Below, in pieces: positions 1 to 64,000 of a stretch of 64,000 nucleotides of DNA. Numbering within the stretch: position 1 is the stretch's first letter; every line of letters begins with the position of its first letter. This DNA comes from Halorhabdus amylolytica (lineage in GTDB: Archaea > Halobacteriota > Halobacteria > Halobacteriales > Haloarculaceae), in assembly GCF_004944975.1 (NCBI RefSeq), contig NZ_SPQG01000011.1, positions 1-64,000 on the forward strand, written 5' to 3'. Both the position numbers and the translations under genes were made by a program. Below the pieces are notes generated by a model. That model ran no database searches. It was not told where the DNA came from and was given only the letters and a program-made list of their open reading frames with translations.

Positions 1-1
1 G

Positions 2-943
2 GATTACACCGTCGAGCCGAGCGGATCCGATGATTCCGGCGATGACGATTTCTATATCTCTCCGACCGCTGATGGCTCGGACGATGATGATTCGGACTCC
101 TCGGGATCCGACAGCGAGCCGATCAGCATGGACACCCCGACGACCAGTTGCCCGGACGGTATGAGCTACAGCGAGCGATACGGGTGTTACGACCCCGACC
201 TCGTGGAGAGCGGCACTCCGGGCACGGGCTCGACGGATGACTCCTCTGAGGACTCAAGCACCGACTCCGCGAACGCCGGAGGGACTGGCTCGTTCGGCGA
301 TCGCGGCGACAGCGAGAGCGACACGTCGAGCGACACCGGGAGCGACAGTACCGACTCGACAACCAGCGATAGCGACACCGACAGCAATTCAGACACAACC
401 ATGGACACGCCTGACGGAGACACAATCGAGATCATCACGTACAACGACGGGGAGGCCGTCGATACGATCGACACCGGCGTCGAGCAGCCCGATGACGCCG
501 GAGAGGAGTACGACAACCGCTACAACGCGGACCCGGACCTCGCCGAGTCGGGCGTCCCTGGAGGGGGCGACCTCGCCGTCGAGTTCATCTCGGCGATGGC
601 CGGAGAGCCCGGCGAGGGTGACGATGGCGACGCCGTCGAGCAGAACGATGACGGGGACTGGCAGATCGATCCGAGCGAGACCACGCAGAACGTAGAGGAC
701 GAACTCGCAGAGGTTCGGGATTTCTTCAGCGACAGCGACGGCGAGAGCGACCAGAACGACGGTCAGGAACAGTCTGACGGCCCGCTCCCCGGTGGGATGA
801 CGATGCCGGAGATTCAGCTTCCGGCGCCCATGCAGTCGGGAAGCGGCGACCAGGGGGGCGTAACCCTCAGCACGGGCGCCATGATCGCCGGGGCGCTCGG
901 GGTCGGCGCCGCGGCGTGGGCCTACTCGCGGCAGGAGGGGTGA
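2..943 (+). CDS. Ser/Asp-rich membrane-anchored protein of the integrated element, 5' end outside the window
   Basis: The frame is already open at the first base, so the gene starts left of the window; about 313 codons are visible. The protein is dominated by Ser, Asp, Gly and Thr and ends in one hydrophobic segment (core AGALGVGAAAWAY) followed by a short basic tail, so it is probably exported and anchored at its C-terminus. A motif occurs twice: CYDPDLVESGTPG near visible residue 67 and NADPDLAESGVPG near residue 177. It is the first visible gene of a rightward block of membrane proteins, and the next gene starts 5 bases after its stop. A virion spike or adhesin is possible by context, but no known family is recognised. 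The coding call is firm; the function is unknown. Confidence 0.75.
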   Translation, partial: DYTVEPSGSDDSGDDDFYISPTADGSDDDDSDSSGSDSEPISMDTPTTSCPDGMSYSERYGCYDPDLVESGTPGTGSTDDSSEDSSTDSANAGGTGSFGDRGDSESDTSSDTGSDSTDSTTSDSDTDSNSDTTMDTPDGDTIEIITYNDGEAVDTIDTGVEQPDDAGEEYDNRYNADPDLAESGVPGGGDLAVEFISAMAGEPGEGDDGDAVEQNDDGDWQIDPSETTQNVEDELAEVRDFFSDSDGESDQNDGQEQSDGPLPGGMTMPEIQLPAPMQSGSGDQGGVTLSTGAMIAGALGVGAAAWAYSRQEG

Positions 944-947
944 GCCC

Positions 948-1457
948 ATGCTCGTCGCACCGAGCTTGTGGCCGGTCGATGTCGGATCCGGCGACGAGAG
1001 CGACGGCGGCGACTCGTCGGACGGGAGCGACAGCGACGGCTCGGACCCGATCCCTGGCCCGGTCGACAACTGGATCGGCGCGGGCGTCGATACCGGGATC
1101 ACCGTCATCCAAGACGGCGCCCGAGCCGGCGCCGACATCACCGGCGGGACGATCGACTTTGTCGGCGGCGGGACGGCCGACCTCGTCGGGGACGTCGCCG
1201 GTGGCGCGGCCGATACGGCCGCTACGGTGACGTGGGACGTGGGGGAGTTCATCGGCGAAGGCGCGACTGGCGCCAGCGATACGGCCGAGGACGTTGCCAG
1301 CGACGCCGGGGGTGCGGTCGGCGGGTTCTGGTCCGGGGCGCTCAACGCTCAGACCGTCATGCTCGCCGGGATCGTCCTGATCGCCGTGTACGTCCTGGCG
1401 AACAGCGAGGCCGGCGAGGCGGCCGGGACAGCGGCGACGGCGGGGGTGCCGGCATGA
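948..1457 (+). CDS. Gly/Ala/Asp-rich protein with C-terminal membrane segment
   Basis: 169 residues. The first third is a Ser/Asp/Gly linker. The middle is a long Ala/Gly/Asp-rich region with repeated small-residue blocks (DITGGTIDFVGGG, DLVGDVAGGAADT) that looks amphipathic. A hydrophobic stretch, MLAGIVLIAVYVLA, lies near residues 143-156. The start ATG follows a GGAGG-like site 5 bases after the upstream stop. The 3' end overlaps the next gene by ATGA. Gly/Ala-rich proteins with one membrane helix are common minor membrane proteins of membrane-containing haloarchaeal viruses, which is why a structural role is suspected; no homologous family is recognised. Confidence 0.7.
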   Translation: MLVAPSLWPVDVGSGDESDGGDSSDGSDSDGSDPIPGPVDNWIGAGVDTGITVIQDGARAGADITGGTIDFVGGGTADLVGDVAGGAADTAATVTWDVGEFIGEGATGASDTAEDVASDAGGAVGGFWSGALNAQTVMLAGIVLIAVYVLANSEAGEAAGTAATAGVPA

Positions 1458-1675
1458 TCGAGGTGATCGAGCCTTACGCGGTGACGGCGTCGGCGGCGAT
1501 CACGGCGACGGCTGCAGTCGGGGCGTTCAACTCGCTCAGAGACTTCACCGATCGGCTTGACGAGACCGAACGGCGCTCGATCGCAAACCAGCGTCGGCAG
1601 ATCGGCGAGCCCGACGAGCCCGAGACGCTCGACGAACCGATTCTCGACCGGGTCCGAGACTTGGAGGGGTCGTAA
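1454..1675 (+). CDS. Small membrane protein, 73 aa
   Basis: The ATG overlaps the upstream stop codon in an ATGA junction. The product has an Ala/Thr-rich N-terminal hydrophobic segment (residues about 6-25), then a charged, probably helical cytoplasmic tail that ends in EPILDRVRDLEGS. The next gene starts one base after its TAA. Tight packing with the flanking membrane-protein genes indicates one transcript. No known family is recognised; it may assemble with the neighbouring membrane proteins. Confidence 0.65.
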   Translation: MIEVIEPYAVTASAAITATAAVGAFNSLRDFTDRLDETERRSIANQRRQIGEPDEPETLDEPILDRVRDLEGS

Positions 1676-1676
1676 C

Positions 1677-2015
1677 ATGCCCACAGAGCGAGAGTTCGTG
1701 AAGGGGCTGGTCCGCCGGCTCCGGTCGACGTTCGGTGAGCGATCAAGCATCGAGACCGAGGTGACGACCGAGCCCTCCGGCGCCCGGTGCGACATCCTCC
1801 TCGACTCGCCGTCAGGCGCTCGCTACGCGATCGAGGCGACCGACGCCTTCGAGTGGCAAGAGACGGCACAGGCCCGGTTCTACGGCGACCTCCTCGACGC
1901 CCGGCCGGTGGTCGCGGTCCCGCCGGGCGGGGTGTCGCTCGATCGAGTGCTACCGCTCGCTACGGCCGGCAACGTAGCGATCCTGCCGATCGAGACGGAC
2001 GGGAGGGAAGCATGA
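1677..2015 (+). CDS. Small soluble protein with a restriction-nuclease-like strand pattern, 112 aa
   Basis: The start ATG lies one base after the upstream stop, and the 3' end overlaps the next start by ATGA. It is the only gene of the block without a membrane segment. The pattern CDILLDSPSGARYAIEATD (Asp on one strand, a turn, then a strand ending in Glu) resembles the core of PD-(D/E)xK nucleases, but the usual Lys is replaced by Thr. The C-terminal half (RPVVAVPPGG, NVAILPIET) has alternating hydrophobic strands. A degenerate nuclease fold is a weak inference. The function is otherwise unknown. Confidence 0.6.
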   Translation: MPTEREFVKGLVRRLRSTFGERSSIETEVTTEPSGARCDILLDSPSGARYAIEATDAFEWQETAQARFYGDLLDARPVVAVPPGGVSLDRVLPLATAGNVAILPIETDGREA

Positions 2016-2347
2016 TCGGGGAGTTCGTCACGTCGATCCTGAACCGGCTCACGGCGCCGACAGAGGCCGCCACTGAGAGCAACGGGTTCCTCTCGACCCG
2101 TCCGGAGTGGCACGCGACGGTGATCGGGACGGCGGTCGGCGTCGTGGTCGCGATGACCGGCTCCTGGGAGCTGGCCGGGCTGTTCGTCTTCGCGGCGCTC
2201 GGCGCCAAGCTCGGGAGCAAGCACCTCGGCGATCTCCGACGCGAGCCCTGGTATGGACTCGGCGCGTTCCTCGCCGCCGTCACGGTGACACGGTACGGGC
2301 CGATCGTCCTCGATCTCGTCACCGACATCGTCGCGAGACTGCTGTGA
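2012..2347 (+). CDS. Membrane protein with about three transmembrane helices, 111 aa
   Basis: This is the last gene of the rightward block, coupled to the gene before it by ATGA. Hydrophobic segments lie near residues 33-48, 52-66 and 82-105, separated by short basic loops (KLGSKHLGDLRREPW). It ends about 40 bases before the convergent stop of the leftward operon. It may be a holin-like or virion membrane protein by context only; no motif decides this. Confidence 0.65.
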   Translation: MIGEFVTSILNRLTAPTEAATESNGFLSTRPEWHATVIGTAVGVVVAMTGSWELAGLFVFAALGAKLGSKHLGDLRREPWYGLGAFLAAVTVTRYGPIVLDLVTDIVARLL

Positions 2348-2387
2348 AAAGAAGAGACGTCTTAGTAGGCTGTCGTCGCTCGCGAAC

Positions 2388-2879
2388 TCACTTCTCTTCC
2401 CGATACTTCCACTGCTGAGGGTCAGCACATGCCGGTTTGACGCGCCAGTGTCGCCAGCGATCGGCTCCCTCGCCAGTCAGCCCGACCGGCATCGGTCCAC
2501 GGGCGATGAACCCCTTCTTTCGGAGCGGTTCCAGTGCGTCAGTGAGGTTGTCAGCTGTCACCTGCTGGGTTTTTTGGGCGATCGCGCTGGCGTGCCGGCG
2601 CTGGTAGATCATCAGGTCCTCGTCGGCGAACTTCAGACACGCCTCGTAAAGTTCGCGTTCGTGCGAGTCGGTCGGGTAGTACTCGTCAGTTCCGACGTCC
2701 ACGACGACGTCGCCGTACTCCTCGACGAACTCCGCCATGGCGTCCTCGAAGACGTCGGTCATCGTGGTGTCGGCGTTCTCGCAGGCTTCTTTGAAATCTG
2801 TCTTCAGCGTCTCGGGAACGCGGGCCGAAACCTGCGTCTTCCCGGCGTTGCTGTACCCCTGAGCGCCCATGCGGCTCAT
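2388..2879 (-). CDS. Ribbon-helix-helix plus winged-helix DNA-binding protein
   Basis: 163 residues when read from the ATG that overlaps the upstream stop in an ATGA junction; a GTG 6 bases earlier is also in frame. Residues about 12-52 fit a ribbon-helix-helix domain: a beta strand KTQVSARVP, then two helices LKTDFKEACENA and TDVFEDAMAEFVEEYG. The C-terminal 90 residues fit a winged helix (EADEDLMIYQRR-like helix, TQQVTADNLTDALEPLRKKGFI, then a GLTGEGADRWRHWRV wing). It is probably a transcriptional or copy-control regulator of the element. It is the last gene of a five-gene leftward operon. Confidence 0.75.
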   Translation of the reverse strand: MSRMGAQGYSNAGKTQVSARVPETLKTDFKEACENADTTMTDVFEDAMAEFVEEYGDVVVDVGTDEYYPTDSHERELYEACLKFADEDLMIYQRRHASAIAQKTQQVTADNLTDALEPLRKKGFIARGPMPVGLTGEGADRWRHWRVKPACADPQQWKYREEK

Positions 2880-3208
2880 TCGCACACCCCTCCCGGTGCT
2901 GTATACACAGATCCAGGGGTGATTTGACCCGCTGTGTAGATGCCGTAATACGCAGACGTGACGGGCGTAGACAGTTTAGCTACACACCCTCCCCTAGAGC
3001 GCTCTGAGGTGGCTTCGCCGGCGGGCGCGCTCGCGCGTTGGGGCTGGCGCTGCTGGCCGTCCTCGTCGAGCAGGGGGTTCGGGTCGGGATCGGGGTGCCC
3101 TTCGGCGAGCGCGTGGTTCCGGGCGGCCTCGTCGGCCTTCGCGATCGTGACGATCGCCTGGGGGAGCGTGCCGGCGATCGCGTCGACGCGGGCAAGCAGG
3201 CTACGCAT
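2876..3208 (-). CDS. Hypothetical protein, 110 aa
   Basis: The start ATG overlaps the stop of the preceding zinc-ribbon gene by 8 bases, and the stop overlaps the next start by ATGA, so it is locked into the operon. The N-terminal 35 residues look helical (MRSLLARVDAIAGTLPQAIV). A Pro/Asp linker (HPDPDPNPLLDEDGQQ) and a low-complexity C-terminal half follow. The last third is encoded by DNA holding two GGGAGGG-TGTG copies about 100 bases apart (2882-2893 and 2982-2993 on the plus strand). That part may therefore be read-through of an operator or origin-like stretch rather than conserved protein. The family is not recognised. Confidence 0.55.
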   Translation of the reverse strand: MRSLLARVDAIAGTLPQAIVTIAKADEAARNHALAEGHPDPDPNPLLDEDGQQRQPQRASAPAGEATSERSRGGCVAKLSTPVTSAYYGIYTAGQITPGSVYTAPGGVCE

Positions 3209-3359
3209 CGCTCTCCTCCTGTGGCTCCACGTAGTAGCGAGCAACTCGACAGTCGGAGTTTCGGCAACGCCATGTATGATAGTCACCCTCGCTATCGGCA
3301 ACGGGTATATCTGGATACCCTCGTTGGCGACAGTTCGGGCAGTGTTCAGCTCCGCTCAT
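3201..3359 (-). CDS. Micro zinc-ribbon protein, 52 aa
   Basis: This short gene begins directly after the TAG of the SWIM-domain gene and ends in an 8-base overlap with the next ATG. Four cysteines form a clear zinc-ribbon pattern, CPNC at residues 7-10 and CRNSDC at residues 32-37, around a short beta-hairpin region (TWRCRNSDCRVARYYV). Small stand-alone zinc ribbons are common in haloarchaea and often modulate nucleic-acid or protein contacts. The partner is not known. Coupling on both sides and the preserved ligands support a real gene. Confidence 0.65.
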   Translation of the reverse strand: MSGAEHCPNCRQRGYPDIPVADSEGDYHTWRCRNSDCRVARYYVEPQEESDA

Positions 3360-3929
3360 CTACCGAGTCACCCCACGACCGTCGACGACCTTCTCGCGGG
3401 CTCGCCGAAGCAGGTTCCCGACCGTCCCCGGCGACCGATCCGTGTGGCGGGCGTACTCCCGCACACCGACGTCGCCGAGTTGGCAGGTGAGATAGGCGTC
3501 GAGTTCCGCGCTCGTCAGCCCGTCGCCGACGTCGGTCTCGCCGTCGCCGTCGATCCGAAGCCAGGACGGCGGGTGATCGTACGCGTGACCCGTCTCCAGG
3601 TGCGTGACGGTGATCTCGCCGAGGGTCCACTGCCACCAGAGACTCGCGACGTGAGCACACCAGCCGTCGTGATACTCGTAGCCGGTACAGTCGCACTCAG
3701 CGACGAGTGTGTCCCCTTTCAGCGTCCACGTCACCCTGTGGTGGCCCTCACCGTCGCTGAGGGCGACCATGCGCTCGGCCCGGTTGATCGGGCCACCCTG
3801 GTCGCGCTCTTGCTGGGCGCGCCTCCAGGCGGTCGAGAGCGTCCACTTCGAGGGGAACGTCAGCGTCGGCGGGCCGCCCAGCTGCTTGAGCGCCCGTGGT
3901 GGGTCGCCGGCGTCGGTCTCGATGCTCAT
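3360..3929 (-). CDS. SWIM zinc-finger protein with C-terminal helix-turn-helix
   Basis: 189 residues from the ATG that overlaps the stop of the micro zinc protein upstream (ATGA). Residues 50-110 hold a SWIM finger: CDCTGYEYHDGWCAHV, the CxCx(n)CxH ligand set, after a beta-hairpin WTLKGDTLVAE. Residues about 140-185 hold a helix-turn-helix (AELDAYLTCQLGDVGVREYARHTDRS region, then SPGTVGNLLRRAREKV) of the kind seen in sigma-like or phage regulators. SWIM domains bind DNA or proteins in transposases, MEKK and SWI2/SNF2 relatives. Fusion with an HTH suggests a regulator or replication factor of the element. The function is inferred. Confidence 0.75.
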   Translation of the reverse strand: MSIETDAGDPPRALKQLGGPPTLTFPSKWTLSTAWRRAQQERDQGGPINRAERMVALSDGEGHHRVTWTLKGDTLVAECDCTGYEYHDGWCAHVASLWWQWTLGEITVTHLETGHAYDHPPSWLRIDGDGETDVGDGLTSAELDAYLTCQLGDVGVREYARHTDRSPGTVGNLLRRAREKVVDGRGVTR

Positions 3930-4042
3930 GGCCGGCACACCCCTTCTTCGAGTGCAGGGCACCGCTGGTGCGGATCGGTAATGTACTCCCCACAGAAATC
4001 GCAGATGGGCGGATACTGACGTTCAGACGGCTCAACAGCCAC
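3926..4042 (-). CDS. Micro zinc-finger protein, 38 aa
   Basis: A GTG start is preceded by a strong GGAGGTG ribosome-binding site 6-7 bases upstream, and the TGA overlaps the next ATG. The product carries CDFC at residues 14-17, His25, Cys28 and Cys36, enough ligands for one zinc site. It is the promoter-proximal gene of the leftward operon and starts about 65 bases from the tRNA-Pro gene. The product is very short, but the strong ribosome site, ligand spacing and ATGA coupling make it credible. Confidence 0.6.
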   Translation of the reverse strand: MAVEPSERQYPPICDFCGEYITDPHQRCPALEEGVCRP

Positions 4043-4092
4043 GTTGACCACCTCCGAAACCGGCCGCTAAGTGTCTAGGAACCCTGGAAAAA

Positions 4093-4104
4093 CGGTATAT
4101 ACGT
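4093..4104 (-). promoter_or_regulatory. TATA-like element of the leftward operon
   Basis: GTATATACC on the minus strand lies between the tRNA-Pro 3' end and the micro zinc-finger gene. A start of transcription about 25 bases downstream would give a short leader containing the GGAGGTG site. Read-through from the tRNA promoter could also feed the operon. Confidence 0.4.
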
Positions 4105-4107
4105 AGT

Positions 4108-4179
4108 GGGCCGGCGCGAATTCGAATCGCGGTTACGGCCACCCGAAGGCCGAAGGATACCAAGCTACCCCACCGGCCC
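4108..4179 (-). tRNA. tRNA-Pro (anticodon CGG); probable integration site of the flanking element
   Basis: 72 nt on the minus strand fold as a tRNA. The acceptor GGGCCGG pairs with CCGGCCC. The D-loop is AGCTTGGTA. The anticodon stem CGGCC/GGCCG encloses loop TTCGGGT with anticodon CGG (proline, codon CCG). The T-arm CGCGA-TTCGAAT-TCGCG carries the conserved T-loop. The CCA end is not encoded. The 3' end faces the element at lower coordinates, as expected for an integrase that uses a tRNA 3' end as att site. The second att copy and the integrase would lie left of the window. Confidence 0.92.
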
Positions 4180-4300
4180 GCATCAAATAGATAACCGAGG
4201 TTCGCCTTTAACTCTTGCGAGACTCGTCCAGTCGGGTGAATTCACCGGCCCGGATTGTTATCGCTACAACACTTATCCCCGTGGCGCACCTATATGGTAT

Positions 4301-4579
4301 ATGCCCGAAGAAGTGCTCTTCGAGACGGAACGCTCGCTTACTCGCGCCGAGATCGCGTCGTACCTTCGAACCGTTGCCGACAACCTCGAATCCGGTGACC
4401 ATATCTCGCTGTCTGCCGGTGACCAGTCGGTCACGATGGAGCCTCCCGAACGCCCGACATTCGAGGTGAAGGCCGAACGTGAAGGACCGACCGACGCCCC
4501 CGGCGAACTCAGCGTCGAGTTCGAACTCGAGTGGGACGAGAACGCGGGCGACGACGGTGGCGACCTCCGGATCGAGTGA
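4301..4579 (+). CDS. amphi-Trp domain protein, 92 aa
   Basis: A small conserved haloarchaeal protein. The pattern FETERSLTRAEIASYLRTVADNLESGDHISLSAG followed by short beta strands (FEVKAEREG, LSVEFELEWDE) matches the amphi-Trp domain, in which an amphipathic strand ends with a Trp. The ATG at 4301 is preferred to the longer open frame because upstream codons run into the tRNA gene and a TATA-like ACTTATCC lies about 30 bases upstream. The molecular function of the family is not established. It is the first chromosomal gene right of the tRNA boundary. Confidence 0.8.
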   Translation: MPEEVLFETERSLTRAEIASYLRTVADNLESGDHISLSAGDQSVTMEPPERPTFEVKAEREGPTDAPGELSVEFELEWDENAGDDGGDLRIE

Positions 4580-4597
4580 CAGCCCCCGTCGGACCGA

Positions 4598-5194
4598 TCA
4601 GTATCGTTCGAACCCGTCCGTATCGAGGTAGTTCTGTACGACAGTGATCGCGTGGTCGGCGTGTAGTGCCCGTGGACCGAGACGCACCCGTCGAGCACCC
4701 AGTTCGTCGAGAAGGATCGCTTCTTCCGCGGTGAAATCTCGGTGATCCGATAGCACGAACACCGGATCGGCCGGTGGGTCGCTCTCGGCGATCGGCTCCC
4801 CGTCCTCGTGAAGTTGGACGAGCGTGCCTTCCTCGGCCGCGTCCCGGAGTGTCGGTTCGACACCCTGCCGAGTCAGATAGATTCCAGGTGAGGTCTCGAC
4901 CGACTGACGGCCGATGGCCTCGTCGCTCCGTTCGAGTGCACTTCTGATCCGGGCGGCCGTACTGCGTTCGTCCGGATGGAGGCCCCGCACTTTCTCGCCT
5001 TCCATCCGCAGGGTGAACGTGTCCCCGAGCACCAGGCGGAGACGCACGTCCTCGCGGATTCCATGAGAGAGAAACAGCGCGGCGTTGACACACCGACAGA
5101 GTACGTCGAGACGCCCGGCGACGCCCGGTAGATCGTCCAGCGGGAAGTCTGGCGTCGTCGGAGCTTCGTGACCGATCACGACGAACTGGCGCAT
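4598..5194 (-). CDS. trmY: tRNA (pseudouridine-54-N1)-methyltransferase TrmY
   Basis: 198 residues, the usual length of TrmY. This SPOUT-fold enzyme uses S-adenosylmethionine to make N1-methylpseudouridine at tRNA position 54 in archaea. Diagnostic segments are [14 protein letters not shown] at the start, [21 protein letters not shown], the cofactor-knot region [13 protein letters not shown] and the C-terminal [23 protein letters not shown]. It stands alone between convergent and divergent neighbours. Identification is secure from family-wide motifs. Confidence 0.93.
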
Positions 5195-5271
5195 GCCTGT
5201 GCGTCATCGCCGACCGACTTACACACGTCGACTCGGATCGATCCTTCGACCGTCACCCCCGGCCGCGTCGC

Positions 5272-5694
5272 TTATCGCGACCGTTCGAGTTCTGCGCGGC
5301 GCCGCTCGAATTCCTCGTCTTCGAGTTCCCCGCGAGCGTACCGTTCCCGGAGTGTCTCGAGTGCTCGATCCGTCGAGGGCGAGTCGTGTTCGGGCGAATT
5401 ACGCACGTGGGCGACGAGAAGGACGATTCCGAGTCCGAGCAGCACCCAGAATACGAGTCCGAGTCCAGGAAACCCGAACGCGCCGTAGCGTCCGCCGCCC
5501 ATCATCCCGCCGCTCCCGTGCTGGGCGCTCGCACCTCCAGTGGCTACGAGGAGTGCGACCGCGAACAGCCCCGGTCGGGCGAGCAGCGAGACCGTTTTTC
5601 GGACTCGATCGGGGCTGTCGTCGCTCCACCGGACGTGGTCGGATCCGAGCCGGCTTGTCCAGCCGTCTTTGGTGGGATCAGACGCTCTCAGCAT
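5272..5694 (-). CDS. SHOCT-domain membrane protein
   Basis: 140 residues. A signal or first membrane segment (LLARPGLFAVALLVATGGASA) is followed by a Met/His/Gly patch QHGSGGMMGGGRYG, a second membrane helix (PGLGLVFWVLLGLGIVLLVAHV) and a C-terminal SHOCT motif (LETLRERYARGELEDEEFERRRAEL), a short domain found at the ends of many small prokaryotic proteins. The start ATG overlaps the stop of the His-rich gene upstream, so the two are co-translated. The metal-binding Met/His patch fits its neighbours. A copper or other soft-metal role is inference. Confidence 0.8.
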   Translation of the reverse strand: MLRASDPTKDGWTSRLGSDHVRWSDDSPDRVRKTVSLLARPGLFAVALLVATGGASAQHGSGGMMGGGRYGAFGFPGLGLVFWVLLGLGIVLLVAHVRNSPEHDSPSTDRALETLRERYARGELEDEEFERRRAELERSR

Positions 5695-6125
5695 CCGTGC
5701 CCCCCACCGTACATTCCGCCGTGATCACGTTCACCGTCGTCGTTTCTGTGTTCGTCGTCACTCTCTTCGACGTTGTCGTGGGACGTTTCGTGTTGATTGT
5801 GGCCGTTCCGAGCGTGACCCGCGTCGTTGTGGTGCCCACGGTCGATATCGTGGTCTGGGTGATGACCGTCGGCCATGCCGGAGGGCGTCGCCATACTGGT
5901 AGCGCGCCCGTCCGTCCATTCGGTCGCGTTCACTCTCCCGTGTGCCGTCGTGTGTTCGGCCATCCAGGCGATCTGCTCGTCGATGTCCTGATACGCACCA
6001 TGGGGGACTGTTCCATTGTCCAGTACCGGCCCGTTGCCGTGGGCGCTGACCGCGGGCAGTACAATTAGGAACGCGAGTACTGCGAGCCCCACAACCAGCC
6101 AGATTCGGCCGTTCGTCTCGGTCAT
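5688..6125 (-). CDS. His-rich exported protein, probable metal binder
   Basis: 145 residues with an N-terminal signal or anchor (residues 7-28, RIWLVVGLAVLAFLIVLPAVSAHG). The mature part is very rich in His, Asp, Asn and Gly; over 20 His residues lie between residues 75 and 145, and it ends GGMYGGGHGC. Such composition is typical of extracytoplasmic metal-buffering proteins. It is translationally coupled to the SHOCT protein and preceded by a promoter region with three GAGACCGT copies. No catalytic motif is visible. Confidence 0.75.
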   Translation of the reverse strand: MTETNGRIWLVVGLAVLAFLIVLPAVSAHGNGPVLDNGTVPHGAYQDIDEQIAWMAEHTTAHGRVNATEWTDGRATSMATPSGMADGHHPDHDIDRGHHNDAGHARNGHNQHETSHDNVEESDDEHRNDDGERDHGGMYGGGHGC

Positions 6126-6189
6126 TGAGTTTCGCCTCAGGGGGGATAGGGGAGTACAGTAGTTGTTCTCCTGGGTGTGAACGCGGACT

Positions 6190-6250
6190 GGAGACCGTTC
6201 GAGACCGTGTTTAAACGGATCTAATCGTTTTTCTTCGCGGAGACCGTTCG
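6190..6250 (-). promoter_or_regulatory. Promoter with three GAGACCGT repeats
   Basis: GAGACCGTTCG occurs at 6191-6201 and 6240-6250, and GAGACCGT again at 6201-6208, around a TTTAAA TATA-like box (6210-6215). The boxes sit 65-125 bases upstream of the His-rich gene start. Spacing and repetition suggest a regulator operator, possibly for the wHTH protein encoded just upstream. Confidence 0.4.
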
Positions 6251-6290
6251 TCGCGAACGGATTCGGCTACTTCAGGCTGATCCGGGCGTG

Positions 6291-6923
6291 CTAGGCCGCT
6301 CCGTTCCGTTCGAGATCCTCGCTCGGATAGATCCGGTAGGTCCGTCCTTGGCGTTCCCGGTAGAGCAAGCCCCGTTCTTCGAGGTCGCTCACCGTCTGAC
6401 TCACTTTGCTCTTCGAGAACTCGGCTCTGTCCCTGAGTTCGATCTGCGTGATCCCCGGGGAGTCGAGGACGGGTTCGAGGATCCGCCGCTCGTCCTCGGG
6501 AAGCAGGTCCAGGACGCGCTCGGTCGGGTTCGCCTCCGGGTTGACTGATCGTCCGTCGGCAGTGTCGGATTCGGGATCGACCGGATCTGCCCGCGCTGGG
6601 TCCCGGTTCGTCGACTCACCGTCGTTCTGAGTCGTCGGAGCTGCGTCGATCGATCCCGGTCGATCCGGTCCGCCATCGCTCGTGAGTTCCGGCCGGAGGA
6701 GGATGTAGACCCCGCCGACGACCGTAGCGATAAGCAGCGTGCCGAAGACGAACCACAGCGGGTCCGGCCCATGCATCGTCTCCATCGAGGTGTCCATCAT
6801 CGATCCCATCGACTCCTCAAAGGCACGACGTTGCCGGTACGCTTGCCAGGCCAGTGCACCGCCACTCAGGATGATCGCGCCGAGGAGCAGTCCCGCCGCG
6901 GCGTCGGCTCGCCGCCGTCTCAT
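6291..6923 (-). CDS. Membrane-anchored winged-helix regulator
   Basis: 210 residues: helix 1 at about 8-28 (AAGLLLGAIILSGGALAW), a Met-rich loop MGSMMDTSMETMHGPDP, helix 2 at about 57-78, an acidic linker, then a MarR/GntR-like winged helix at about 130-205 (LLPEDERRILEPVLDSPG, ITQIELRDRAEFSKSKVSQTVSDLEERGLLYRERQGRTYRIYP). It is an archaeal membrane HTH protein. The Met-rich extracytoplasmic loop could sense a soft metal, and the next genes on the same strand encode Met/His-rich exported proteins, so local regulation is plausible. Confidence 0.82.
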   Translation of the reverse strand: MRRRRADAAAGLLLGAIILSGGALAWQAYRQRRAFEESMGSMMDTSMETMHGPDPLWFVFGTLLIATVVGGVYILLRPELTSDGGPDRPGSIDAAPTTQNDGESTNRDPARADPVDPESDTADGRSVNPEANPTERVLDLLPEDERRILEPVLDSPGITQIELRDRAEFSKSKVSQTVSDLEERGLLYRERQGRTYRIYPSEDLERNGAA

Positions 6924-7031
6924 ATGCTCACCTTCGATCGATCGGCTCGTCCGCTCATATCAGCCCTTCGGTCGCCAGGAATGAACCGATTGTGATGTGT
7001 CTGTTTTCACTCTATCGCTGGCTTCGTCGCG

Positions 7032-8339
7032 TCACTCGTCGTCGATCGTCTCGGCCTGCGTGGCGGCGTCGTCAGGGTCGTTGACGGGACTCGACGGATG
7101 GTAGTCGGTGTCGTATTCGCCGGGTCGGTCGTCCAATCGGTCCGGGTTGATCCGCCCGCTCAGGAGCATGAAGTCCAGCACGGTACAGTACAACAGTGCC
7201 TCGACGACGGGGACGGCGCGGGGCGGCAGCACGGGGTCGTGGCGACCGACGACCTGGATCTCCTTGCGCTCGCCCGTCTCCCAGTCGACTGTCTCCTGTT
7301 TCTTGGGGATCGAAACGGGCGGATGCCAGGTGATCTCGCCGTAGATCGGGTCACCGGTCGTGATCCCGCCCTGGATGCCGCCGTGGTCGTTGCCGACCGG
7401 CGTCGGATCACCTCTGTCTCGCGGGTCGGTTTCCTCCCCGTTGTCTCGCGGCTTTGCCGCTCGACTGTCCGCGGAACTCCGTTCCGCGCTACTCGACTGT
7501 TCCGAGTCGCTCCGCGACTCGCTCTCATCAAACTCCCAGTCTTCGTTGTACTCAGTGCCGGCCATCGTTCGGGCGTCACGGCCGACCCCATACTCGAAGT
7601 CGTTGACCGCCGGAATGGAGTAGATGAGCTGGCCCAGTCGCGAGGGAACGGAATCGAACCGCGGCGCGCCGAGTCCTCGCGGGACGCCTCGACACTCGAA
7701 GTACACTGAGCCGCCGATGGAGTCGCCCTCCTGCTGGTACTGCTCGGCGAGGTCGCGCATCTCCGCGGCCGTTTCGGGGTCGGCACAACGAACGTCGTTC
7801 TCTTCGGTGTGTTCGAGCATCTCCTCGAAGGAGACCTCCGGGGCTCGGACGTCGCCGATCTGGTTGACGTGGGCCTTGATCTGGACGTCGTACTCGCTCT
7901 GTGCCAAGACTTGCTTGGCGATGGCACCCGCGGCGACCCAGTTGACCGTTTCCCGGGCCGAGGAGCGACCGCCGCCGCCCCAGTTGCGCGTGCCGAACTT
8001 CGCCGAGTAAGTGAAGTCGCCGTGGGAGGGTCGCGGGGCCGTGACGAAGGGCTCGTACTTACCCGAGCGGGAGTCCTTGTTCTGGATAACCATTCCGATC
8101 GGCGTCCCCGTCGTGTAGCCGTCCTGCAGGCCGGACTTGATCGAGACGGCGTCGGGTTCGTCCCGCGAGGTGGTGATCATCGACTGGCCGGGCTTGCGCC
8201 GGTCGAGGTCGTGCTGGATGTCCTCCTCGTCCAATTCGACGCCGGCCGGGACCCCCGAGACCGTACAGCCCATCGCCTCGCCGTGACTCTCCCCGTAGGT
8301 GGTCACCTGAAACAGGCGGCCGAAGCTGTTGCCGTTCAT
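7032..8339 (-). CDS. aroC: Chorismate synthase
   Basis: 435 residues from the ATG at MNGNSFGRLFQVTTYGESHG, the universal N-terminus of the family; earlier in-frame codons are discarded. It converts 5-enolpyruvylshikimate-3-phosphate to chorismate with reduced FMN. Family blocks include RSSARETVNWVAAGAIA, NDHGGIQGGITTGDPI and GRHDPVLPPRAVPVVEALL. An extra stretch of about 40 residues rich in Ser, Glu, Arg and Asp lies between EYNEDWEFDE and the HGGIQGG block. It is encoded by palindromic DNA (7446-7523) and looks like an in-frame insertion on a surface loop. The remainder is intact, so activity is likely. Confidence 0.95.
   Translation of the reverse strand: MNGNSFGRLFQVTTYGESHGEAMGCTVSGVPAGVELDEEDIQHDLDRRKPGQSMITTSRDEPDAVSIKSGLQDGYTTGTPIGMVIQNKDSRSGKYEPFVTAPRPSHGDFTYSAKFGTRNWGGGGRSSARETVNWVAAGAIAKQVLAQSEYDVQIKAHVNQIGDVRAPEVSFEEMLEHTEENDVRCADPETAAEMRDLAEQYQQEGDSIGGSVYFECRGVPRGLGAPRFDSVPSRLGQLIYSIPAVNDFEYGVGRDARTMAGTEYNEDWEFDESESRSDSEQSSSAERSSADSRAAKPRDNGEETDPRDRGDPTPVGNDHGGIQGGITTGDPIYGEITWHPPVSIPKKQETVDWETGERKEIQVVGRHDPVLPPRAVPVVEALLYCTVLDFMLLSGRINPDRLDDRPGEYDTDYHPSSPVNDPDDAATQAETIDDE
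7446..7523. repeat. In-frame palindromic insertion inside aroC
   Basis: Three perfect hairpins follow one another: GCGGC-TTT-GCCGC (7448-7460), GCGGAAC-TCC-GTTCCGC (7471-7487) and GAGTCGC-TCC-GCGACTC (7504-7520). The last two sit in two related units that both begin TCGACTGT. The segment encodes the Ser/Glu/Arg-rich loop that ordinary chorismate synthases lack. Confidence 0.7.
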
Positions 8340-8433
8340 TGCCCCGGTGTGGGGGGCGGGCACATTTAGATGTTGAGATGGGGCGGTCGGGAGTCGCGGA
8401 ACGGTCCCGTCCACTCCAGTGTAGAGTTCGAAC

Positions 8434-8457
8434 GGGAATCCACCGCTTCAGCGGTGG
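8434..8457. repeat. Solitary IS200/IS605-like terminal hairpin
   Basis: GGGAATCC precedes the hairpin CCACCGC-TTCA-GCGGTGG (8440-8457). The same layout, GGGATTCC plus a hairpin with a TTCA/TGAA loop, is the right end of the IS1341-type element at 14997-15016. No transposase is adjacent here. It also supplies the stop codon of the LLM oxidoreductase. Confidence 0.45.
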
Positions 8458-9371
8458 GTCGCTGACAGCGTCGCGTCGGCGAGGGCTGTGAGTCGATCGA
8501 AATCCTCCATGGCGAGCCACTGGAGCATCACTCGATCGGCGCCGGCATCTTCGATCGCGTCGAGCTGTTCACGGACCTCCCCGGGCGTCCCGACGACGTG
8601 TCCTTCTGCGCGGAGTTCGTCCGGATCTCGACCGTCCAGCACCGCCTTCAGTTCGTCCTCGTCACGTCCGAAGACGACGGGAACCATCAACGACCGCCGG
8701 ACGTCGTCCGGATCGCGTCCCTCCTCCCGGAGCAGGTCGTCCAGTCGGTCGTTCAGCCGGCTGTATTCCTCGGGACGGAGCATGACGCCGTTCCACTCGT
8801 CGGCGTATTCGGCGACCAGCGCCAGCGTCCGGTTGGGGCCGTTCCCGCCGACGAGCAGTCGCGTCCCGCCGGGGCGTTCGGGCCGCGGGAGCAACGTCGC
8901 GCCGTCGAGCTCGAAGTACTCTCCGTCGAAGGAGACGGGCTCGTCCGCCCGCAATAGCGACGCGACGACGTGAACGCCTTCCTCGAAGCGGTCGAAGCGC
9001 TGTTCGACGGGAAGGAGGTCGAACCCGAAGGTGTCGTGTTCGTACTCCTGCCAGCCCGCGCCCACGCCCAAGACGAGTCGACCGTCCGCGAGGTTGTCGA
9101 CATCCTTGCCCATCCGGGCGGTGAAGACCGGATGGCGAAAGGAGACGGGCGTCACGAGCGGGCCGAACTCGATGTCGTCGGTGTTGTCGGCCAGCCACGT
9201 CAGGGAGGTCCAGAGTTCCAGGGAATCGTCGGTCGTCCCGTCGGCGTCCGTGAAGTGATCAGAGCGAAACAGGCCGTCGAAGCCCAGATCCTCGACCGTT
9301 CGAGCGATGCGTTGCCAGCGGTCCCAGGTGAGACCCTGCTGGCCCTCGATCATGATTGCGATATCCGGCAT
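8448..9371 (-). CDS. LLM-class (luciferase-like, probably F420-dependent) oxidoreductase
   Basis: 307 residues from MPDIAIMIEGQQGLTWDRW; 20 codons upstream are in frame but not conserved in type. It has the TIM-barrel pattern of the luciferase-like monooxygenase superfamily: IARTVEDLGFDGLFRSDHF, LTWLADNTDDIEFGPLVTPVSFRHP, LADGRLVLGVGAGWQ, and the RLLVGGNGPNRTLALVAEYADEWNG block. In haloarchaea such enzymes normally use coenzyme F420; the substrate is unknown. The last four residues and the stop lie in a transposon-like hairpin. It is divergent from nreA, with a shared upstream region of about 85 bases. Confidence 0.85.
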   Translation of the reverse strand: MPDIAIMIEGQQGLTWDRWQRIARTVEDLGFDGLFRSDHFTDADGTTDDSLELWTSLTWLADNTDDIEFGPLVTPVSFRHPVFTARMGKDVDNLADGRLVLGVGAGWQEYEHDTFGFDLLPVEQRFDRFEEGVHVVASLLRADEPVSFDGEYFELDGATLLPRPERPGGTRLLVGGNGPNRTLALVAEYADEWNGVMLRPEEYSRLNDRLDDLLREEGRDPDDVRRSLMVPVVFGRDEDELKAVLDGRDPDELRAEGHVVGTPGEVREQLDAIEDAGADRVMLQWLAMEDFDRLTALADATLSATHR

Positions 9372-9457
9372 GTGTCCGGCTTCGGGCGACTCCCTCTTGG
9401 GTGTATGCACCGACGATCCCCGTAGATTCATACTCCCCGTCGGCCTAGGGCCGGTAG

Positions 9458-10738
9458 ATGCGCCTCGACGAGTACATCGAGGGCTTCGAACGCGACGAAG
9501 CGGCCGAAAAGCGCCGCCTCGCAGAGGAGAAGTCCTACGCGATCACCGACCACCTCGAAGATGTCGAGCGCCAGCTGGAGGATACCCTCTCCGGAGACGC
9601 CCTCTTTGGCTCGACCGCTCCCGAGATCTTTGTCGGGCGGTCGGGTTACCCAAACGTCTCCTCGGGCGTCCTCTCGCCAGTCACCGACGATCACGATCCG
9701 ACGGAGTTCGCCACCAGCGGCGAGTGGTACGCCAACGGCCTGGGGATCGAGGACGTCCTCCAGCGCCGGACGGGCCTCCTGAACTCCCAACGCTCGACGA
9801 AGGTCGACGTCAACGACGTGTGGGACGGATTCGTCGGCACCCAGCGCGAGGTCGCCATCGCCGATCGACCCGTCGACGTGGAGGTGGGGCTGGACGGGAC
9901 ACCCGATTTCGACCTCAGCGTCGACGACATCTCCACGCCGACGGGACCACGGGCCCGCGCAGAGTCGGCCGATCTCGCGGAGAACCCCCACGTCCCCCGC
10001 GCTGTCGAGAAGACCCTCGAAGACGACGACTGGCGGGCGGAAGGGGCGATGACCTACCTCTACCGGAAGGGTTTCGACGTCTACGACGTGAACACGATCC
10101 TCTCGGCCGGCGCGCTGGGCCAGGGGGCCAACCGCCGGCTCGTCCCGACGCGGTGGTCGATCACCGCCGTCGACGACACTGTCGGTCAGTACCTCAGAGG
10201 GCAGATCCGCAACGCGCCCACCATGGACGAGACGCAGGTCTGGTACAACGAGTACATGGGCAACCGCTACTGGATCGTCCTCACGCCGGGTGACTGGGAG
10301 TTCGAACTCGTCGAGATGAAAGCGCCCGAGAGCGTCTGGAATCCGGTGGGCGAGAGCCACTACCTCGCCAGTGCCCACGAGGGCTACGAGGGTCGGTCGA
10401 GTTACGTCGAGGAGACCGCCGGAGCCTACTACGCCTCGCGGCTGGGCGTCCTCGAACACCTCACCGACCTGGGGCGGCAGGCGAAGTGCCTCGTCCTCCG
10501 GGAAGTCACCGACGACTACTGGGCGCCGGTCGGCGTCTGGCAGGTCCGGGAAGGCGTCCGGAACGCGTTCGAGGACCCCGATGGGGTGCCCGAGGAACTG
10601 GCCGGCCGGTACGGCGTCGCCGAGACCTTCCGGGACGCCGTGACGAACGTCGCCGAGCAACTCCCGGTCTCACTGGGCGCGCTCCGCCGGAAGTCCGAGA
10701 TGGTCGCCGGCCTGCAGGCGACGCTCTCTGATTTCTGA
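9458..10738 (+). CDS. nreA: DNA repair protein NreA
   Basis: 426 residues, the typical length of the archaeal Nre family that protects against mitomycin C-type damage. It starts MRLDEYIEGFERDEAAEKRRLAEE. Conserved blocks are LFGSTAPEIFVGRSGYPNVSSGVL, the GMTYLYRKGFDVYD-like block, GNRYWIVLTPGDWEFELVEMKAP, and SYVEETAGAYYASRLGVLEHL. The extreme C-terminus is QATLSDF, a PCNA-interacting (PIP-box) type ending seen in archaeal Nre proteins. It therefore probably acts at the replication clamp. No frameshift or missing block was noticed. Confidence 0.93.
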   Translation: MRLDEYIEGFERDEAAEKRRLAEEKSYAITDHLEDVERQLEDTLSGDALFGSTAPEIFVGRSGYPNVSSGVLSPVTDDHDPTEFATSGEWYANGLGIEDVLQRRTGLLNSQRSTKVDVNDVWDGFVGTQREVAIADRPVDVEVGLDGTPDFDLSVDDISTPTGPRARAESADLAENPHVPRAVEKTLEDDDWRAEGAMTYLYRKGFDVYDVNTILSAGALGQGANRRLVPTRWSITAVDDTVGQYLRGQIRNAPTMDETQVWYNEYMGNRYWIVLTPGDWEFELVEMKAPESVWNPVGESHYLASAHEGYEGRSSYVEETAGAYYASRLGVLEHLTDLGRQAKCLVLREVTDDYWAPVGVWQVREGVRNAFEDPDGVPEELAGRYGVAETFRDAVTNVAEQLPVSLGALRRKSEMVAGLQATLSDF

Positions 10739-10867
10739 GACCGGCCTTCGGGAACGTCACCGAACGCAAACCGCCTCGCGGGCCGACTGGCCCAAGACGA
10801 CGACCACGCCCGAGACGATCGTCTCTACGTCACCCGGGTTCCGCAGAATCGAAACCGCCAGCGCCCC

Positions 10868-10987
10868 TCAGAATACACTGAGGCCGTGGGCGTCCTGTGC
10901 GTGCTCGATGAGGTCCTCCGTCGTCTCGAAGGACTCACCACAACTGCACGTGTGATACCCCGGCTCGGGTTGCTGGCTTGTCGCCAT
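10868..10987 (-). CDS. Micro C2H2-like zinc-finger protein, 39 aa
   Basis: The product carries TCSCGESFETTEDLIEHAQDAHG: Cys14-x-Cys16, then His29-x4-His34, a compact C2H2-like finger with Phe20 and Leu26 in core positions. An AT-rich promoter with TTATTA lies about 30-40 bases upstream of the ATG (around 11010-11030), giving a short leader. Single-finger microproteins of this kind are widespread in haloarchaea; the target is unknown. It stands alone in the 0.5-kb space between nreA and the UPF0200 gene. The rest of that space shows no other supported gene. Confidence 0.65.
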   Translation of the reverse strand: MATSQQPEPGYHTCSCGESFETTEDLIEHAQDAHGLSVF

Positions 10988-11267
10988 GTTCGTACGATAG
11001 TGCTAGTCCCTAATAATCGTTTATTATGGTTTGGTAACAATGCACAAACACCCTGGTATCGTCCATAAAACCTCTTAAGCGCGATTAATTGGATTCATAC
11101 GTAAAGTAATATCGAATTATTCCGGAGAAAAATTTACGATATGGGATACACGTTCGACGTCGTCGGCTGTGCGCCCGGGCTAAGCCCACGTTTGCCACAG
11201 TACGGGGACGAGCGTCCGGGAATCGGGAGTCACAGTCCTTATTGTCGCATCGGCCGACGATCCCACA

Positions 11268-11864
11268 ATGACTGTCTACGGGATCGTGGGTCTACCCGGC
11301 AGCGGCAAGAGCGAGGCCGCGGCGGTGGCCCGCGAGCTAGATGTGCCGGTGGTCACGATGGGTGACGTGATCCGGCAGGCGTGTCGCGATCGGGGGCTCG
11401 ATCCGGCGACCCACCACGGTGAAGTGGCGAAGGTACTCCGGGAGGAGAACGGCCCCGCCGCCATCGCGGAGGCCTCACTCCCCCACATTGAGGACGGACT
11501 CGAAACGAGCGAGCACGTCGTCGTCGACGGGATCCGTTCGGACGTCGAGGTCGAGCGCTTCCAGGACGCCTTCGGCGATGATTTTCTGCTCGTGAGTATC
11601 GAGGCTCCCTTCGAGACGCGAGCGGAGCGACTCGACCTCCGCGGACGGGACGCCGCCGTCGAAGACGGCGGTGAGAGCCTCGAAGATCGTGACGAACGCG
11701 AACTCGGCTTCGGCATGGGCGAGGCGATGGAGATGGCCGACGTGACGGTCGAGAACGTCGACAGCCTCGCGGCGTTTCAGGAGCGCATCGAGACGTTGCT
11801 GACCGACGGCCCGTCGGCGCTTCTCGACGACGAGTGCGTCGAACTCGCGGAGGGGACAGCATGA
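11268..11864 (+). CDS. UPF0200 family P-loop kinase-like protein
   Basis: 198 residues with a P-loop at the very start, GLPGSGKSEAAAVA (residues about 8-21), followed by VVTMGDVIRQACRDRG and the GHGEVAKVLREENGP-type lid region. These match the UPF0200 (MJ1399-like) family of nucleotide-kinase-fold proteins, related to adenylate and dephospho-CoA kinases. Its physiological substrate is not established. The stop overlaps an ATG of the UPF0201 gene, and this UPF0200-UPF0201 pairing recurs in archaea. Transcription probably starts in the AT-rich region at 11090-11140. Confidence 0.88.
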   Translation: MTVYGIVGLPGSGKSEAAAVARELDVPVVTMGDVIRQACRDRGLDPATHHGEVAKVLREENGPAAIAEASLPHIEDGLETSEHVVVDGIRSDVEVERFQDAFGDDFLLVSIEAPFETRAERLDLRGRDAAVEDGGESLEDRDERELGFGMGEAMEMADVTVENVDSLAAFQERIETLLTDGPSALLDDECVELAEGTA

Positions 11865-11890
11865 GCGGGGAGAACCCTGGAGGGCAACGC

Positions 11891-12316
11891 ATGAGCGACG
11901 TCTACAGCGTCGACGTCGAGATCACGGCCCCCGTCTACGACACCGAGGTGACCGACCGGGTCGCCGACGCGATCACGAACATCTTCCCGAACGCCGACGT
12001 CGAACAGCGGCCGGGGGAACTCCACGCCGAGACACACGACCTCGAACACTGCTCGGAACTGCTCCACCGCCGGGAGATCCTCGACACGGCACGGGGTGTG
12101 TTCTTCGATAATCTGCAGGGCGATCGGTTCAGTTTCACGCTGAAGAAGCAGGCGGCTTTCGAGGGCGTCGTGACGTTCTCGGTCGGCGAACCGGACGAAC
12201 TCGGCGAGATTCACGTCAGTGTCCGCGTCGAAGAACCCGACGTGGAATCGTTCATCGATCACGTCGCACCCCCGACCGAGGACGGTCGCCCGATCGATCC
12301 CGACGGGGACTCCTGA
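11891..12316 (+). CDS. UPF0201 family RNA-binding-fold protein
   Basis: 141 residues from the ATG that has its own GGAGGG site 6 bases upstream and fits the family N-terminus (SDVYSVDVEITAPVYDTEV). A second ATG at 11861, overlapping the upstream stop, would add 10 residues. Family blocks DRVADAITNIFPNADVE and EILDTARGVFFDNLQGDRFSFTLKKQAAFEGVVTF are present. The fold resembles ribosomal L5/RNA-binding domains. The role is not settled. It forms an operon with UPF0200 and the HAD gene. Confidence 0.86.
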   Translation: MSDVYSVDVEITAPVYDTEVTDRVADAITNIFPNADVEQRPGELHAETHDLEHCSELLHRREILDTARGVFFDNLQGDRFSFTLKKQAAFEGVVTFSVGEPDELGEIHVSVRVEEPDVESFIDHVAPPTEDGRPIDPDGDS

Positions 12317-12320
12317 CTCC

Positions 12321-12935
12321 ATGTCGACGGCGATCTACTTCGACCTGGACGGAACCCTGCTCACGTTCGAGGAGCCATACGAGGAGATCGTCGAAGATGT
12401 CCTGGCCGGGCACGTCCCCGATCCCGCCGCCGCGAGCGAGCGCTACCTGTCGACGTTCGGCGAGCACTTCGACGCACTCGAACCTGAGCCCTACCGGGCC
12501 GGGATGGCGGCCGTCTGTGAGCACGAGGATGTCGACGCCGACCCGGACGAACTGGTTGATGCGCTACGCAGAGCCGAGTGTGAGCGAACGACGGTGAGCG
12601 AGGACGCTCGCGCGAGTCTCGATGCACTCGACGAAGAGAACGCCCTGGGCGTGCTGACCGATGGCGTCGCCGATGTCCAGCGCGCGAAACTCGAACACCA
12701 CGATTTGCTCGATTACTTCGAGACCGTGATCGTCTCCTACGACGTCGGCGCGCACAAGCCCGACGCGGCGATGTTCGAACGTGCGCGCGAAGTGATCGAC
12801 GCCGACGAGTACGTCATGGTCGGCGATAGCGACGCCGACATCGAAGGCGCCCGCGTAGCCGGGTTCACCCCGGTCCGCGTCGAGCGCGGCGAGGACGTGC
12901 CGAACTTCTGGAGCACGCTGCGGGCGCTGGCCTGA
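12321..12935 (+). CDS. HAD-superfamily hydrolase
   Basis: 204 residues, starting 4 bases after the UPF0201 stop. Motif I is DLDGTLL (residues 8-14, nucleophile Asp8), the motif II region is LGVLTDG, motif III is the Lys of GAHKPDAAMF, and motif IV is VMVGDSDADIEGARVAGF. A helical cap lies between motifs I and II, as in phosphoglycolate phosphatase and haloacid dehalogenase relatives. It is likely a small-molecule phosphatase; the substrate is not defined. Confidence 0.88.
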   Translation: MSTAIYFDLDGTLLTFEEPYEEIVEDVLAGHVPDPAAASERYLSTFGEHFDALEPEPYRAGMAAVCEHEDVDADPDELVDALRRAECERTTVSEDARASLDALDEENALGVLTDGVADVQRAKLEHHDLLDYFETVIVSYDVGAHKPDAAMFERAREVIDADEYVMVGDSDADIEGARVAGFTPVRVERGEDVPNFWSTLRALA

Positions 12936-13004
12936 GCGGACGAGGTCGCCGAAAGCCACCAGCGGAGGAACGCTTTTGCCCCACCCAGCAGTGGGCACCC
13001 TCAC

Positions 13005-14990
13005 ATGGACGGGTTCGACGAGGGGTTGAACGGCACCTACGACGTCGCCGATCAGCTCTCGCGATACCTCCTCGCAAGGGCGGAAAATCGACTCAGTGCG
13101 GCAGTGTCCGACCGGGAGACTATCGATTCCCGGGCGGCGGTCGAGGCCCACCGCGAGGCCGTCTGCGAGTGGCTCAGGGCGGCCGTCGGCGGCCTGCCCG
13201 ATCCCGTGTCTGAGCCACCGGTCAAGCGGACCGGCCGCATCCAGCGCGACGGGTACGCGATCGAGTTACTCACGATCAAAAGTCACTCGAACGTTCATGT
13301 GTCGGCGAACTGCTACGTACCCGAAAGCGAGGGGCCACACCCGGGCGTGCTCTTCCTCTGTGGCCACCTCGAAGACCCGAAGACCGAGCCGGACAACCAG
13401 CGGGCGTGTATCGAACTCGTGCTGAACGGGTTCGTGGTCCTCGTCGTCGACCCCATCTGTCAGGGGGAGCGCGATCAGTACCGCGATCCGGAGACCGGCG
13501 AGGCGATCGTCGAGGGAGGCGGCGGGACGTTTGCCCATGCCTACGCCGGACAGCAGTGCTACTACGCCGGCACGAACCTCGCGCGGTACATGGTCCATGA
13601 CAATCGGTGCGCACTCACTACACTCGCGGGGCGACCCGACGTCGACGAGAGCCGACTCGCCGCGGTCGGAGCGTCGGGCGGCGGCACGCAGGCGATCTAC
13701 CTCGGATTGCTCGACGACCGCGTCGACGCCATCGCCCCCTGCTGTGCGATCTCGACCCACCGCGAGTGGCTGCAAACTGGTCGCCGGACCCACGCCGAGC
13801 AAGCGCTCGCGGGCGCGGTCGACGCGGGGATCGACTTCCCGGACCTCCTCGCCGGGCTGGCACCCCGACCGATCTGCGTCGGTGCGGCGACGTCGGACCG
13901 ATACTTCCCGATCGAAGGTGTCCACGAGACGGTCGAGCAGGTCCGACGGCTGTACGGTCACTTCGACGCCACGGACCGGGTAGACCTCGTGACCGCCGAC
14001 GCGTCACACACCTCGATATACGGACTGGGCGAGGGTGTCTTCGAGTGGCTATGCGACACCCTCGGCGACGGTGCCTTCCGGCCCCACGAGGATCTGCCGA
14101 CGCTCGATGCAGCCACCCTTCAGTGTACGCCCTCGGGAAGCGTCAGGGAAGCCTCCCCCGACGAACGGACGATCACCGACCTGATCCGCGCGGACGTTGC
14201 AGCGCGATTCCCCGATGTGACCTCCTCGACTGTCTCGAACGGGGGAACGGATCCACAGCGCCTCCGCCAGAAACTCCTCGAAGCATTCGACCTCGACCGA
14301 AGGGGGTGTGACCTGCACCCGCGCATCGTCGGTCAGGCCACTGTGGACGGACTCGACATCGAACACGTCTGGTTCAAGACCGAACGCCACCCCGACATCG
14401 TGGTCGCGGGAGTTCTGGTCTCGGACCCCGACACGCCGACGGGCGCTCCGGCCATGGTCTGCTACGAACAGGGAACCGAGGAACTCTCGGAGCGTCGCGA
14501 CGAGGTCGCATCGCTCGCCCGGGGGCGCGGGGCCGCGTTCGTCTTCGATCCGCGCGGCGTCGGGGCCGTCCGGAACCGCCGGATCCCAGTGCCGAACTGG
14601 GTCGAAGACGACGACGGGATCTACGAGACCGAGTTCAAACTCGCCCACGACGCGCTGTTGCTCGGCAATTCGCTGCTGGGGATGCGCGTCTTCGACGTGC
14701 TCCGGGGCGTCGACTTCCTCCGCACGGAGACCGATGCCGACGCCGTCTCCTTCGTGGGTAGCGGGATCGGCGCGTACCACGCGCTGTACGCCGCGGCCGT
14801 CGCGACGGACGTCGACGGCGTCGCCGTCGGGGATGCAATTCCCAGTTTCCGCGAGCTTGCAACGGGACGGGACGTCCCTTACCACCCGCAACTCACGGTC
14901 GTCGACGTTCTGGACGGGATCGACCTCCCCCACGTGCTCGGGGCGCTCGACGAGCGAGGGGTTCCTGTCGACGGGATCGACACTGGTTGA
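13005..14990 (+). CDS. Double alpha/beta-hydrolase protein, acetylxylan-esterase-like
   Basis: 661 residues with two hydrolase-fold halves. Half one (about 60-350) has the nucleophile elbow VGASGGGTQ (Ser near residue 224), an oxyanion-type segment LFLCGHLEDPK, and a C-terminal His in ADASHTS (near 333), so a full triad is plausible. Half two (about 440-650) has FDPRGVGAVRN and FVGSGIGAYHA in the elbow position, which departs from GxSxG and is probably not catalytic. The family resembles acetylxylan esterase/CE7-like or abhydrolase-7 enzymes. The stop codon abuts the right end of the IS element, so the C-terminus might have been altered by the insertion. Confidence 0.75.
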   Translation: MDGFDEGLNGTYDVADQLSRYLLARAENRLSAAVSDRETIDSRAAVEAHREAVCEWLRAAVGGLPDPVSEPPVKRTGRIQRDGYAIELLTIKSHSNVHVSANCYVPESEGPHPGVLFLCGHLEDPKTEPDNQRACIELVLNGFVVLVVDPICQGERDQYRDPETGEAIVEGGGGTFAHAYAGQQCYYAGTNLARYMVHDNRCALTTLAGRPDVDESRLAAVGASGGGTQAIYLGLLDDRVDAIAPCCAISTHREWLQTGRRTHAEQALAGAVDAGIDFPDLLAGLAPRPICVGAATSDRYFPIEGVHETVEQVRRLYGHFDATDRVDLVTADASHTSIYGLGEGVFEWLCDTLGDGAFRPHEDLPTLDAATLQCTPSGSVREASPDERTITDLIRADVAARFPDVTSSTVSNGGTDPQRLRQKLLEAFDLDRRGCDLHPRIVGQATVDGLDIEHVWFKTERHPDIVVAGVLVSDPDTPTGAPAMVCYEQGTEELSERRDEVASLARGRGAAFVFDPRGVGAVRNRRIPVPNWVEDDDGIYETEFKLAHDALLLGNSLLGMRVFDVLRGVDFLRTETDADAVSFVGSGIGAYHALYAAAVATDVDGVAVGDAIPSFRELATGRDVPYHPQLTVVDVLDGIDLPHVLGALDERGVPVDGIDTG

Positions 14991-15038
14991 CATCCGCCTC
15001 CGCCTGAAGGCGGAGGAATCCCGACCGCAGTTGGGATA

Positions 15039-16405
15039 TTACGGTTTGGAGTCTACCACTTGTTCCTGCGGTTGGAATCCGCCGGAGAGGTCATACAGGT
15101 AGACTCCGGGCTGTGCCAACCAGCCGGTACTCCTATCCTCACCCAGACTGGGTGCAGACTCGGAGTTACTTTCGGTGATGTTCAGACGGATGTTCTCCGC
15201 CCCGTTCACGTCCGCGTTGAACGCCGCATTACACGTCTCGCAGACGTACAATCCGCGTTCGACGCGCTGACTGTCGTCTTCCTTCCCGCAGATGCAACAC
15301 GTCTTGCTCGTGTCTCGCTCGGACACTCCCACGACCTCGATCCCCTCGACCTTTGCTTTGTATTCGAGGATGTTGGTGAACCGATCGAACGCCCACCCAT
15401 GTAGGTCAAGATTCCCGTGCTTGCCCCAGTTTTTCGAGTCGCCGTTCTCGTCCTTGCGCACGCCTTCCAAGTCTCCGACGTTGATGCGGCCAACGCCCTT
15501 CTCGACACACCGTTCAACGATGTGTTTCGCTAAGGCGTGGAAGAAGTGGGCACGGCGTTCCGACCACTTCTTGTGCAATCGAGTGACCCTGTCGCTACTG
15601 CTGTCGTCGCACTTGGCGATCTCTTTCGGGAAGTAGTAGCCGTCCTGTTTCAGGCGGTTGCCGGGGTACAGGTCGGCGTCTTCGGTACTGTAGGCGATAG
15701 CCGCGAAGTTGCTGATACCGAGGTCGATGCCCGCTGTCTCGTTACCGGGAGGGTCGGGCGTCTCGATCTCGTCTTTGCAGACGAGATGCAGTTCCCATCG
15801 TTCCTTCGCTTGGTCGTAGACGGCCCTGACTTGTTGCAGGTTCTCGACCGTGACGCCGGGCCGGGTTTCGTATTCGACGAGGATGTATTCCCGCGCTCGG
15901 GGGTGTTCCTTGTGGTTCGCGCCCTTGGAGAGTCGAACACGGTTGTTCTTGGTGTCGTGGCGGATGCCGTTCTGTTTCCACGTCACCGTCGAACGCGGGT
16001 GTTCTTCGTGGACGCGATTGCCGTTGTTGTCGTAGTAGTTTTGTTTGCGGTAGCCAGGCGGATTGTCCCGGTCGTCGTCGCTGGAGTACCACGAGTTGAA
16101 GGCTTCAGCGAGTTCCTCCAGAACCCGCTGTGCTCAAAAATCGGAGATTTTTGGCATCACGAAAGACTTCGTCTTTCGAACGAACTGGACTGACTGTGCA
16201 GTCCTCGGTATTTGTCGTGTTCCTTCAACTCGGTTTTCAACTCCTCGTGGTCGGGAATCTTGCCCGTCTCCTCCCAGACTTCTCGGGAGTAGTAGTTGGC
16301 GACGTTCCAGAGTTTGCTGGCACTCCACCCGTGCCGGTCAAGCGACTCCGCCACCTGCGAGTGGTTGCGGATTCGCGCCCGGTGGGTGCGGTGAACCTCC
16401 AGCAT
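15039..16405 (-). pseudogene. tnpB: tnpB (RNA-guided endonuclease of IS1341 type), frameshifted by an insertion
   Basis: Residues 1-70 read from 16405 (MLEVHRTHRARIRNHSQ, GWSASKLWNVANYY). After LHSQSS the frame runs into a 53-bp palindromic insert (16131-16183) and a stop. Removing the insert rejoins SQSS to QRVLEELAEAFNSWYSSDDD and gives a full 437-residue TnpB. The RuvC residues are intact: Asp in GIDLGISNF, Glu in VGDLEGVRK, Asp in AFNADVNGAENI. The zinc knuckle CICGK...CETC is also intact. The downstream part could start at an internal GTG but would lack the N-terminal wedge. Probably inactive now. Confidence 0.85.
16131..16183. repeat. 53-bp double-hairpin insertion in tnpB
   Basis: Read on the minus strand, it begins TCGTTCG, has hairpin CGAAAGAC-GAA-GTCTTTCG, the linker GTGATGCC, hairpin AAAAATC-TCC-GATTTTT, and ends GAGCA. 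The flanks rejoin in frame if it is excised. Related copies are at 32276-32330, 32442-32575, 55618-55749 and 63711-63762. Confidence 0.75.
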
Positions 16406-16600
16406 CCGTGGAACGCCACTATAATCACTTATACTTGCGTCTCATGTAAAGATTGGTGGTTGGTGACGGTGGAATATCCGGCCCTGTCGGTATCGGTGGA
16501 ACGTGGCACTGAGTGACGGCGCGTATCCACGGCCTGAAGGCCGTGGTATTGCGCCTGTTCAGCGTATAATCAGGTTTCTCCGCCGAAGCGGGACTCGTCG

Positions 16601-17161
16601 CTACACCAGTACTTGGACGACGACGAACAGCACCACCACGCCAAGCACGTCACAGACGTTCGTGACGACGGGGATCACCACGTCGTCGGGATCGAGTTCC
16701 AGCCGGTAGGCGACGTACGTCGCTACGATTGTTACCGCGACGGCCAGAATCGACAGCAGCCCGCCGCTGGTGACGGCAACCGCAAGCACCGTGGTCACTG
16801 GCAGGGCCGGCCCGCCAGTGAGGACACCCAGTCCCCAGGCACCGACGCCGATCACCGGAAAGACCGAAAGCGCGAGTGCGACCGTGGCGATGGCATTGCC
16901 CAGCAGGCGATCGTCGTCGACGGCGAATGAGAGTGTCCCGAGATGAAACGCCGTCGAGAGCCGCGCAGCGAGAATCGATCCGAGATTGCCCGCTGTCCCG
17001 ATCGTGACGGGCACGAGGATCAGAAGGGAGGGATAGGCAAGCAGCTCGGCCTCGAAGCGTTCCAGAACCAGGCCGCTGCCGATCTCGATCGTGGTCAATA
17101 CGAGTAACACTGGCAACATCGCCCGCGTGATGGCTCGCACCGTCCAGTCGGTCCGGGCCAC
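16601..17161 (-). CDS. MgtE-like divalent-cation transporter domain protein (second half)
   Basis: 186 residues, with a GTG start 2 bases after the TAA of its partner. About five hydrophobic segments are visible. The signatures YPSLLILVPVTIGTAGNLGSILAARLSTAFHLG and the C-terminal DPDDVVIPVVTNVCDVLGVVVLFVVV match the SLC41/MgtE membrane domain (two Asp-containing helices per repeat). No cytoplasmic CBS or N domain is present, so it is a stand-alone half. With the upstream gene it likely forms a heteromeric Mg2+ or other divalent-cation channel. Confidence 0.85.
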   Translation of the reverse strand: MARTDWTVRAITRAMLPVLLVLTTIEIGSGLVLERFEAELLAYPSLLILVPVTIGTAGNLGSILAARLSTAFHLGTLSFAVDDDRLLGNAIATVALALSVFPVIGVGAWGLGVLTGGPALPVTTVLAVAVTSGGLLSILAVAVTIVATYVAYRLELDPDDVVIPVVTNVCDVLGVVVLFVVVQVLV

Positions 17162-17163
17162 GG

Positions 17164-17739
17164 TTAGCCACCCCCCCAGATGACGAGCCTGGCAGCGATC
17201 AACAGGGCGGCTATCCCGAAGACGTCGCCCGCGGTCGTGACCAGCGGACCGACCAGCGTGTCGGGATTGTACCCGCGACGGAAGCCAGCGAAGACGAACA
17301 GGACGACCGTCGTCGTCAGCGCAAGTCCGGAGAGCAAGCCGGAAATGACGGCGACGGCCACGAGCATTGGCAGGCCTGCGGCGGGTCGAACCAGCCAAGC
17401 GAGTGCCGCTGTCGCCACGACCGCCGCGAACGCACTGGCGAGCAGACCGTTGGCGATCGCTGCCGCGACCGCTCGCAGCAGGCGGTCGTCGGCCTCTCTC
17501 AGGCGGGGTTCGAGCAGACCCTGATGGAGCGCGGTTGCGATCCTTGCCCCCAGCGAACCGTAGACGTTCCCCCGAGTGGCGAGCAACGCCGGGACCAACA
17601 CGAGCAACCCGTCGATGGCGGTGAGTTCTGTCCGCATCCCGCCGAGGACGACGCCAGCGAGCAGGCCGCCCACGAGGCTGGCCGAAAGTGCCGGTAGCCC
17701 CTCCCTGTAGGCCCGGGCAGCCACCTCGCGGACGGTCAT
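17164..17739 (-). CDS. MgtE-like divalent-cation transporter domain protein (first half)
   Basis: 191 residues from MTVREVAARAYREGLPALSAS. It has the same SLC41/MgtE fold as its neighbour: LLVLVPALLATRGNVYGSLGARIATALHQG and, near the end, GYNPDTLVGPLVTTAGDVFGIAALLIAARLV, with pore-lining Asp in DTLVGP and GDVFG. Nearly back-to-back translation with the next gene supports a two-subunit complex. No regulatory CBS domain is present. Confidence 0.86.
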   Translation of the reverse strand: MTVREVAARAYREGLPALSASLVGGLLAGVVLGGMRTELTAIDGLLVLVPALLATRGNVYGSLGARIATALHQGLLEPRLREADDRLLRAVAAAIANGLLASAFAAVVATAALAWLVRPAAGLPMLVAVAVISGLLSGLALTTTVVLFVFAGFRRGYNPDTLVGPLVTTAGDVFGIAALLIAARLVIWGGG

Positions 17740-17902
17740 TGTCGGACACAGGACCGGACGTGCCAAAAAACGACCGAGTGGATCTCCTCCCGTGTTAGTA
17801 TGTCTCAATGGCCACGATACTGCTAGCCACCCTTCTCACTATCTTGGAATGATTGCGAAATACTATAAAGTCTCCAGACCAAGCATCTCCTGTGAGACAG
17901 CT

Positions 17903-18304
17903 ATGACAGGATACGCAGTCGTCCTCGCATCCGGCGAGCTGGAGCGTGTACAGGCAGTCAGCATGATCAGTTCGATCGCGGCCTCTTCGGACACGCCCGT
18001 GCAGGTGTTCGTGACGATGAACGGCCTTTCGGCCTTCGAGAAAGACCGCGTCGAGAGCGGCGACTTTCAGGTGGCCGGCCCTGCCGGCGAGGCGATGTTG
18101 CAGTCCGGCGGCGACGAGGTGCCGCTGTTCTTCGAGCAACTCCAGCGCGCGAAGGGGATCGGTCCGCTGGAGGTCTACGCCTGTGAGATGGTCATGGACA
18201 TCATGGATACGGATCTCGACGATTACGTCGACGTCTTCGACGACACGCTGGGCGTCGCCGGCTTCTTGAACCGTGCCTCGGACAAACAGGTGCTGTTCGT
18301 CTAA
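17903..18304 (+). CDS. DsrE/DsrF-like sulfur-relay protein
   Basis: 133 residues. The fold pattern YAVVLASGELERVQAVSMISSIAASSDTPVQVFVTMNGL is that of the DsrE/DsrF/DsrH or peroxiredoxin-like DUF1641-associated sulfur carriers. A single conserved Cys lies at YACEMVMDIM (near residue 93), a candidate persulfide carrier. It is the first gene of a four-gene rightward operon (DsrE, TusA, SQR-like, DUF1641), 10 bases before tusA. A role in passing sulfane sulfur between the membrane oxidoreductase and TusA is inferred from this context. Confidence 0.85.
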   Translation: MTGYAVVLASGELERVQAVSMISSIAASSDTPVQVFVTMNGLSAFEKDRVESGDFQVAGPAGEAMLQSGGDEVPLFFEQLQRAKGIGPLEVYACEMVMDIMDTDLDDYVDVFDDTLGVAGFLNRASDKQVLFV

Positions 18305-18314
18305 GGTGACCGAT

Positions 18315-18554
18315 ATGAGTGACACACCATCCCCCGACGTCGAACTCGACTCGCGCGGCGCAACCTGCCCCGGTCCGTTGATGGACCTCATCGGGAAAGT
18401 CAAAGAAGTCGAAGCCGGGACCGTGATCGAACTGCTGACGAGCGACGAGGGCTCGAAGAACGATGTGCCCGAGTGGCTCGATGAGGCGGGTCACGAACTG
18501 CTCGAAATCGAAGAACACGACGACCACTGGGCCATCTACGTCGAGACTACATGA
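18315..18554 (+). CDS. TusA-family sulfurtransferase
   Basis: 79 residues with the SirA/TusA signature DSRGATCPGPLMDLI; Cys18 of the CPGP motif is the persulfide-carrying residue. The remaining pattern (VKEVEAGTVIELLTSDEGSKNDVPEWLDEAGHELL) is standard for the family. The stop overlaps the start of the FAD-dependent oxidoreductase (ATGA). In this operon it likely exchanges sulfur with the DsrE-like protein. Confidence 0.9.
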   Translation: MSDTPSPDVELDSRGATCPGPLMDLIGKVKEVEAGTVIELLTSDEGSKNDVPEWLDEAGHELLEIEEHDDHWAIYVETT

Positions 18555-19690
18555 CCGAAGAGATCGTCGTCGTCGGTGGCGGCACCGGCGGCACTGTCCT
18601 GGCAAACCGCCTCGCCGAGCGACTCGGGTCGGCGATCGACGCCGGCGACGCCCGCGTGACCGTGATCAACGACGGCGAGTACCAGTACTACAAACCCGCC
18701 TACCTCTACGTCCCCTTCGGGAAGAAGACCGTCGAGGCGGCCAGGCGCCCGCTTTCGGATCTCCTCGATCGCCGTGTCGACCTCCGCGTCGATCGCGCGA
18801 CGGGGATCGACACCGACGGAAAGTCCGTCGCCCTCGAGGGTGGCGACTCCCTCGCCTACGACCACCTCGTGATGGCAACGGGCGCAAACCTCGACCCTGA
18901 GGAGCTCCCCGGCCTCGCCGAGGGCGGCCATCACTTCTATGGGCCCGAGGGCGCCGACTCTCTTCGGGACGAACTCGCCGACTTCGAGGAAGGTCACCTC
19001 GTGCTGTCGGTCATCGGCGTGCCCCACATGTGTCCGGCGGCCCCCCTGGAGTTCGTCTTCATGGCCGACGACTGGCTGCGCAAGCGCGGGCTCCGGGAGG
19101 ACGTCGAGATCACGTATACCTACCCGATTCAGCGGGCTCACGGGCTGGAATCGGTCGCCAACTGGGCGACCCCCAAACTCGAGGAGCGGGACATCAACGT
19201 CGAGACGTTCTTCAACGCCGAGACGGTCGATCCCGACGCGCAGGTGTTGGAGACGATGGAGGGCAACGAACTCGACTACGACCTCCTCGTTGCGATCCCG
19301 CCGCATACTGCCAGCGATCTGATCAGCGAGGCCGGACTGGGCGACACCTGGATCGACGTCGATCGGGCGACACTGGAGGCCGAACACGCCGAAGACGTCT
19401 ACGCGATCGGTGACGTGGCCGACGTGCCCACGAGCAAGGCCGGCAGCGTCGCTCACTACGAGGCGGGCGTCGTCGCCGATCGGATCGCCAGCCGGGTTCG
19501 CGGCCAGACGCCGACCTCGGTGTACGACGGCAAGACCGTTTGCTTCATCGAGACCGGCATGGACGAGGCGACGTTCGTCGAGTTCGGGTACGGCGACGAG
19601 CCGACGATGCGCGAACCATCCAAACCCGTCCACTGGGCGAAACTGGGCTACAACGAGTCCTACTGGCTGACCGCCAGGGGACTGCTGTGA
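18551..19690 (+). CDS. Sulfide:quinone-oxidoreductase-like FAD/NAD(P) oxidoreductase
   Basis: 379 residues. The N-terminal Rossmann motif is VVVGGGTGGTVLANRLA. The block NDGEYQYYKPAYLYVPFG, the segment HLVMATGANLDPEELPGL, and the second FAD site EDVYAIGDVADVPTSKAGSVAHYEA follow SQR/FCSD relatives. Cys occurs in PHMCPAAPLEF (near residue 160), a position used for redox-active cysteine in SQR-type enzymes; a second near the C-terminus is KTVCFIETG. It probably oxidises sulfide or a sulfane-sulfur donor at the membrane. Confidence 0.85.
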   Translation: MTEEIVVVGGGTGGTVLANRLAERLGSAIDAGDARVTVINDGEYQYYKPAYLYVPFGKKTVEAARRPLSDLLDRRVDLRVDRATGIDTDGKSVALEGGDSLAYDHLVMATGANLDPEELPGLAEGGHHFYGPEGADSLRDELADFEEGHLVLSVIGVPHMCPAAPLEFVFMADDWLRKRGLREDVEITYTYPIQRAHGLESVANWATPKLEERDINVETFFNAETVDPDAQVLETMEGNELDYDLLVAIPPHTASDLISEAGLGDTWIDVDRATLEAEHAEDVYAIGDVADVPTSKAGSVAHYEAGVVADRIASRVRGQTPTSVYDGKTVCFIETGMDEATFVEFGYGDEPTMREPSKPVHWAKLGYNESYWLTARGLL

Positions 19691-19700
19691 GGTGGTTCGT

Positions 19701-20348
19701 GTGAGCGACTCCGAAACGGCGGCGACGGACGACGGGACCAACGTATCGGCCGATCTCGAATCGCTGGTCGAAGACAATCCCGAGGAAGTCGCGCGGCTGC
19801 TCGACCGCCTCGGGCTGGTCAACGACCTGCTGGACGCCGCGGATGTCGCCACCTCGGCGATGGACGACGAGATGGTCCAGTCGCTGGCTGGGACCGGCAC
19901 CAACCTCGCGATGGCCGCCGACGGCATGGCGACTGACGAAACCGTCGAGCTTGGTGAGGCGGTCGGCGAAAACGCCGACGATCTCGCCGAGGGCGTCGAG
20001 AAGGTCGCCGAGTTGCAGCGGACGGGTACGCTGGACGATCTGCTCGAAGTGGCCGAAATCGCGTCGCTGGCAAGTGCGGCGATGGACGACGAGATGGTGA
20101 TGTCGCTGGCCTCGACCGGATCCCGACTCGGCGAGGTCGCCGACACGGCGGCGGACGACGATGTCGCGCGTGGACTGGAGGACGTCCTGGCGGCGCTGGG
20201 CGAAGCAACCAGCGAGGATCCCGAGCAGATCGGTGCGATCGGGCTGTTGAAGGCCACCCGTGATCCCGACGTTCAGGCCGGGTTGGGGCTTGTGATCGCA
20301 ATCGCCCGGGCGCTCGGCCAGCAGACGCGAGACAGTTCGACTGCGTGA
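19701..20348 (+). CDS. DUF1641 family protein
   Basis: 215 residues from a GTG with a GAGGTG site upstream; another GTG at 19692 is in frame. Two near-repeats, LLDAADVATSAMDDEMVQSLAGTGTNL and LLEVAEIASLASAAMDDEMVMSLASTGSRL, and the C-terminal IGLLKATRDPDVQAGLGLVIAIARALG are typical of DUF1641, which is found beside SQR-like oxidoreductases and formate-dehydrogenase-type operons. The biochemical role is unknown. It ends the sulfur operon. Confidence 0.85.
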   Translation: MSDSETAATDDGTNVSADLESLVEDNPEEVARLLDRLGLVNDLLDAADVATSAMDDEMVQSLAGTGTNLAMAADGMATDETVELGEAVGENADDLAEGVEKVAELQRTGTLDDLLEVAEIASLASAAMDDEMVMSLASTGSRLGEVADTAADDDVARGLEDVLAALGEATSEDPEQIGAIGLLKATRDPDVQAGLGLVIAIARALGQQTRDSSTA

Positions 20349-20466
20349 AGGTGTCGTCTTTCGATTCACCTCCGACTGTTACTATTCAGCCCGACCACGT
20401 CATTGCGATTGGGAGTACTGACAACGTCACAAACGAATCGTCGGCAGTCCGCTGACTGTGTTGTTG

Positions 20467-23400
20467 TTACGCGGTTTTGCGACGTCGGACATAGGCGCCG
20501 ACGAGCACGACAACCACGAGAGCCACGATCCCGATCCCGACGATCAGATGCAGGATGCCACTGCCATCGTCACTGTCGTCCGCGACTGCGTCGTCACTTT
20601 CTCCAGCCGCCGATTCGTCTTGGGCATCCAGCCACGGCAGGTCGGCACTGGAACTGGCGATCTCCGTCCCATCTTGATCGAGTTCGACCGTCCCGATAGT
20701 GAAATCGAACGTTCGGACGAATCCACCGTCTTCCGTTTCTGTCCCGACGTTAGCTGCGACCTCGTGAGTTCCCGCTGTTTCGACGATTTCGGTGTAAGTC
20801 GCGTTCAGCCGCTCTTCGGCCGGCACAGTCACTGCACGTTCTTCGGCGACTTCGCCGTCGATGACGAAGCGGACGTCGACTGTCCGGTCGATCGTTGCGG
20901 GGTTCTCGAGCGTGACGATGCTCGTCGTCTTCACGCTGTTTGCTGGCTCTGTTTCCAGGCGAACATCGACGATGTTGACTGTCTGCAGTTCGGATGGTTC
21001 GACCCACCGTTCCCCCGCAGTCGTTTCCCCACTGGGTTGCTCCTCATCAGTGGGAGTCTCGCCGTCGTCTTCTTCGGTGGTGGTGTCACCGTCATCTTCT
21101 TCGGTGGTAGTCTCGCCGTCGTCTTCTTCGGTGGTGGTGTCACCGTCGTTTTCTTCGGTGGTGGTGTCACCGTCGTTTTCTTCGGTGGTAGTGTCACCGT
21201 TATCGCCGTCATCACCATCGTCACCGTCACCACCATCGTCACCGTCGTCGGACGTATCGACCTCGACCGTGTCGGACTGGCCACTGGCACCGTCGTTACC
21301 GACGGTGTCTTCGGCGGTCTCCAGCGTGGCCGCGTAGTTGCCGTCACTACTTCCCGCGTACGTGGCTTCGTAGGTGTACGTGCCCTCGCCGTTGTCTGTC
21401 TCGGTAAAGTCACTCGTCGTGAGCGTGGCCGACTCGGTGCCGGTGAGCGCGACCTCGATGGTAGAGAGTTGCTCGTCGGCATCGAAGCTCACCTGCACGT
21501 CCTGTCCCGAGGGGTTGGTGACGCTGAACGTCGAAATGGACGGTGGGGTTGTGTCGATCGTTCCCAGCCCAGGCGTGGGCGATTGTGTGTTGTTCAGCAG
21601 GTATGGATAGGAGATCTCGGTCCCAGTTTTGATATCCCACGTGGTTCCGAAGTCGAAGGCGAGGCTGGTGTTCGCTTTGAGTTGGCTGGTCGTGAGCCCG
21701 GTCGCGTTGCCGGCCGAGGTGTCCTGGCCAGTCGTGTTCACGTCCCAGTAGGCGTCGGTCACCGTCGTACTCTCGGTGTTCCCGATCAGGCCGCCGACCG
21801 GCGTTCCGGTCGCCGATACTGTCCCGGCCGCGAACGAGTTGGCTACCTCGTTGTTCGAGCCGGTCGCGTTCCCCGCGAGACCGCCGACCATTCTGTCACC
21901 GGTGACACTCCCCGTCGCGTAGGTCTGGTTGACGGTCGTATTGAGGCTGGTCCCGACGAGGCCGCCGACATCCTCGGCCCCACTCACGTTCCCGGTCGCA
22001 TACGAGACGTTGACGACCGCACTCGCGCCCGTCCCGTTGGTGTATCCGACGAGGCCGCCGACGCTGGTGGCGTCGCCAGCGATCACATCACCGGTGGCGT
22101 TCGAGGTGGTGACGGTGCCCTGGTAGTTCTGGCCGACGAGGCCGCCGAACTGCGTCGGGACTGTCGCGCTGGCCTTGGCAGTCACGGATCCGCTGGCGGT
22201 CGAGTGTTCGATCGTCCCTCCCGGGCCCAACGATTCGGCCCCGTTCGCGCCGACGAGGCCGCCGACGCTTTGATTGCCGGTGATGGGTCCGCTGGCATTC
22301 GAAGCCCGGATCGATCCGCCCAGCTGCGCACCGACGAGGCCACCGACCGATCGGGTGCCAGTCACGGCCCCCGTCGCGTTGGATCCCAGTAGCGTACCAG
22401 TACTGCCCCCGACGATGCCACCGACCCGCCTCTCACCGGTGACGTTCCCGATCGCAGCGGACCGGTTTACGATGCCGAGGTTGACCCCGACGAGTCCCCC
22501 TGCATTGATGGTGCCCGTAACGTCCCCGGCCGCGACGGACGCGGATATCGTCCCCCCATTCTGCCCGACGAGGCCCCCGGTGTTATAATCGGAGCCGGTG
22601 ACGGTGCCGGTCGCCGTGGAGTCCGCGAGGACTGCACCCGAGTGGAGCCTGCCAATCAGGCCACCGATTTCTTCGCCAGTTCCGCTGACGGACCCGCTTG
22701 CCGTCGCGTTGCTGACGGATCCCTCGCTGTAGCCGGCGAGACCGCCCACTGTGTTGCTGGAAGTCCCATTACCCGTGACGTCACCACTCGCGGAGACGTT
22801 GCGAAGGGGCCCCAGAGTGGATCCGACGAGTCCGCCGACGTAGTCTTCGGTACTGGTAACGTTGCCCGTGGCGGTCGAATCGAGCACACTCCCCTCGTTC
22901 CGGCCGAGGAGACCACCGGTCTGGTCTCCGCCGGATACTGTGCCGCTCGCGTGGGAATTTTCGACGACGTGACTCCCGTTGAGTTCCCCAGCGAGACCCC
23001 CAACATACGTACCGTCGCCGGTCACGGCACCAGTGGCGGTCGATTCAGTCACGTTACTGGAGAGCCACCCGACGAGACCACCCACGTGTGCAGTGCCATT
23101 GACGTCACCACTCGCAGTTGCGTTCTCGACAGACCCTGGACTGGACCCGACGAGTCCGCCGACGTAGTCACCTGTCCCGTTGACCTGGCCGCTCGCGTTC
23201 GAATCGATAACCGACCCCTCATTCCGGCCGAGAAGCCCGCCAACCTGGTTTCTGCCGGACACTGCACCGCTCGCGTAGGAGTCTTCGACCACTCCTCCAC
23301 CGAGCAATTCCCCGACGAGACCACCGACCCAGTCTCCCGATCCGGTGACATCCCCGATCGCGTGTGAAGAACGGATTTCACCGGCTGACCCGTCAGATAA

Positions 23401-26400
23401 GCCCACGAGGCCGCCGAGGTTCTCGGTGCCGGTGACGGTCACGTTTGCGCTCGCGTTCGTCACCGTTCCGTTCCAGCTGTACCCGACCAGTCCGCCGACG
23501 TTGTGGACTCCCGACACTGTCCCGGACACTATGCTCTCCGTCACGCTCCCGCGGAGGTCACCGACGAGCACACTGGTCTCCCAGTTCCCGGAGATGGAAG
23601 CGTTCTCGACGGTGACGTCCGTCAGTGTTCCGCTGGCGCCAACGTATCTGAATAGCGCTGTTTCGTTTTCGGCGGGACGATCGATGGTCAGGTCTGCCAT
23701 AGTGGAGCCGTTGCCGTCGAACGTCCCGGTGAATCCTGTACTGTAGCCACCGATCGGGTCGAAGCCCTTCTGGGCGTCGTGGACTGCGTCGTACCCCGCC
23801 GTGTTCTCGTCGAGGTCGGCGACGAGCGTGAAGCTGGCATCGAGATTCTGGCGTGTATTGTTGAGGTGATTCCAGTTCTCGATCTGGTAGGGATCGCTGT
23901 CGGTACCCGACCCTCCGGCGTAGAGATCCCCGGTCCCGGAGTCGGCTGTTGCCAGCCCCGGCGCGGGCTGTTGGGTGTTTTGCAGCAGATACGGGTACGA
24001 GACGTGGCTAGAGTTGTCCAGGACATCCCACGTGTTCTGGAAGTCGAAGTTCGTGTTCGTCTTTGCGGGGTCGCCTTTCAGTTCCGCCGTCGAGAGGCCA
24101 GTCACGTTCGTCGTGGAACCGCCATTAAATCCAATGCCAGCCGACCGTCCGGTCGTGTTCTCGTCCCAATACACGTCAGCCACTGTGCCCAGATTCTGGC
24201 CGACAAGGCCACCCACATATTGGGAACCAGTCACGTTCCCCGAGACATATGACCTGTTCAGAGTGTCGTGGTTTTGCCCGACGAGCCCACCGACATACTC
24301 GGAGCCGGTCACGTTCCCTGTCGTATATGACCTGGTTAGCGTGCCCCGATTTACCCCAACGAGACCACCCACGTACTTGGAGCCAGTTACGGTCCCTGTC
24401 ACATAGGAGTGTTTCACCAGGCCGTAGTTCAGCCCGATGAGGCTCCCGACACGACTCGAACCGTCGATAACACTCGCATCGAGACTGGTGTTCGCAACTT
24501 TTCCGTTGCTTTCGACGGCTCCGAACAGACCGACGTAATCCTCAGTCGACCGGCCGATCGTCAGGTTCTCGATGATGTGACCGGTCCCATCGAAGGTTCC
24601 TGTGAACTCGGTGTCCTTCGAGAGATCAAATGTCCCGATCGGGTCGAAGCCAGCCCCGCCATTGGCCGAGGGACTTGCCACCGAATCGTAGCCCGCAGTC
24701 GTGGCATTCAGGTCGGCGACGAGCGTAAAGTTCGCACCGAGGTTCTGGCGCACGTTGTCGAGATGTGTCCAGTTCGCGATTTCGTATGGGTCGCTGTCGG
24801 TACCCGACCCTCCGGCGTAGAGATCTCCGGTCCCGGACCCGGCAGTTGCCAGTCCCGGCGCGGGCGACTGGGCGTTGTTCAGTAGATACGGGTACGAGAT
24901 GTGAGTAGCGTTGTCCACGACGCCCCACGTGTTCGTGAAGTCGAACGCGAGGCTGGTGTTTGCCTTCAGTTGGCTGGTCGTGAGCCCGGTGCCACCGGCC
25001 GAGGTGGGCTGACCGGTCGTGTTCGCGTCCCAATACGAGTCGGTTACCGAACCGGAGTTGACCCCGGTAAGGCCGCCGACATCACCAGCGCCGGTGGAAA
25101 CGCCGCCCGTCGCGTAGGACCGAGCAACTGTGCCCTTGTTTTGCCCGACCAGCCCACCAGCCCCCGAGTCCGTGTACGAAGCCGGACCAGTAACGGTGCT
25201 ATTCGCGTAGGAGTCCTCGATCGTGCCATTGTTCCAGCCGGCGAGGCCTCCGACGTCTTGGGTATCCACAGTAGCTGACCCTGTCGCGTAGGTTTCAGTC
25301 ACTGTTCCGTAATTGGTGCCGACGACGACGCCGACCCAATCGGATCCATCAACAGTTCCCTCCACCGACGAGCGACTCACCACTCCGTTACTTCTGCCAG
25401 CGAGGCCCCCGGTTTCTTGGCCACCAGTGACAGCGACGGCTTCCAGACTGACGTTCTCGATCGTTCCGGTAGTGCTAACGTTCCCGAAAAGACCGACGAA
25501 ATCCTCACCCGGTCGGTCGATCGTCAGGTTCGCGATAGTGAAGTCGTTGCCGTCGAAGGTTCCAGTGAAGGGTGTGCTGGAGTCGCCGATCGGGTCGAAG
25601 CCAGCGCCCCCGTTGGCGGAACCACTGGCTACCGAGCTATACCCGGCACTGTTCTTGTCCAGATTCGAAGCCAGCACGTAATCGCCGTCGAGATCATTGC
25701 GAACGTTGTTGAGGTCGTTCCAGTCCGTGATCTGGGTGATACTGATGCTGGCGTTGTCGGATTCGCCACTCGCGCCGTCTCTGCCGTCCGGTCCGATTGC
25801 CGTGTCGACCGTCGCAGTGTAGTCACCGTTCGTCGACCCGCTGTAGGAGGCGGTGTAGGTGAACGGCCCGCTACCGCTCTCGGTGAAGTCACTCTCGGTC
25901 AGCGTCGCGGACTCGGCACCGCTGATCGACACCGAAATCGTCGAGAGTTGGAGCGACGAGTCGAAACTAATCTCCAGGTTCTGAGCCGAGGGATTGGTAA
26001 CGGTGACGTTCGTAATCGACGGCGCTGGTTCCGCGAGCGCGTAGAAGGCACTGCCCGACCCGTAATACAAGGTGTCGTTCCAGACGAGTGGCGTGGCGTA
26101 GAGATTGCCCGTCGGTGAATCGTAGGCCCAGAGTTCTGTGCCGTCGGTCGCGTTGAAGGCATGGACCGACGCATTGCCGAAGTCCATGACGTAGACGACG
26201 TCGTCTACCACGATTGGCGCACCTCGGAAGTCTCTTCCCGTGTACTCCCATTTGAGGGTTCCATCAGAGGCGTTCAGCGCGGTGAGGTTGCCCCCGCGAC
26301 TGGACGCATAGAGTGTGCCGTCGGCGTAGACCTGTCCGCTGTCGACTTCACCTGACAGGGTGTAGTCCCAGCGTTTTGTTCCGTCGGTCGCGTTCAGGGC

Positions 26401-27492
26401 GTAGACGTTTCCGTTGTCGTCACCGATGAACACCGTGTCGTTGACCACTGTCGCGTCAGACTGGATGCCGATGGGCACCGAGTACTTCCAGACCAGATCC
26501 CCGGTCGTCGCGTTGAGCGCGGTCACATTACCGCCGTAACCGTAACCGCCACCCGAATTCCCACTTCCGAAGTAGACCACGCCGTCGACCACTGCCGGAT
26601 TCGATTCGACGAGGACGGGATCGTACAGGGTATGGTGCCACAGTTCCTCGCCGGTGGTGGCGTTCACTGCCGTCATGTTGCGATTGTTCGACCCGAAGTA
26701 GACCACGCCGTCCACGACCGCTGGGGCCGACCGAACGTTCGTTTGTGTCTGGTAGTTCCAGAGTTCGTTTCCGTTTTCGGCGTCGATTGCGTGGAGTTTG
26801 TAGTCGTTACTGCCGATGTAGAGGACACCGTTCGCGTAGGCGGGTGTCGTCCACGTCGAACCAGAAGTCCCGCCAGGTGTGGCGCTCCACTTCACTGCTC
26901 CCGTCTCGGGGTCGAGTGCGTAGAGTTGGCCGCCATCGTGGAACGCGGTGTAGAGCGTCCCGTTCACGATAGTCGATTGCATCACGTGCGGCGTCCCGTC
27001 CGAGATGTTCCACTGCTCGACGGGTTCCCTGGTCGGTCCTATCTGATTCGGGTAGTGTCCGAGGTTCCGTGGCCCGCCGTGGTATTTGGGATTGGCTGCC
27101 TCGATTGTCACCGTCTCGCTCGCGCTCGTGGACCCGCCCGCTACCGTGACGGTGTGGTCGCCAACGTCCCAGAGCGTCTCCTGAATCCAGATATTCGTGT
27201 TCGAGTTCGCCGCGACCGTCCCGTTTTTCCACTGTTCGACGGTCCCGTCGACGCTCACGGAGACGTTGTACGTCTGCTGGCTGCTGTCGGAGTTACTGAC
27301 GGTGATGTTAGCGTCGACAGCGCTTCCCTTCGGAAGTGTCGTCGGCGAGATTGACGCCGACGAGTAACTGACGGCCGTGTTTCCTGCACCGCCACCCGTG
27401 TTTGCGGCGGCTACGCCCGTTCCGAACGAGACGCCGACAGCAAGCACCGACATGACCATCAGTGTCGAAAGCGCGAGCGCGCGGAGTTTCAT
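20467..27492 (-). CDS. Giant surface protein: PQQ propeller, GLUG-repeat array, Thr/Glu linker, C-terminal membrane anchor
   Basis: 2341 residues. Sec signal about 1-30 (STLMVMSVLAVGVSFGTGVAAA); CARDB-like beta domain to about 135; PQQ-type beta-propeller about 140-485 (repeated LYALDPETGAVKWS-like blades); an Ig-like domain about 490-580; a long GLUG array about 585-1960 in three blocks, each opened by a WxxLxNxRxxL...DPIG...FTGTFDGN module and filled with VGGLVG-type units; a second Ig-like domain about 1970-2080; six 9-residue GDTTTEEDD-type repeats; a last beta domain; and a TM helix about 2312-2335 before RRRKTA. There is no PGF-CTERM motif. It is probably an S-layer-associated adhesin or binding scaffold. 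Confidence 0.9.
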   Translation of the reverse strand: MKLRALALSTLMVMSVLAVGVSFGTGVAAANTGGGAGNTAVSYSSASISPTTLPKGSAVDANITVSNSDSSQQTYNVSVSVDGTVEQWKNGTVAANSNTNIWIQETLWDVGDHTVTVAGGSTSASETVTIEAANPKYHGGPRNLGHYPNQIGPTREPVEQWNISDGTPHVMQSTIVNGTLYTAFHDGGQLYALDPETGAVKWSATPGGTSGSTWTTPAYANGVLYIGSNDYKLHAIDAENGNELWNYQTQTNVRSAPAVVDGVVYFGSNNRNMTAVNATTGEELWHHTLYDPVLVESNPAVVDGVVYFGSGNSGGGYGYGGNVTALNATTGDLVWKYSVPIGIQSDATVVNDTVFIGDDNGNVYALNATDGTKRWDYTLSGEVDSGQVYADGTLYASSRGGNLTALNASDGTLKWEYTGRDFRGAPIVVDDVVYVMDFGNASVHAFNATDGTELWAYDSPTGNLYATPLVWNDTLYYGSGSAFYALAEPAPSITNVTVTNPSAQNLEISFDSSLQLSTISVSISGAESATLTESDFTESGSGPFTYTASYSGSTNGDYTATVDTAIGPDGRDGASGESDNASISITQITDWNDLNNVRNDLDGDYVLASNLDKNSAGYSSVASGSANGGAGFDPIGDSSTPFTGTFDGNDFTIANLTIDRPGEDFVGLFGNVSTTGTIENVSLEAVAVTGGQETGGLAGRSNGVVSRSSVEGTVDGSDWVGVVVGTNYGTVTETYATGSATVDTQDVGGLAGWNNGTIEDSYANSTVTGPASYTDSGAGGLVGQNKGTVARSYATGGVSTGAGDVGGLTGVNSGSVTDSYWDANTTGQPTSAGGTGLTTSQLKANTSLAFDFTNTWGVVDNATHISYPYLLNNAQSPAPGLATAGSGTGDLYAGGSGTDSDPYEIANWTHLDNVRQNLGANFTLVADLNATTAGYDSVASPSANGGAGFDPIGTFDLSKDTEFTGTFDGTGHIIENLTIGRSTEDYVGLFGAVESNGKVANTSLDASVIDGSSRVGSLIGLNYGLVKHSYVTGTVTGSKYVGGLVGVNRGTLTRSYTTGNVTGSEYVGGLVGQNHDTLNRSYVSGNVTGSQYVGGLVGQNLGTVADVYWDENTTGRSAGIGFNGGSTTNVTGLSTAELKGDPAKTNTNFDFQNTWDVLDNSSHVSYPYLLQNTQQPAPGLATADSGTGDLYAGGSGTDSDPYQIENWNHLNNTRQNLDASFTLVADLDENTAGYDAVHDAQKGFDPIGGYSTGFTGTFDGNGSTMADLTIDRPAENETALFRYVGASGTLTDVTVENASISGNWETSVLVGDLRGSVTESIVSGTVSGVHNVGGLVGYSWNGTVTNASANVTVTGTENLGGLVGLSDGSAGEIRSSHAIGDVTGSGDWVGGLVGELLGGGVVEDSYASGAVSGRNQVGGLLGRNEGSVIDSNASGQVNGTGDYVGGLVGSSPGSVENATASGDVNGTAHVGGLVGWLSSNVTESTATGAVTGDGTYVGGLAGELNGSHVVENSHASGTVSGGDQTGGLLGRNEGSVLDSTATGNVTSTEDYVGGLVGSTLGPLRNVSASGDVTGNGTSSNTVGGLAGYSEGSVSNATASGSVSGTGEEIGGLIGRLHSGAVLADSTATGTVTGSDYNTGGLVGQNGGTISASVAAGDVTGTINAGGLVGVNLGIVNRSAAIGNVTGERRVGGIVGGSTGTLLGSNATGAVTGTRSVGGLVGAQLGGSIRASNASGPITGNQSVGGLVGANGAESLGPGGTIEHSTASGSVTAKASATVPTQFGGLVGQNYQGTVTTSNATGDVIAGDATSVGGLVGYTNGTGASAVVNVSYATGNVSGAEDVGGLVGTSLNTTVNQTYATGSVTGDRMVGGLAGNATGSNNEVANSFAAGTVSATGTPVGGLIGNTESTTVTDAYWDVNTTGQDTSAGNATGLTTSQLKANTSLAFDFGTTWDIKTGTEISYPYLLNNTQSPTPGLGTIDTTPPSISTFSVTNPSGQDVQVSFDADEQLSTIEVALTGTESATLTTSDFTETDNGEGTYTYEATYAGSSDGNYAATLETAEDTVGNDGASGQSDTVEVDTSDDGDDGGDGDDGDDGDNGDTTTEENDGDTTTEENDGDTTTEEDDGETTTEEDDGDTTTEEDDGETPTDEEQPSGETTAGERWVEPSELQTVNIVDVRLETEPANSVKTTSIVTLENPATIDRTVDVRFVIDGEVAEERAVTVPAEERLNATYTEIVETAGTHEVAANVGTETEDGGFVRTFDFTIGTVELDQDGTEIASSSADLPWLDAQDESAAGESDDAVADDSDDGSGILHLIVGIGIVALVVVVLVGAYVRRRKTA
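21040..21198 (-). repeat. Six tandem 27-bp repeats encoding a Thr/Glu/Asp linker
   Basis: The repeat encodes GDTTTEEND or close variants six times in a row. Such Thr-rich acidic linkers carry O-glycans in haloarchaeal surface proteins and hold the ectodomain away from the membrane. Copies differ at single positions (N/D and D/E), as expected for slippage followed by drift. Confidence 0.85.
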
Positions 27493-28030
27493 CGACTCAC
27501 CTTCCGTGATCGATCGCTGGCAGGCCCTGGACAGTCACGACGCCATGTCGCGGCGGCTGTACTCGACCCATACTCGTCTGGAGGGAGGACCTCCCATCGC
27601 CGTTTCCCATCGCCTGAGTTATCAGTGTTGAAAGTTAGGAGAATCGCACTTCGTGTCCGCGCAGGTCCGAACATACCATGGATATTCGTTTGTATACACA
27701 AAAGTAGAATATCTTCGTGTGACGGTATGTTGGCCGTGATCTGCCCACGAGCCGTTCGATGTACTCGCAAAAAACCCGGAAGCAAGGCTGTCTGCGATAG
27801 CGCGCCACTCCGAAACCAGCAATATACTCCTGTAGAGGCGATCGCTGCCCAGGCTTCTCTATCACTCCAAATACCTTCATATGAAGGTATCTCGTCGGCC
27901 CGGTACCGACGGTCTTTTCGACATGAGCTGTGGTATCTTGCCTCGCTCTGGCGCGACAGTAAAGAATCATATTTGAGAATAGGGCTGGGGTTCTCGACCG
28001 TAGAGCGTGACCCATGGCGCCGGCGGAGTT
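27493..28030. promoter_or_regulatory. 540-bp upstream region of the surface-protein gene with two palindromic sites
   Basis: No credible gene lies here; the open frames have non-haloarchaeal composition. A perfect 20-bp palindrome, ATACCTTCATATGAAGGTAT, sits at 27871-27890. A degenerate copy at 27709-27728 matches it at 16 of 20 positions. Both lie upstream of the leftward surface-protein gene. A third copy lies between the two regulatory genes (30077-30096). Confidence 0.6.
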
Positions 28031-29989
28031 TCACTCGAAGCGAGTCTCGAAGACCTTCTGCTGGGCGCGGTGGAGGTGCTGGAGGAACGTCGAGTGCGCA
28101 ACGCCCAGTGTCTCCGCGATTTCCGCCGCGGTGGCCCCGCGGGGCTGTTCGAAGTACCCGTGGTGGTACGCCGCACGGAGGGCCTGGCGTTGCTTGTCGG
28201 TGAGTCGGGCCGCTCGCAGCTCGCTGCCGGGATCACTCGCTTCCTCGTCGCCGATCGCAAGGAGTGAGACGTCCTCGAACGCCGCCTGCAATCGCTCGAG
28301 TGTCGGTGTGACGGTCTCCCGGGATTGGAGCTGTGCCTCGACGACGGCACCGTTGCTGTCGAGGGTCGTGGTATCGACGACGACGCCCCGCGACGCGAGA
28401 TGGGCTTCCGGACTGGGGCACGTGACCGTCACCTGGAGTCTGCGTGGCTCGACGTCGATTTCGTGGACTGACCGCACGTCCGGGTGAGCAGCCAGTACGT
28501 CCTGAATCGCGTCCGTCGCGCCCTCGATACGGAGATACTGGACGATTCCGTCCTCGTCGTCCGGGACAGTTCCCTGGACGGTGACCCGCTTGCAGTCCCG
28601 AAAGGCCCCGTCCATCGCGAGGTCTGCGAGGTAATACCCGTCGTCGTCGACGCGAAACCGGGCCGTGACAGTCCGGTCTGCAGCGAGGGTATTCTCCGTC
28701 GCGAGGCTGTGAATCCCGAACGCGACGGTATCCCCGAGGTCGGTGAGCAACCGGCGTTCGGTCTCGCCGAAATGGTCCTCCTTGTCGTGATAGACCGCCA
28801 ACACGCCATAGGGAACGTCGTTGTGTTCGAGCGGGACCGCCCCGCCGGACCGGAACCCGTGGTCTGTGACGACTTCTCGCCACGCCGAGGGAAACAACTC
28901 GGCGATGTCCTGGACGAACTGTGGCTCTCCCGACTGGGCAGCCCACGTAGCGGGTTCGCCCTGCACCTCGTCGGTTTCGGCGGCTGAGGAGATCGCATCG
29001 ACAAACTCGCGATCCCCACCAACAGCCCGCGGGGACAGTCCATCGGTCGCCCGCTCGGCAACCCACACGACCGGATACCCATACTCGTATAAATGGGTGA
29101 CGACGTCTGCTTCCAGTGTGTCTCGCGTCCGAGATTCGACCAGTGCTTCCTGAACCGTTCGATTGAGGTCTCGCTCCCACCGTAGCTCACGCTCGCGGCG
29201 TCGTCGTTCGCTCACGTCACGGATCGAAACGAGCAGTGTCGGCTTGCCGTCGTCGGTGATCCGTCGACCAGTGAACTCACACACCCGAAGCGTCCCGTCG
29301 GAACGGCGAAGGCGCGCCTCCTGTAATTCCGGCTCGGAACTCCCGTCGTCCCAGTTCGCGAACGCCTCACGAACCGCTTTGCGGTCGTCCGGGTGAATCG
29401 CGTCTTCGACGAGATCCTCGCCGATCCAGGACACACAGTCTTTGCCCGTGAGGTCAGCAAAGCGCTGGTTGCAAAACTGTACACGATCGTCTCTGAGCAG
29501 ACAGATCGCGTCACGACTCTCCTCGACGACAGACCGATAGCGCTGTTCGCTTTCCTCGAGTTGGGATTGTAAGCGACGCTGGCGCACAACTGACTCGATT
29601 TTCTCGGCAAAGAGTGGGGATTGATCGATCGACGGATCTTTGACGACGTAATCGGTCACGCCGGCGTCGATCGCCTGGGCAGCGACGTCCTCGTTTCCCT
29701 CACTGGTGATGAGGATGAACGGAATGTCCGGGCGGTCCTCGCGAATGCGTTCGAGCAATTCCAGGCCGGTAATGCCCGGCATCATGTAGTCCACGATCAG
29801 ACAGTCGACCCGGTCGGACTCCGCGAGCTGGACGAGCGCCTCGTTGGCATCGTTCGCGACCGAGACAGTGATCTCCTCCGTCTCGGTTTCGATCCGCTTC
29901 GCAGCGACTGAGGCCCATCGTTCGCTGTCGTCGACTAACAGCGTGTGGATGTCTTGTTCGCTCTCTTCGGTCGAGTCATTCCCTGTCAT
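28031..29989 (-). CDS. REC-PAS-GAF-HTH10 response regulator (Bat-type)
   Basis: 652 residues from MTGNDSTEESEQDIHTLLVDD. The receiver domain (about 14-125) has phospho-acceptor Asp in CLIVDYMMPG and Lys in YVVKDPS. PAS follows at about 140-260 (RYRSVVEESRDAICLLRDDRVQFCNQRF), a GAF-like domain at about 275-420 (GAVPLEHNDVPYGVLAVYHDKEDHF), the bacterioopsin-activator domain, and a C-terminal HTH-10 (KQRQALRAAYHHGYFEQPRGATAAEIAETLGVAHSTFLQHLHRAQQK). It is divergent from a histidine kinase, so phosphotransfer between them is likely. It probably binds the palindromes found upstream of itself and of the surface-protein gene. Confidence 0.9.
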   Translation of the reverse strand: MTGNDSTEESEQDIHTLLVDDSERWASVAAKRIETETEEITVSVANDANEALVQLAESDRVDCLIVDYMMPGITGLELLERIREDRPDIPFILITSEGNEDVAAQAIDAGVTDYVVKDPSIDQSPLFAEKIESVVRQRRLQSQLEESEQRYRSVVEESRDAICLLRDDRVQFCNQRFADLTGKDCVSWIGEDLVEDAIHPDDRKAVREAFANWDDGSSEPELQEARLRRSDGTLRVCEFTGRRITDDGKPTLLVSIRDVSERRRRERELRWERDLNRTVQEALVESRTRDTLEADVVTHLYEYGYPVVWVAERATDGLSPRAVGGDREFVDAISSAAETDEVQGEPATWAAQSGEPQFVQDIAELFPSAWREVVTDHGFRSGGAVPLEHNDVPYGVLAVYHDKEDHFGETERRLLTDLGDTVAFGIHSLATENTLAADRTVTARFRVDDDGYYLADLAMDGAFRDCKRVTVQGTVPDDEDGIVQYLRIEGATDAIQDVLAAHPDVRSVHEIDVEPRRLQVTVTCPSPEAHLASRGVVVDTTTLDSNGAVVEAQLQSRETVTPTLERLQAAFEDVSLLAIGDEEASDPGSELRAARLTDKQRQALRAAYHHGYFEQPRGATAAEIAETLGVAHSTFLQHLHRAQQKVFETRFE

Positions 29990-30076
29990 TGTGTACTCGC
30001 CGCTGCTGTGGCACTCCCTGCTGGGCACTGTCGCTCCCCACCGGCGGCCCAGTCTCTTGTCGAGGAATTCATCCGC

Positions 30077-30096
30077 CTACCTTCGTATGAAGGTAT
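30077..30096. promoter_or_regulatory. Palindromic operator in the divergent regulator/kinase promoter
   Basis: CTACCTTCGTATGAAGGTAT matches the 20-bp palindrome at 27871-27890 at 18 of 20 positions. It lies 88-107 bases upstream of the regulator start and about 120 bases upstream of the kinase start. This fits autoregulation. Confidence 0.55.
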
Positions 30097-30213
30097 TAGG
30101 TTGTATATGTATCGGTCAACTCAGATCGTGAGACGTACCAACCCCTGTTACGGGGCCAATGTGGGGCACATTCTTGTATCAGGCTGTTCCAGAGTTCTTC
30201 ACGGTGAGGATTC

Positions 30214-31743
30214 GTGAGTGACCCTTCCACACAGTCGCCACAGCCATCGGGTGTCGACCAGTCATTCCTCCCGTATCCGTATCAACGACTCACTCGGAGC
30301 GGGCAAATCAGTGCAGTCAACGAGGCCTGGGTCAGTGTCTTGGGGTACGAGGCAGACGACGTCTGTGGCGAGACGTTTCGCGAGTACGTCCATTCGGCTG
30401 ACCGGGAAGATTTCCGGTCGGCGTTCGATCGATTTATCACCGGGGAGCGATCGAGTCCGATCGAATTGGATATCCGGCACGCGGATGGCCATCCCGTGAC
30501 TGTCACGCTCGATATCTGCATCGAACGTAACGATGGGGGGGTATTCGAGAACGCACACTGTCAGTTCACGGAAATCGACCCAGCCAGCCGTTTTGGATCC
30601 CTCTCGACCACTGGTGGGGACACTGACGAAGGGTTCAGTGCCACGGAAGAACGACTGAAATTGGCCATCGAAGGGGCAAAACTCGGCATCTGGGACTGGG
30701 ACATGGAGGCTGACGAGGTGTTGCGCGACGAACTGCTGGCGAACATGCTTGGCTATTCGCCCGAAGAGATGGGTGATCAGTTAGACGACTGGGAACGATT
30801 GGTCCATTCCGACGGCAAGCAGCGCCACGACGAGGCGCTCGCAGAACACGTCTCGAAGGGGACCGATTTCTATCAGTGTGACTACCGGATGAAGACAAAA
30901 TCCGGCGACTACAAGTGGGTCCGAACGATGGGAACGGTTGTCGAGTGGGACGACGAGGGGGAGCCACAACGAGCGGTAGGCATTCATCTGGATATCGATG
31001 ACCAGAAGCGAAATCAGTTGAAACTTGCTCGTCGGACGGATCAACTCGAAGCCCTCAACCGGGTCGTAAGACACGACATCCGCAACGACATGAACGTCCT
31101 CCACATGTGGGCACAAGAACTCGACGACCACATCGAGGAGTCCGGTGAGCAGGCACTCGAACAGATCCTCGCTTCGGCAGGTCACATCCTGGAACTGACC
31201 GACGTGGCCCGCGAGTTCGTCGAATCGCTGGGTATCGACGAGGGCGTGGATCTCAAGCCCGTGGATCTGAAAGCCCATCTCGAGAAAGAACTCGCCAAAC
31301 AACGCGAGACGTATCCGCATGCCGATTTCGAGATCGGCGGTTCTCTCCCGGACGTGACTGTCCGGGCAAACGAAATGATCTCTTCCGTCTTCCGGAACCT
31401 GCTTGTCAACGCCGTCGAACACAATGACTCGTCGTCGCCAACCGTCGCGGTCGAGGCGACCGTCCGGGAGGATACCGTTGCAGTCGTCGTCGCGGACGAC
31501 GGCCCCGGGATCGCGCCTCCGCTCAGAGCGGAAATCTTCGGAAGGGGAGCCAAAAGCGTCACTGGTGGCACTGGTATCGGGTTGTATCTGGTCGAAACAC
31601 TCGTCGAAAATTACGGGGGGACAATCCGCGTGACGGGCCGCAACGAGTGGGAAGACTCGCACGGTCAGCTGTTGCCCCGCGGAGCAGATACAACCGGGGC
31701 GGTGTTCGTGGTCGAACTGCCACTGGCGGACGCCGTGCGGTGA
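30214..31743 (+). CDS. PAS-PAS sensor histidine kinase (soluble)
   Basis: 509 residues from a GTG. There is no membrane segment, so it is cytoplasmic. PAS 1 is at about 18-125 (SGQISAVNEAWVSVLGYEADDVCGETFREYVHSADRE), PAS 2 with PAC at about 145-270 (KLAIEGAKLGIWDWDMEADEVL, YRMKTKSGDYKWVRTMGTVVEWDDEG). The H-box is RVVRHDIRNDMNVL (His near 287), the N-box NLLVNAVEHND, the G1 box DDGPGI and the G2 box GGTGIGLYL. All catalytic boxes are present. It is divergent from the receiver-HTH10 regulator. The signal is unknown; PAS domains suggest redox, light or small-molecule sensing. Confidence 0.9.
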   Translation: MSDPSTQSPQPSGVDQSFLPYPYQRLTRSGQISAVNEAWVSVLGYEADDVCGETFREYVHSADREDFRSAFDRFITGERSSPIELDIRHADGHPVTVTLDICIERNDGGVFENAHCQFTEIDPASRFGSLSTTGGDTDEGFSATEERLKLAIEGAKLGIWDWDMEADEVLRDELLANMLGYSPEEMGDQLDDWERLVHSDGKQRHDEALAEHVSKGTDFYQCDYRMKTKSGDYKWVRTMGTVVEWDDEGEPQRAVGIHLDIDDQKRNQLKLARRTDQLEALNRVVRHDIRNDMNVLHMWAQELDDHIEESGEQALEQILASAGHILELTDVAREFVESLGIDEGVDLKPVDLKAHLEKELAKQRETYPHADFEIGGSLPDVTVRANEMISSVFRNLLVNAVEHNDSSSPTVAVEATVREDTVAVVVADDGPGIAPPLRAEIFGRGAKSVTGGTGIGLYLVETLVENYGGTIRVTGRNEWEDSHGQLLPRGADTTGAVFVVELPLADAVR

Positions 31744-31759
31744 CTGTGTGGTCATCGGG

Positions 31760-32301
31760 CCGCTGGATGTGGCATCTACAGGCGGAAGCGGGTGCAGAAC
31801 GCCGAAAAACCGAGTATGCACGATACGCTCGAAGGTCGGGAAGAACGGTTCGTCCGTGACCGACTCCACAAGGTGAGCCGTCACATCGTGGAGTGGAGCC
31901 ACCAGTTCGAGAACCCATGCATCGTCTTTGAAGACCTCAAAGAGATGCGCGACAGTATCGACTACGGCACGCGGATGAACCGACGCTTGCACCACCTGCC
32001 GTTCCGTGCGCTCCAATACTACACCTCGTACAAAGCCGCCTTCGAAGGCGTGCCAACAGCGTGGATTGACCCTGAATACACGAGTCAACAGTGTCCGATG
32101 TGTGGACATACGGAACGGGCGAACCGCAACAAAAAGCGGTTCAAGTGCTGCTCGTGCCAGCATCAGGACCACGCCGACCGAAGTGCGAGCGTCAACATCG
32201 CTGTGAAAGGTATCGGGAAGCATCAAGACTGGAATGTGCCTGCTCTCAACAGCCTTCCCCAAGTACGGAAGATATCGACCGAGAGACGGAGTCTCTCGTG
32301 A
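31760..32301 (+). pseudogene. tnpB: tnpB remnant, C-terminal part only
   Basis: An in-frame stretch beginning near YRRKRVQNAEKPSMHD continues through IVFEDLKEMRD (RuvC-II Glu), EYTSQQCPMCGHTERANR, FKCCSCQHQDHADRSASVNIAV (zinc ribbon and RuvC-III Asp). The N-terminal half with the RuvC-I Asp is missing, and no start is appropriate. The frame ends in ERRSLS-stop inside a double-hairpin repeat, the same ending as the other broken tnpB in this window. It begins only about 20 bases after the kinase stop. Confidence 0.85.
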
Positions 32302-32330
32302 TCCCGAAAATCTCTGATTTTCGGGCGACG
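32276..32330. repeat. Double-hairpin repeat at the end of the tnpB remnant
   Basis: Hairpin GAGAGAC-GGA-GTCTCTC (32281-32297), linker GTGAT, then hairpin CCCGAAAATC-TCT-GATTTTCGGG (32303-32325). The order and linker match the insertion in tnpB at 16131-16183, although the stem sequences differ, so pairing has been preserved by compensating change. Confidence 0.75.
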
Positions 32331-33446
32331 ACGGCAGGTATCGGGGGCCGTGGACGCCCCGACCGTGACCTCGGATACCGCGAGAGGGCACCATCCCGAT
32401 GGTATCCGAGGCGTGTCCGACTAATCCACGGGAAGCCTCGGGGTCGTACGGAAGACGAAGTCTTCCGTGATGGGCGTGGGACGAAGTCCCACGAACCTGC
32501 GAACGGTGCAAGCGCCGTGAGCAGATGACGAGACGCCTTCGGCGTCTCGAACCACTTGACCCCGAGGCGGTTCACGGTCGGTATCGTCTTTGCATTGGAC
32601 CGGTTCCGTGCTACGGGATAACCGGATCCGGACGATGTGTCTCTGTACATCCCGGCGTAGAAAATAACAGAAAATATAGTGATTGGGGTAATAATAAGAA
32701 AATTTATTATTTTTGGTCTGGGGCCACCGCACTGAACTTATCGGACATCTAATCGGAGTCGTCGCACTATTTCCGTGCAATTCTATTTTATTACACTTAC
32801 TTTGGATTGTTATTTATATTTTTGGAAGAAAAACATCGTAAAATAAGTAGTTCGGAAAAATATTGAAATCAGATTTGTCGTCTTTGCCTGGGTTAACTTC
32901 CATCGTGTGATCACGCTGAGCGAACGTTATTCGCCCAAGATCGGGCTAAACTCGGGTTCGCAGTATACTCCGCCGAACCCTTTGGATATCTGCTTTCGAC
33001 ATATGTTCCGATAGCGGTCTGTCTGTCCCCGAACTATCGATCAGCGTGTGAATATACATAATTTATTTTATATAGAAGGATATTTTACTAAATTGCCTCA
33101 AAAATCGACCTGGCTGACAGCAGTGAGTGGTTCCTCACCGGAACAGCGGCAAATGGTTCCTCAGCGAAAAAATAACGCACGTACTTGTGTTATTAATCTT
33201 GCCCATCCGAGAACGACAGATTTCGGTCGAGCCGACCGTCTGGCGTTTGATATAATCAAACACGTTCGTGGCCTGGGTCCGCAGTTCCGGTCCGTATCCT
33301 GCCGATCAGTCGTCGGTACGTACGGAGCCATCCACATCTCGGGACGCCATTGCTGTTCTGACAGAGTTCGGGGGCTGAATCCGTGGATCCGGGGAGCGAT
33401 TGATCTGATCCAAAACTATTTCTCCCGGCGCGATGATCCCCCGGAT
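32302..33446. other. 1.1-kb region without a gene: structured transposon end followed by AT-rich DNA
   Basis: The first 270 bases hold a long stem CTCGGATACC/GGTATCCGAG (32370-32379 with 32401-32410) and the 134-bp repeat at 32442-32575. They look like the right end and possible guide-RNA region of the tnpB remnant. From about 32650 to 33200 the DNA is distinctly AT-rich, with runs such as AATTTATTATTTTT, unlike the rest of the window. Its open frames lack haloarchaeal composition. The promoter of the AGE-family gene presumably lies in the last 200 bases. Confidence 0.6.
32442..32575 (+). repeat. 134-bp dispersed repeat, copy 1
   Basis: It runs from GGTCGTACGG to GGCGGTTCAC and contains hairpins GGAAGAC-GAA-GTCTTCC, GTGGGAC-GAA-GTCCCAC and GAGACGCC-TTC-GGCGTCTC. 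Copy 2 lies at 55618-55749 in the opposite orientation. The spacer words GTGATGGGCGTGGGAC, AGCAGATGAC and AACCACTTGAC are shared. Confidence 0.8.
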
Positions 33447-34634
33447 ATGGTTTCCGAGTCGTTTCAGGATCGCGATTGGTTACGGGATCGGTTGGCGTCC
33501 GTCCTCGAGTTCTACTACCCCCGGGGTGTGGATGATCGACATGGCGGCTATCTCGCCAATCTCGACGAGCGGACGGGCGAGGTATACGATCCCCACACCA
33601 AACATCTGGTGGCGAGTTGCCGGTACGTCGTGAACTTCTGCGTCGGTGATCGTCTCGATGGTCCCAACTGGTGCCGGACGGCCGCGGCCCGGGGTGTGGA
33701 CTTCTTGCAGGCCGGCCACCGTGACCCTGAGACCGGTGGTTATGACTGGCTTCTCGACGGAACGAAACCGGTCGATCGAAAGCGGGTGTGCTACGGTCAC
33801 GCTTTCGTCTTGCTGGCGTACGCTCGCGCCGTCGAGGCCGACATCCCGGGTGCAGCGGACTCCCTGGATGCTGTCTACGAGCTGCTGATGGAGCACTTCT
33901 GGGAACCCGAGTACGACCTCTGCCGGAGCGAGTACGACGGCGACTTCGAGACGACAGCCGAGTATCGTGGGCAGAACGCCAACATGCACACCTGCGAGGC
34001 AATGTTGGCCGCTTACGAGGCGACTGACGAACAACGGTACCTCGATCGCGCCAGTGAGATCGCCCACGCGCTGACGGTCGAACTCGCCGCCGAACACGAC
34101 GGTCTGCTGTGGGAACATTACACCGACGAGTGGGATCACGACATGGCCTACAACCGTGACAAGCCGGCTGATCTCTTCCGGCCATGGGGCTACCAGCCGG
34201 GCCATCACATCGAGTGGGCAAAACTACTGGCCGTCCTCGACCGGTATACGGGGACGGATTGGGCGCTAGACCGGGCAGAAGAACTGTTCACTGCTGCAGT
34301 CGATCACGGCTGGGACGACGCGTACGGCGGGTTCGTCTATACGTTCGACCCGGACGGCGAGTCGATCGTCGACGACAAGTACGGGTGGCCCGTCGCCGAG
34401 GGGATCGGCGCGGCCGCTGCGCTGTACGAACGGACCGGCGAGGACGGCTATCTCGAGTGGTACGAGCGTCTCTGGGCGTACGCCCAGGAACACCTGACCG
34501 CGCCGGGCGGCAACTTCCACACGAAACTCACCCGGGAAAACGATCCGTACGAGACCGACGAGAGTCCCGCAGTCGAACCCGGGTATCACCCGATCGGTGC
34601 CTGTTTCGAGGCGATCCGATCGTTCGACGACTGA
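33447..34634 (+). CDS. AGE-family sugar 2-epimerase/isomerase, probable D-mannose isomerase
   Basis: 395 residues, the usual length for N-acylglucosamine 2-epimerase/mannose isomerase relatives with an (alpha/alpha)6 barrel. Family blocks: RHGGYLANLDERTG, ASCRYVVNFCVG, GGYDWLLDGTKPVDRKRVCYGHAFVLLAYA, GQNANMHTCEAMLAAYEAT with the conserved HxxE-type His, and the GYQPGHHIEWAKLL helix with catalytic His. The ATG at 33447 fits the family N-terminus; an open frame extends upstream but is not conserved in type. Next to a beta-mannosidase and a PfkB kinase, mannose to fructose isomerisation is the best guess. Confidence 0.85.
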   Translation: MVSESFQDRDWLRDRLASVLEFYYPRGVDDRHGGYLANLDERTGEVYDPHTKHLVASCRYVVNFCVGDRLDGPNWCRTAAARGVDFLQAGHRDPETGGYDWLLDGTKPVDRKRVCYGHAFVLLAYARAVEADIPGAADSLDAVYELLMEHFWEPEYDLCRSEYDGDFETTAEYRGQNANMHTCEAMLAAYEATDEQRYLDRASEIAHALTVELAAEHDGLLWEHYTDEWDHDMAYNRDKPADLFRPWGYQPGHHIEWAKLLAVLDRYTGTDWALDRAEELFTAAVDHGWDDAYGGFVYTFDPDGESIVDDKYGWPVAEGIGAAAALYERTGEDGYLEWYERLWAYAQEHLTAPGGNFHTKLTRENDPYETDESPAVEPGYHPIGACFEAIRSFDD

Positions 34635-34769
34635 ATTTCGACTCAGTCCGTTCGTTCGATCCGGAACGTGCAGGACAGTCTTCCAGTGAGGTCGACCGTC
34701 TGCTGGACGTGATCGATACTGTCCCCTGGCGTCACCAAACTCATTATGGACAAAATACAACCGACTGAC

Positions 34770-35729
34770 ATGACGCACTCACAAACGCTTATCGCGGGGG
34801 AAATGCTCGTCGACATGTTTCCGGCTGCACCGGGCTCACTGTCCGAGGCCGAGTCCTTTGAACGGCGGGCGGGTGGGGCGCCGGCGAACGTCGCCGTTGC
34901 CATGGCTCGCCTGGGGCGACCGGCCTCCCTCTGGTCGCGCCTCGGTACGGACCCGTTCGGCACGTATCTGGAGGGGGTCCTGGCCGACAACGACGTCCCG
35001 TCTCGCTTCCTGGAACGGGACGCCGAGCACAAGACGGCGCATACGCTCGTCGGAACCGATCCGGACGCCGACCAATCGTTCGTCTTCTACAAGGAGGGGA
35101 CGGCGACGATGGCCTTCGAGCCGGAGTGGATCGACGATTCTGTACTTGATGACCTCGAATGAGTCCACTTCGGCGGCGTCCTCCTCTGTGAGGAACCGTC
35201 CCGGAGCGCGATGTTGGACCTCGCGGAGCGTGCTGGCAACCGGGATTGTACGGTCTCGTTCGATCCGGACACGCGGGCTGATCTCTGGCCCGACCGGAGC
35301 GATCTCGAGCCGACAGTACGAACGGCGTTTGGTCACGCGGACGTGGTCAAGTCCGATCGCGAGGACCTGTCGATCCTCCTCGAGGGAGAGTCCGAACCGC
35401 GGGCGGTTGCCGAACCCATCACGGAGTACGGCCCACATACCGTCTTTCTCACGCGTGGGTCGGCAGGGACCTTCGGATTCGCCACGGAAGCGGCCCCCTG
35501 GGGGCCGGGGACCGTCGATGAACCGAGCGTGGATGTCGAGGCTGTCGACACGACCGGTGCCGGCGACGCCTTTACTGCGGGCGTCATCACCGCGCTGGTC
35601 GAGGGAACGTCGTTCCGCGAGGCGGTCCGTTTCGGTAACGCTGTCGGCGCGCTCGCGACGACCGATGTCGGCGCGATGTCGTCACTCCCGGACAGAGGAT
35701 CCGTCGAGGAATTCCGCCGCGACGACTGA
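34770..35729 (+). pseudogene. PfkB-family sugar kinase interrupted by an in-frame TGA
   Basis: Read through, this is a 319-residue ribokinase-fold kinase: GEMLVDMFPAAPGSL, RAGGAPANVAVAMARLGRPASLWSRLGTDPFG, and the C-terminal anion-hole and base motif DTTGAGDAFTAGV. A TGA at 35160-35162 (LDDLE-stop-VHFGGVLL) keeps the same frame on both sides, so one base change of TGG (Trp, common at this position) explains it. The stop removes the catalytic Asp. Fructokinase or ketohexokinase activity would complete a mannose-fructose route after the AGE enzyme. It could be a real mutation or a sequencing error. Confidence 0.85.
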
Positions 35730-35737
35730 AATGCGTT

Positions 35738-35811
35738 CCTCAGTAGGTCTCCCGGAGGTGTCTCACCGAAAGGTCCTCAGTAGGTCTCCCGGAGGTGTCT
35801 CACAGAGAGGT
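35738..35811. repeat. 37-bp tandem duplication at the 3' end of the beta-mannosidase gene
   Basis: CCTCAGTAGGTCTCCCGGAG... is repeated at 35738-35774 and 35775-35811 with about two mismatches. The inner copy encodes the mannosidase C-terminus (VRHLRETY-stop); the outer copy lies just beyond the stop. This is a slippage or unequal-exchange scar. Confidence 0.85.
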
Positions 35812-38299
35812 CCTCCTGCAGACGCGCTTCGATCAGGCCGTCGCGGTTGTCGTCAGTCGGTTCGAAGGTCACAGTCCGCGTTTCGCCGGGCCGCAGGTGG
35901 AAATAATTGTCCGAGAACGCCCCGATCAGTGAGCCGGGATCGAGTTCGACGAACAGTGCGGTCCTCTCGCTTTCGACGGTCACGTCGGCCCCGTCGATCT
36001 CGATGTCTAGTTCCGTCCGGGGCAATTCGAGCGCCTTGTAGCCCTCGAAAAAGGCGACGTTGGGGTAGGATTCACCAGGACCCTCGTACTCGGCACGGAG
36101 CATGACTGCCGACGTGTCGACGCCGTCGGGCAACTCCTCGCGGTCGACGGTCAACAGTGGCGTGCTTTCGCCAGCGTCGACATCGACGTCGACTGTCCGT
36201 TCGTCGAGGACATCGCCTGACGTCACGTCGACGATCTCTACCATTACGTCCCCTGAGACCGGCTCGGGTCGATCGCTGGTGAGCCAGAGTGTCTGGGCGG
36301 TGACCTCGCCCCACTCCCGCTGGCCGTCATCGGCCTGGGCGTTCTCGGGGCCGTCGTCGCCGTCGAACGTCGGGTGGAACGAGACCAGGACGGGAGCGTA
36401 CTGACGGCGGGCCATGTACTGTTGGGCTTTCCACTTGCCGTCGTACTCGATAGAGGCCCAGGAGGCTACCGGCCAGAGATCGTTGAGTTGCCAGTATAGC
36501 GTCCCCATCGTCGTGGGCTTGCGCCGCCGCCAGTGCTCGATGGCAGTCTTCATCGCGAGACCGTGCTGGACCTGTGAGAGGTAGACGAAGTCCTCGAAGT
36601 CAAAGGGGAACCGGAAGTACGAGGCCAGGCGAGAGAGGATGGTGGCGTTCCCACCGGGATTGCGCTGGTGATGTTCCATTAGCGGCGCGGTCGGATTGAA
36701 GTCCTCCGCTTCGAGGACCGTCCGCAGGGAGTCTAACGAAGGGAACGACTGGTAACCGAACTCGGAGACGAACCGCGGCTCGGTCGTGAGGTAGTTCTCG
36801 AAGGGTTGGCCCTCGTGCCAGACGTTCCAGTAGTGGATGTCGCCTGCTTGGAAGCTGTATGGATTGTCCTCGTCGGGCCCGCTGGAGGGAGAACCCGGCC
36901 AGAACGTCCGGGAGGGGTCTTCCTCGCGACAGGTCGCCCCGACCGTCTCTTCGTAGAGCGCCTCGTAATCGTCGACGTGTCGGTCGTGGGCGTCGTGATC
37001 GCCGAACCAGTTGTGAAGTGCTTCCTCGTTTTCGTTGTTCCCACACCACAGGGCGATCGATGGGTGGTTGGCGAGTCGGCGGACCTGGTAGCGGACCTCG
37101 TCTTCGACCGATTCGAGGAACTCTTCGTCCGCCGGATAGAGTGAACAGGAGAACATGAAGTCCTGCCAGACGAGGAGTCCGTACTCGTCACAGAGATCGT
37201 AGAACGTCTCGTTCTCGTAGTAGCCACCGCCCCAGACCCGCAGCATGTTCATGTTTGCCTCAGCGGCTGAGCGGATCACATGTTCGTACCGATCGTCGGT
37301 GACGTCGCCGTACATCGGGGCGACGGGGATCGTGTTCGCCCCTTTCGCGAACACCGGGGTGCCGTTGATCTCGAAATAAAAAGACGTGCCGTCCGCGTCG
37401 GGTTCGACCACCAGTTCCACCTCGCGGAAGCCGATCGACTCGGTCGTTACGTCCTGGTCGTGTTCACCCTGGACGCGGACTTCCAGTTGTGACAACGGCT
37501 GATCGCCGTAGCCGTTGGGCCACCACAGGTCGGGATCTTGTACTGTCATCGTCATTTCGACCGCCTGGCGACCGGGTTCGAGCGTGACCGTTTCGGCGGT
37601 CGACGCGTCGTCGACGGCCGCCGAGAGGTCGTATTCGCCGGAGCGGGGAACGTCCAGGCCGACTCGAACGTCGAGGTCGACCGCCCCCTCGCGGTGGTTC
37701 TGTTCGGTCGTCGTATACGTGATCCGGGGATCCGTGTACCCGACCAGCGCTATGTCCCGATAGATACCCATCGTCGGCAGACAGGGCCCCCAGTCCCACC
37801 CGTAGTGACACTGGGCCTTGCGGACGAACGGCCGACCGGGTTGTTCGATGGGATAGTGAGTGTATGGCACCTCGTGAGGATACTCTTCCATCCGCCCGGT
37901 ACCGTACTCCACTGGTGAGCGGAATTCGACTGTGATTCCGTTCTCGCCGGCTTCGAGTGCCTCGCGGACGTCGAACTCGTTGCCGACGTGCATGTTTTCG
38001 GACTCACCCACGATCGTGCCGTTCACCGAGACCGTCGCGACGGTGTCGAGTCCCTCGCACGTCAGCAGGACGCGTTCGTGATCGAGGAACGCGGCGTCGA
38101 CAGTGAACGTCCGTCTGTACGTCCAATCTGTCTTTCCGACCCATTGGACGTCGAGCTCGGTGTCCCCGCGGAGCGGGTCCTCGATCTCCCCGGCGTTCAC
38201 GAGATCCGTGTAGACGCCACCGGGAACGCTGGCGTCGAGCCACGTCCGATCGTCGCGTTCGGAAAACTCCCACCGGCCGTTCAATGACTTGCGCCGCAT
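35777..38299 (-). CDS. GH2 beta-mannosidase
   Basis: 840 residues, the usual size of GH2 beta-mannosidases. N-terminal sugar-binding domain (SLNGRWEFSERDD, WVGKTDWTYRRTFTV), Ig-like domain, TIM barrel with KGANTIPVAPMYGDVTDDRY and MNMLRVWGGGYYENETFYDLCDEYGLLVWQDFMF. The acid/base Glu is in WCGNNENEEAL (near residue 421) and the nucleophile Glu in FVSEFGYQSFPS (near 514). The C-terminal domain ends LIGAFSDNYFHLRPGETRTV. There is no signal peptide, so it acts on imported manno-oligosaccharides. An AT-rich TATA region (38318-38330) precedes the start. Confidence 0.93.
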   Translation of the reverse strand: MRRKSLNGRWEFSERDDRTWLDASVPGGVYTDLVNAGEIEDPLRGDTELDVQWVGKTDWTYRRTFTVDAAFLDHERVLLTCEGLDTVATVSVNGTIVGESENMHVGNEFDVREALEAGENGITVEFRSPVEYGTGRMEEYPHEVPYTHYPIEQPGRPFVRKAQCHYGWDWGPCLPTMGIYRDIALVGYTDPRITYTTTEQNHREGAVDLDVRVGLDVPRSGEYDLSAAVDDASTAETVTLEPGRQAVEMTMTVQDPDLWWPNGYGDQPLSQLEVRVQGEHDQDVTTESIGFREVELVVEPDADGTSFYFEINGTPVFAKGANTIPVAPMYGDVTDDRYEHVIRSAAEANMNMLRVWGGGYYENETFYDLCDEYGLLVWQDFMFSCSLYPADEEFLESVEDEVRYQVRRLANHPSIALWCGNNENEEALHNWFGDHDAHDRHVDDYEALYEETVGATCREEDPSRTFWPGSPSSGPDEDNPYSFQAGDIHYWNVWHEGQPFENYLTTEPRFVSEFGYQSFPSLDSLRTVLEAEDFNPTAPLMEHHQRNPGGNATILSRLASYFRFPFDFEDFVYLSQVQHGLAMKTAIEHWRRRKPTTMGTLYWQLNDLWPVASWASIEYDGKWKAQQYMARRQYAPVLVSFHPTFDGDDGPENAQADDGQREWGEVTAQTLWLTSDRPEPVSGDVMVEIVDVTSGDVLDERTVDVDVDAGESTPLLTVDREELPDGVDTSAVMLRAEYEGPGESYPNVAFFEGYKALELPRTELDIEIDGADVTVESERTALFVELDPGSLIGAFSDNYFHLRPGETRTVTFEPTDDNRDGLIEARLQEDLSVRHLRETY

Positions 38300-38524
38300 G
38301 GCTATCCATGAGTGGATCCACGTGTATAATATTATCGGAAGATATTGGGGAAATTAAGGGTGGACAGGGTTCTATCGGTGGGATCGCTCCTTTCTCCGGT
38401 CGTTCCCGGAGGGCCGGATAACCGATCCCGAAGCTGGCATCGTCGACAGGTAACGTCCGTCAGAGTCGGTGTGAACGAGCGGTCCGTAGCTCACGCCCGA
38501 TCAGTCCGTCAGCTTGGGGCTCTG

Positions 38525-39583
38525 TCAGTCCGTCAGCTTGGGGCTTTCCCAGTAGTCGTGGTCCTCGTTCTCGCGGAAGCATGCGACGTGGTGGCGGTCG
38601 TCGCTGTACGTTGGTGGATGTTCCGTCTGGCAGGCTTCTCGGGCCTCCGGACAGCGTGTGTGGAACCGACAGCCCGACGGTGGATCCACCGGGTCCGGGA
38701 CGTCGATCTTTCGCATCGGGATCTCGCCCGTTTGCTGGAGTGAGAGGTCAGGCGTCGCCCACCGGAGGACGTTCGTGTAGGGATGTTTCGGACTGTTGAC
38801 GATCTCCTCGGCGGGACCGATCTCGGCGAGTTCGCCGAGGTACATCACGCCGATCTGTCCGTCGGCATGGGCGGTGAAGTACCGCGCGTTCGAGAGGTCG
38901 TGGGAGATGAAGATGAACGACGTGTCGAACTCCGCCTGGAGTTCGAGCATCAGGTCCATCATCTCGACCCGTAGAGAGACGTCGACCGCGCTGATTGCCT
39001 CGTCGGCAAGGATGACGTCGGGATTCATCAACAGTGCCCGACTGAGTGCGACGCGCTGCTGTTCGCCCCCCGAGAGCTGGTGTGGGTATCGATCGGCGAA
39101 GTCCGGGGCAGGGTTCATCCCGACGCGTTCGAGCAGCGAGAGGATCCGCTCGCGCTTCTCCGTGCGACCGAGATCAGGTCGGACCTGTTTGAGTGGTTCC
39201 GCGAGGATCGTCTGGATACGGCGATTGGGATTGAGCGAACTTCCGGGGTCCTGGTGGATGATCTGGAGGGACGTCCGAACGTCCCGCCAGGTGATGTCGG
39301 CGTCGCTGTTGCCGTCCCTGATGTCCCAGATATCGTGACCCCGGTACTTGACGCTCCCGCCGGTCGGCCGCTGGAGGCCGATCGCCGTCTTGCCCAGTGT
39401 CGTCTTGCCACAGCCGGATTCGCCGACCAGCGTCACGACATCGTTCTCCATGACATCGATAGACACGCCGTCGACGGCCCTGACGACTTCCGTCTCGTCG
39501 CCGAACTCCAGCAAGCCGGGTTTGTCCTCGAAGTGGACCTCGACGTCCTCCAGCGAGAGGACCGGCGTCCCGTCGTCACTCAT
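38525..39583 (-). CDS. Opp/Dpp-type ABC transporter ATPase 2
   Basis: 352 residues; the ATG overlaps the preceding ATPase gene by 8 bases (ATGAGTGA). Walker A GESGCGKTTLGK, Q-loop IIHQDPGSSLNPNRR, signature LSGGEQQRVALSRAL, Walker B VILADEA, switch FIFISHDL. The C-terminal oligopeptide-family extension CRFHTRCPEAREAC is present. It energises the permease pair upstream. In this island the likely cargo is manno-oligosaccharide, because peptide-family transporters serve this role in several thermophiles and haloarchaea; this is an inference. Confidence 0.92.
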   Translation of the reverse strand: MSDDGTPVLSLEDVEVHFEDKPGLLEFGDETEVVRAVDGVSIDVMENDVVTLVGESGCGKTTLGKTAIGLQRPTGGSVKYRGHDIWDIRDGNSDADITWRDVRTSLQIIHQDPGSSLNPNRRIQTILAEPLKQVRPDLGRTEKRERILSLLERVGMNPAPDFADRYPHQLSGGEQQRVALSRALLMNPDVILADEAISAVDVSLRVEMMDLMLELQAEFDTSFIFISHDLSNARYFTAHADGQIGVMYLGELAEIGPAEEIVNSPKHPYTNVLRWATPDLSLQQTGEIPMRKIDVPDPVDPPSGCRFHTRCPEAREACQTEHPPTYSDDRHHVACFRENEDHDYWESPKLTD

Positions 39584-40667
39584 CGGCGTCACCTCCGCTC
39601 GTACCGCGGTCTTCGAGCATATCTTCGTAGTTCAACAGGATCTGGGCCTGTGCGGCTTCCCAGCGGAAGCACCGCGCACCCTGTCGATCGGAGACGTCGT
39701 GGTAGTCCGGTTCGGATTGCATACACTGCTCCTCGGCGAGTGGACATCGGGGATGGAACGCACACCCCGACGGAAGATTGATCGGGGCCGGACTCTGGCC
39801 CTCGATGGGTTTCATCTCCGCGAGTGGCGCGTCGAGGTTCGGCGTCGAGTTCAACAGCATGCGCGTGTAGGGGTGTGCCGCGTTTGCGACGAGATCCTGC
39901 GTCGGAGCGACCTCGACGAACCGGAAGGCGTACATGATCGCCATCCGGTCGGCCAGTGCCGCGATCAGCGGCAGGTCGTGGGTGATGAATACCAGTGAGA
40001 TGTCGTATTTCGCCTGTAGATCCTCGAGGAGTTGCAGAATCGACCGTTGCATCAGCAGGTCTAGTGCGGCGGTCGGCTCGTCCATCACGAGTACTTCCGG
40101 GTTCAGAACCATCGACAGCGCGATCAACGCGCGCTGGGTCATCCCACCGGAGAGTTCGTGTGGATAGGCGTCGAGCACCCGGTCGGGATCCAGATAGAGG
40201 TCACTGAGCAACTCCCGGGCGAAGTCCATCCCCTCCGCGACGTTGGCGTCGTGGGCCTCCAACGTCTCCTCGAAATGTGTCCTGACTTTCAACACGGGGT
40301 TGAACGAACTCATCGCGCCCTGGAAGACCATCGAGATCTCTTCCCAGCGTAGTTCGCGGAGCTCCTCTTTCGACAGGTCGAGTACCTCGATCGGCTCGCC
40401 GTCGCGTGGATGATAGGTAATTCGGCCGGTCAATACGCCCGGATCCGGAACCGAGTCCAGCAGCGACGAGGCGAACATCGACTTCCCGGAACCGCTCTCG
40501 CCGACGACGCCGAGTACCTCGTTGCGGTCGAGGTCGATACTGACGTCATCGAGGACGTAGGATTCACCCTCGTCGTAGGTGACCTTCGCGTTGCGAATCT
40601 CGATGGCCGGGTCGACGATCGACCGCTCGTCGAGTTCACTGCCAGCGTCGACCTCTTCGATCGCCAT
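39576..40667 (-). CDS. Opp/Dpp-type ABC transporter ATPase 1
   Basis: 363 residues. Walker A GESGSGKSMFASSLL, Q-loop MVFQGAMSSFNPVLKV, signature LSGGMTQRALIALSM, Walker B VLVMDEPTAALD, switch VFITHDL. The C-terminal cysteine extension CAFHPRCPLAEEQC is typical of OppD/DppD. The start overlaps the stop of the permease gene upstream. It forms a heterodimer with the next ATPase. Confidence 0.92.
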   Translation of the reverse strand: MAIEEVDAGSELDERSIVDPAIEIRNAKVTYDEGESYVLDDVSIDLDRNEVLGVVGESGSGKSMFASSLLDSVPDPGVLTGRITYHPRDGEPIEVLDLSKEELRELRWEEISMVFQGAMSSFNPVLKVRTHFEETLEAHDANVAEGMDFARELLSDLYLDPDRVLDAYPHELSGGMTQRALIALSMVLNPEVLVMDEPTAALDLLMQRSILQLLEDLQAKYDISLVFITHDLPLIAALADRMAIMYAFRFVEVAPTQDLVANAAHPYTRMLLNSTPNLDAPLAEMKPIEGQSPAPINLPSGCAFHPRCPLAEEQCMQSEPDYHDVSDRQGARCFRWEAAQAQILLNYEDMLEDRGTSGGDADE

Positions 40668-41716
40668 CAGGTCATCACCCCCGCTGGGGCGTCTGCGTCC
40701 TCTTCTTCTTCGATCGTTTCGGATTCACCGGCGAGACGAGTTCTGACACGTGGATTGAAGATCCGGTCGGCCCCCTGTGCGAGGAGGATCATCGATAGCG
40801 CAAGCCCCATGATCATGATCATCGGGAACAGGAGCTGGTAGAGGGCGGCGATACCGACGAGGGAGCCTTGTGAGTACGCACGATCGAGTTGGATGCCCCA
40901 GTTGGCGACGCCGGCTGGGAGGATGCCGAGGTAGTACAGCCCGACCGACGAGAAGATGACGAACCGTGCGGCGTTGGCGAAGTTCACGAGTACATATGGC
41001 ATGATATTCGGGATGACGTCCTTGAACAGGATTCGCGGCGTACTCACTCCCATCGTTCGAGAAGCCTCGACGAAGGATTCCTGCCTGATCGAGAGGACCT
41101 CCGAACGGATCGCCCGCCCCAGACCGGCCCAGTAGTTGACCATGAGGACGATCCCCAGAACCAGCGGGTTAGTCGGCCGTAGCACGACAGCGAGAACCAT
41201 TACCAGGGGCAGCCCGGGGATCGACATCGCGAAGTCGGTAAACGACGTCAGTACGGTGTCGACGGTCCCGCCTTTGTACCCGGCGACGGTCCCGATCAGT
41301 ACGGCGACGACGGTCGCGAACACGCCGCCCGAGAGGACCATCAGGAGCATGTTCGGCGTCGCGTGGATGATCTGGGCGAGGATGTCCTTTCCGGACTGCT
41401 GTGTCGAACCCAGGATCGCGCTCAGGTCGGTGAACGGGGGGACACCCCGTCCACCAGGATAGCCGGGTACGTCGACCTGATTGGTCTGTGGGGCCCGATA
41501 AAACCACACGCCGACCGTTCCCATGAGGACGTACACGAACAGGATCGCGCTCCCGATCCGCGTCCGCCGGTCGTTCCAGGCGACCATCCCCGGTTTGCGG
41601 ATGAACTCCTCGTAGAAGTCCTGCAACCGCTCGCGGCGGGTCAATTCGATCTCCGATTCGCCGTAGTCAAACGAGAACTGCTCGTCGCTGGATTCAGAAT
41701 GACTCACTTTGATCAC
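40667..41716 (-). CDS. Opp/Dpp-type ABC transporter permease C
   Basis: 349 residues with a long cytosolic N-terminus and about six helices (first at SAILFVYVLMGTVGVWFY). The coupling EAA loop is EASRTMGVSTPRILFKDVIPNIMPY. Overlaps on both sides (with permease B at 41694-41716 and ATPase 1) show co-translation. The GTG at 41716 is taken as start; another GTG 9 bases later is possible. Confidence 0.9.
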   Translation of the reverse strand: MIKVSHSESSDEQFSFDYGESEIELTRRERLQDFYEEFIRKPGMVAWNDRRTRIGSAILFVYVLMGTVGVWFYRAPQTNQVDVPGYPGGRGVPPFTDLSAILGSTQQSGKDILAQIIHATPNMLLMVLSGGVFATVVAVLIGTVAGYKGGTVDTVLTSFTDFAMSIPGLPLVMVLAVVLRPTNPLVLGIVLMVNYWAGLGRAIRSEVLSIRQESFVEASRTMGVSTPRILFKDVIPNIMPYVLVNFANAARFVIFSSVGLYYLGILPAGVANWGIQLDRAYSQGSLVGIAALYQLLFPMIMIMGLALSMILLAQGADRIFNPRVRTRLAGESETIEEEEDADAPAGVMT

Positions 41717-42698
41717 CCGTTTGGATCCGTGGATCGACCAACCCGTAGGTCAGATCCGCCACGAACACCCCGATGACGAGTGTACTCGTCAGGATGAGGA
41801 AGATGCCCATCATCAGCGGATAGTCCCGGGATTCTAAGCCTTCGTACATGTAGTAGCCGATACCTCGATACGTGAAGATCTCCTCGACGATGACGGTCCC
41901 GCCGAGGTACCACCCGACCGACAACAGCATGCTCGTGTACATCGGGAGGATCGCGTTCCGGGCGACGTACGTGATCGAGATCCGTCGATCCGACAGTCCG
42001 CGGAGCCGAGCGACGGTCACGAAGTCCTTCCCGAGGACCGAGATGCTGTTGCCACGCATCGCCAGCACCTGTAGCCCGGCGCCGGTCAATACCATCGACG
42101 CGATCGGCAGGACCGAATGATACAACGCGCTCCCGACGAACGCGACCGAGAACACGGGCGCCTCCAGGTTGGGGTCGATGCGGAATCGCGTCGGGAACCA
42201 GCCGAACTCGTAGCCGACGATGATGATGAGCAACATTGCGAGTACGTAGAATGGCATCGAGGCAGCCAGGATCGAGGCGCTGCTGGAGGCGAGGTCGAAG
42301 TTCGACCCCTCGAAGTACGCCATGATGGCTCCCCAGACGATCGCGAGCGCGAACACGAGGATTGTGGTCGCGATGGCGATCCAGAGTGTCCAGGGCAGGG
42401 CCCCACCGACGACTTCTCCGACGGATCGGCCGGTCGAGATCGACTCGCCCAAGTCTCCTTGGACTAGCGAGGTGATGTAATCGAAGTACTGGACGTATAT
42501 CGGCGCGTCCGGCTGGATTTTCGTATACGATTGAATCAGTGTCTCGACTCGCTCCGGACTGGCCCCACTCCGGATGAGTTGGGCCCTGAGCTGGACGAGC
42601 GGGCCGCCCGGCAGCAGGCGGATCAATGCGAACGTGAACGTGGCGACCGCCCAGATCGTCACGATCACCCGAAGGAACCGTCGTAAGTAGTAGTTCAT
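41694..42698 (-). CDS. Opp/Dpp-type ABC transporter permease B
   Basis: 334 residues starting MNYYLRRFLRVIVTIWAVATFTFALIRLLPGGP, the standard DppB N-terminus, with about six helices. The coupling loop is ARLRGLSDRRISITYVARNAILPMYT. The start ATG overlaps the TGA of an 8-codon leader (42695-42721). It is the first gene of a permease-ATPase operon, about 230 bases downstream of the receptor gene. Confidence 0.92.
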   Translation of the reverse strand: MNYYLRRFLRVIVTIWAVATFTFALIRLLPGGPLVQLRAQLIRSGASPERVETLIQSYTKIQPDAPIYVQYFDYITSLVQGDLGESISTGRSVGEVVGGALPWTLWIAIATTILVFALAIVWGAIMAYFEGSNFDLASSSASILAASMPFYVLAMLLIIIVGYEFGWFPTRFRIDPNLEAPVFSVAFVGSALYHSVLPIASMVLTGAGLQVLAMRGNSISVLGKDFVTVARLRGLSDRRISITYVARNAILPMYTSMLLSVGWYLGGTVIVEEIFTYRGIGYYMYEGLESRDYPLMMGIFLILTSTLVIGVFVADLTYGLVDPRIQTGDQSESF

Positions 42699-42721
42699 CG
42701 TTGCGTATAGTCGTTGGTCAT
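42695..42721 (-). CDS. Possible 8-residue leader peptide before permease B
   Basis: ATG followed by seven sense codons (product MTNDYTQR) and TGA overlapping the permease ATG. The 13-base word TACGCAACGATGA occurs twice, once before each ATG, so the small frame may have arisen by duplication of the translation start. It could couple or tune translation; it could also be chance. Confidence 0.3.
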   Translation of the reverse strand: MTNDYTQR

Positions 42722-42931
42722 CGTTGCGTATTTTCGTATGATTCGGTTCGATACGTGTTGGTTGATACCATTGACTCGCTCGTGTGTTTCATCGATTGGG
42801 TTCCGATGTGATCAGGATTGCCGGTGATATGGCATTAGTCGTTTCGATGTTTCGCGTCGTGGGGACCCGTCATATCCCCCCACTGGCGACCCGAAAGAAG
42901 CCAGGCAGTGGGTGACGGTCACTCGCGTCGG

Positions 42932-44785
42932 TCAGTCACCGCTATAGTTCATCATCCCCTGGCGCGGGAGCCACGCGTTCGGCCAGTGGACCTGTGCTTG
43001 TTCGGTCTCACCGACGTTTTCGGGGACGTCCCACTCGTCGCTCGTGAGCCAGCTCTGTTCTTGCTTCTCGGCGACAGGAATCATCGGGAGGTCGACGTTG
43101 GTGACCCAGGCCTGTTCGAGGACGATGTCTCCAGCCGTGCTCTCGTCGGTTGTCCGGGCGAGTTCGGACAGTCGGTCGCTCGGATTGACCGTCATGGCAT
43201 TTTCACCGGTCAGATCCCCCATTTCGGGCACGCTGACGTCCGCGTTCGAACCGCCGCGACTCTCGTTTGCGGCCGGATAATTGTAGCTGTGCCCGCGGAA
43301 GTTCTCGATAAGCTGGTGGCGAAGGCTGAAGTACGACAGTGCGCCAGTGGGAGCGCCGGCGTTCCAGCCGCCGGAAGCGAGCGTGAAGTTCCCTTGTGGC
43401 CAGACAGTGTCCAACAGGTTGCTGAAAGACCGGCCGTCGAGTTCGGCGTCGAAGCCGAATCGGTTGAGGTGATCGACGCAGGTCTCGGCCGCCGTGACCC
43501 AGTCGCTCCAGCCCGAGGGGACCTGAACGGGGAGACTCACCGCATTGCCGTTATCATCCTTCCAGGTGCCGCCATCCTTGGAATAGCCGGCCTCCTCCAG
43601 CACCTCGGCCGCGCGGTCGGTCAGCTGCTCGCTTTTGCCGTAGGTCTCGAAATCCCCGGCACTGTCACCCAGTACTCGCTCCTGGCTCGAGTTGCCGATG
43701 CCGACCAGCCAGTCGGGGGCCTCCTTCGAGCGTGGCCCCGCGTTCTGGACGACCTGCTCACGGTCGATGGCGAAAGCGATCGCCTGCCGAACCGCGCGGT
43801 TTCCGGTGTGCTTGCCCTCGTGGTTCGGCACGAGTCCGTAGCCCCACAGCGAGGGTGTGGCGACCTCCTCGACGGTGTTGGGGTACTGTTCGACGATCCG
43901 CGGCGGCGTGAAGATGGTGAACGCCGAGTCGATGTCGAGGTTCTGCAACGCCTGGTAGACCGCCTGGTTCTCGCCCATGAACTGGAAGGCGTAGTTTCCG
44001 AAGTTGATGTTTCTCGCGTCCGGATGGTTCTCGCGACGAGTCGTGTTCAGCTGATCCCCTCCTTTTTCGTCTAGTTCGAAGGGGCCGCTCGCGATCGCGT
44101 CCGTCCAGGCGAAGTCGTTCTGCAGTTCGGTCAGTGAATTCCGATATTCCCCGAAGACGCTCTCGGGGACCTGTAGCCACTCGTTGGGCAGGATACTGAA
44201 CGTGAGGATGTCCGGATTCGTCTGTTCGGTCAGGTTGAGCAGGACCGTCCGGTTCCCGTCGGTCTCGACCGACTCGACGTAGTCCGCGTACGCGCTGCCG
44301 ATCACGATGCCCAGTTCCAGCTGGAGCTTGACGTCCGAGGCGGTGACGTCCTCGCCGTTCGACCACATCAGGCCCTCCCGGATATCGAGCCGGTAGGTCG
44401 TCTCGTCGACCAGTTCCCAGTTCTGGATCCCAAGGGGCATGAACTCCCCGCGTTCGTAATTGTAGTACGCGAACTTGTCGAAGAGGATTTCGTGTGAGAC
44501 CTGTGCGAATCCCGCCGGATTGTACGGGTTCCACTGGACGTCTGCTGTCGATAGTCCCGTCTGACTGACGTGCTGGACGTCAGCGTAGACATCTTCGCCA
44601 GCTCCATCGTCATTCCCGTTATCGGTCCCGCTGCTCTCGTCACTGTTCCCGTCGTTATCCCCGCCGTCGGTCGGTTCGTCGCCGTTTCCACACCCGGCCA
44701 GTGCGGCAGTTCCTGCGACGCCGACCAGTTCCATGAACCGACGACGGTCGATTACCTCTCGATAGTCCGCAGGCTTCTCCACCAT
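42932..44785 (-). CDS. Solute-binding lipoprotein, family 5 (Opp/Dpp type), Tat-exported
   Basis: 617 residues from MVEKPADYREVIDRRRFMELVG. The twin-arginine motif RRRF is followed by a short hydrophobic stretch and lipobox LAGC (Cys32), then an acidic Asp/Gly/Asn linker and the SBP family 5 fold (YNPAGFAQVSHEILFDKFAYYN, TYRLDIREGLMWSNGEDVTASDVKLQLEL). It is the high-affinity receptor for the permease and ATPases downstream. The ligand is predicted to be a mannan fragment from the neighbourhood. A TTTATTA TATA-like box lies 25-35 bases upstream. Confidence 0.92.
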   Translation of the reverse strand: MVEKPADYREVIDRRRFMELVGVAGTAALAGCGNGDEPTDGGDNDGNSDESSGTDNGNDDGAGEDVYADVQHVSQTGLSTADVQWNPYNPAGFAQVSHEILFDKFAYYNYERGEFMPLGIQNWELVDETTYRLDIREGLMWSNGEDVTASDVKLQLELGIVIGSAYADYVESVETDGNRTVLLNLTEQTNPDILTFSILPNEWLQVPESVFGEYRNSLTELQNDFAWTDAIASGPFELDEKGGDQLNTTRRENHPDARNINFGNYAFQFMGENQAVYQALQNLDIDSAFTIFTPPRIVEQYPNTVEEVATPSLWGYGLVPNHEGKHTGNRAVRQAIAFAIDREQVVQNAGPRSKEAPDWLVGIGNSSQERVLGDSAGDFETYGKSEQLTDRAAEVLEEAGYSKDGGTWKDDNGNAVSLPVQVPSGWSDWVTAAETCVDHLNRFGFDAELDGRSFSNLLDTVWPQGNFTLASGGWNAGAPTGALSYFSLRHQLIENFRGHSYNYPAANESRGGSNADVSVPEMGDLTGENAMTVNPSDRLSELARTTDESTAGDIVLEQAWVTNVDLPMIPVAEKQEQSWLTSDEWDVPENVGETEQAQVHWPNAWLPRQGMMNYSGD

Positions 44786-45014
44786 AGTACATTGGGGATA
44801 ACGACAGCTCTGGGTAATAAAGATTTGGTACGAATCCCACGAACGGACGATTTCTTTACGGATCGAACACACGAAAGTGGCTCCGCACTCGACGTGTCGG
44901 TCGGGCTCTTTAGATCCGACTACGATCGCGAACGTGCTCGCAGGGCATGCCGGTGGTGGTCGGACGTGGGGATCGTCCGGTAGCTATAACCGGGTGGATC
45001 GGCGAGACGTGGAC

Positions 45015-45932
45015 ATGGCTGACCGATCGACTGGCGACTTACGGGCCCTCGACCCCGGCGAGGTCACCGCGGCGGCGGTCCCGACCGACCTGCTCCTCGA
45101 AGACCTCCGGAGCGAGGAAAACATCGTTCGAACCCACGCGGCAAACCTTCTCGGTGTGGTCGCCGCCGAAGATCCGTCGGCACTCCGGACGGAAGTGGGA
45201 TTGCTGGTCGAACTACTGAACGACGAACGGCGGGTCGTCGTTCGAGAATCGCTCGGGGCACTGGGCGACATCGCGGAGGCGTATCCCGCGGCCGTGGCTC
45301 GACACCTCGATGCGCTCGTCGAAACGCTGTCCCACGACGTCGATCTCTTTCGGTTGCTTGCTGCCAGGACGATTACGTCACTGCTGGACGAACGCCCCGA
45401 GTGGTTCCAGGAGTACGTGCCGAAACTGGTCGACGCTCTCACCGTCGAGATCACGAACCCGGTTGCAGGAAGTGACTTCGCGCCGGCGGAGAACAGGGCG
45501 CTGTTCGGACGGGAGTCGGCCATCAGGCGACGATCCGAGGAACGACAGCTCACCGCGCGGCTGGCAGCCGGTCGGGCGCTCGTCGAACTCGCCGAGTCCG
45601 ACGACGTCTCGCTGTCGGCCCACGCGGACCAGTTACTGGAACTGCTCGACAACCCGGACCGCCACGTTCGGACTGTCGGCGTGGTCGCGGCCGCGGCTAT
45701 CGCCGAAGACGATCCGTCGTCGGTGACAGGCGCAGTCGAGCCACTGTGTGCTGCCCTCGAAGATCCGGACGAGACGACAGCTGCACGGGCCGTCGTGGCA
45801 CTCGGATTCGTCGCCGACCCGGCGGCGATCGATCCGCTCCGGTCGCTCGCCGAGGACCGGGACCGTCCGGAAGACCTGCGCGATCTCGCCGCCGAAACCG
45901 CGGACTGGATCGAACGGACTGACGACGCTTGA
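45015..45932 (+). CDS. HEAT-repeat protein
   Basis: 305 residues of paired helices: LLLEDLRSEENIVRTHAANLLGVVA, LVELLNDERRVVVRESLGALGDIAE, LLELLDNPDRHVRTVGVVAAAAIAEDDP and LCAALEDPDETTAARAVVALGFVAD are clear HEAT/PBS-lyase-like units. There is no enzymatic motif. It probably serves as a protein-interaction scaffold. It is divergent from the binding-protein gene, and its relation to the sugar island is unknown. Confidence 0.85.
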   Translation: MADRSTGDLRALDPGEVTAAAVPTDLLLEDLRSEENIVRTHAANLLGVVAAEDPSALRTEVGLLVELLNDERRVVVRESLGALGDIAEAYPAAVARHLDALVETLSHDVDLFRLLAARTITSLLDERPEWFQEYVPKLVDALTVEITNPVAGSDFAPAENRALFGRESAIRRRSEERQLTARLAAGRALVELAESDDVSLSAHADQLLELLDNPDRHVRTVGVVAAAAIAEDDPSSVTGAVEPLCAALEDPDETTAARAVVALGFVADPAAIDPLRSLAEDRDRPEDLRDLAAETADWIERTDDA

Positions 45933-46219
45933 TCCCCCTGCCTGTCGATCAGTTTGTCGCGGATCTTCGGCTGCAGTTGATCAGTCCGTCGTAGGTTCTC
46001 GACTGCAGTCGGTCAGCTGTCGCAGCTCGTCGGTTGCCGTCGATCAGTCGATACCGCCCGGCTCGTCAATCCGGGCCCCGTTCGCGTACGTGGGTGGTAC
46101 TGCTCGCGTCGGGACGCGTCACTGCCGGAGACACGTTTCGTCGTCGAGATGTCCGTGCGTCACTGCCGGAGACACGTTTCGTCGTCGAGATGTCCGTGCG
46201 TCACTGCCGGAGACGTGTT
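45933..46219. repeat. Intergenic region with a 41-bp tandem repeat
   Basis: The unit GCGTCACTGCCGGAGACACG... fills 46116-46156 and 46157-46197 without mismatch, and a third copy is truncated at 46198-46220. The units are directly adjacent without spacers, so this is not CRISPR. The rest of the interval has no supported gene. The last partial unit reaches the stop of the small membrane protein. Confidence 0.85.
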
Positions 46220-46465
46220 TCAGTTGTCGGGTCGCTTGTTGTCGTGTCGCCATCGCGCGTAAGAGAAGACTATCCCGATGGCACCGGCTGTCCCGAGAAC
46301 GAGTACCGTGTTCAGGTACGCGAGTTCGCGTGATCGGGATCCGGGCTCGCTCAACAGGATCGAGATGGCCGTCACGACCGTCAGGAACAACGTGAATCGG
46401 AACAGCACTCCGAGATACTGGCGGATGTCATACAGCGCCTCCCAGAACGCGTCCCGTTTGGTCAT
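46220..46465 (-). CDS. Small membrane protein with two helices, 81 aa
   Basis: MTKRDAFWEALYDIRQYLG precedes helix 1 (LFRFTLFLTVVTAISILL) and helix 2 (LAYLNTVLVLGTAGAIGIVFSYAR), ending in a basic tail RWRHDNKRPDN. It follows the GH97 gene on the same strand with a gap of about 60 bases, so it may be co-transcribed. No family is recognised. Confidence 0.6.
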   Translation of the reverse strand: MTKRDAFWEALYDIRQYLGVLFRFTLFLTVVTAISILLSEPGSRSRELAYLNTVLVLGTAGAIGIVFSYARWRHDNKRPDN

Positions 46466-46525
46466 AAAGGAACAGCTACGCGATCACTGAAGAAGCTTCT
46501 GCCCGCCATCGAAGGGTCTATCCTG

Positions 46526-48250
46526 TCACAGTGACAGGACGAAGCCCCCGTTCGCCGGGACATCGACCGACAGCGGGGTTTCGGGACCCAGGTGAGCCGT
46601 CGTCCGCTCGAGCGACCCGTTCTCGCCGTCCCGGAGCAATACCCCCTCCCGAGCGTCGTCGAGGAACGTCGCCGCGAGGTCGATCGTCCGTCCGACCCCG
46701 GCGACGATACAGCCGACGAACCACGCTTGGCCACGCCGACGTGCGAGTGTTGCCTCCGAGCCCGGTCGCCCACGGAGGAAACGCGTCTCGTCCCACGCAG
46801 CGGGGACGCGTTCGAGGAACCACTCGGCGTGTGGACGGGCGGCGTATTCGTCGATGTTGTCAGCGAAATGCTGGAGGCCGGACTCGAAGACGACCGACAG
46901 CGCGAGTTCGTGGCCGGCCGTCGTGTGACGGCTGTCGGCCGAGAACGTTACGGGGGTGTAGTCCATCGGCCCGACGACGTTGCGCGTGTACGGGAGCGCG
47001 ACGTTGTGTTCCGGTGTCAACGTCGCCCATTTGAGGTGTTCGGCACCCTGGACGCCTTCGTAGGTCATGACGTTCGGCCACTTGCGTCGCAAGCCGAGCG
47101 GAACGGTCGATCCGTGGAAGTTCACCAGCAGTTCCCGCTCGGCCGCGTCGGCCAGGACCGCCTCGTAGAACTGTAGCATTCCCTGCTCGTCGCTGTCCAT
47201 AAAGTCGATCTTGACACCGTCGATGCCCCACTCGCACCAGCGATCCAACAGTTCGCGGCGCTCGTCAGCACCGTGGAGGTCCGTCCAGTGTGCCCACAGG
47301 AACACCCCGACGTCACGTTCGGCGGCGTCTTCGACGAGGTCCGGAATCCATGCTTCGTCCCAGCCCTCGTCGACGAGGACGTACTCCCAGCCGCGCTCGG
47401 CGGCATAGGTGACGTACTCCCGCTGGCGGTCGACGTCGGTCGGACTCGCCGACTCGGACCACCACGACCACGCGACGCGACCCGGCTCGATCCAGTCGGT
47501 GTCCCCGATAGCCGGACCGTCCGACAGCGCCGGCACGAGGTCAGACTCGACGATGGTCCCGAGGTCGCCGACGATCGCCACCCGCCAGGGTGTTTCGAAG
47601 GTCCCCGTCACCCTGACGGGTCTGTCACCCGGTTCGGGACCTGGATGGACGAACGAGACGGCTGGATCCTCGGGCTGACTGTGGAGACGGGCCGCGTGAT
47701 AATTAGCGTCGACGCCTGCTTCCGCCAGCAGGACCCAATCGTCATCGCGGATCTCGAACAGCCCCGGCGTACAGAACTCGCCATCGGCCATCGACAGGGG
47801 GACTCGCCGGACAGTAGCCTCGTGGTTGACCGCATAGGGAGTCAACCAGCCCGTCGCTCGTGTCGGAAGTTCGAACCCCCCGCGTTCGGCCCGGAGAAGG
47901 ACAGAGCCGATTTCGGGCACTCGCCGACGGTAGGCGACGCCGTCGTCGCTGACGTAGACGTCGAGTTCGGCCTCGGTCCCGTCCGCGAACGTAGACGCGA
48001 AGGTCGTAGCCTCAGCTTCGTAGGTATGTTCGCGACGCTTGCCGTATGGCGTCTCGAAGGACTCCGCGACGTGCCGTTCATCTTGGGTGACGTCGACGAC
48101 TTCTCCCGCCCCGTGGAGTGGTGCGTCCAGCCCGATCGGTGACGGGTGAACCACGGGTCGTCCCTCGCGCTCGATGGCGAGGTGCTGACTGTCATCACAC
48201 AGATCTACGACGGCAGTGACGGACCCGGACGGACTCGACAACCGGTACAT
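46526..48250 (-). CDS. GH97 glycoside hydrolase, probable alpha-galactosidase
   Basis: 574 residues from MYRLSSPSGSVTAVVDL; the upstream open frame is not conserved in type. It has the GH97 layout: N-terminal beta-super-sandwich, TIM barrel, C-terminal beta domain. Barrel blocks are AWSWWSESASPTDVDRQREYVTYAAERGWEYVLVDEGWD, WGIDGVKIDFMDSDEQGMLQFYE (Asp, near 348, in the place of the retaining nucleophile) and LVNFHGSTVPLGLRRKWPNVMTYEGVQGAE. No signal peptide is seen. With the beta-mannosidase this suggests debranching of galactomanno-oligosaccharides; alpha-glucosidase activity cannot be excluded. Confidence 0.88.
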   Translation of the reverse strand: MYRLSSPSGSVTAVVDLCDDSQHLAIEREGRPVVHPSPIGLDAPLHGAGEVVDVTQDERHVAESFETPYGKRREHTYEAEATTFASTFADGTEAELDVYVSDDGVAYRRRVPEIGSVLLRAERGGFELPTRATGWLTPYAVNHEATVRRVPLSMADGEFCTPGLFEIRDDDWVLLAEAGVDANYHAARLHSQPEDPAVSFVHPGPEPGDRPVRVTGTFETPWRVAIVGDLGTIVESDLVPALSDGPAIGDTDWIEPGRVAWSWWSESASPTDVDRQREYVTYAAERGWEYVLVDEGWDEAWIPDLVEDAAERDVGVFLWAHWTDLHGADERRELLDRWCEWGIDGVKIDFMDSDEQGMLQFYEAVLADAAERELLVNFHGSTVPLGLRRKWPNVMTYEGVQGAEHLKWATLTPEHNVALPYTRNVVGPMDYTPVTFSADSRHTTAGHELALSVVFESGLQHFADNIDEYAARPHAEWFLERVPAAWDETRFLRGRPGSEATLARRRGQAWFVGCIVAGVGRTIDLAATFLDDAREGVLLRDGENGSLERTTAHLGPETPLSVDVPANGGFVLSL

Positions 48251-48669
48251 ACAGACGCCCTCCCAGCGCTGAGAGATAAGCGTATCGCCCGTTGTGGACT
48301 CCCCTCTGTTTGCATATATCAAACGACTCGACTTTGATGACAGTGGATAGGGGTATTGTGGGACGACGAAATAGAATAACAAAGGTACTCGTGTTTTTAT
48401 TGCTCCTCCGGACGTGGTCTTCGACCGTGGAAGGCGTCACTTCTCGCCGAGAGTGTACGCATCGAGGGAAATTGTCGATATGGAACTGCCGGGGATAGCA
48501 ACCCTCGCCGGTTTCTGGAGGGTTCGAGGACGCCGAGGGAGCGACAAAGAGTATCGGCTCTCCCGCATCAGGTTCGTTCGAGTCGCCCCACTGTGTCGGA
48601 CGAATATTGGTCGTCCGTCCAGTGTATTTTGTCAGCTAGGGTCGTCTAGATCGTCGACTTGACGAACTA
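48251..48669. promoter_or_regulatory. 420-bp intergenic region, promoter of the GH97 gene
   Basis: GATATATGC at 48312-48320 (minus sense) is a TATA candidate about 60 bases upstream of the GH97 start. No gene or strong repeat is visible in the remainder. An IclR operator would be expected here, but no clear palindrome could be picked out. Confidence 0.4.
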
Positions 48670-49458
48670 TTATTGTTCGTCTGTCCAGGTGGAGTACTTC
48701 GACGTGATCTCGACGGCACCGGCGATATTCTGGACGGTCCGTGGCAGTTCCTCTTCGAAGCGTTGGTCAGTGAGACGTTCCGTCGGGCCGGAAACGCTTA
48801 TAGCCCCGATCAGGTCCCCCGAGACGGTGTTCACCGTCGTCGCCACACACCGGATTCCGTCGAACCGCTCTTCGTCGTCGAAAGCGACTCCCCGGGATCG
48901 GATCGATTGCAGTTCCGTCCGTAACGTCTGGAGTTCCGTGATCGTGTTCTCGGTATAGGTGGTCATGCCGGTCGCCTCGACGATTCGTTCGGCTTCCCCG
49001 GTCGGCAGTTCCGCGAGGAACGCCTTGCCGGCGGCCGTACAGTGCAGCGGTTCCCGCCCTCCAAGCGGAACGTGTGGCTCGGCCGCCTCGTCACCCATGA
49101 CCTGATACAGTACGATCCCGCTGTTGTCGTGTTCGGCGATGAGCCGTGCCACCTCGCCGGTCTCGTTGGCCAGTCGATAGACGTCCCCGCGTGCCCGTCT
49201 GTAGATCTCCTCGCGTTCCCGAACTGCCCCGCCTAGCGTGAGAAGCGCGAGATCGAGTCGGTATTCACCTCCTTCCTTGCTCACGTACCCTTCGGATTCC
49301 ATGGTCGAGAGGTAGTGGTGGGCCGTACTCTTCGACTCCCCGAGTTCCACACTGAGGTCAGTGACGGACATGCCGTCGTGTTCCCGAAGTAACTCCAGAA
49401 TACGGAACGCCTTCCTGACCGATTTGATCGACCTGCCCTGGGTGTCTGACCCGCCCAT
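48670..49458 (-). CDS. IclR-family transcriptional regulator
   Basis: 262 residues. Winged HTH at about 12-62 (SVRKAFRILELLREHDGMSVTDLSVELGESKSTAHHYLSTMESEGYV) and the IclR effector domain at about 75-250 (GREPLHCTAAGKAFLAELP, GVAFDDEERFDGIRCVATTV, GAISVSGPTERL). Haloarchaeal IclR proteins commonly regulate sugar catabolic islands. Its position between the GH97 and dehydrogenase genes suggests it controls this one. Confidence 0.92.
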   Translation of the reverse strand: MGGSDTQGRSIKSVRKAFRILELLREHDGMSVTDLSVELGESKSTAHHYLSTMESEGYVSKEGGEYRLDLALLTLGGAVREREEIYRRARGDVYRLANETGEVARLIAEHDNSGIVLYQVMGDEAAEPHVPLGGREPLHCTAAGKAFLAELPTGEAERIVEATGMTTYTENTITELQTLRTELQSIRSRGVAFDDEERFDGIRCVATTVNTVSGDLIGAISVSGPTERLTDQRFEEELPRTVQNIAGAVEITSKYSTWTDEQ

Positions 49459-49571
49459 ATTGTGTCATATGAGCGTGGACGTAAATATCGTTCTCCGCAG
49501 GGATCGAGTCGTCTATTTGGGGGACAGAAAGATGAATCGGATCCCGTGACGTGCTGGTACGGCGGGAGTGT

Positions 49572-50657
49572 TCAGACCCGATCGCCGCACTCTTCGTAGA
49601 TCTCGGATAGGAGCCCCTGGACTTCCAGTGCGCGGTGGACGTTACACCGTTCGGGCCGGGTACCGCTCCGGACGGCTTCGAGGAACGTCTCCAGTTCGGT
49701 ACGAAAGGGGTTGTTCTGTTCCGTCATAATCTCGCTGTCGACGAAGTGGTCCGTGCCGACCGAACGCACCTCGTAGATCGTGAGATCGTTTCGCTGGTCG
49801 GGAACCGGTTCGACGGCGTTCAGCGTGTTCGTGATGTCGATCTCCGCTCCGGCTTTCTTGCCGAGGATCCGATAGGAATGGGTCGAACGCGTGTTCTCAG
49901 CCCAGGCGATCTCTAAGTTCGCCGTGCTCCCGTCCTCGAAGACGAGGAACGCGTTGATCGCGTCTTCGACGTTGTAGATCGTGCCCTTCTCGTCCTCACC
50001 CCACATGTTCAGATACGCGTAATCGTCGTTGTGACCGAAGTCCGACCGGACTGTCCCACTCACGTCCTCGATAGCAGCCCATTCGAGAAAGTCCAGAACG
50101 TTGTATAGGACGTGTGACCCGATGTCGATCAGTGCGCCGCCGCCGGCGATCTCCGCGGACGTATACCACGTTCCCCGACCGGGGACCCCACGACGCCTGA
50201 CGAACTTCCCTTCTATATGCGTGACGTCACCGAAGTATCCTTGCTCGACGTAGCGCTTAGCGATCTCGACCACGTTCCGATACCGGTGGTGGAATCCCAC
50301 CATACAGATAGCCTCCGCCCGTTCGGCTGCCTCCTCGATTCTCCGAGCGCTATCGAGCGTGTGTGCGAGGGGTTTCTCCAGCAACACGTCCAGGCCATGT
50401 TCGAACGCCTTTGTCGCGATCGCTTCGTGGAACTTGTTCGGCGTGGCGATGACGATCGCGTCGATGTCGGACTGCATCAGCGCTTCGGGCGTGTCGTAGG
50501 TCTCCGCATCGTACTCCTCGGCGAACGCTGTCCGTAACTCGGGATCGGCGTCGGCACCGCTGAACTCGTAGGGGAGTTCCGATAACGCTGTCGCGATGTT
50601 CTGACCGAGAGCACCCAGCCCGAGAATACCGATCCGCAGTCCTTTATCGTCGGCCAT
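49572..50657 (-). CDS. Gfo/Idh/MocA-family dehydrogenase
   Basis: 361 residues. NAD(P)-binding Rossmann motif GILGLGALGQNIATAL (residues 9-24), EKPLAHTLDSARRIEEAAER block with the conserved Lys, and a C-terminal beta domain starting GGGALIDIGSHVLYNVLDFL. Members oxidise sugars, inositol or their derivatives. The substrate is unknown here, but its neighbours point to a mannan- or galactose-derived sugar. Upstream is a 336-bp spacer with AT-rich promoter sequence. Confidence 0.9.
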   Translation of the reverse strand: MADDKGLRIGILGLGALGQNIATALSELPYEFSGADADPELRTAFAEEYDAETYDTPEALMQSDIDAIVIATPNKFHEAIATKAFEHGLDVLLEKPLAHTLDSARRIEEAAERAEAICMVGFHHRYRNVVEIAKRYVEQGYFGDVTHIEGKFVRRRGVPGRGTWYTSAEIAGGGALIDIGSHVLYNVLDFLEWAAIEDVSGTVRSDFGHNDDYAYLNMWGEDEKGTIYNVEDAINAFLVFEDGSTANLEIAWAENTRSTHSYRILGKKAGAEIDITNTLNAVEPVPDQRNDLTIYEVRSVGTDHFVDSEIMTEQNNPFRTELETFLEAVRSGTRPERCNVHRALEVQGLLSEIYEECGDRV

Positions 50658-50993
50658 TGTGAACTTGTATCATATCCCGTGGAATAAGACTACTGATTCG
50701 TTGGCCTGCGCGGCGTTCCCTGACCCACCTGGAATATTCACCGTGGTACGATTGTATGTATTATTATATGTATTCAATTCTCTCGGATATTATACCCTAT
50801 CGTCATCGCCACAATCATCGCTATCTGTGGGAGCGTACGTTCCCCAATCACGATCTTCTGGATGGGCGATGACGGCCGGATCGTGAGGGTCTTCAAACTG
50901 TTTATACGCGCCGTCACTCAGTGATTGGCGCCGTCGTCCACTCGATCGGAAATGCACCCAGGCGTTAAGTATTCACCTGCCCGATCCGGTCGT
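50658..50993. promoter_or_regulatory. 336-bp divergent spacer between the dehydrogenase and SMC-like genes
   Basis: It contains an AT-rich stretch around 50750-50800 (TATTATTATATG) and TTAAGTA about 30 bases before the SMC-like start. No gene is seen. Confidence 0.4.
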
Positions 50994-52940
50994 ATGGATC
51001 AGGAGGGGTTCGCGAGCCGGGCGACACTGACCGTCGAGAACATCGGCGGCATCGACGAGACGGAGATTGAACTCGTCGAAGGGGTGAACGTGTTGTCGGG
51101 CGAGAACGCGACCAACCGGACGTCGTTGCTACAGGCATTGATGTGTGTGCTGGGCAGCGACGAGTTCTCGCTGAAAGGACATGCCGATCGCGGGCGCGTC
51201 GAACTGGCTCTCGACGGGGAGCGATACACGCGGGATATCTCGCGAGAGGGCGATCGGGTCGTGACGAGTGGATCCCCGTACGTCGCAGACTCGGAACTCG
51301 CTGATCTCTTCGCGTTCTTCCTCCGGTCGAACCCGGCACGGACGACGATCCGTACGAACGGTGATCTCCGGGAACTTGTCATGGAGCCAGTCGATACCGA
51401 GGCGATAGAGGCACAGATCGAGCAGTTGATGGCCGAGAAGGAATCGTTGGACGAGGAACTGTCCGAGCTGAATCAGCTGAAGCAGACACTCCCCAGCCTG
51501 GAACAACGTCGGGCACAACTCCAAAACGAGATCGATACCAAGCGAGAGCGATACGCGGAACTCTCCGACCGGATCGACCAACTGGATGCCGATGCCGAGG
51601 AGACACGAGCGAAGGAGAACGAACTCGACGGAAAACTGTCGACCCTCCGGGAGACTCGATCGGAACTCGCGACGGTACGCCAGGAGATCGAGACACAGCG
51701 GGAGAGTCTCGACTCGTTACGGCGTACCCGCTCGGACATAACTTCGGAATTGTCGGAGACGGAGACCGTCGCGGAGGAGCGATTGTCGACGATCGACGGG
51801 GAGATCGACCGGTTGCGATCGAAGAAGCAACGGCTCGAATCGGCCGTCAATGACGTTCAGAGCATCGTTCAGTTCAACGAGGAGCAACTCCGAACGGCGA
51901 CAGCTGTCGATGGACTCGGGGAGGAAGACCGGCGAAGAGAGGATGACATCACGGAGGAACTTCTCGGGGAGTCCGAAGACGTCGTCTGTTGGACGTGTGG
52001 TTCGGAGGTCACCCGTGACGACATCGAGGCGACCCTCTTGCGGTTACGGGATCTCGTGAGCGACCGGATGGCCGAGATCGAACGTCTCGACGACCGCATC
52101 GCAGAACTCGCCGACGAGCGGCGTGAGATATCGGAGCGGATCGACCGACACGCCGAACTCGAGGAACGCAAGTCCAGGATCGCCGCGGAGATCGAACGAC
52201 GCGAGGCGACGCTGGCGGATCTCACCGACAAACGCGACGGACTCAGCGAGCGGATTCAGTCGTTGGAAACGGCCGTCCAGGAACTCGAAGACCGGGACTT
52301 CGAGGAGATACTGGACCTGCACAGGGAGGCCAACGAGACGGAGTTCGAGATCGACTCGCTCGAATCTGAACGCGACGAACTCGAAGACGAGATCGCGACC
52401 ATCGAGGATCGTCTGGACCGGGAACCCGAACTTGAATCAGAACGGGAGAAGGTCAACGAGGCGTTGACGGAGTACCGCACGAGGATCGACCGGATCGAAC
52501 AACAGGTCATCGACAATTTCAATTCTCACATGGGCGAGATACTGTCGATCCTCGAATACGAGAACGTCGAGCGAATCTGGATCGAACGGGTCGAGGAGAC
52601 GATACGAGACACTCCCGATGACCGGTCGGACCACCGCTTCTCGTTGCATATCGTCCGCCGGTCTGACAGCGGGACGACCTACGAGGACACGATCGACAAT
52701 CTCAGTGAGAGCGAGCGGGAAGTCACGGGATTGGTCTTCGGACTGGCCGGATATCTCGTCCACAAGGTACACGAGACCGTCCCGTTCCTGCTGGTAGACT
52801 CCCTCGAGGCGATCGACTCGAACCGGATCAGCGAGCTCGTTGCGTACTTCGCCGAGTACGCCGAGTATCTCGTCGTCGCACTGCTCGAAGCGGACGCACG
52901 AGCGCTCGAGGACTCCTATACGTACATCACTTCGGTGTAA
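50994..52940 (+). CDS. Archaea-specific SMC-related coiled-coil ATPase
   Basis: 648 residues. N-terminal ATPase lobe with strand TLTVENIGGIDETEIEL and a divergent P-loop GENATNRTSLLQAL (residues about 38-51; Lys replaced by Arg). Long coiled coil about 130-320, zinc-hook-like CWTC near 335, second coiled coil to about 520, then the C-terminal lobe with signature LSESEREVTGLVFGL and Walker B PFLLVDSLEAID. This layout is that of archaea-specific SMC-related/Sph proteins. The gene precedes rdfA by about 310 bases, a pairing also reported around Haloferax shape genes. Confidence 0.88.
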   Translation: MDQEGFASRATLTVENIGGIDETEIELVEGVNVLSGENATNRTSLLQALMCVLGSDEFSLKGHADRGRVELALDGERYTRDISREGDRVVTSGSPYVADSELADLFAFFLRSNPARTTIRTNGDLRELVMEPVDTEAIEAQIEQLMAEKESLDEELSELNQLKQTLPSLEQRRAQLQNEIDTKRERYAELSDRIDQLDADAEETRAKENELDGKLSTLRETRSELATVRQEIETQRESLDSLRRTRSDITSELSETETVAEERLSTIDGEIDRLRSKKQRLESAVNDVQSIVQFNEEQLRTATAVDGLGEEDRRREDDITEELLGESEDVVCWTCGSEVTRDDIEATLLRLRDLVSDRMAEIERLDDRIAELADERREISERIDRHAELEERKSRIAAEIERREATLADLTDKRDGLSERIQSLETAVQELEDRDFEEILDLHREANETEFEIDSLESERDELEDEIATIEDRLDREPELESEREKVNEALTEYRTRIDRIEQQVIDNFNSHMGEILSILEYENVERIWIERVEETIRDTPDDRSDHRFSLHIVRRSDSGTTYEDTIDNLSESEREVTGLVFGLAGYLVHKVHETVPFLLVDSLEAIDSNRISELVAYFAEYAEYLVVALLEADARALEDSYTYITSV

Positions 52941-53250
52941 TTCGAGATACCGTATCGAGAACGTCTACGACCAGTGGATCACGGAAAACGACTCCGACGT
53001 GACTACTGTCTTGTCGAAATCGAACTGTCGCCATTTCACCGTGGTCGCCCCGTGGACGACGGAACTCGTTCAGTCGACCAGCCCGCCGCATTCGGACTCG
53101 ACGACTATATATTAAAGATTGATTATAGGTGGTAGAAAAAGTAAAAATACCATAATAATGCTCCCACTGGATTCGATCGAACGACACCAGTAGTCACCGG
53201 ATGGGCCGGGTCAAAGTCTCAAGTACGTCCCCGGAGTATGTCGACTATCG

Positions 53251-53886
53251 ATGGCCGACACGGACTCGAACACGGGCGGACGGCCGAACAAGGTGCGGCA
53301 GTTGATTGACCGGCACGAGTTGGCGGACATCGGCGACGAACTGGTGGCGGGGTGGACAGCCGAGGGCGACGATCACCGGAGCCTCCGGGACCTGGCGGAC
53401 GCCTTCAACAGAGCCCTACTGGAACATCGACTCTCGGAAGCCGATCCAGTCTTGACGCGGATCGACGTCGAGAACGCGTATCGGCTCCTGACGAGTGCGG
53501 ACGCCAGTCCGGGAGAACGAACTGAACTCCGGAGCACGTTGGAGAACAACGGTGTCGACGTCGCATCGTTGCGTGGAGACTTCGTCACCTATCAGTCGGT
53601 CCGGAACTACCTGCAAGACGTCCGTGGCGTCGAATACGACGACCACCGGGAGAGTGACCCGGCGTCGAGCCTCGAACACATCCGGAAACTACAGACACGA
53701 CTGACCACTGTCACGGAGTCGAAAGTAGAAAACCTCCGGCAGAACGGCTCTCTCGAAGGGGGAGACCTCCGCGTCACGAACGATATCCGGGTGTACTGTC
53801 ACGACTGTCGCAACCAGTACACGATAGACGAGTTCTTCGAGAACGAGGGCTGTGAATGCGCCGATACGGCAGAAGTACCAGAATAG
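53251..53886 (+). CDS. rdfA: Rod-determining factor RdfA
   Basis: 211 residues, typical length. It starts with an acidic tail, then the conserved GRPNKVRQLIDRHELADIGDELVAGWTAEGDDHRSLRDLADAFN block, a central helical region with YRLLTSADASPGERTELRSTLENNGVDV, and a C-terminal cysteine set CHDCRNQYT...CECAD that probably binds zinc. RdfA is needed for rod shape in Haloferax volcanii; the biochemical role is not resolved. Location next to the SMC-related ATPase is consistent with the known gene context. Confidence 0.88.
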   Translation: MADTDSNTGGRPNKVRQLIDRHELADIGDELVAGWTAEGDDHRSLRDLADAFNRALLEHRLSEADPVLTRIDVENAYRLLTSADASPGERTELRSTLENNGVDVASLRGDFVTYQSVRNYLQDVRGVEYDDHRESDPASSLEHIRKLQTRLTTVTESKVENLRQNGSLEGGDLRVTNDIRVYCHDCRNQYTIDEFFENEGCECADTAEVPE

Positions 53887-54079
53887 ATTATATAGAATAA
53901 ATTTTAGTATTATGTCCTTCAGTCATTTGTTGTCGATACGGTGACGACCGAGAAACCGGTAACCGTGGAACCCTTTCGCCCGGAGTTCGTCGGTGAAAAG
54001 TCGGTATTCGACCAGAGACCGTCTGGTCCGTCCGAAACGATTGGCAGGCTAAGTCGTTCACGTTCGGCGAAGTCGATCG

Positions 54080-55477
54080 TCACCCGAACGGGTTGCCGCC
54101 CATACCACCCATGCCACCGGGGCCACCCCCCATATCGCCCTGGTCCATCTGTTTCATCATGCGTTCCATGTCGGCGTCACCCATGCCCTGGAACTGCTTC
54201 AGCGTTCGTTCCATCATCTTGTGTTGTTCGAGCAGTTCCCGGATGCGATCCTCTGGTTTGCCCGAGCCGCGGGCGATGCGCTCGGTCCGGCTGCGACCGA
54301 TCTGGCGTGGGTTCTCGAGTTCCTCGACGGTCATCGAGTCCATGATCACCTCGAAGTCACGCATGCGCTCCTCGGTAACGTCCATAGCGTCGTCGGGGAG
54401 TTGATCCATCATGCCGCCGCCCAGTCCGGGGATCATGTCCATAACCTGATCGAGGGGTCCCATCTTGTTCATCGCCTCCATCTGCTTGCGCATGTCCTTG
54501 AGGGTGAACTCCCCTTTCATCAGGTCCTCGGGTTCCCAGTCTTCCTCTTCCTGGGTCTCCTCCATCGCACGTTCGACCCGTTCGGTGAGTTGCTGGAGAT
54601 CGCCCATTCCGAGCAGCCGCGAGATGAATCCCGAAGGCTCGAAGCGCTCGACGTCCTTGACGGTCTCGCCGGTCCCGAGGAACGCGATCGTCGAGTCCGT
54701 CTCGTTGACGGCGACGAGGGCCCCGCCACCTTTGGCCGTCCCGTCGAGTTTGGTGATCACGACGCCGTCGATGCCGACCGCGTCCTCGAAGCGCCGGGCC
54801 TGCTCTTTGGCTTCCTGGCCGATTGCGGCGTCCAGAACCAGGAGGTTCCGGTCCGGATCGACGACCGACTCGATCTCCTCTAACTCGTCGATCAGTTCGT
54901 CTTCCAGGGCGTGGCGACCGGCCGTGTCGACGATCCGGACGTCGGCGTCTTCCGTGGCTTCCAGGCCATCACGAGCGATCTGGACCGCGTCGTCACTGTC
55001 CGGATCGCCGTAGAAGTCCACCTCGGCGCGTTCGGCCATCTGCTCGGCCTGTTCGTACGCCCCGGGTCGCCAGGTGTCGGTCTGGATGACAGCCGGACGG
55101 AGCCCTTTCTTCGAGAACCACCAGGCGATCTTCGCCGCGGTGGTGGTCTTCCCGGCTCCCTGGAGGCCCGCCAGGACGATCGTCTGGGGTTCGAGGGGAA
55201 TCTCGGTCGAATCGCCGACCAGTTCGACCAGTTCCTCGTAGACGATGCGCAACACCCAGTCCCGGGCAGAGGTACCGGCGGGCGGTTCCTCCTCTACGGC
55301 CCGGGATTCGATGTTGTCAGAAAGCTCCATCACGAGATCGACGTCGGCGTCGGCCTGCAGGAGCGATCGCTGGATCTCCTTGACGACCGCCTGGACGTCT
55401 TCCTCGCTGATACGGGACTTCCCCCGGAGACCGTCGAGCGCCCCCCGTAGGGAGGATCCAAGATCGTCGAGTACCAT
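54080..55477 (-). CDS. srp54: Signal recognition particle 54 kDa protein
   Basis: 465 residues. N domain about 1-90, G domain with [38 protein letters not shown] and [16 protein letters not shown], and Met-rich M domain about 300-465 ([45 protein letters not shown]), ending in a Gly/Met tail. It binds 7S RNA and signal peptides and delivers ribosomes to FtsY. All GTPase motifs are intact. Confidence 0.96.
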
Positions 55478-55779
55478 TTGCCCGCGGCTACGCTGTGGCC
55501 GCGGTAAAGGCTTTCCGTCGGGGGTTGATCGGCGAGTAAAGTGATCTGTACGGTGTAGCGATACAGAGACTCACCGAACTGATCGTCCATCATCGGTACC
55601 GGCGTGAAACAGTCAATGTGAACCGCCTCGGAGTCAAGTGGTTCGAGACGCGAAGCCTCTGGTCATCTGCTCCCGACGCTCGCGCCGTTCACTGGTTCAT
55701 GGGACAAAGTCCCACGCCCATCACGGACATCAAAGATTTCCGAACGACCCCGAGGCACTCGGCCTGTTCCGCCCGTAGA
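55478..55779. other. 300-bp intergenic region with a dispersed repeat
   Basis: The promoter of srp54 lies near 55480-55520. The rest is mostly repeat copy 2 (55618-55749). No gene is supported. Confidence 0.5.
55618..55749 (-). repeat. 132-bp dispersed repeat, copy 2
   Basis: Read on the minus strand it aligns with 32442-32575 from GGTCGTTCGG to GGCGGTTCAC. Hairpin arms are partly decayed (GTGGGAC-TTT-GTCCCAT), whereas the unpaired linkers GTGATGGGC, AGCAGATGACC and TCTCGAACCACTTGAC are kept. No transposase gene is near, so it looks like a solitary transposon end or an independent small repeat. Confidence 0.8.
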
Positions 55780-56964
55780 TTACGGGAGGGCCGTCCGAAG
55801 ATCCTCACAGAGGTCATCGGCGTTTTCGAGGCCGACGGATACTCGAACCAACGTCTCGGGAATCTCCGCCGAATCCTCACTACGACTGAACTCGTCGGGG
55901 ATCATCAGTGACGGTACCTCAATAAGGCTCTCGACCCCACCGAGGCTCGCTCCCGGCGTGAAAACCGAAAGTCCCTCGATGAACGCCTCAAGTTCGACGA
56001 GAGTGCCATCGAACTCGAAGGACACCATCCCACTGTATCCCGACATCTGCTCGCTCGCAAGATCGTGTTGTGGGTGGCTTTCGAGGCCCGGATAGTAAAC
56101 ACGAGCGACCCGATCGTGACTTTCGAGGAACCGGGCAACTGTCATCGCATTCTTCTCGTGCTGTTCCATCCGCGCCGGCAGTGTCTTGATGCCTCGCGCA
56201 ACGAGGTAGCAGTCAAACGGCGACAGCATGTTCCCAAACCCAACTCGCTGCGCGAACCCCAATTTTTGGAACACCTCACTGTCGTCGGTGATGACGACAC
56301 CGCCGATCGAGTCGGAGTGTCCGTTGAGATACTTGGTGGTGCTGTGGACGACGATGTCAGCACCCAGTTCGAGTGGGGCTTGATAGTACGGACTCCCAAA
56401 GGTGCTGTCTACGGCGAACAGCGTCCCATTGTCCTCGGCGATGTCGGCTATCGTTTGGATATCGCACAACCTGATCAGGGGGTTCGACGGTGTTTCTGCC
56501 CAGATCAGGTCAGTGTCCACGTTGACTGCATCGGCGACGTTGTCGGGGTCACGCGCGTCAACCAAGTCGATGTCAACGTCGAGATGTCCGGCCATGTGTT
56601 CGACGAGCAGTTTTTCGGTCCCGCTATAGATGGTGTCCGAGGAGACTACGTGGCCTCCCGGAGGGACCAGCGACAGCATCGTCGTCGAGGTGGCGGCCAT
56701 GCCGGAGGCGAACGCCAGTGCATGTTCACCGCCTTCCAGACGAGCCAACTGCTCTTCGAGGGCTGCCCGCGTCGGATTACTCTCCCGTGAATAGTCGTGT
56801 TCATTAGCGTCTTCCCCACTGGCCCACTCGAACGTACTCGAAAGGTGGATCGGCGGGATGACGTCGTTCGTTCCATCTCTGTGCGGGTGCGTCTCGGTTT
56901 CAGGTTCGCCGACTGCGATGGTTGCGAACCGACTCCTGTCGGACTGACTCTTGTATCGTGTCAT
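55780..56964 (-). CDS. Cys/Met metabolism PLP enzyme (cystathionine gamma-synthase/lyase type)
   Basis: 394 residues, fold-type I. Substrate loop YSRESNPTRAALEEQLARLEGGEHALAFASGMAA; PLP Lys in HSTTKYLNGHSD (near residue 212); SNPLIRLCDI and TPGASLGGVESLIEVPSLM match the Cys/Met PP family. It makes or breaks cystathionine or acts as methionine gamma-lyase; the exact reaction cannot be read from motifs. A threonine-synthase-like PLP enzyme follows upstream on the same strand. Confidence 0.92.
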   Translation of the reverse strand: MTRYKSQSDRSRFATIAVGEPETETHPHRDGTNDVIPPIHLSSTFEWASGEDANEHDYSRESNPTRAALEEQLARLEGGEHALAFASGMAATSTTMLSLVPPGGHVVSSDTIYSGTEKLLVEHMAGHLDVDIDLVDARDPDNVADAVNVDTDLIWAETPSNPLIRLCDIQTIADIAEDNGTLFAVDSTFGSPYYQAPLELGADIVVHSTTKYLNGHSDSIGGVVITDDSEVFQKLGFAQRVGFGNMLSPFDCYLVARGIKTLPARMEQHEKNAMTVARFLESHDRVARVYYPGLESHPQHDLASEQMSGYSGMVSFEFDGTLVELEAFIEGLSVFTPGASLGGVESLIEVPSLMIPDEFSRSEDSAEIPETLVRVSVGLENADDLCEDLRTALP

Positions 56965-57094
56965 GGGATACTCACCCGTTACAATTGGTAGAACGCTATG
57001 GGTAGATCAGAATATAGCGTTCACGGCTGATTCGCCGACATCGAAGTACAAGACAGTACCGGATCCTTCTCCGACGTGTCCCTGATCCCCCTCC

Positions 57095-58171
57095 TCAGCG
57101 GATTCGGGTCCCATTCCGCCCCGTCAGCGGCACCACGACCTCGTCACTATCGTCGATCACGTCCCACTCACGCAGCCGCTGTAACCCAGCCACCGCCGTC
57201 GCACTCGTCGGTTCGACGGCCAGCCCGACACCCGAGAGACGGTCGTGAGCCCGTTCGGTCTCCTCAGCTGTAACGGCAACCGCGTCGCCGTCAGTCGCGT
57301 CGATGGCCTCCAGAATCCCATCCCGACGCACTGGCTCGGCGATCTGGATGCCGTCGGCGAGGTCGTTGCGGGCCGCGTCACAGTCGTTCCCGCGGGCCGC
57401 GGCGATCGGCGCGACGCCGCTCGCCTGGACGCCGAACAGCCGAGGGATCTCGTCGATCCACCCGGCACGGGATAGTCGCTCGAACCCCTGATAGGCTCCG
57501 AGGAACAGCGTCCCGTGACCCAGTGGCGTCACCATCGCCTCGGGCACTTGCCAGTCGCGCTGAGCGGCGACCTCCAGGGCGAAGGTCGCTGTGCCCGACA
57601 GAAACAGCGGTTCCCAGGCGTGGCTGGCGTAGTACCCCTCACCGTCCTCGACGGCCGCGATGCACGCCTCGGTCACGTCCTCGCGGGTTCCTTCGACCCG
57701 CCGTATGTCCGCCCCAGTCCGCTCGATCGCCCCGAGTTTCCCCGGCTTGGCGTCGGCGGGGACGAAAATCTCGGCGTCGATACCGGCCCTGGCGGCGTAG
57801 GTCGCGATCGCCAGCCCCGCGTTGCCAGAGGAATCTTCGAAGACTCGGTCGACCCCACGTTCGAGAGCGTGAGAAATGACGACCGCAGCACCGCGATCCT
57901 TGAAACTCCCCGTTGGAAACAGGTGTTCGAGTTTGTACTGGACGCCGCGGTCCTCGGCCGCGATCAGCGGCGTCCACCCTTCGCCAAGCGAGACGTGGGG
58001 GTCGACCGGAAGGAAATTCTCGCAGGCCCAGAGTCCGGTATCACGGTCGATTTCTGTTGGCTTAGCTGGCAGTTCGGGATGCCCTCGCAAGTCGAACGGA
58101 CTCCCGCACGCACATCGCCAGGGCCCCCCGACTGGGTACGTCCGTCCGCAGTCAGTACAGACGCGCTCCAT
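57095..58171 (-). CDS. Threonine-synthase-like PLP enzyme
   Basis: 358 residues. N-terminal zinc ribbon CTDCGRTYPVGGPWRCACG, then SLGEGWTPLI, the PLP Lys in FPTGSFKDRGA (near 91), the SSGNAGLAIATYAARAG phosphate loop and the LGHGTLFLGAYQGFERL block. It is fold-type II, closest to threonine synthase, with a somewhat short length. It may make threonine from phosphohomoserine, or act on a related beta/gamma-replacement substrate. Confidence 0.87.
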   Translation of the reverse strand: MERVCTDCGRTYPVGGPWRCACGSPFDLRGHPELPAKPTEIDRDTGLWACENFLPVDPHVSLGEGWTPLIAAEDRGVQYKLEHLFPTGSFKDRGAAVVISHALERGVDRVFEDSSGNAGLAIATYAARAGIDAEIFVPADAKPGKLGAIERTGADIRRVEGTREDVTEACIAAVEDGEGYYASHAWEPLFLSGTATFALEVAAQRDWQVPEAMVTPLGHGTLFLGAYQGFERLSRAGWIDEIPRLFGVQASGVAPIAAARGNDCDAARNDLADGIQIAEPVRRDGILEAIDATDGDAVAVTAEETERAHDRLSGVGLAVEPTSATAVAGLQRLREWDVIDDSDEVVVPLTGRNGTRIR

Positions 58172-58277
58172 GGGCGTTCTTCCAGGCCCGGGATCACGGA
58201 TCTGTCGTTCGGGATTCAGCGGCGAATGTCAACTCACCATACAGTTGCTAGAGGATTTCCCTCCGATGGTGATGTGC

Positions 58278-59009
58278 TCAGAGTTGACGATCAATGAGAT
58301 CTCTGAGTTGCTGTTCGATAGCTGCCGGATCCGTTGTGTCGACGGTGATGCGGTGCTGACTTTCGTCGGAACCGAACATCGACTCGCCGCGCTCATCGAC
58401 TTCAACGACGACCGTGAGCGCGTCACCCTGGCGAACTGGGAACAGTTCAATCTCATCGAGCTTGCCACTGTAGGGGCCACTACGTGGCTTGTACTCGAAT
58501 TCTTGTGCGAACGTTCCAGGGCCGAACGAACGGGCCTTGACGTTGTCCACCGAGCTGCGGGAAAAGCCGAGATTCTCGACAGCCTCGACGAGCCCGTCCA
58601 GATACGGGCCTGGACGCACTTCTAGGTGGTCTTTGTCCTTCGGATCAACTGACCAGTCGATATCTAATCCCGTATATATCCAGGCCTGTGTCTTGCCGAT
58701 GGTCGGCGGCGTGGACTCGGGGATCTGGATTTCACCCGCGTCGATCGTGCGTTCCTCGCCGGCCGTGATCGTGAACTCCTCGGCCAGTGTCGTTTCCATA
58801 ATTTTGCCAGTCGAATAGCTACTCCCCTCGTCAGTCTCGACCTCGTACCGTGTCATCACTGCAAGCTCAATCTCGTCGACCTCCTGATCGTCCGAGCCGC
58901 CTTCAATTTCGATGTGGGCCGAGATGCTGTCGCCAGGCTGGACCGTCTCCGTTTCGAGTATCGTATCGACCTCGGCTGACCCGACGCCGATGCGGTTGAG
59001 CAATCCCAT
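58278..59009 (-). CDS. Spo0M-like (SpoOM/arrestin-fold) protein
   Basis: 243 residues starting MGLLNRIGVGSAEVDTILETETVQPGDSISAHIEIEGGSDDQEV, the hallmark of the SpoOM family. Two beta-sandwich halves follow (EEFTITAGEERTI, VRPGPYLDGLVEAVENLGFS). Members are found in bacteria and haloarchaea and resemble arrestin; in Bacillus the protein affects sporulation. The archaeal role is unknown. It stands alone between convergent spacers. Confidence 0.92.
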   Translation of the reverse strand: MGLLNRIGVGSAEVDTILETETVQPGDSISAHIEIEGGSDDQEVDEIELAVMTRYEVETDEGSSYSTGKIMETTLAEEFTITAGEERTIDAGEIQIPESTPPTIGKTQAWIYTGLDIDWSVDPKDKDHLEVRPGPYLDGLVEAVENLGFSRSSVDNVKARSFGPGTFAQEFEYKPRSGPYSGKLDEIELFPVRQGDALTVVVEVDERGESMFGSDESQHRITVDTTDPAAIEQQLRDLIDRQL

Positions 59010-59115
59010 GTGTCGTGGTCACAGCACCTGTGAGCTTAGTAGTGGGGGTCTCAGCAGTCTCTTCCTGCTGTGTCCCGCTTTCGGTGGATGGGCTCACGGA
59101 TCTACCGTTCAGTGA

Positions 59116-60219
59116 TCAGTCGGCCGACGTCTGGCGATTAGCGGCGCGCTCGAAGTCCGAATCGAGTCGCCGGCGAAGCGCGGGCAGCAGCGTCGCGTCC
59201 AGCGAGTAGCGACCGGCCCCGACCACGAGCAGTGCCGAGAGAAGCCCAAACAGCGTGATGTGGGCAAGCACCGGGTCGTCGGGCAAGCCAAACAGCGTCG
59301 TCGTCAGCATGAGGAAGCCGACGGCAGCACTGCCACGGGTGAACAGTCCCAGCAGGAATGCCACGCCGACGCCGGCTTCGACCAGGCCAGCACCGAACAC
59401 CCACAGCTCCGGGGTGACGGGGACGACCGCCGTGAGGTCGTACTTTTCGACGACGGCCATCCCGCCCGCCGGGTTGAGCCACTTCTGGGTGACGCCGAGA
59501 TACAGGAAGTTCACCCCGACGAAAAGCCGGAGCAGGGGTGCGACCGGCAGCCGGTCGATACCCACCTTCGAGAACAGTTCGGCCGGTGTCGCCAGGCCAC
59601 GGGCGCGACTGACGAGTGTCCCCTCAGTGACCACCAGTCGTCGGAGCAGCATGTCAGCGCTCGGCTGGCCGGCACCGACGATCATGATGCCCAGAAAGCC
59701 CGCGATGTACTCGCTGGCCAGCAAGAGCGTGCTATCCGTGGTGAGGAGACCGAGATAGACGACCAGCCCGATCGCCGCAACGACGCGCGTCGCCAGCCCG
59801 AACAACAGGAGGAACCCGATACCGACCTGCAGGAGTCGCGCTTCGACCGGGAGACTCGGCGTGAACAGGTAGCCGGCGAAGCCGGCACCTACGAGCGGGA
59901 GCCCGACCGTCAGTCGTAGCATCCAGGGGAGGTATGGTCGGTAGGATTGCAACGTCTGACTGGCGACAGCGAGGTCCGGGATCGAGCCCGCAAACCGGAG
60001 ATAGCCGACGATCACCAGGAGTGCGCCGATCGCGCCGCCGCCCAGGAGGGCGACGCTCTCCGGATCGGTGAAGACGGCGGCGAATAACTCGGCCACGCTG
60101 CCGGCGCTCTCCTCGTCGGTCACGTACTCGACGTGGGCGCTCGCCGGGACGGCCAGCATGGCCGAGGCCAGCACGGAAAGCAAGAGGGTGCTGAGCGTTC
60201 GTTCCGGTTTTGTTCGCAT
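59116..60219 (-). CDS. DoxX-family membrane protein
   Basis: 367 residues. Signal or first helix at about 10-28 (STLLLSVLASAMLAVPASAHVEYVT), then about eight helices. The C-terminal half carries the DoxX pattern (PLLRLFVGVNFLYLGVTQKWLNPAGGMAVVEKY, AGLVEAGVGVAFLLGLFTRGSAAVGFLMLTTTLFGLP). The first half has a similar four-helix block, so it may be an internal duplication. DoxX proteins are linked to quinone or sulfur/oxidative stress reactions. Substrate unknown. Confidence 0.88.
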   Translation of the reverse strand: MRTKPERTLSTLLLSVLASAMLAVPASAHVEYVTDEESAGSVAELFAAVFTDPESVALLGGGAIGALLVIVGYLRFAGSIPDLAVASQTLQSYRPYLPWMLRLTVGLPLVGAGFAGYLFTPSLPVEARLLQVGIGFLLLFGLATRVVAAIGLVVYLGLLTTDSTLLLASEYIAGFLGIMIVGAGQPSADMLLRRLVVTEGTLVSRARGLATPAELFSKVGIDRLPVAPLLRLFVGVNFLYLGVTQKWLNPAGGMAVVEKYDLTAVVPVTPELWVFGAGLVEAGVGVAFLLGLFTRGSAAVGFLMLTTTLFGLPDDPVLAHITLFGLLSALLVVGAGRYSLDATLLPALRRRLDSDFERAANRQTSAD

Positions 60220-60344
60220 AGGACAGATTGGGTTCGAACGAGTAATACCGTTGGCTTCCCGGAAGGACGTGTCGGGGCCGAAACGAGCTACTGATTGCGT
60301 TTGTCTCTTTTCGATTCAATCAGGTAAAGTCCTCCCAATGCAGT

Positions 60345-60551
60345 GCGACGGGCTCGATCAGCCGATGGGGTCGGCAATCGCGTTTCCCGGGATGAATGCG
60401 AGCACCGCAGCGAGGGAGCTCGGAGACCAACCCGTAGTTGGTGATCGACGTGTCGGCATTCATGTGGTTCAGGAAGTACCCCCAATCCCACAGCGGTGTG
60501 AACGGATCGGCGCCTATCGGCGTCAGGGGTCGGGAAATTTATACGGCTGCT
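60345..60551 (-). pseudogene. Possible frameshifted membrane-protein remnant
   Basis: On the minus strand one frame reads GADPFTPLWDWGYFLNHMNA...YGLVSE, then the next frame reads SSLAAVLAFIPGNAIADPIG-stop, a convincing membrane-helix end. A single frameshift near 60405 would join them. No start codon or family could be assigned. It lies in the 395-bp spacer between the DoxX gene and the binding-lipoprotein gene. The spacer otherwise holds only an AT-rich promoter near 60535-60575. Confidence 0.3.
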
Positions 60552-60614
60552 AATAATAATTAGAAATACAATCGGACCGACACTCTCATATGCCGGTGTA
60601 AGACAGCAGAACGT

Positions 60615-61874
60615 ATGGGCCTTAGACCCAGCCGAAGACAGCTCCTCTCTGGAATCTGTAGTGGCGGGGTAGCCGGTTTGAGTGGTTGTGCCGGTTCCAT
60701 TCCCGGTTTCAACTCGGGGGGAAGTGATAGACGCGAAGGACTTGATCGGACAATCAAGATCGGGACGATGCTTCCGCTGAGCGGTCCTCGAAGTGCAGTC
60801 GGGGAATCCATTCGCGAGGCCGCCGTGTTACCGATCGATCAAGTCCGAGACGACGTTGCTCTCACGTTCGAGCATCGATCTGTGGATACGGAGAGTGATC
60901 CGACGACGGCCGCCCGGAAAGCCACGTCGCTGGTTGACGAGGGATACCCGATGGTTACTGGTCCCCTCGATTCCGATATCGTTTTGCAGGCGACCCAACA
61001 GGTACTGATTCCATACAAGACCGTCTGCTGTTCTCCGGGAGCGACCACGCCGACGCTCACAACACTCAACGACGGCGGCTACGTCTTCCGGACTGCCATC
61101 TCCGATGCGATTCAGGGGAGCCTTCTCGCTGACACCGTGGCCAGGAAACTCGACTACGACACTGCAGGTACGCTCTACGTCAACAACGATTACGGATGGC
61201 AGCTAAGTCAGGCGTTTAGCCGCTCCTTTCGCCGGGATTACAACGGCACGATAACCGACCAGGTGCCCATCGAAGACACTTCGAACTCCTACGTTGATGC
61301 GATCGACCAGGCTACGGAGGGCGATCCCGACGCGCTCGTCCTCGCTGCGTATCCGGAGATGGGCGAAACACTTTTCTCCGATATGCTTACTCGGACCGAC
61401 GCGGACATTCTCTGTACTGACGGCCTGCGGACCGGCGATATGCACCAGCAAGTCGATCGTTCACTCAACGGGATCCGTGGACTTGCGCCGCTCGTCGACG
61501 GTCCGGGAAGCGACGCTTTCGCCGAACTCTATACGAACGCATCCGGCAACGAGCCAGGTATCTTCGAGTCCTATGCCTACGATGCGACTGCGGTTCTCCT
61601 GCTCGCAAACGCTTATGCCGGTCAAAACGATTCCAAGGCGATCCAGAACGCCATTCGACGTGTCACGAACTCGGGTGGGACTGAGATCACTCCCGATACT
61701 CTTCTGGACGGTCTCCGCCGTGCAGCGCGGGGCCAGTCTATCGAATATCGGGGGGCGTCTAACGAAACGCGGTTCGATGAAAACGGCGATCCGACGGATA
61801 CTACCTTCGAGTATTGGGCGTACGACAACAGTGTTGCCAGCGGAATCAGGGAACTCGATCGAATCAAACCATGA
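60615..61874 (+). CDS. Receptor-type binding lipoprotein (Peripla_BP_6, BasB-like)
   Basis: 419 residues. Tat motif SRRQLL and lipobox LSGC (Cys25). Leucine-binding-protein fold: KIGTMLPLSGPRSAVGESIREAAVLPIDQV, MVTGPLDSDIVLQATQQVLIPYKTVCCSPGATTPTLT, DTAGTLYVNNDYGWQLSQAF, GIFESYAYDATAVLLLANAY. There is no permease or ATPase gene nearby. The stop overlaps the start of a transducer (ATGA), the arrangement of the Halobacterium BasB-BasT and CosB-CosT receptor-transducer pairs. Likely a sensory receptor rather than transport component. Confidence 0.9.
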   Translation: MGLRPSRRQLLSGICSGGVAGLSGCAGSIPGFNSGGSDRREGLDRTIKIGTMLPLSGPRSAVGESIREAAVLPIDQVRDDVALTFEHRSVDTESDPTTAARKATSLVDEGYPMVTGPLDSDIVLQATQQVLIPYKTVCCSPGATTPTLTTLNDGGYVFRTAISDAIQGSLLADTVARKLDYDTAGTLYVNNDYGWQLSQAFSRSFRRDYNGTITDQVPIEDTSNSYVDAIDQATEGDPDALVLAAYPEMGETLFSDMLTRTDADILCTDGLRTGDMHQQVDRSLNGIRGLAPLVDGPGSDAFAELYTNASGNEPGIFESYAYDATAVLLLANAYAGQNDSKAIQNAIRRVTNSGGTEITPDTLLDGLRRAARGQSIEYRGASNETRFDENGDPTDTTFEYWAYDNSVASGIRELDRIKP

Positions 61875-63658
61875 ATCTTCCTTCGATCCCACCGACGTTC
61901 GTTCCGGAGTTCATCAGACGCCGGTACCTCGCAAAGTTCGTCATCGCCATCCTGTCGGTCGTCCTCGTGATTGCTGCGGTGGGGGCGATAAGTTACGTGG
62001 AAATCGACGAGACTGTGCGGGCAGACGCCAATGCACAACTTGAAACGACCGCGGAAATGCAGGCCGAACAAATCAGCTCCTGGGTCGAGTCCTTGACTGT
62101 CCAGACCCGCACAGCGTCCGCATCTCCTGTCCTACGGAACGGAGATCCACAGGAGATCCAGGGTCACCTCGTCGAAGAACAAGCACGGATGGGCGTCAAC
62201 GTCCGGGCGATTCACTACATCGAGGCCGATACTGGGAACATTGTCACGAGCACGAACCCTGTCTATCGAGACAGGGCGCTGGATAGCCTCGAAGAACCAT
62301 GGGCCGACAAGGAGTTCCGGAGTGATTTCGATCTTGACGAAGAGGTATGGAAATCCCAGCAAGCCTACGAATCGCCGACACTCGGCGATCAAGTCATGGC
62401 GTTTGCCAGTCCGGTCCCGGATCGGCCAGACCGCGTCGTTGTGATCATCGGGACACTCGAGTACCGGATCGAACAGTTACAACAAGAGAACTCTTCACAA
62501 TCGACAGTCATCCTCGACGCGGAGGGTAACGACGTTTTCCAAGCGGCAGACGCATCGGTCGACAGCGGTGGCGATGCACTTGAGGCCGCACTCGGTGGGC
62601 GAGTGACTCGGATAAGCGACGGCGAGACTGTTCAGGCGTATGTTCCAGTCAGCAATACCCGCTGGGTCGCTGTCTCCAGGGTCCCGACTGAGGAAGCCTA
62701 CGGGGTGGCGACCAACGTTGGACACAACGTCGTCTTGATGGTGTTGCTGAGTCTCGGAACGCTCAGTATCGTCGCAGTCGTTCTCGGCCGCCAGACAGTC
62801 GGACCACTGACAACACTACGCGATCGGGCAGCGAAGATGGAAGCGGGTGATCTCGGAGTCGATCTGGAGACAGACCGTGTCGACGAGATCGGTCGCCTGT
62901 ATGACGGATTTGATAGTATGCGCAACTCGTTGCGCAAACAGATAACCGAAGCCCAGCAGGCCCGCAAACAAGCGGAGGTTTCCCGGGCGGAAGCGATGGA
63001 GATGAATGAGTATCTCCAGGACAAAGCCGAGGAATACAGCCAGATCATGGGCGAGTGTGCGGCCGGCGATCTCACTCAGCGGATGGAGACCGACGGCGAG
63101 AACGACGCGATGGATCGGATCGCGACCGACTTCAACGAGATGATCGGGGAACTCGAGAACACGACCGGCCAGCTCAGACACTTCGCCGACGAAGTCGAAC
63201 AGGCGGGTGAAAGCGTCGAAACATCGGCTGAAAGCCTCCGAGATGCGTCCGAACAGATCGCAGAATCGATCCAACACATCTCTGATGACGCGTACAAGCA
63301 GCGTGAACGACTCGAAGATCTCTCGATGGCGATCGAGGATATCGTCGATCAGCTCGAACCGATCGCACGAGATACCGATGTCGACGTTCAGGCATCGCTC
63401 GATCAGCTCAGGGACGTGACCGAGACAGTCCAAGAGCTTGCCGAGGCAGTCGACGTGACCATGGCCGAATCCGAAAACGTCGCCGGTGCTGCCGAGGAAC
63501 AGACAGCTGAACTCTCCGAAGTTTCACAGCGGGCACAGGACTTGACCCGGTATGCCGGACCGCTCAAGGACGTTCTCGATAGCTTCGAAACTGAATCGAA
63601 ACACGAGTTCTATTTCCCGACCGGACCTGGTTCGCCAAGTGTAAACGAAGGTGAATAA
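61871..63658 (+). CDS. Chemotaxis-type transducer with dCache sensor and HAMP domains, lacking the signalling tip
   Basis: 595 residues from an ATG overlapping the receptor stop. TM1 about 20-42 (VIAILSVVLVIAAVGAISYV); dCache-like extracellular domain about 45-275; TM2 about 283-303; HAMP about 304-355 and a second HAMP about 395-435 (GDLTQRMETDGENDAMDRI); then coiled coil ending SENVAGAAEEQTAELSEVSQRAQDL...LDSFETE. The conserved hairpin tip (NLLALNAxIEAARAGE region) that contacts CheA/CheW in all normal transducers is absent; the N- and C-helices are joined by about 60 non-consensus residues. Overall shorter than typical Htr proteins by roughly 150 residues. Confidence 0.88.
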   Translation: MNLPSIPPTFVPEFIRRRYLAKFVIAILSVVLVIAAVGAISYVEIDETVRADANAQLETTAEMQAEQISSWVESLTVQTRTASASPVLRNGDPQEIQGHLVEEQARMGVNVRAIHYIEADTGNIVTSTNPVYRDRALDSLEEPWADKEFRSDFDLDEEVWKSQQAYESPTLGDQVMAFASPVPDRPDRVVVIIGTLEYRIEQLQQENSSQSTVILDAEGNDVFQAADASVDSGGDALEAALGGRVTRISDGETVQAYVPVSNTRWVAVSRVPTEEAYGVATNVGHNVVLMVLLSLGTLSIVAVVLGRQTVGPLTTLRDRAAKMEAGDLGVDLETDRVDEIGRLYDGFDSMRNSLRKQITEAQQARKQAEVSRAEAMEMNEYLQDKAEEYSQIMGECAAGDLTQRMETDGENDAMDRIATDFNEMIGELENTTGQLRHFADEVEQAGESVETSAESLRDASEQIAESIQHISDDAYKQRERLEDLSMAIEDIVDQLEPIARDTDVDVQASLDQLRDVTETVQELAEAVDVTMAESENVAGAAEEQTAELSEVSQRAQDLTRYAGPLKDVLDSFETESKHEFYFPTGPGSPSVNEGE

Positions 63659-63710
63659 TTCGGCCGACTGTCTAACTTTCCCGGTTGAACTGCGCGAGTA
63701 TCTCGGAATC

Positions 63711-63762
63711 GTCCGAAAATCAGATTTTCCCAATCACGAGAATCGTGGATTCTCGAACGATT
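63711..63762 (-). repeat. Double-hairpin repeat copy near the right end
   Basis: Minus-strand order is TCGTTC, hairpin GAGAATC-CAC-GATTCTC (63738-63754), linker GTGATTGG, hairpin GAAAATC-T-GATTTTC (63715-63729). The linker GTGAT and outer TCGTTCG are as in the tnpB insertion. It lies just after the transducer stop and could act as a terminator there. Confidence 0.7.
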
Positions 63763-63838
63763 TGACTTGCCGTCGGCTCTCAGCGGAACCTGTCAGCCCG
63801 AAGTGATAAATTTCGGTTGATTGCTGGAGTTGCTTTTC

Positions 63839-64000
63839 TCAGTACGAGTCCAGGTCAATGCCGACCGAGCAGACGTATTCGCCGGTTCCGACCTGTGGGA
63901 GTCGACGCGTTCGCCAGAAGATCCCCGAGGAGTCGGCGCGGACGCGTTCCTTGACCGAGCCGAAGATGTCGGTCACGGTGAAGAGGGTGTCGCCGGTGGT
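63839..64000 (-). CDS. Succinylglutamate desuccinylase/aspartoacylase-family protein, C-terminal part
   Basis: 53 codons plus TGA are visible; the rest lies right of the window. The tail GDTLFTVTDIFGSVKERVRADSSG followed by FWRTRRLPQVGTGEYVCSVG matches the C-terminal beta domain of AstE/AspA-type proteins in haloarchaea. The zinc-binding and catalytic part is not in view, so no activity is assigned. Confidence 0.75.
   Translation of the reverse strand, partial: TTGDTLFTVTDIFGSVKERVRADSSGIFWRTRRLPQVGTGEYVCSVGIDLDSY

Follow-up and report, generated by a model that had tools for sequence, protein, structure and literature searches.

Three conserved palindromes as predicted operators of a Bat-type two-component circuit beside a giant surface protein gene in Halorhabdus amylolytica

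The window analysed here, a stretch of 64,000 nt of Halorhabdus amylolytica DNA, carries a Bat-type response regulator, a histidine kinase and a giant surface protein gene that probably form a cassette-restricted two-component circuit controlling surface display, with three inverted repeats as its predicted operators. The circuit we infer would proceed by phosphotransfer, binding, activation and looping. The cytoplasmic PAS-PAS kinase would sense a signal and phosphorylate the neighbouring Bat-type regulator, which would bind the three repeats as a dimer, the half-site centres lying 10 bp apart, or about one helical turn. At the kinase and surface genes the regulator, bound next to a TATA-like element, would probably activate transcription, and the distal site, some 160 bp further upstream, may aid the proximal one via looping or a raised local concentration. 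The main targets of the cassette would be its own promoters.

The regulator, the kinase and three palindromic sites

The regulator is encoded on the minus strand at 28031-29989 (652 aa from the ATG; the ORF opens at 30028). The preliminary description had called it a REC-HTH10 protein; both of these domains were found, and the full architecture is richer, REC-PAS-GAF-BAT-HTH_10. The receiver matches Response_reg (E 6.1e-22) and the C terminus HTH_10 (PF04967, E 4.3e-22, residues 609-661), with BAT (PF15915, E 6.2e-18), GAF_2 (E 1.1e-14) and PAS (E 2.9e-12) between them. Receiver features, including the phospho-acceptor Asp, were read from the sequence (acidic pair LLVDDSE, DCLIVDYMMPG, ITSEG, VVKDP). 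The best 60 PDB chains match the receiver or the receiver plus PAS only, and no solved relative of BAT or HTH_10 is among them.

The divergent gene at 30214-31743 on the plus strand encodes a cytoplasmic histidine kinase of 509 aa, and its earlier reading as a PAS-PAS kinase holds: it has two PAS domains, an H box (VVRHDIRND) and a clear HATPase_c domain (E 2.2e-19), with a weak HisKA match (23.6 bits, under its cutoff of 26.9). On the other side of the regulator lies the giant surface protein gene (20467-27492, minus strand), whose product of 2341 aa has a PQQ-type propeller and GLUG repeats, as well as a signal peptide and a C-terminal TM anchor that were read off the sequence.

All three palindromes of the preliminary description were recovered. 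The distal site upstream of the surface gene (27871-27890) is a perfect 20-bp palindrome, ATACCTTCATATGAAGGTAT, with 0 mismatches and the core ACCTTC-ATAT-GAAGGT at 27873-27888. The copy in the divergent intergenic region that regulator and kinase share (30077-30096, CTACCTTCGTATGAAGGTAT) matches at 18/20 with the core ACCTTC-GTAT-GAAGGT, and the proximal site upstream of the surface gene (27709-27728, ATATCTTCGTGTGACGGTAT) matches at 16/20, its core on the minus strand being ACCGTC-ACAC-GAAGAT. The ATG of the surface gene is 234 bp from the start of the proximal site and 396 bp from that of the distal one. As the working core of the site family we used the 16-bp pattern ACCTTC-N4-GAAGGT.

At up to 3 mismatches the 20-mer occurs in the 3.46 Mb genome only at 27871-27890 and 30077-30096, with 0 matches for a reversed-pattern control and 0 in shuffles of the window. 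Scatter through the genome, named beforehand as the outcome that would speak against the proposal, was not seen, and the sites are confined to the locus. The remaining exact core, at C25:12673, falls inside an ORF that resembles a PIN-domain protein by appearance, and was taken as chance. The idea of a wider regulon in the H. amylolytica genome was rejected, as the genome-wide scans, which were pattern searches rather than scans with a position weight matrix, gave no further high-scoring intergenic site. When all intergenic inverted repeats were compared within each locus, irrespective of motif, these sites were the only convincing recurring family, in H. amylolytica as in two congeners, G006 and G002. 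Markov shuffles of each promoter region gave p <= 0.0007 in 6/6 regions.

Taken alone, the 16/20 copy does not reach significance, since TACCTTC-N4-GAAGGTA at up to 2 mismatches is found at 9 places in the whole genome versus 8 in the control; the copy is supported by its position and its conservation. Its background frequency and the transposase fragment just past the kinase (31792-32301) are what could be said for reading the repeats as chance or as a mobile-element relic. We give this reading practically no credence: the shuffles, the uniqueness of the sites in the whole genome and their conservation in three species all contradict it.

Conservation of the sites and promoter geometry

A regulator orthologue is present in 2/6 other congeneric genomes, G006 (87% identical) and G002 (62%), with divergent kinase orthologues beside it (74% and 62%, respectively). 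Each of these congeners keeps three sites in matching positions: a single one lies between regulator and kinase, and a pair precedes the target gene. The twin upstream sites are spaced by 162 bp in H. amylolytica and in G006 and by 160 bp in G002, and the divergent intergenic site lies 86-89 bp from the regulator ATG in all three species. The distal core is kept in both congeners. The proximal core is identical in G006, at the same 234 bp from the start codon, and perfect in G002, at 167 bp. Between H. amylolytica and G002 the arms agree at 33/36 positions (11/12 and 22/24), versus 48% and 39% identity outside the arms in the aligned intergenic DNA (Fisher p 0.003 and 2e-7). The sites occur in just three species, of which two are closely related.

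Across the family (146 genomes), exact cores were clustered only in H. amylolytica and G002, with scattered occurrences elsewhere (at most 2 per genome); the locus of G006 has one exact core and two near matches. No exact core was found in the four congeners that lack the regulator. The conserved number, place and spacing of the sites in two congeners support the earlier claim of a circuit controlling surface display, and it fits this claim that congeners without the regulator have no such sites and that regulator, kinase and giant surface protein are repeatedly found together, as described below.

These distributions also bear on the proposal that the palindromes are operators of another transcription factor, encoded elsewhere and controlling kinase, regulator and surface gene jointly. 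Dozens of related HTH_10 regulators are present per genome, so that another one could bind, the link between the HTH_10 domain of the cassette and the site is not direct, and distant orthologues do not share the site. Such a factor would be expected to have further targets, but none were found in the genome, and the sites are missing from congeners without the regulator although most other regulators are common to them. We regard another factor as decidedly unlikely.

Putative TATA-like elements lie 7-8 bp from the divergent and the proximal cores in 3/3 species. The element of the kinase promoter (30101-30108, plus strand) is TTGTATAT, and reads TTGTAAAT in G006 and G002 at the same offset. 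Similarly, a putative T-rich element lies beside the proximal site (27692-27703, minus strand, TTTTGTGTATAC). Past the proximal core on the surface side the T-rich element reads TTTTGTGT in H. amylolytica and G006 and TTTAGTTG in G002, at equal offset. In none of these three species was a TATA element apparent near the distal site or in the direction of the regulator. A site placed just upstream of TATA would suit an activator. It counts against the model that the surface gene would need a 5' leader of about 170 nt if the proposed TATA element is right.

This geometry also bears on the opposite sign of control, in which the regulator, bound at these sites, would repress both the surface gene and the kinase gene until phosphorylation released it. 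A protein bound so near the TATA-like elements could block TBP/TFB, and two spaced sites could form a repression loop. The sites nevertheless lie just upstream of TATA and not over it, and Bat, a relative that has been characterised, acts as an activator bound to upstream activator sequences (PMC1885257); repression is in our view rather unlikely, and control of the surface gene by the regulator is probably activating. Autoregulation, the weakest claim of the preliminary description, is plausible for the regulator gene, which shares the intergenic site, and is backed less than control of the kinase gene, on whose side the TATA-like element lies.

The repeats could also be read as RNA hairpins in leaders, with a 7-bp stem and a 4-nt loop, serving as attenuators or stability elements, and their geometry would fold on either strand. 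Against this, the two broken pairs of the proximal site are kept in G006, and base identity is conserved beyond pairing. Moreover, on both the kinase side and the surface side the sites lie upstream of the putative TATA element, and would therefore fall outside both transcripts. A role as RNA hairpins is highly improbable.

The surface cargo and the boundaries of the cassette

The twin-site promoter precedes GLUG-repeat giants in H. amylolytica and G006. In G002 it precedes an unrelated fibre-type operon of three genes, encoding a protein of 1028 aa (N-terminal coiled coil, repeats, no Pfam domain matched with confidence), one of 98 aa, and one of 688 aa with PKD and a C-terminal TM segment. 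The C-terminal 120 aa of the giant were found at E <= 1e-12 only in H. amylolytica, G006 and a further genome, G120, all three of which have the regulator. Both kinds of cargo meet in G120, where a second copy of the C-terminal domain of the giant occurs in a row of genes with a Peptidase_S74 fibre-type protein. This S74 protein is 40% identical over 391 aa to its counterpart in the G002 row, and a 90-aa protein of G120 is 65% identical to the 98-aa protein of G002. An element common to the surface-gene promoter of G120 and the region after its regulator is not an inverted repeat of the ACCTTC-N4-GAAGGT kind.

In the G120 row itself (L102 1792-5931), the S74 fibre-type protein, which has a putative Tat signal, and the 90-aa protein are accompanied by a coiled-coil protein and by a TM protein that has its C terminus in common with the giant; the row is possibly a haloarchaeal surface-fibre system.

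We tentatively propose, as a reading that falls just short of probable, that the locus is a self-contained surface-switch cassette, in which the kinase, the Bat-type regulator and the twin-operator promoter stay at one chromosomal spot and only the surface genes that follow the promoter are replaced. If this is true, haloarchaeal lineages could swap the displayed surface protein without rewiring its control.

The gene left of the cassette (19701-20348) is found in 7/7 genomes of the genus. In the congener G003 it adjoins a homologue of the gene at 54080-55477, named SRP54-like from its sequence, and in G002 the cassette sits exactly between the left-flank gene and the SRP54-like gene. In G005 the left-flank gene adjoins a thioredoxin-reductase-like gene (likewise named from sequence), the homologue of which in G006 is near the other end of the cassette. 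From the boundaries in the two congeners without the cassette (G003 and G005) and the layout in G002, it follows that the regulator, the kinase and the surface gene or genes behave as a single accessory block whose location is fixed and, in at least two congeners, empty.

Several other features of the neighbourhood were recorded. Directly past the kinase, at the cassette edge, the remnant at 31792-32301 (plus strand) resembles the zinc-finger end of a TnpB-type (IS200/IS605) protein. The region between the cassette and the SRP54-like gene (33447-50657) is a sugar-use island by appearance, with epimerase-like, sugar kinase, glycosidase-like, ABC transporter and IclR-type genes. A region with a transposase-like ORF (15039-15986) is flanked by a pair of GC-rich 20-bp palindromes that share their centre, CCTCCGCCTGAAGGCGGAGG and CCACGGCCTGAAGGCCGTGG (14997-15016 and 16527-16546), possibly the end hairpins of an insertion sequence.

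The regulator family and known Bat-type systems

At E <= 1e-100 the regulator has matches in 17 of 392 order-level genomes, namely H. amylolytica, G006, G002 and 14 others that are 38-50% identical; a related-loci search of the genome contigs found no orthologue. The kinase is adjacent to the regulator in 14/17 orthologous neighbourhoods. A giant secreted protein is encoded within 9 kb of the regulator for 8/17 orthologues versus 0/18 other Bat-type loci of the genus (Fisher p 0.001, or 0.006 with near-identical loci collapsed), where G120, G432 and G267 were counted through composition, a TM segment or repeat homology, a signal peptide being undetected with a crude choice of start. The eight giant-linked loci are spread over three separate clades of the regulator tree.

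Three regulator-kinase pairs, in G123, G410 and G159 (L050, L091 and L095), lie beside a gene that is signal-peptidase-like by sequence resemblance, and in L050 and L091 this gene is joined by genes for short, TasA-like secreted proteins. Control by the regulator family may extend to other surface structures. In addition, a different Bat-type regulator lies within 9 kb of a UvrA-like gene in 7/7 congeners (L103-L109), a conserved linkage.

A family-wide operator was considered and rejected: ACCTTC-N4-GAAGGT is hardly above chance in the distant orthologues (2 at up to 2 mismatches versus 0.27 expected), and the core is not recognisable in most of them. The relevant promoters of these orthologues are enriched in the variant ACCGTC-N4-GACGGT (4 at up to 1 mismatch versus 0.02 expected). 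This variant is a lead only, because it was chosen with the data in view, N4 does not stand out in spacer controls and the pattern is common in those genomes. The surface gene of G296 has two such repeats upstream (up to 2 mismatches, L088 3033-3048 and 3212-3227), 179 bp apart, which resembles the twin-site layout. No conserved repeat of the site kind was found upstream of the kinase-regulator operon in three close genomes of another genus (G441, G380 and G320).

Among characterised systems, Bat, the bacterioopsin activator of Halobacterium, binds upstream activator sequences of targets that include its own and neighbouring genes (PMC1885257), so autoregulated Bat-type regulators with neighbouring targets are already known. 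The cassette regulator belongs to the same family (PAS, GAF, BAT, HTH_10). It differs from Bat in its clear REC domain, in the histidine kinase encoded next to it and in its predicted target, a surface protein.

NarO/DmsR-type proteins are Bat-like regulators with an inverted-repeat motif, CGAAYATDKTYG, upstream of neighbouring denitrification targets (PMC10062603, PMC11218638). This motif is 12 bp long, for example CGAACATGTTCG, and is found in 83 promoter regions (PMC10062603, PMC11218638). Both NarO and DmsR are without PAS and GAF domains (PMC11218638), whereas the cassette regulator has both. The 16-bp core ACCTTC-N4-GAAGGT likewise differs from their motif in sequence and spacing and in its restriction to one locus.

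The architecture itself is also known: a 2018 census lists REC-PAS-GAF-BAT-HTH_10, in identical domain order, for more than 250 proteins of Halobacteria, and describes Bat-type proteins as the majority of DNA-binding response regulators in archaeal genomes (PMC5847659). We found no published binding site or target set in the literature for the full-length architecture paired with a kinase. What appears new here is the predicted operator sequence, the apparently dedicated kinase with a putative adhesion-type target and, as the most interesting part of the locus, the conserved promoter with seemingly exchanged cargo, which suggests a way for haloarchaea to change their large adhesion-type surface proteins and yet keep the control. 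The census passages on this architecture name neither an operator nor a target set; the locus offers both as predictions, a 16-bp operator and two or three target promoters, together with a natural presence/absence comparison within one genus, and specificity is therefore directly testable.
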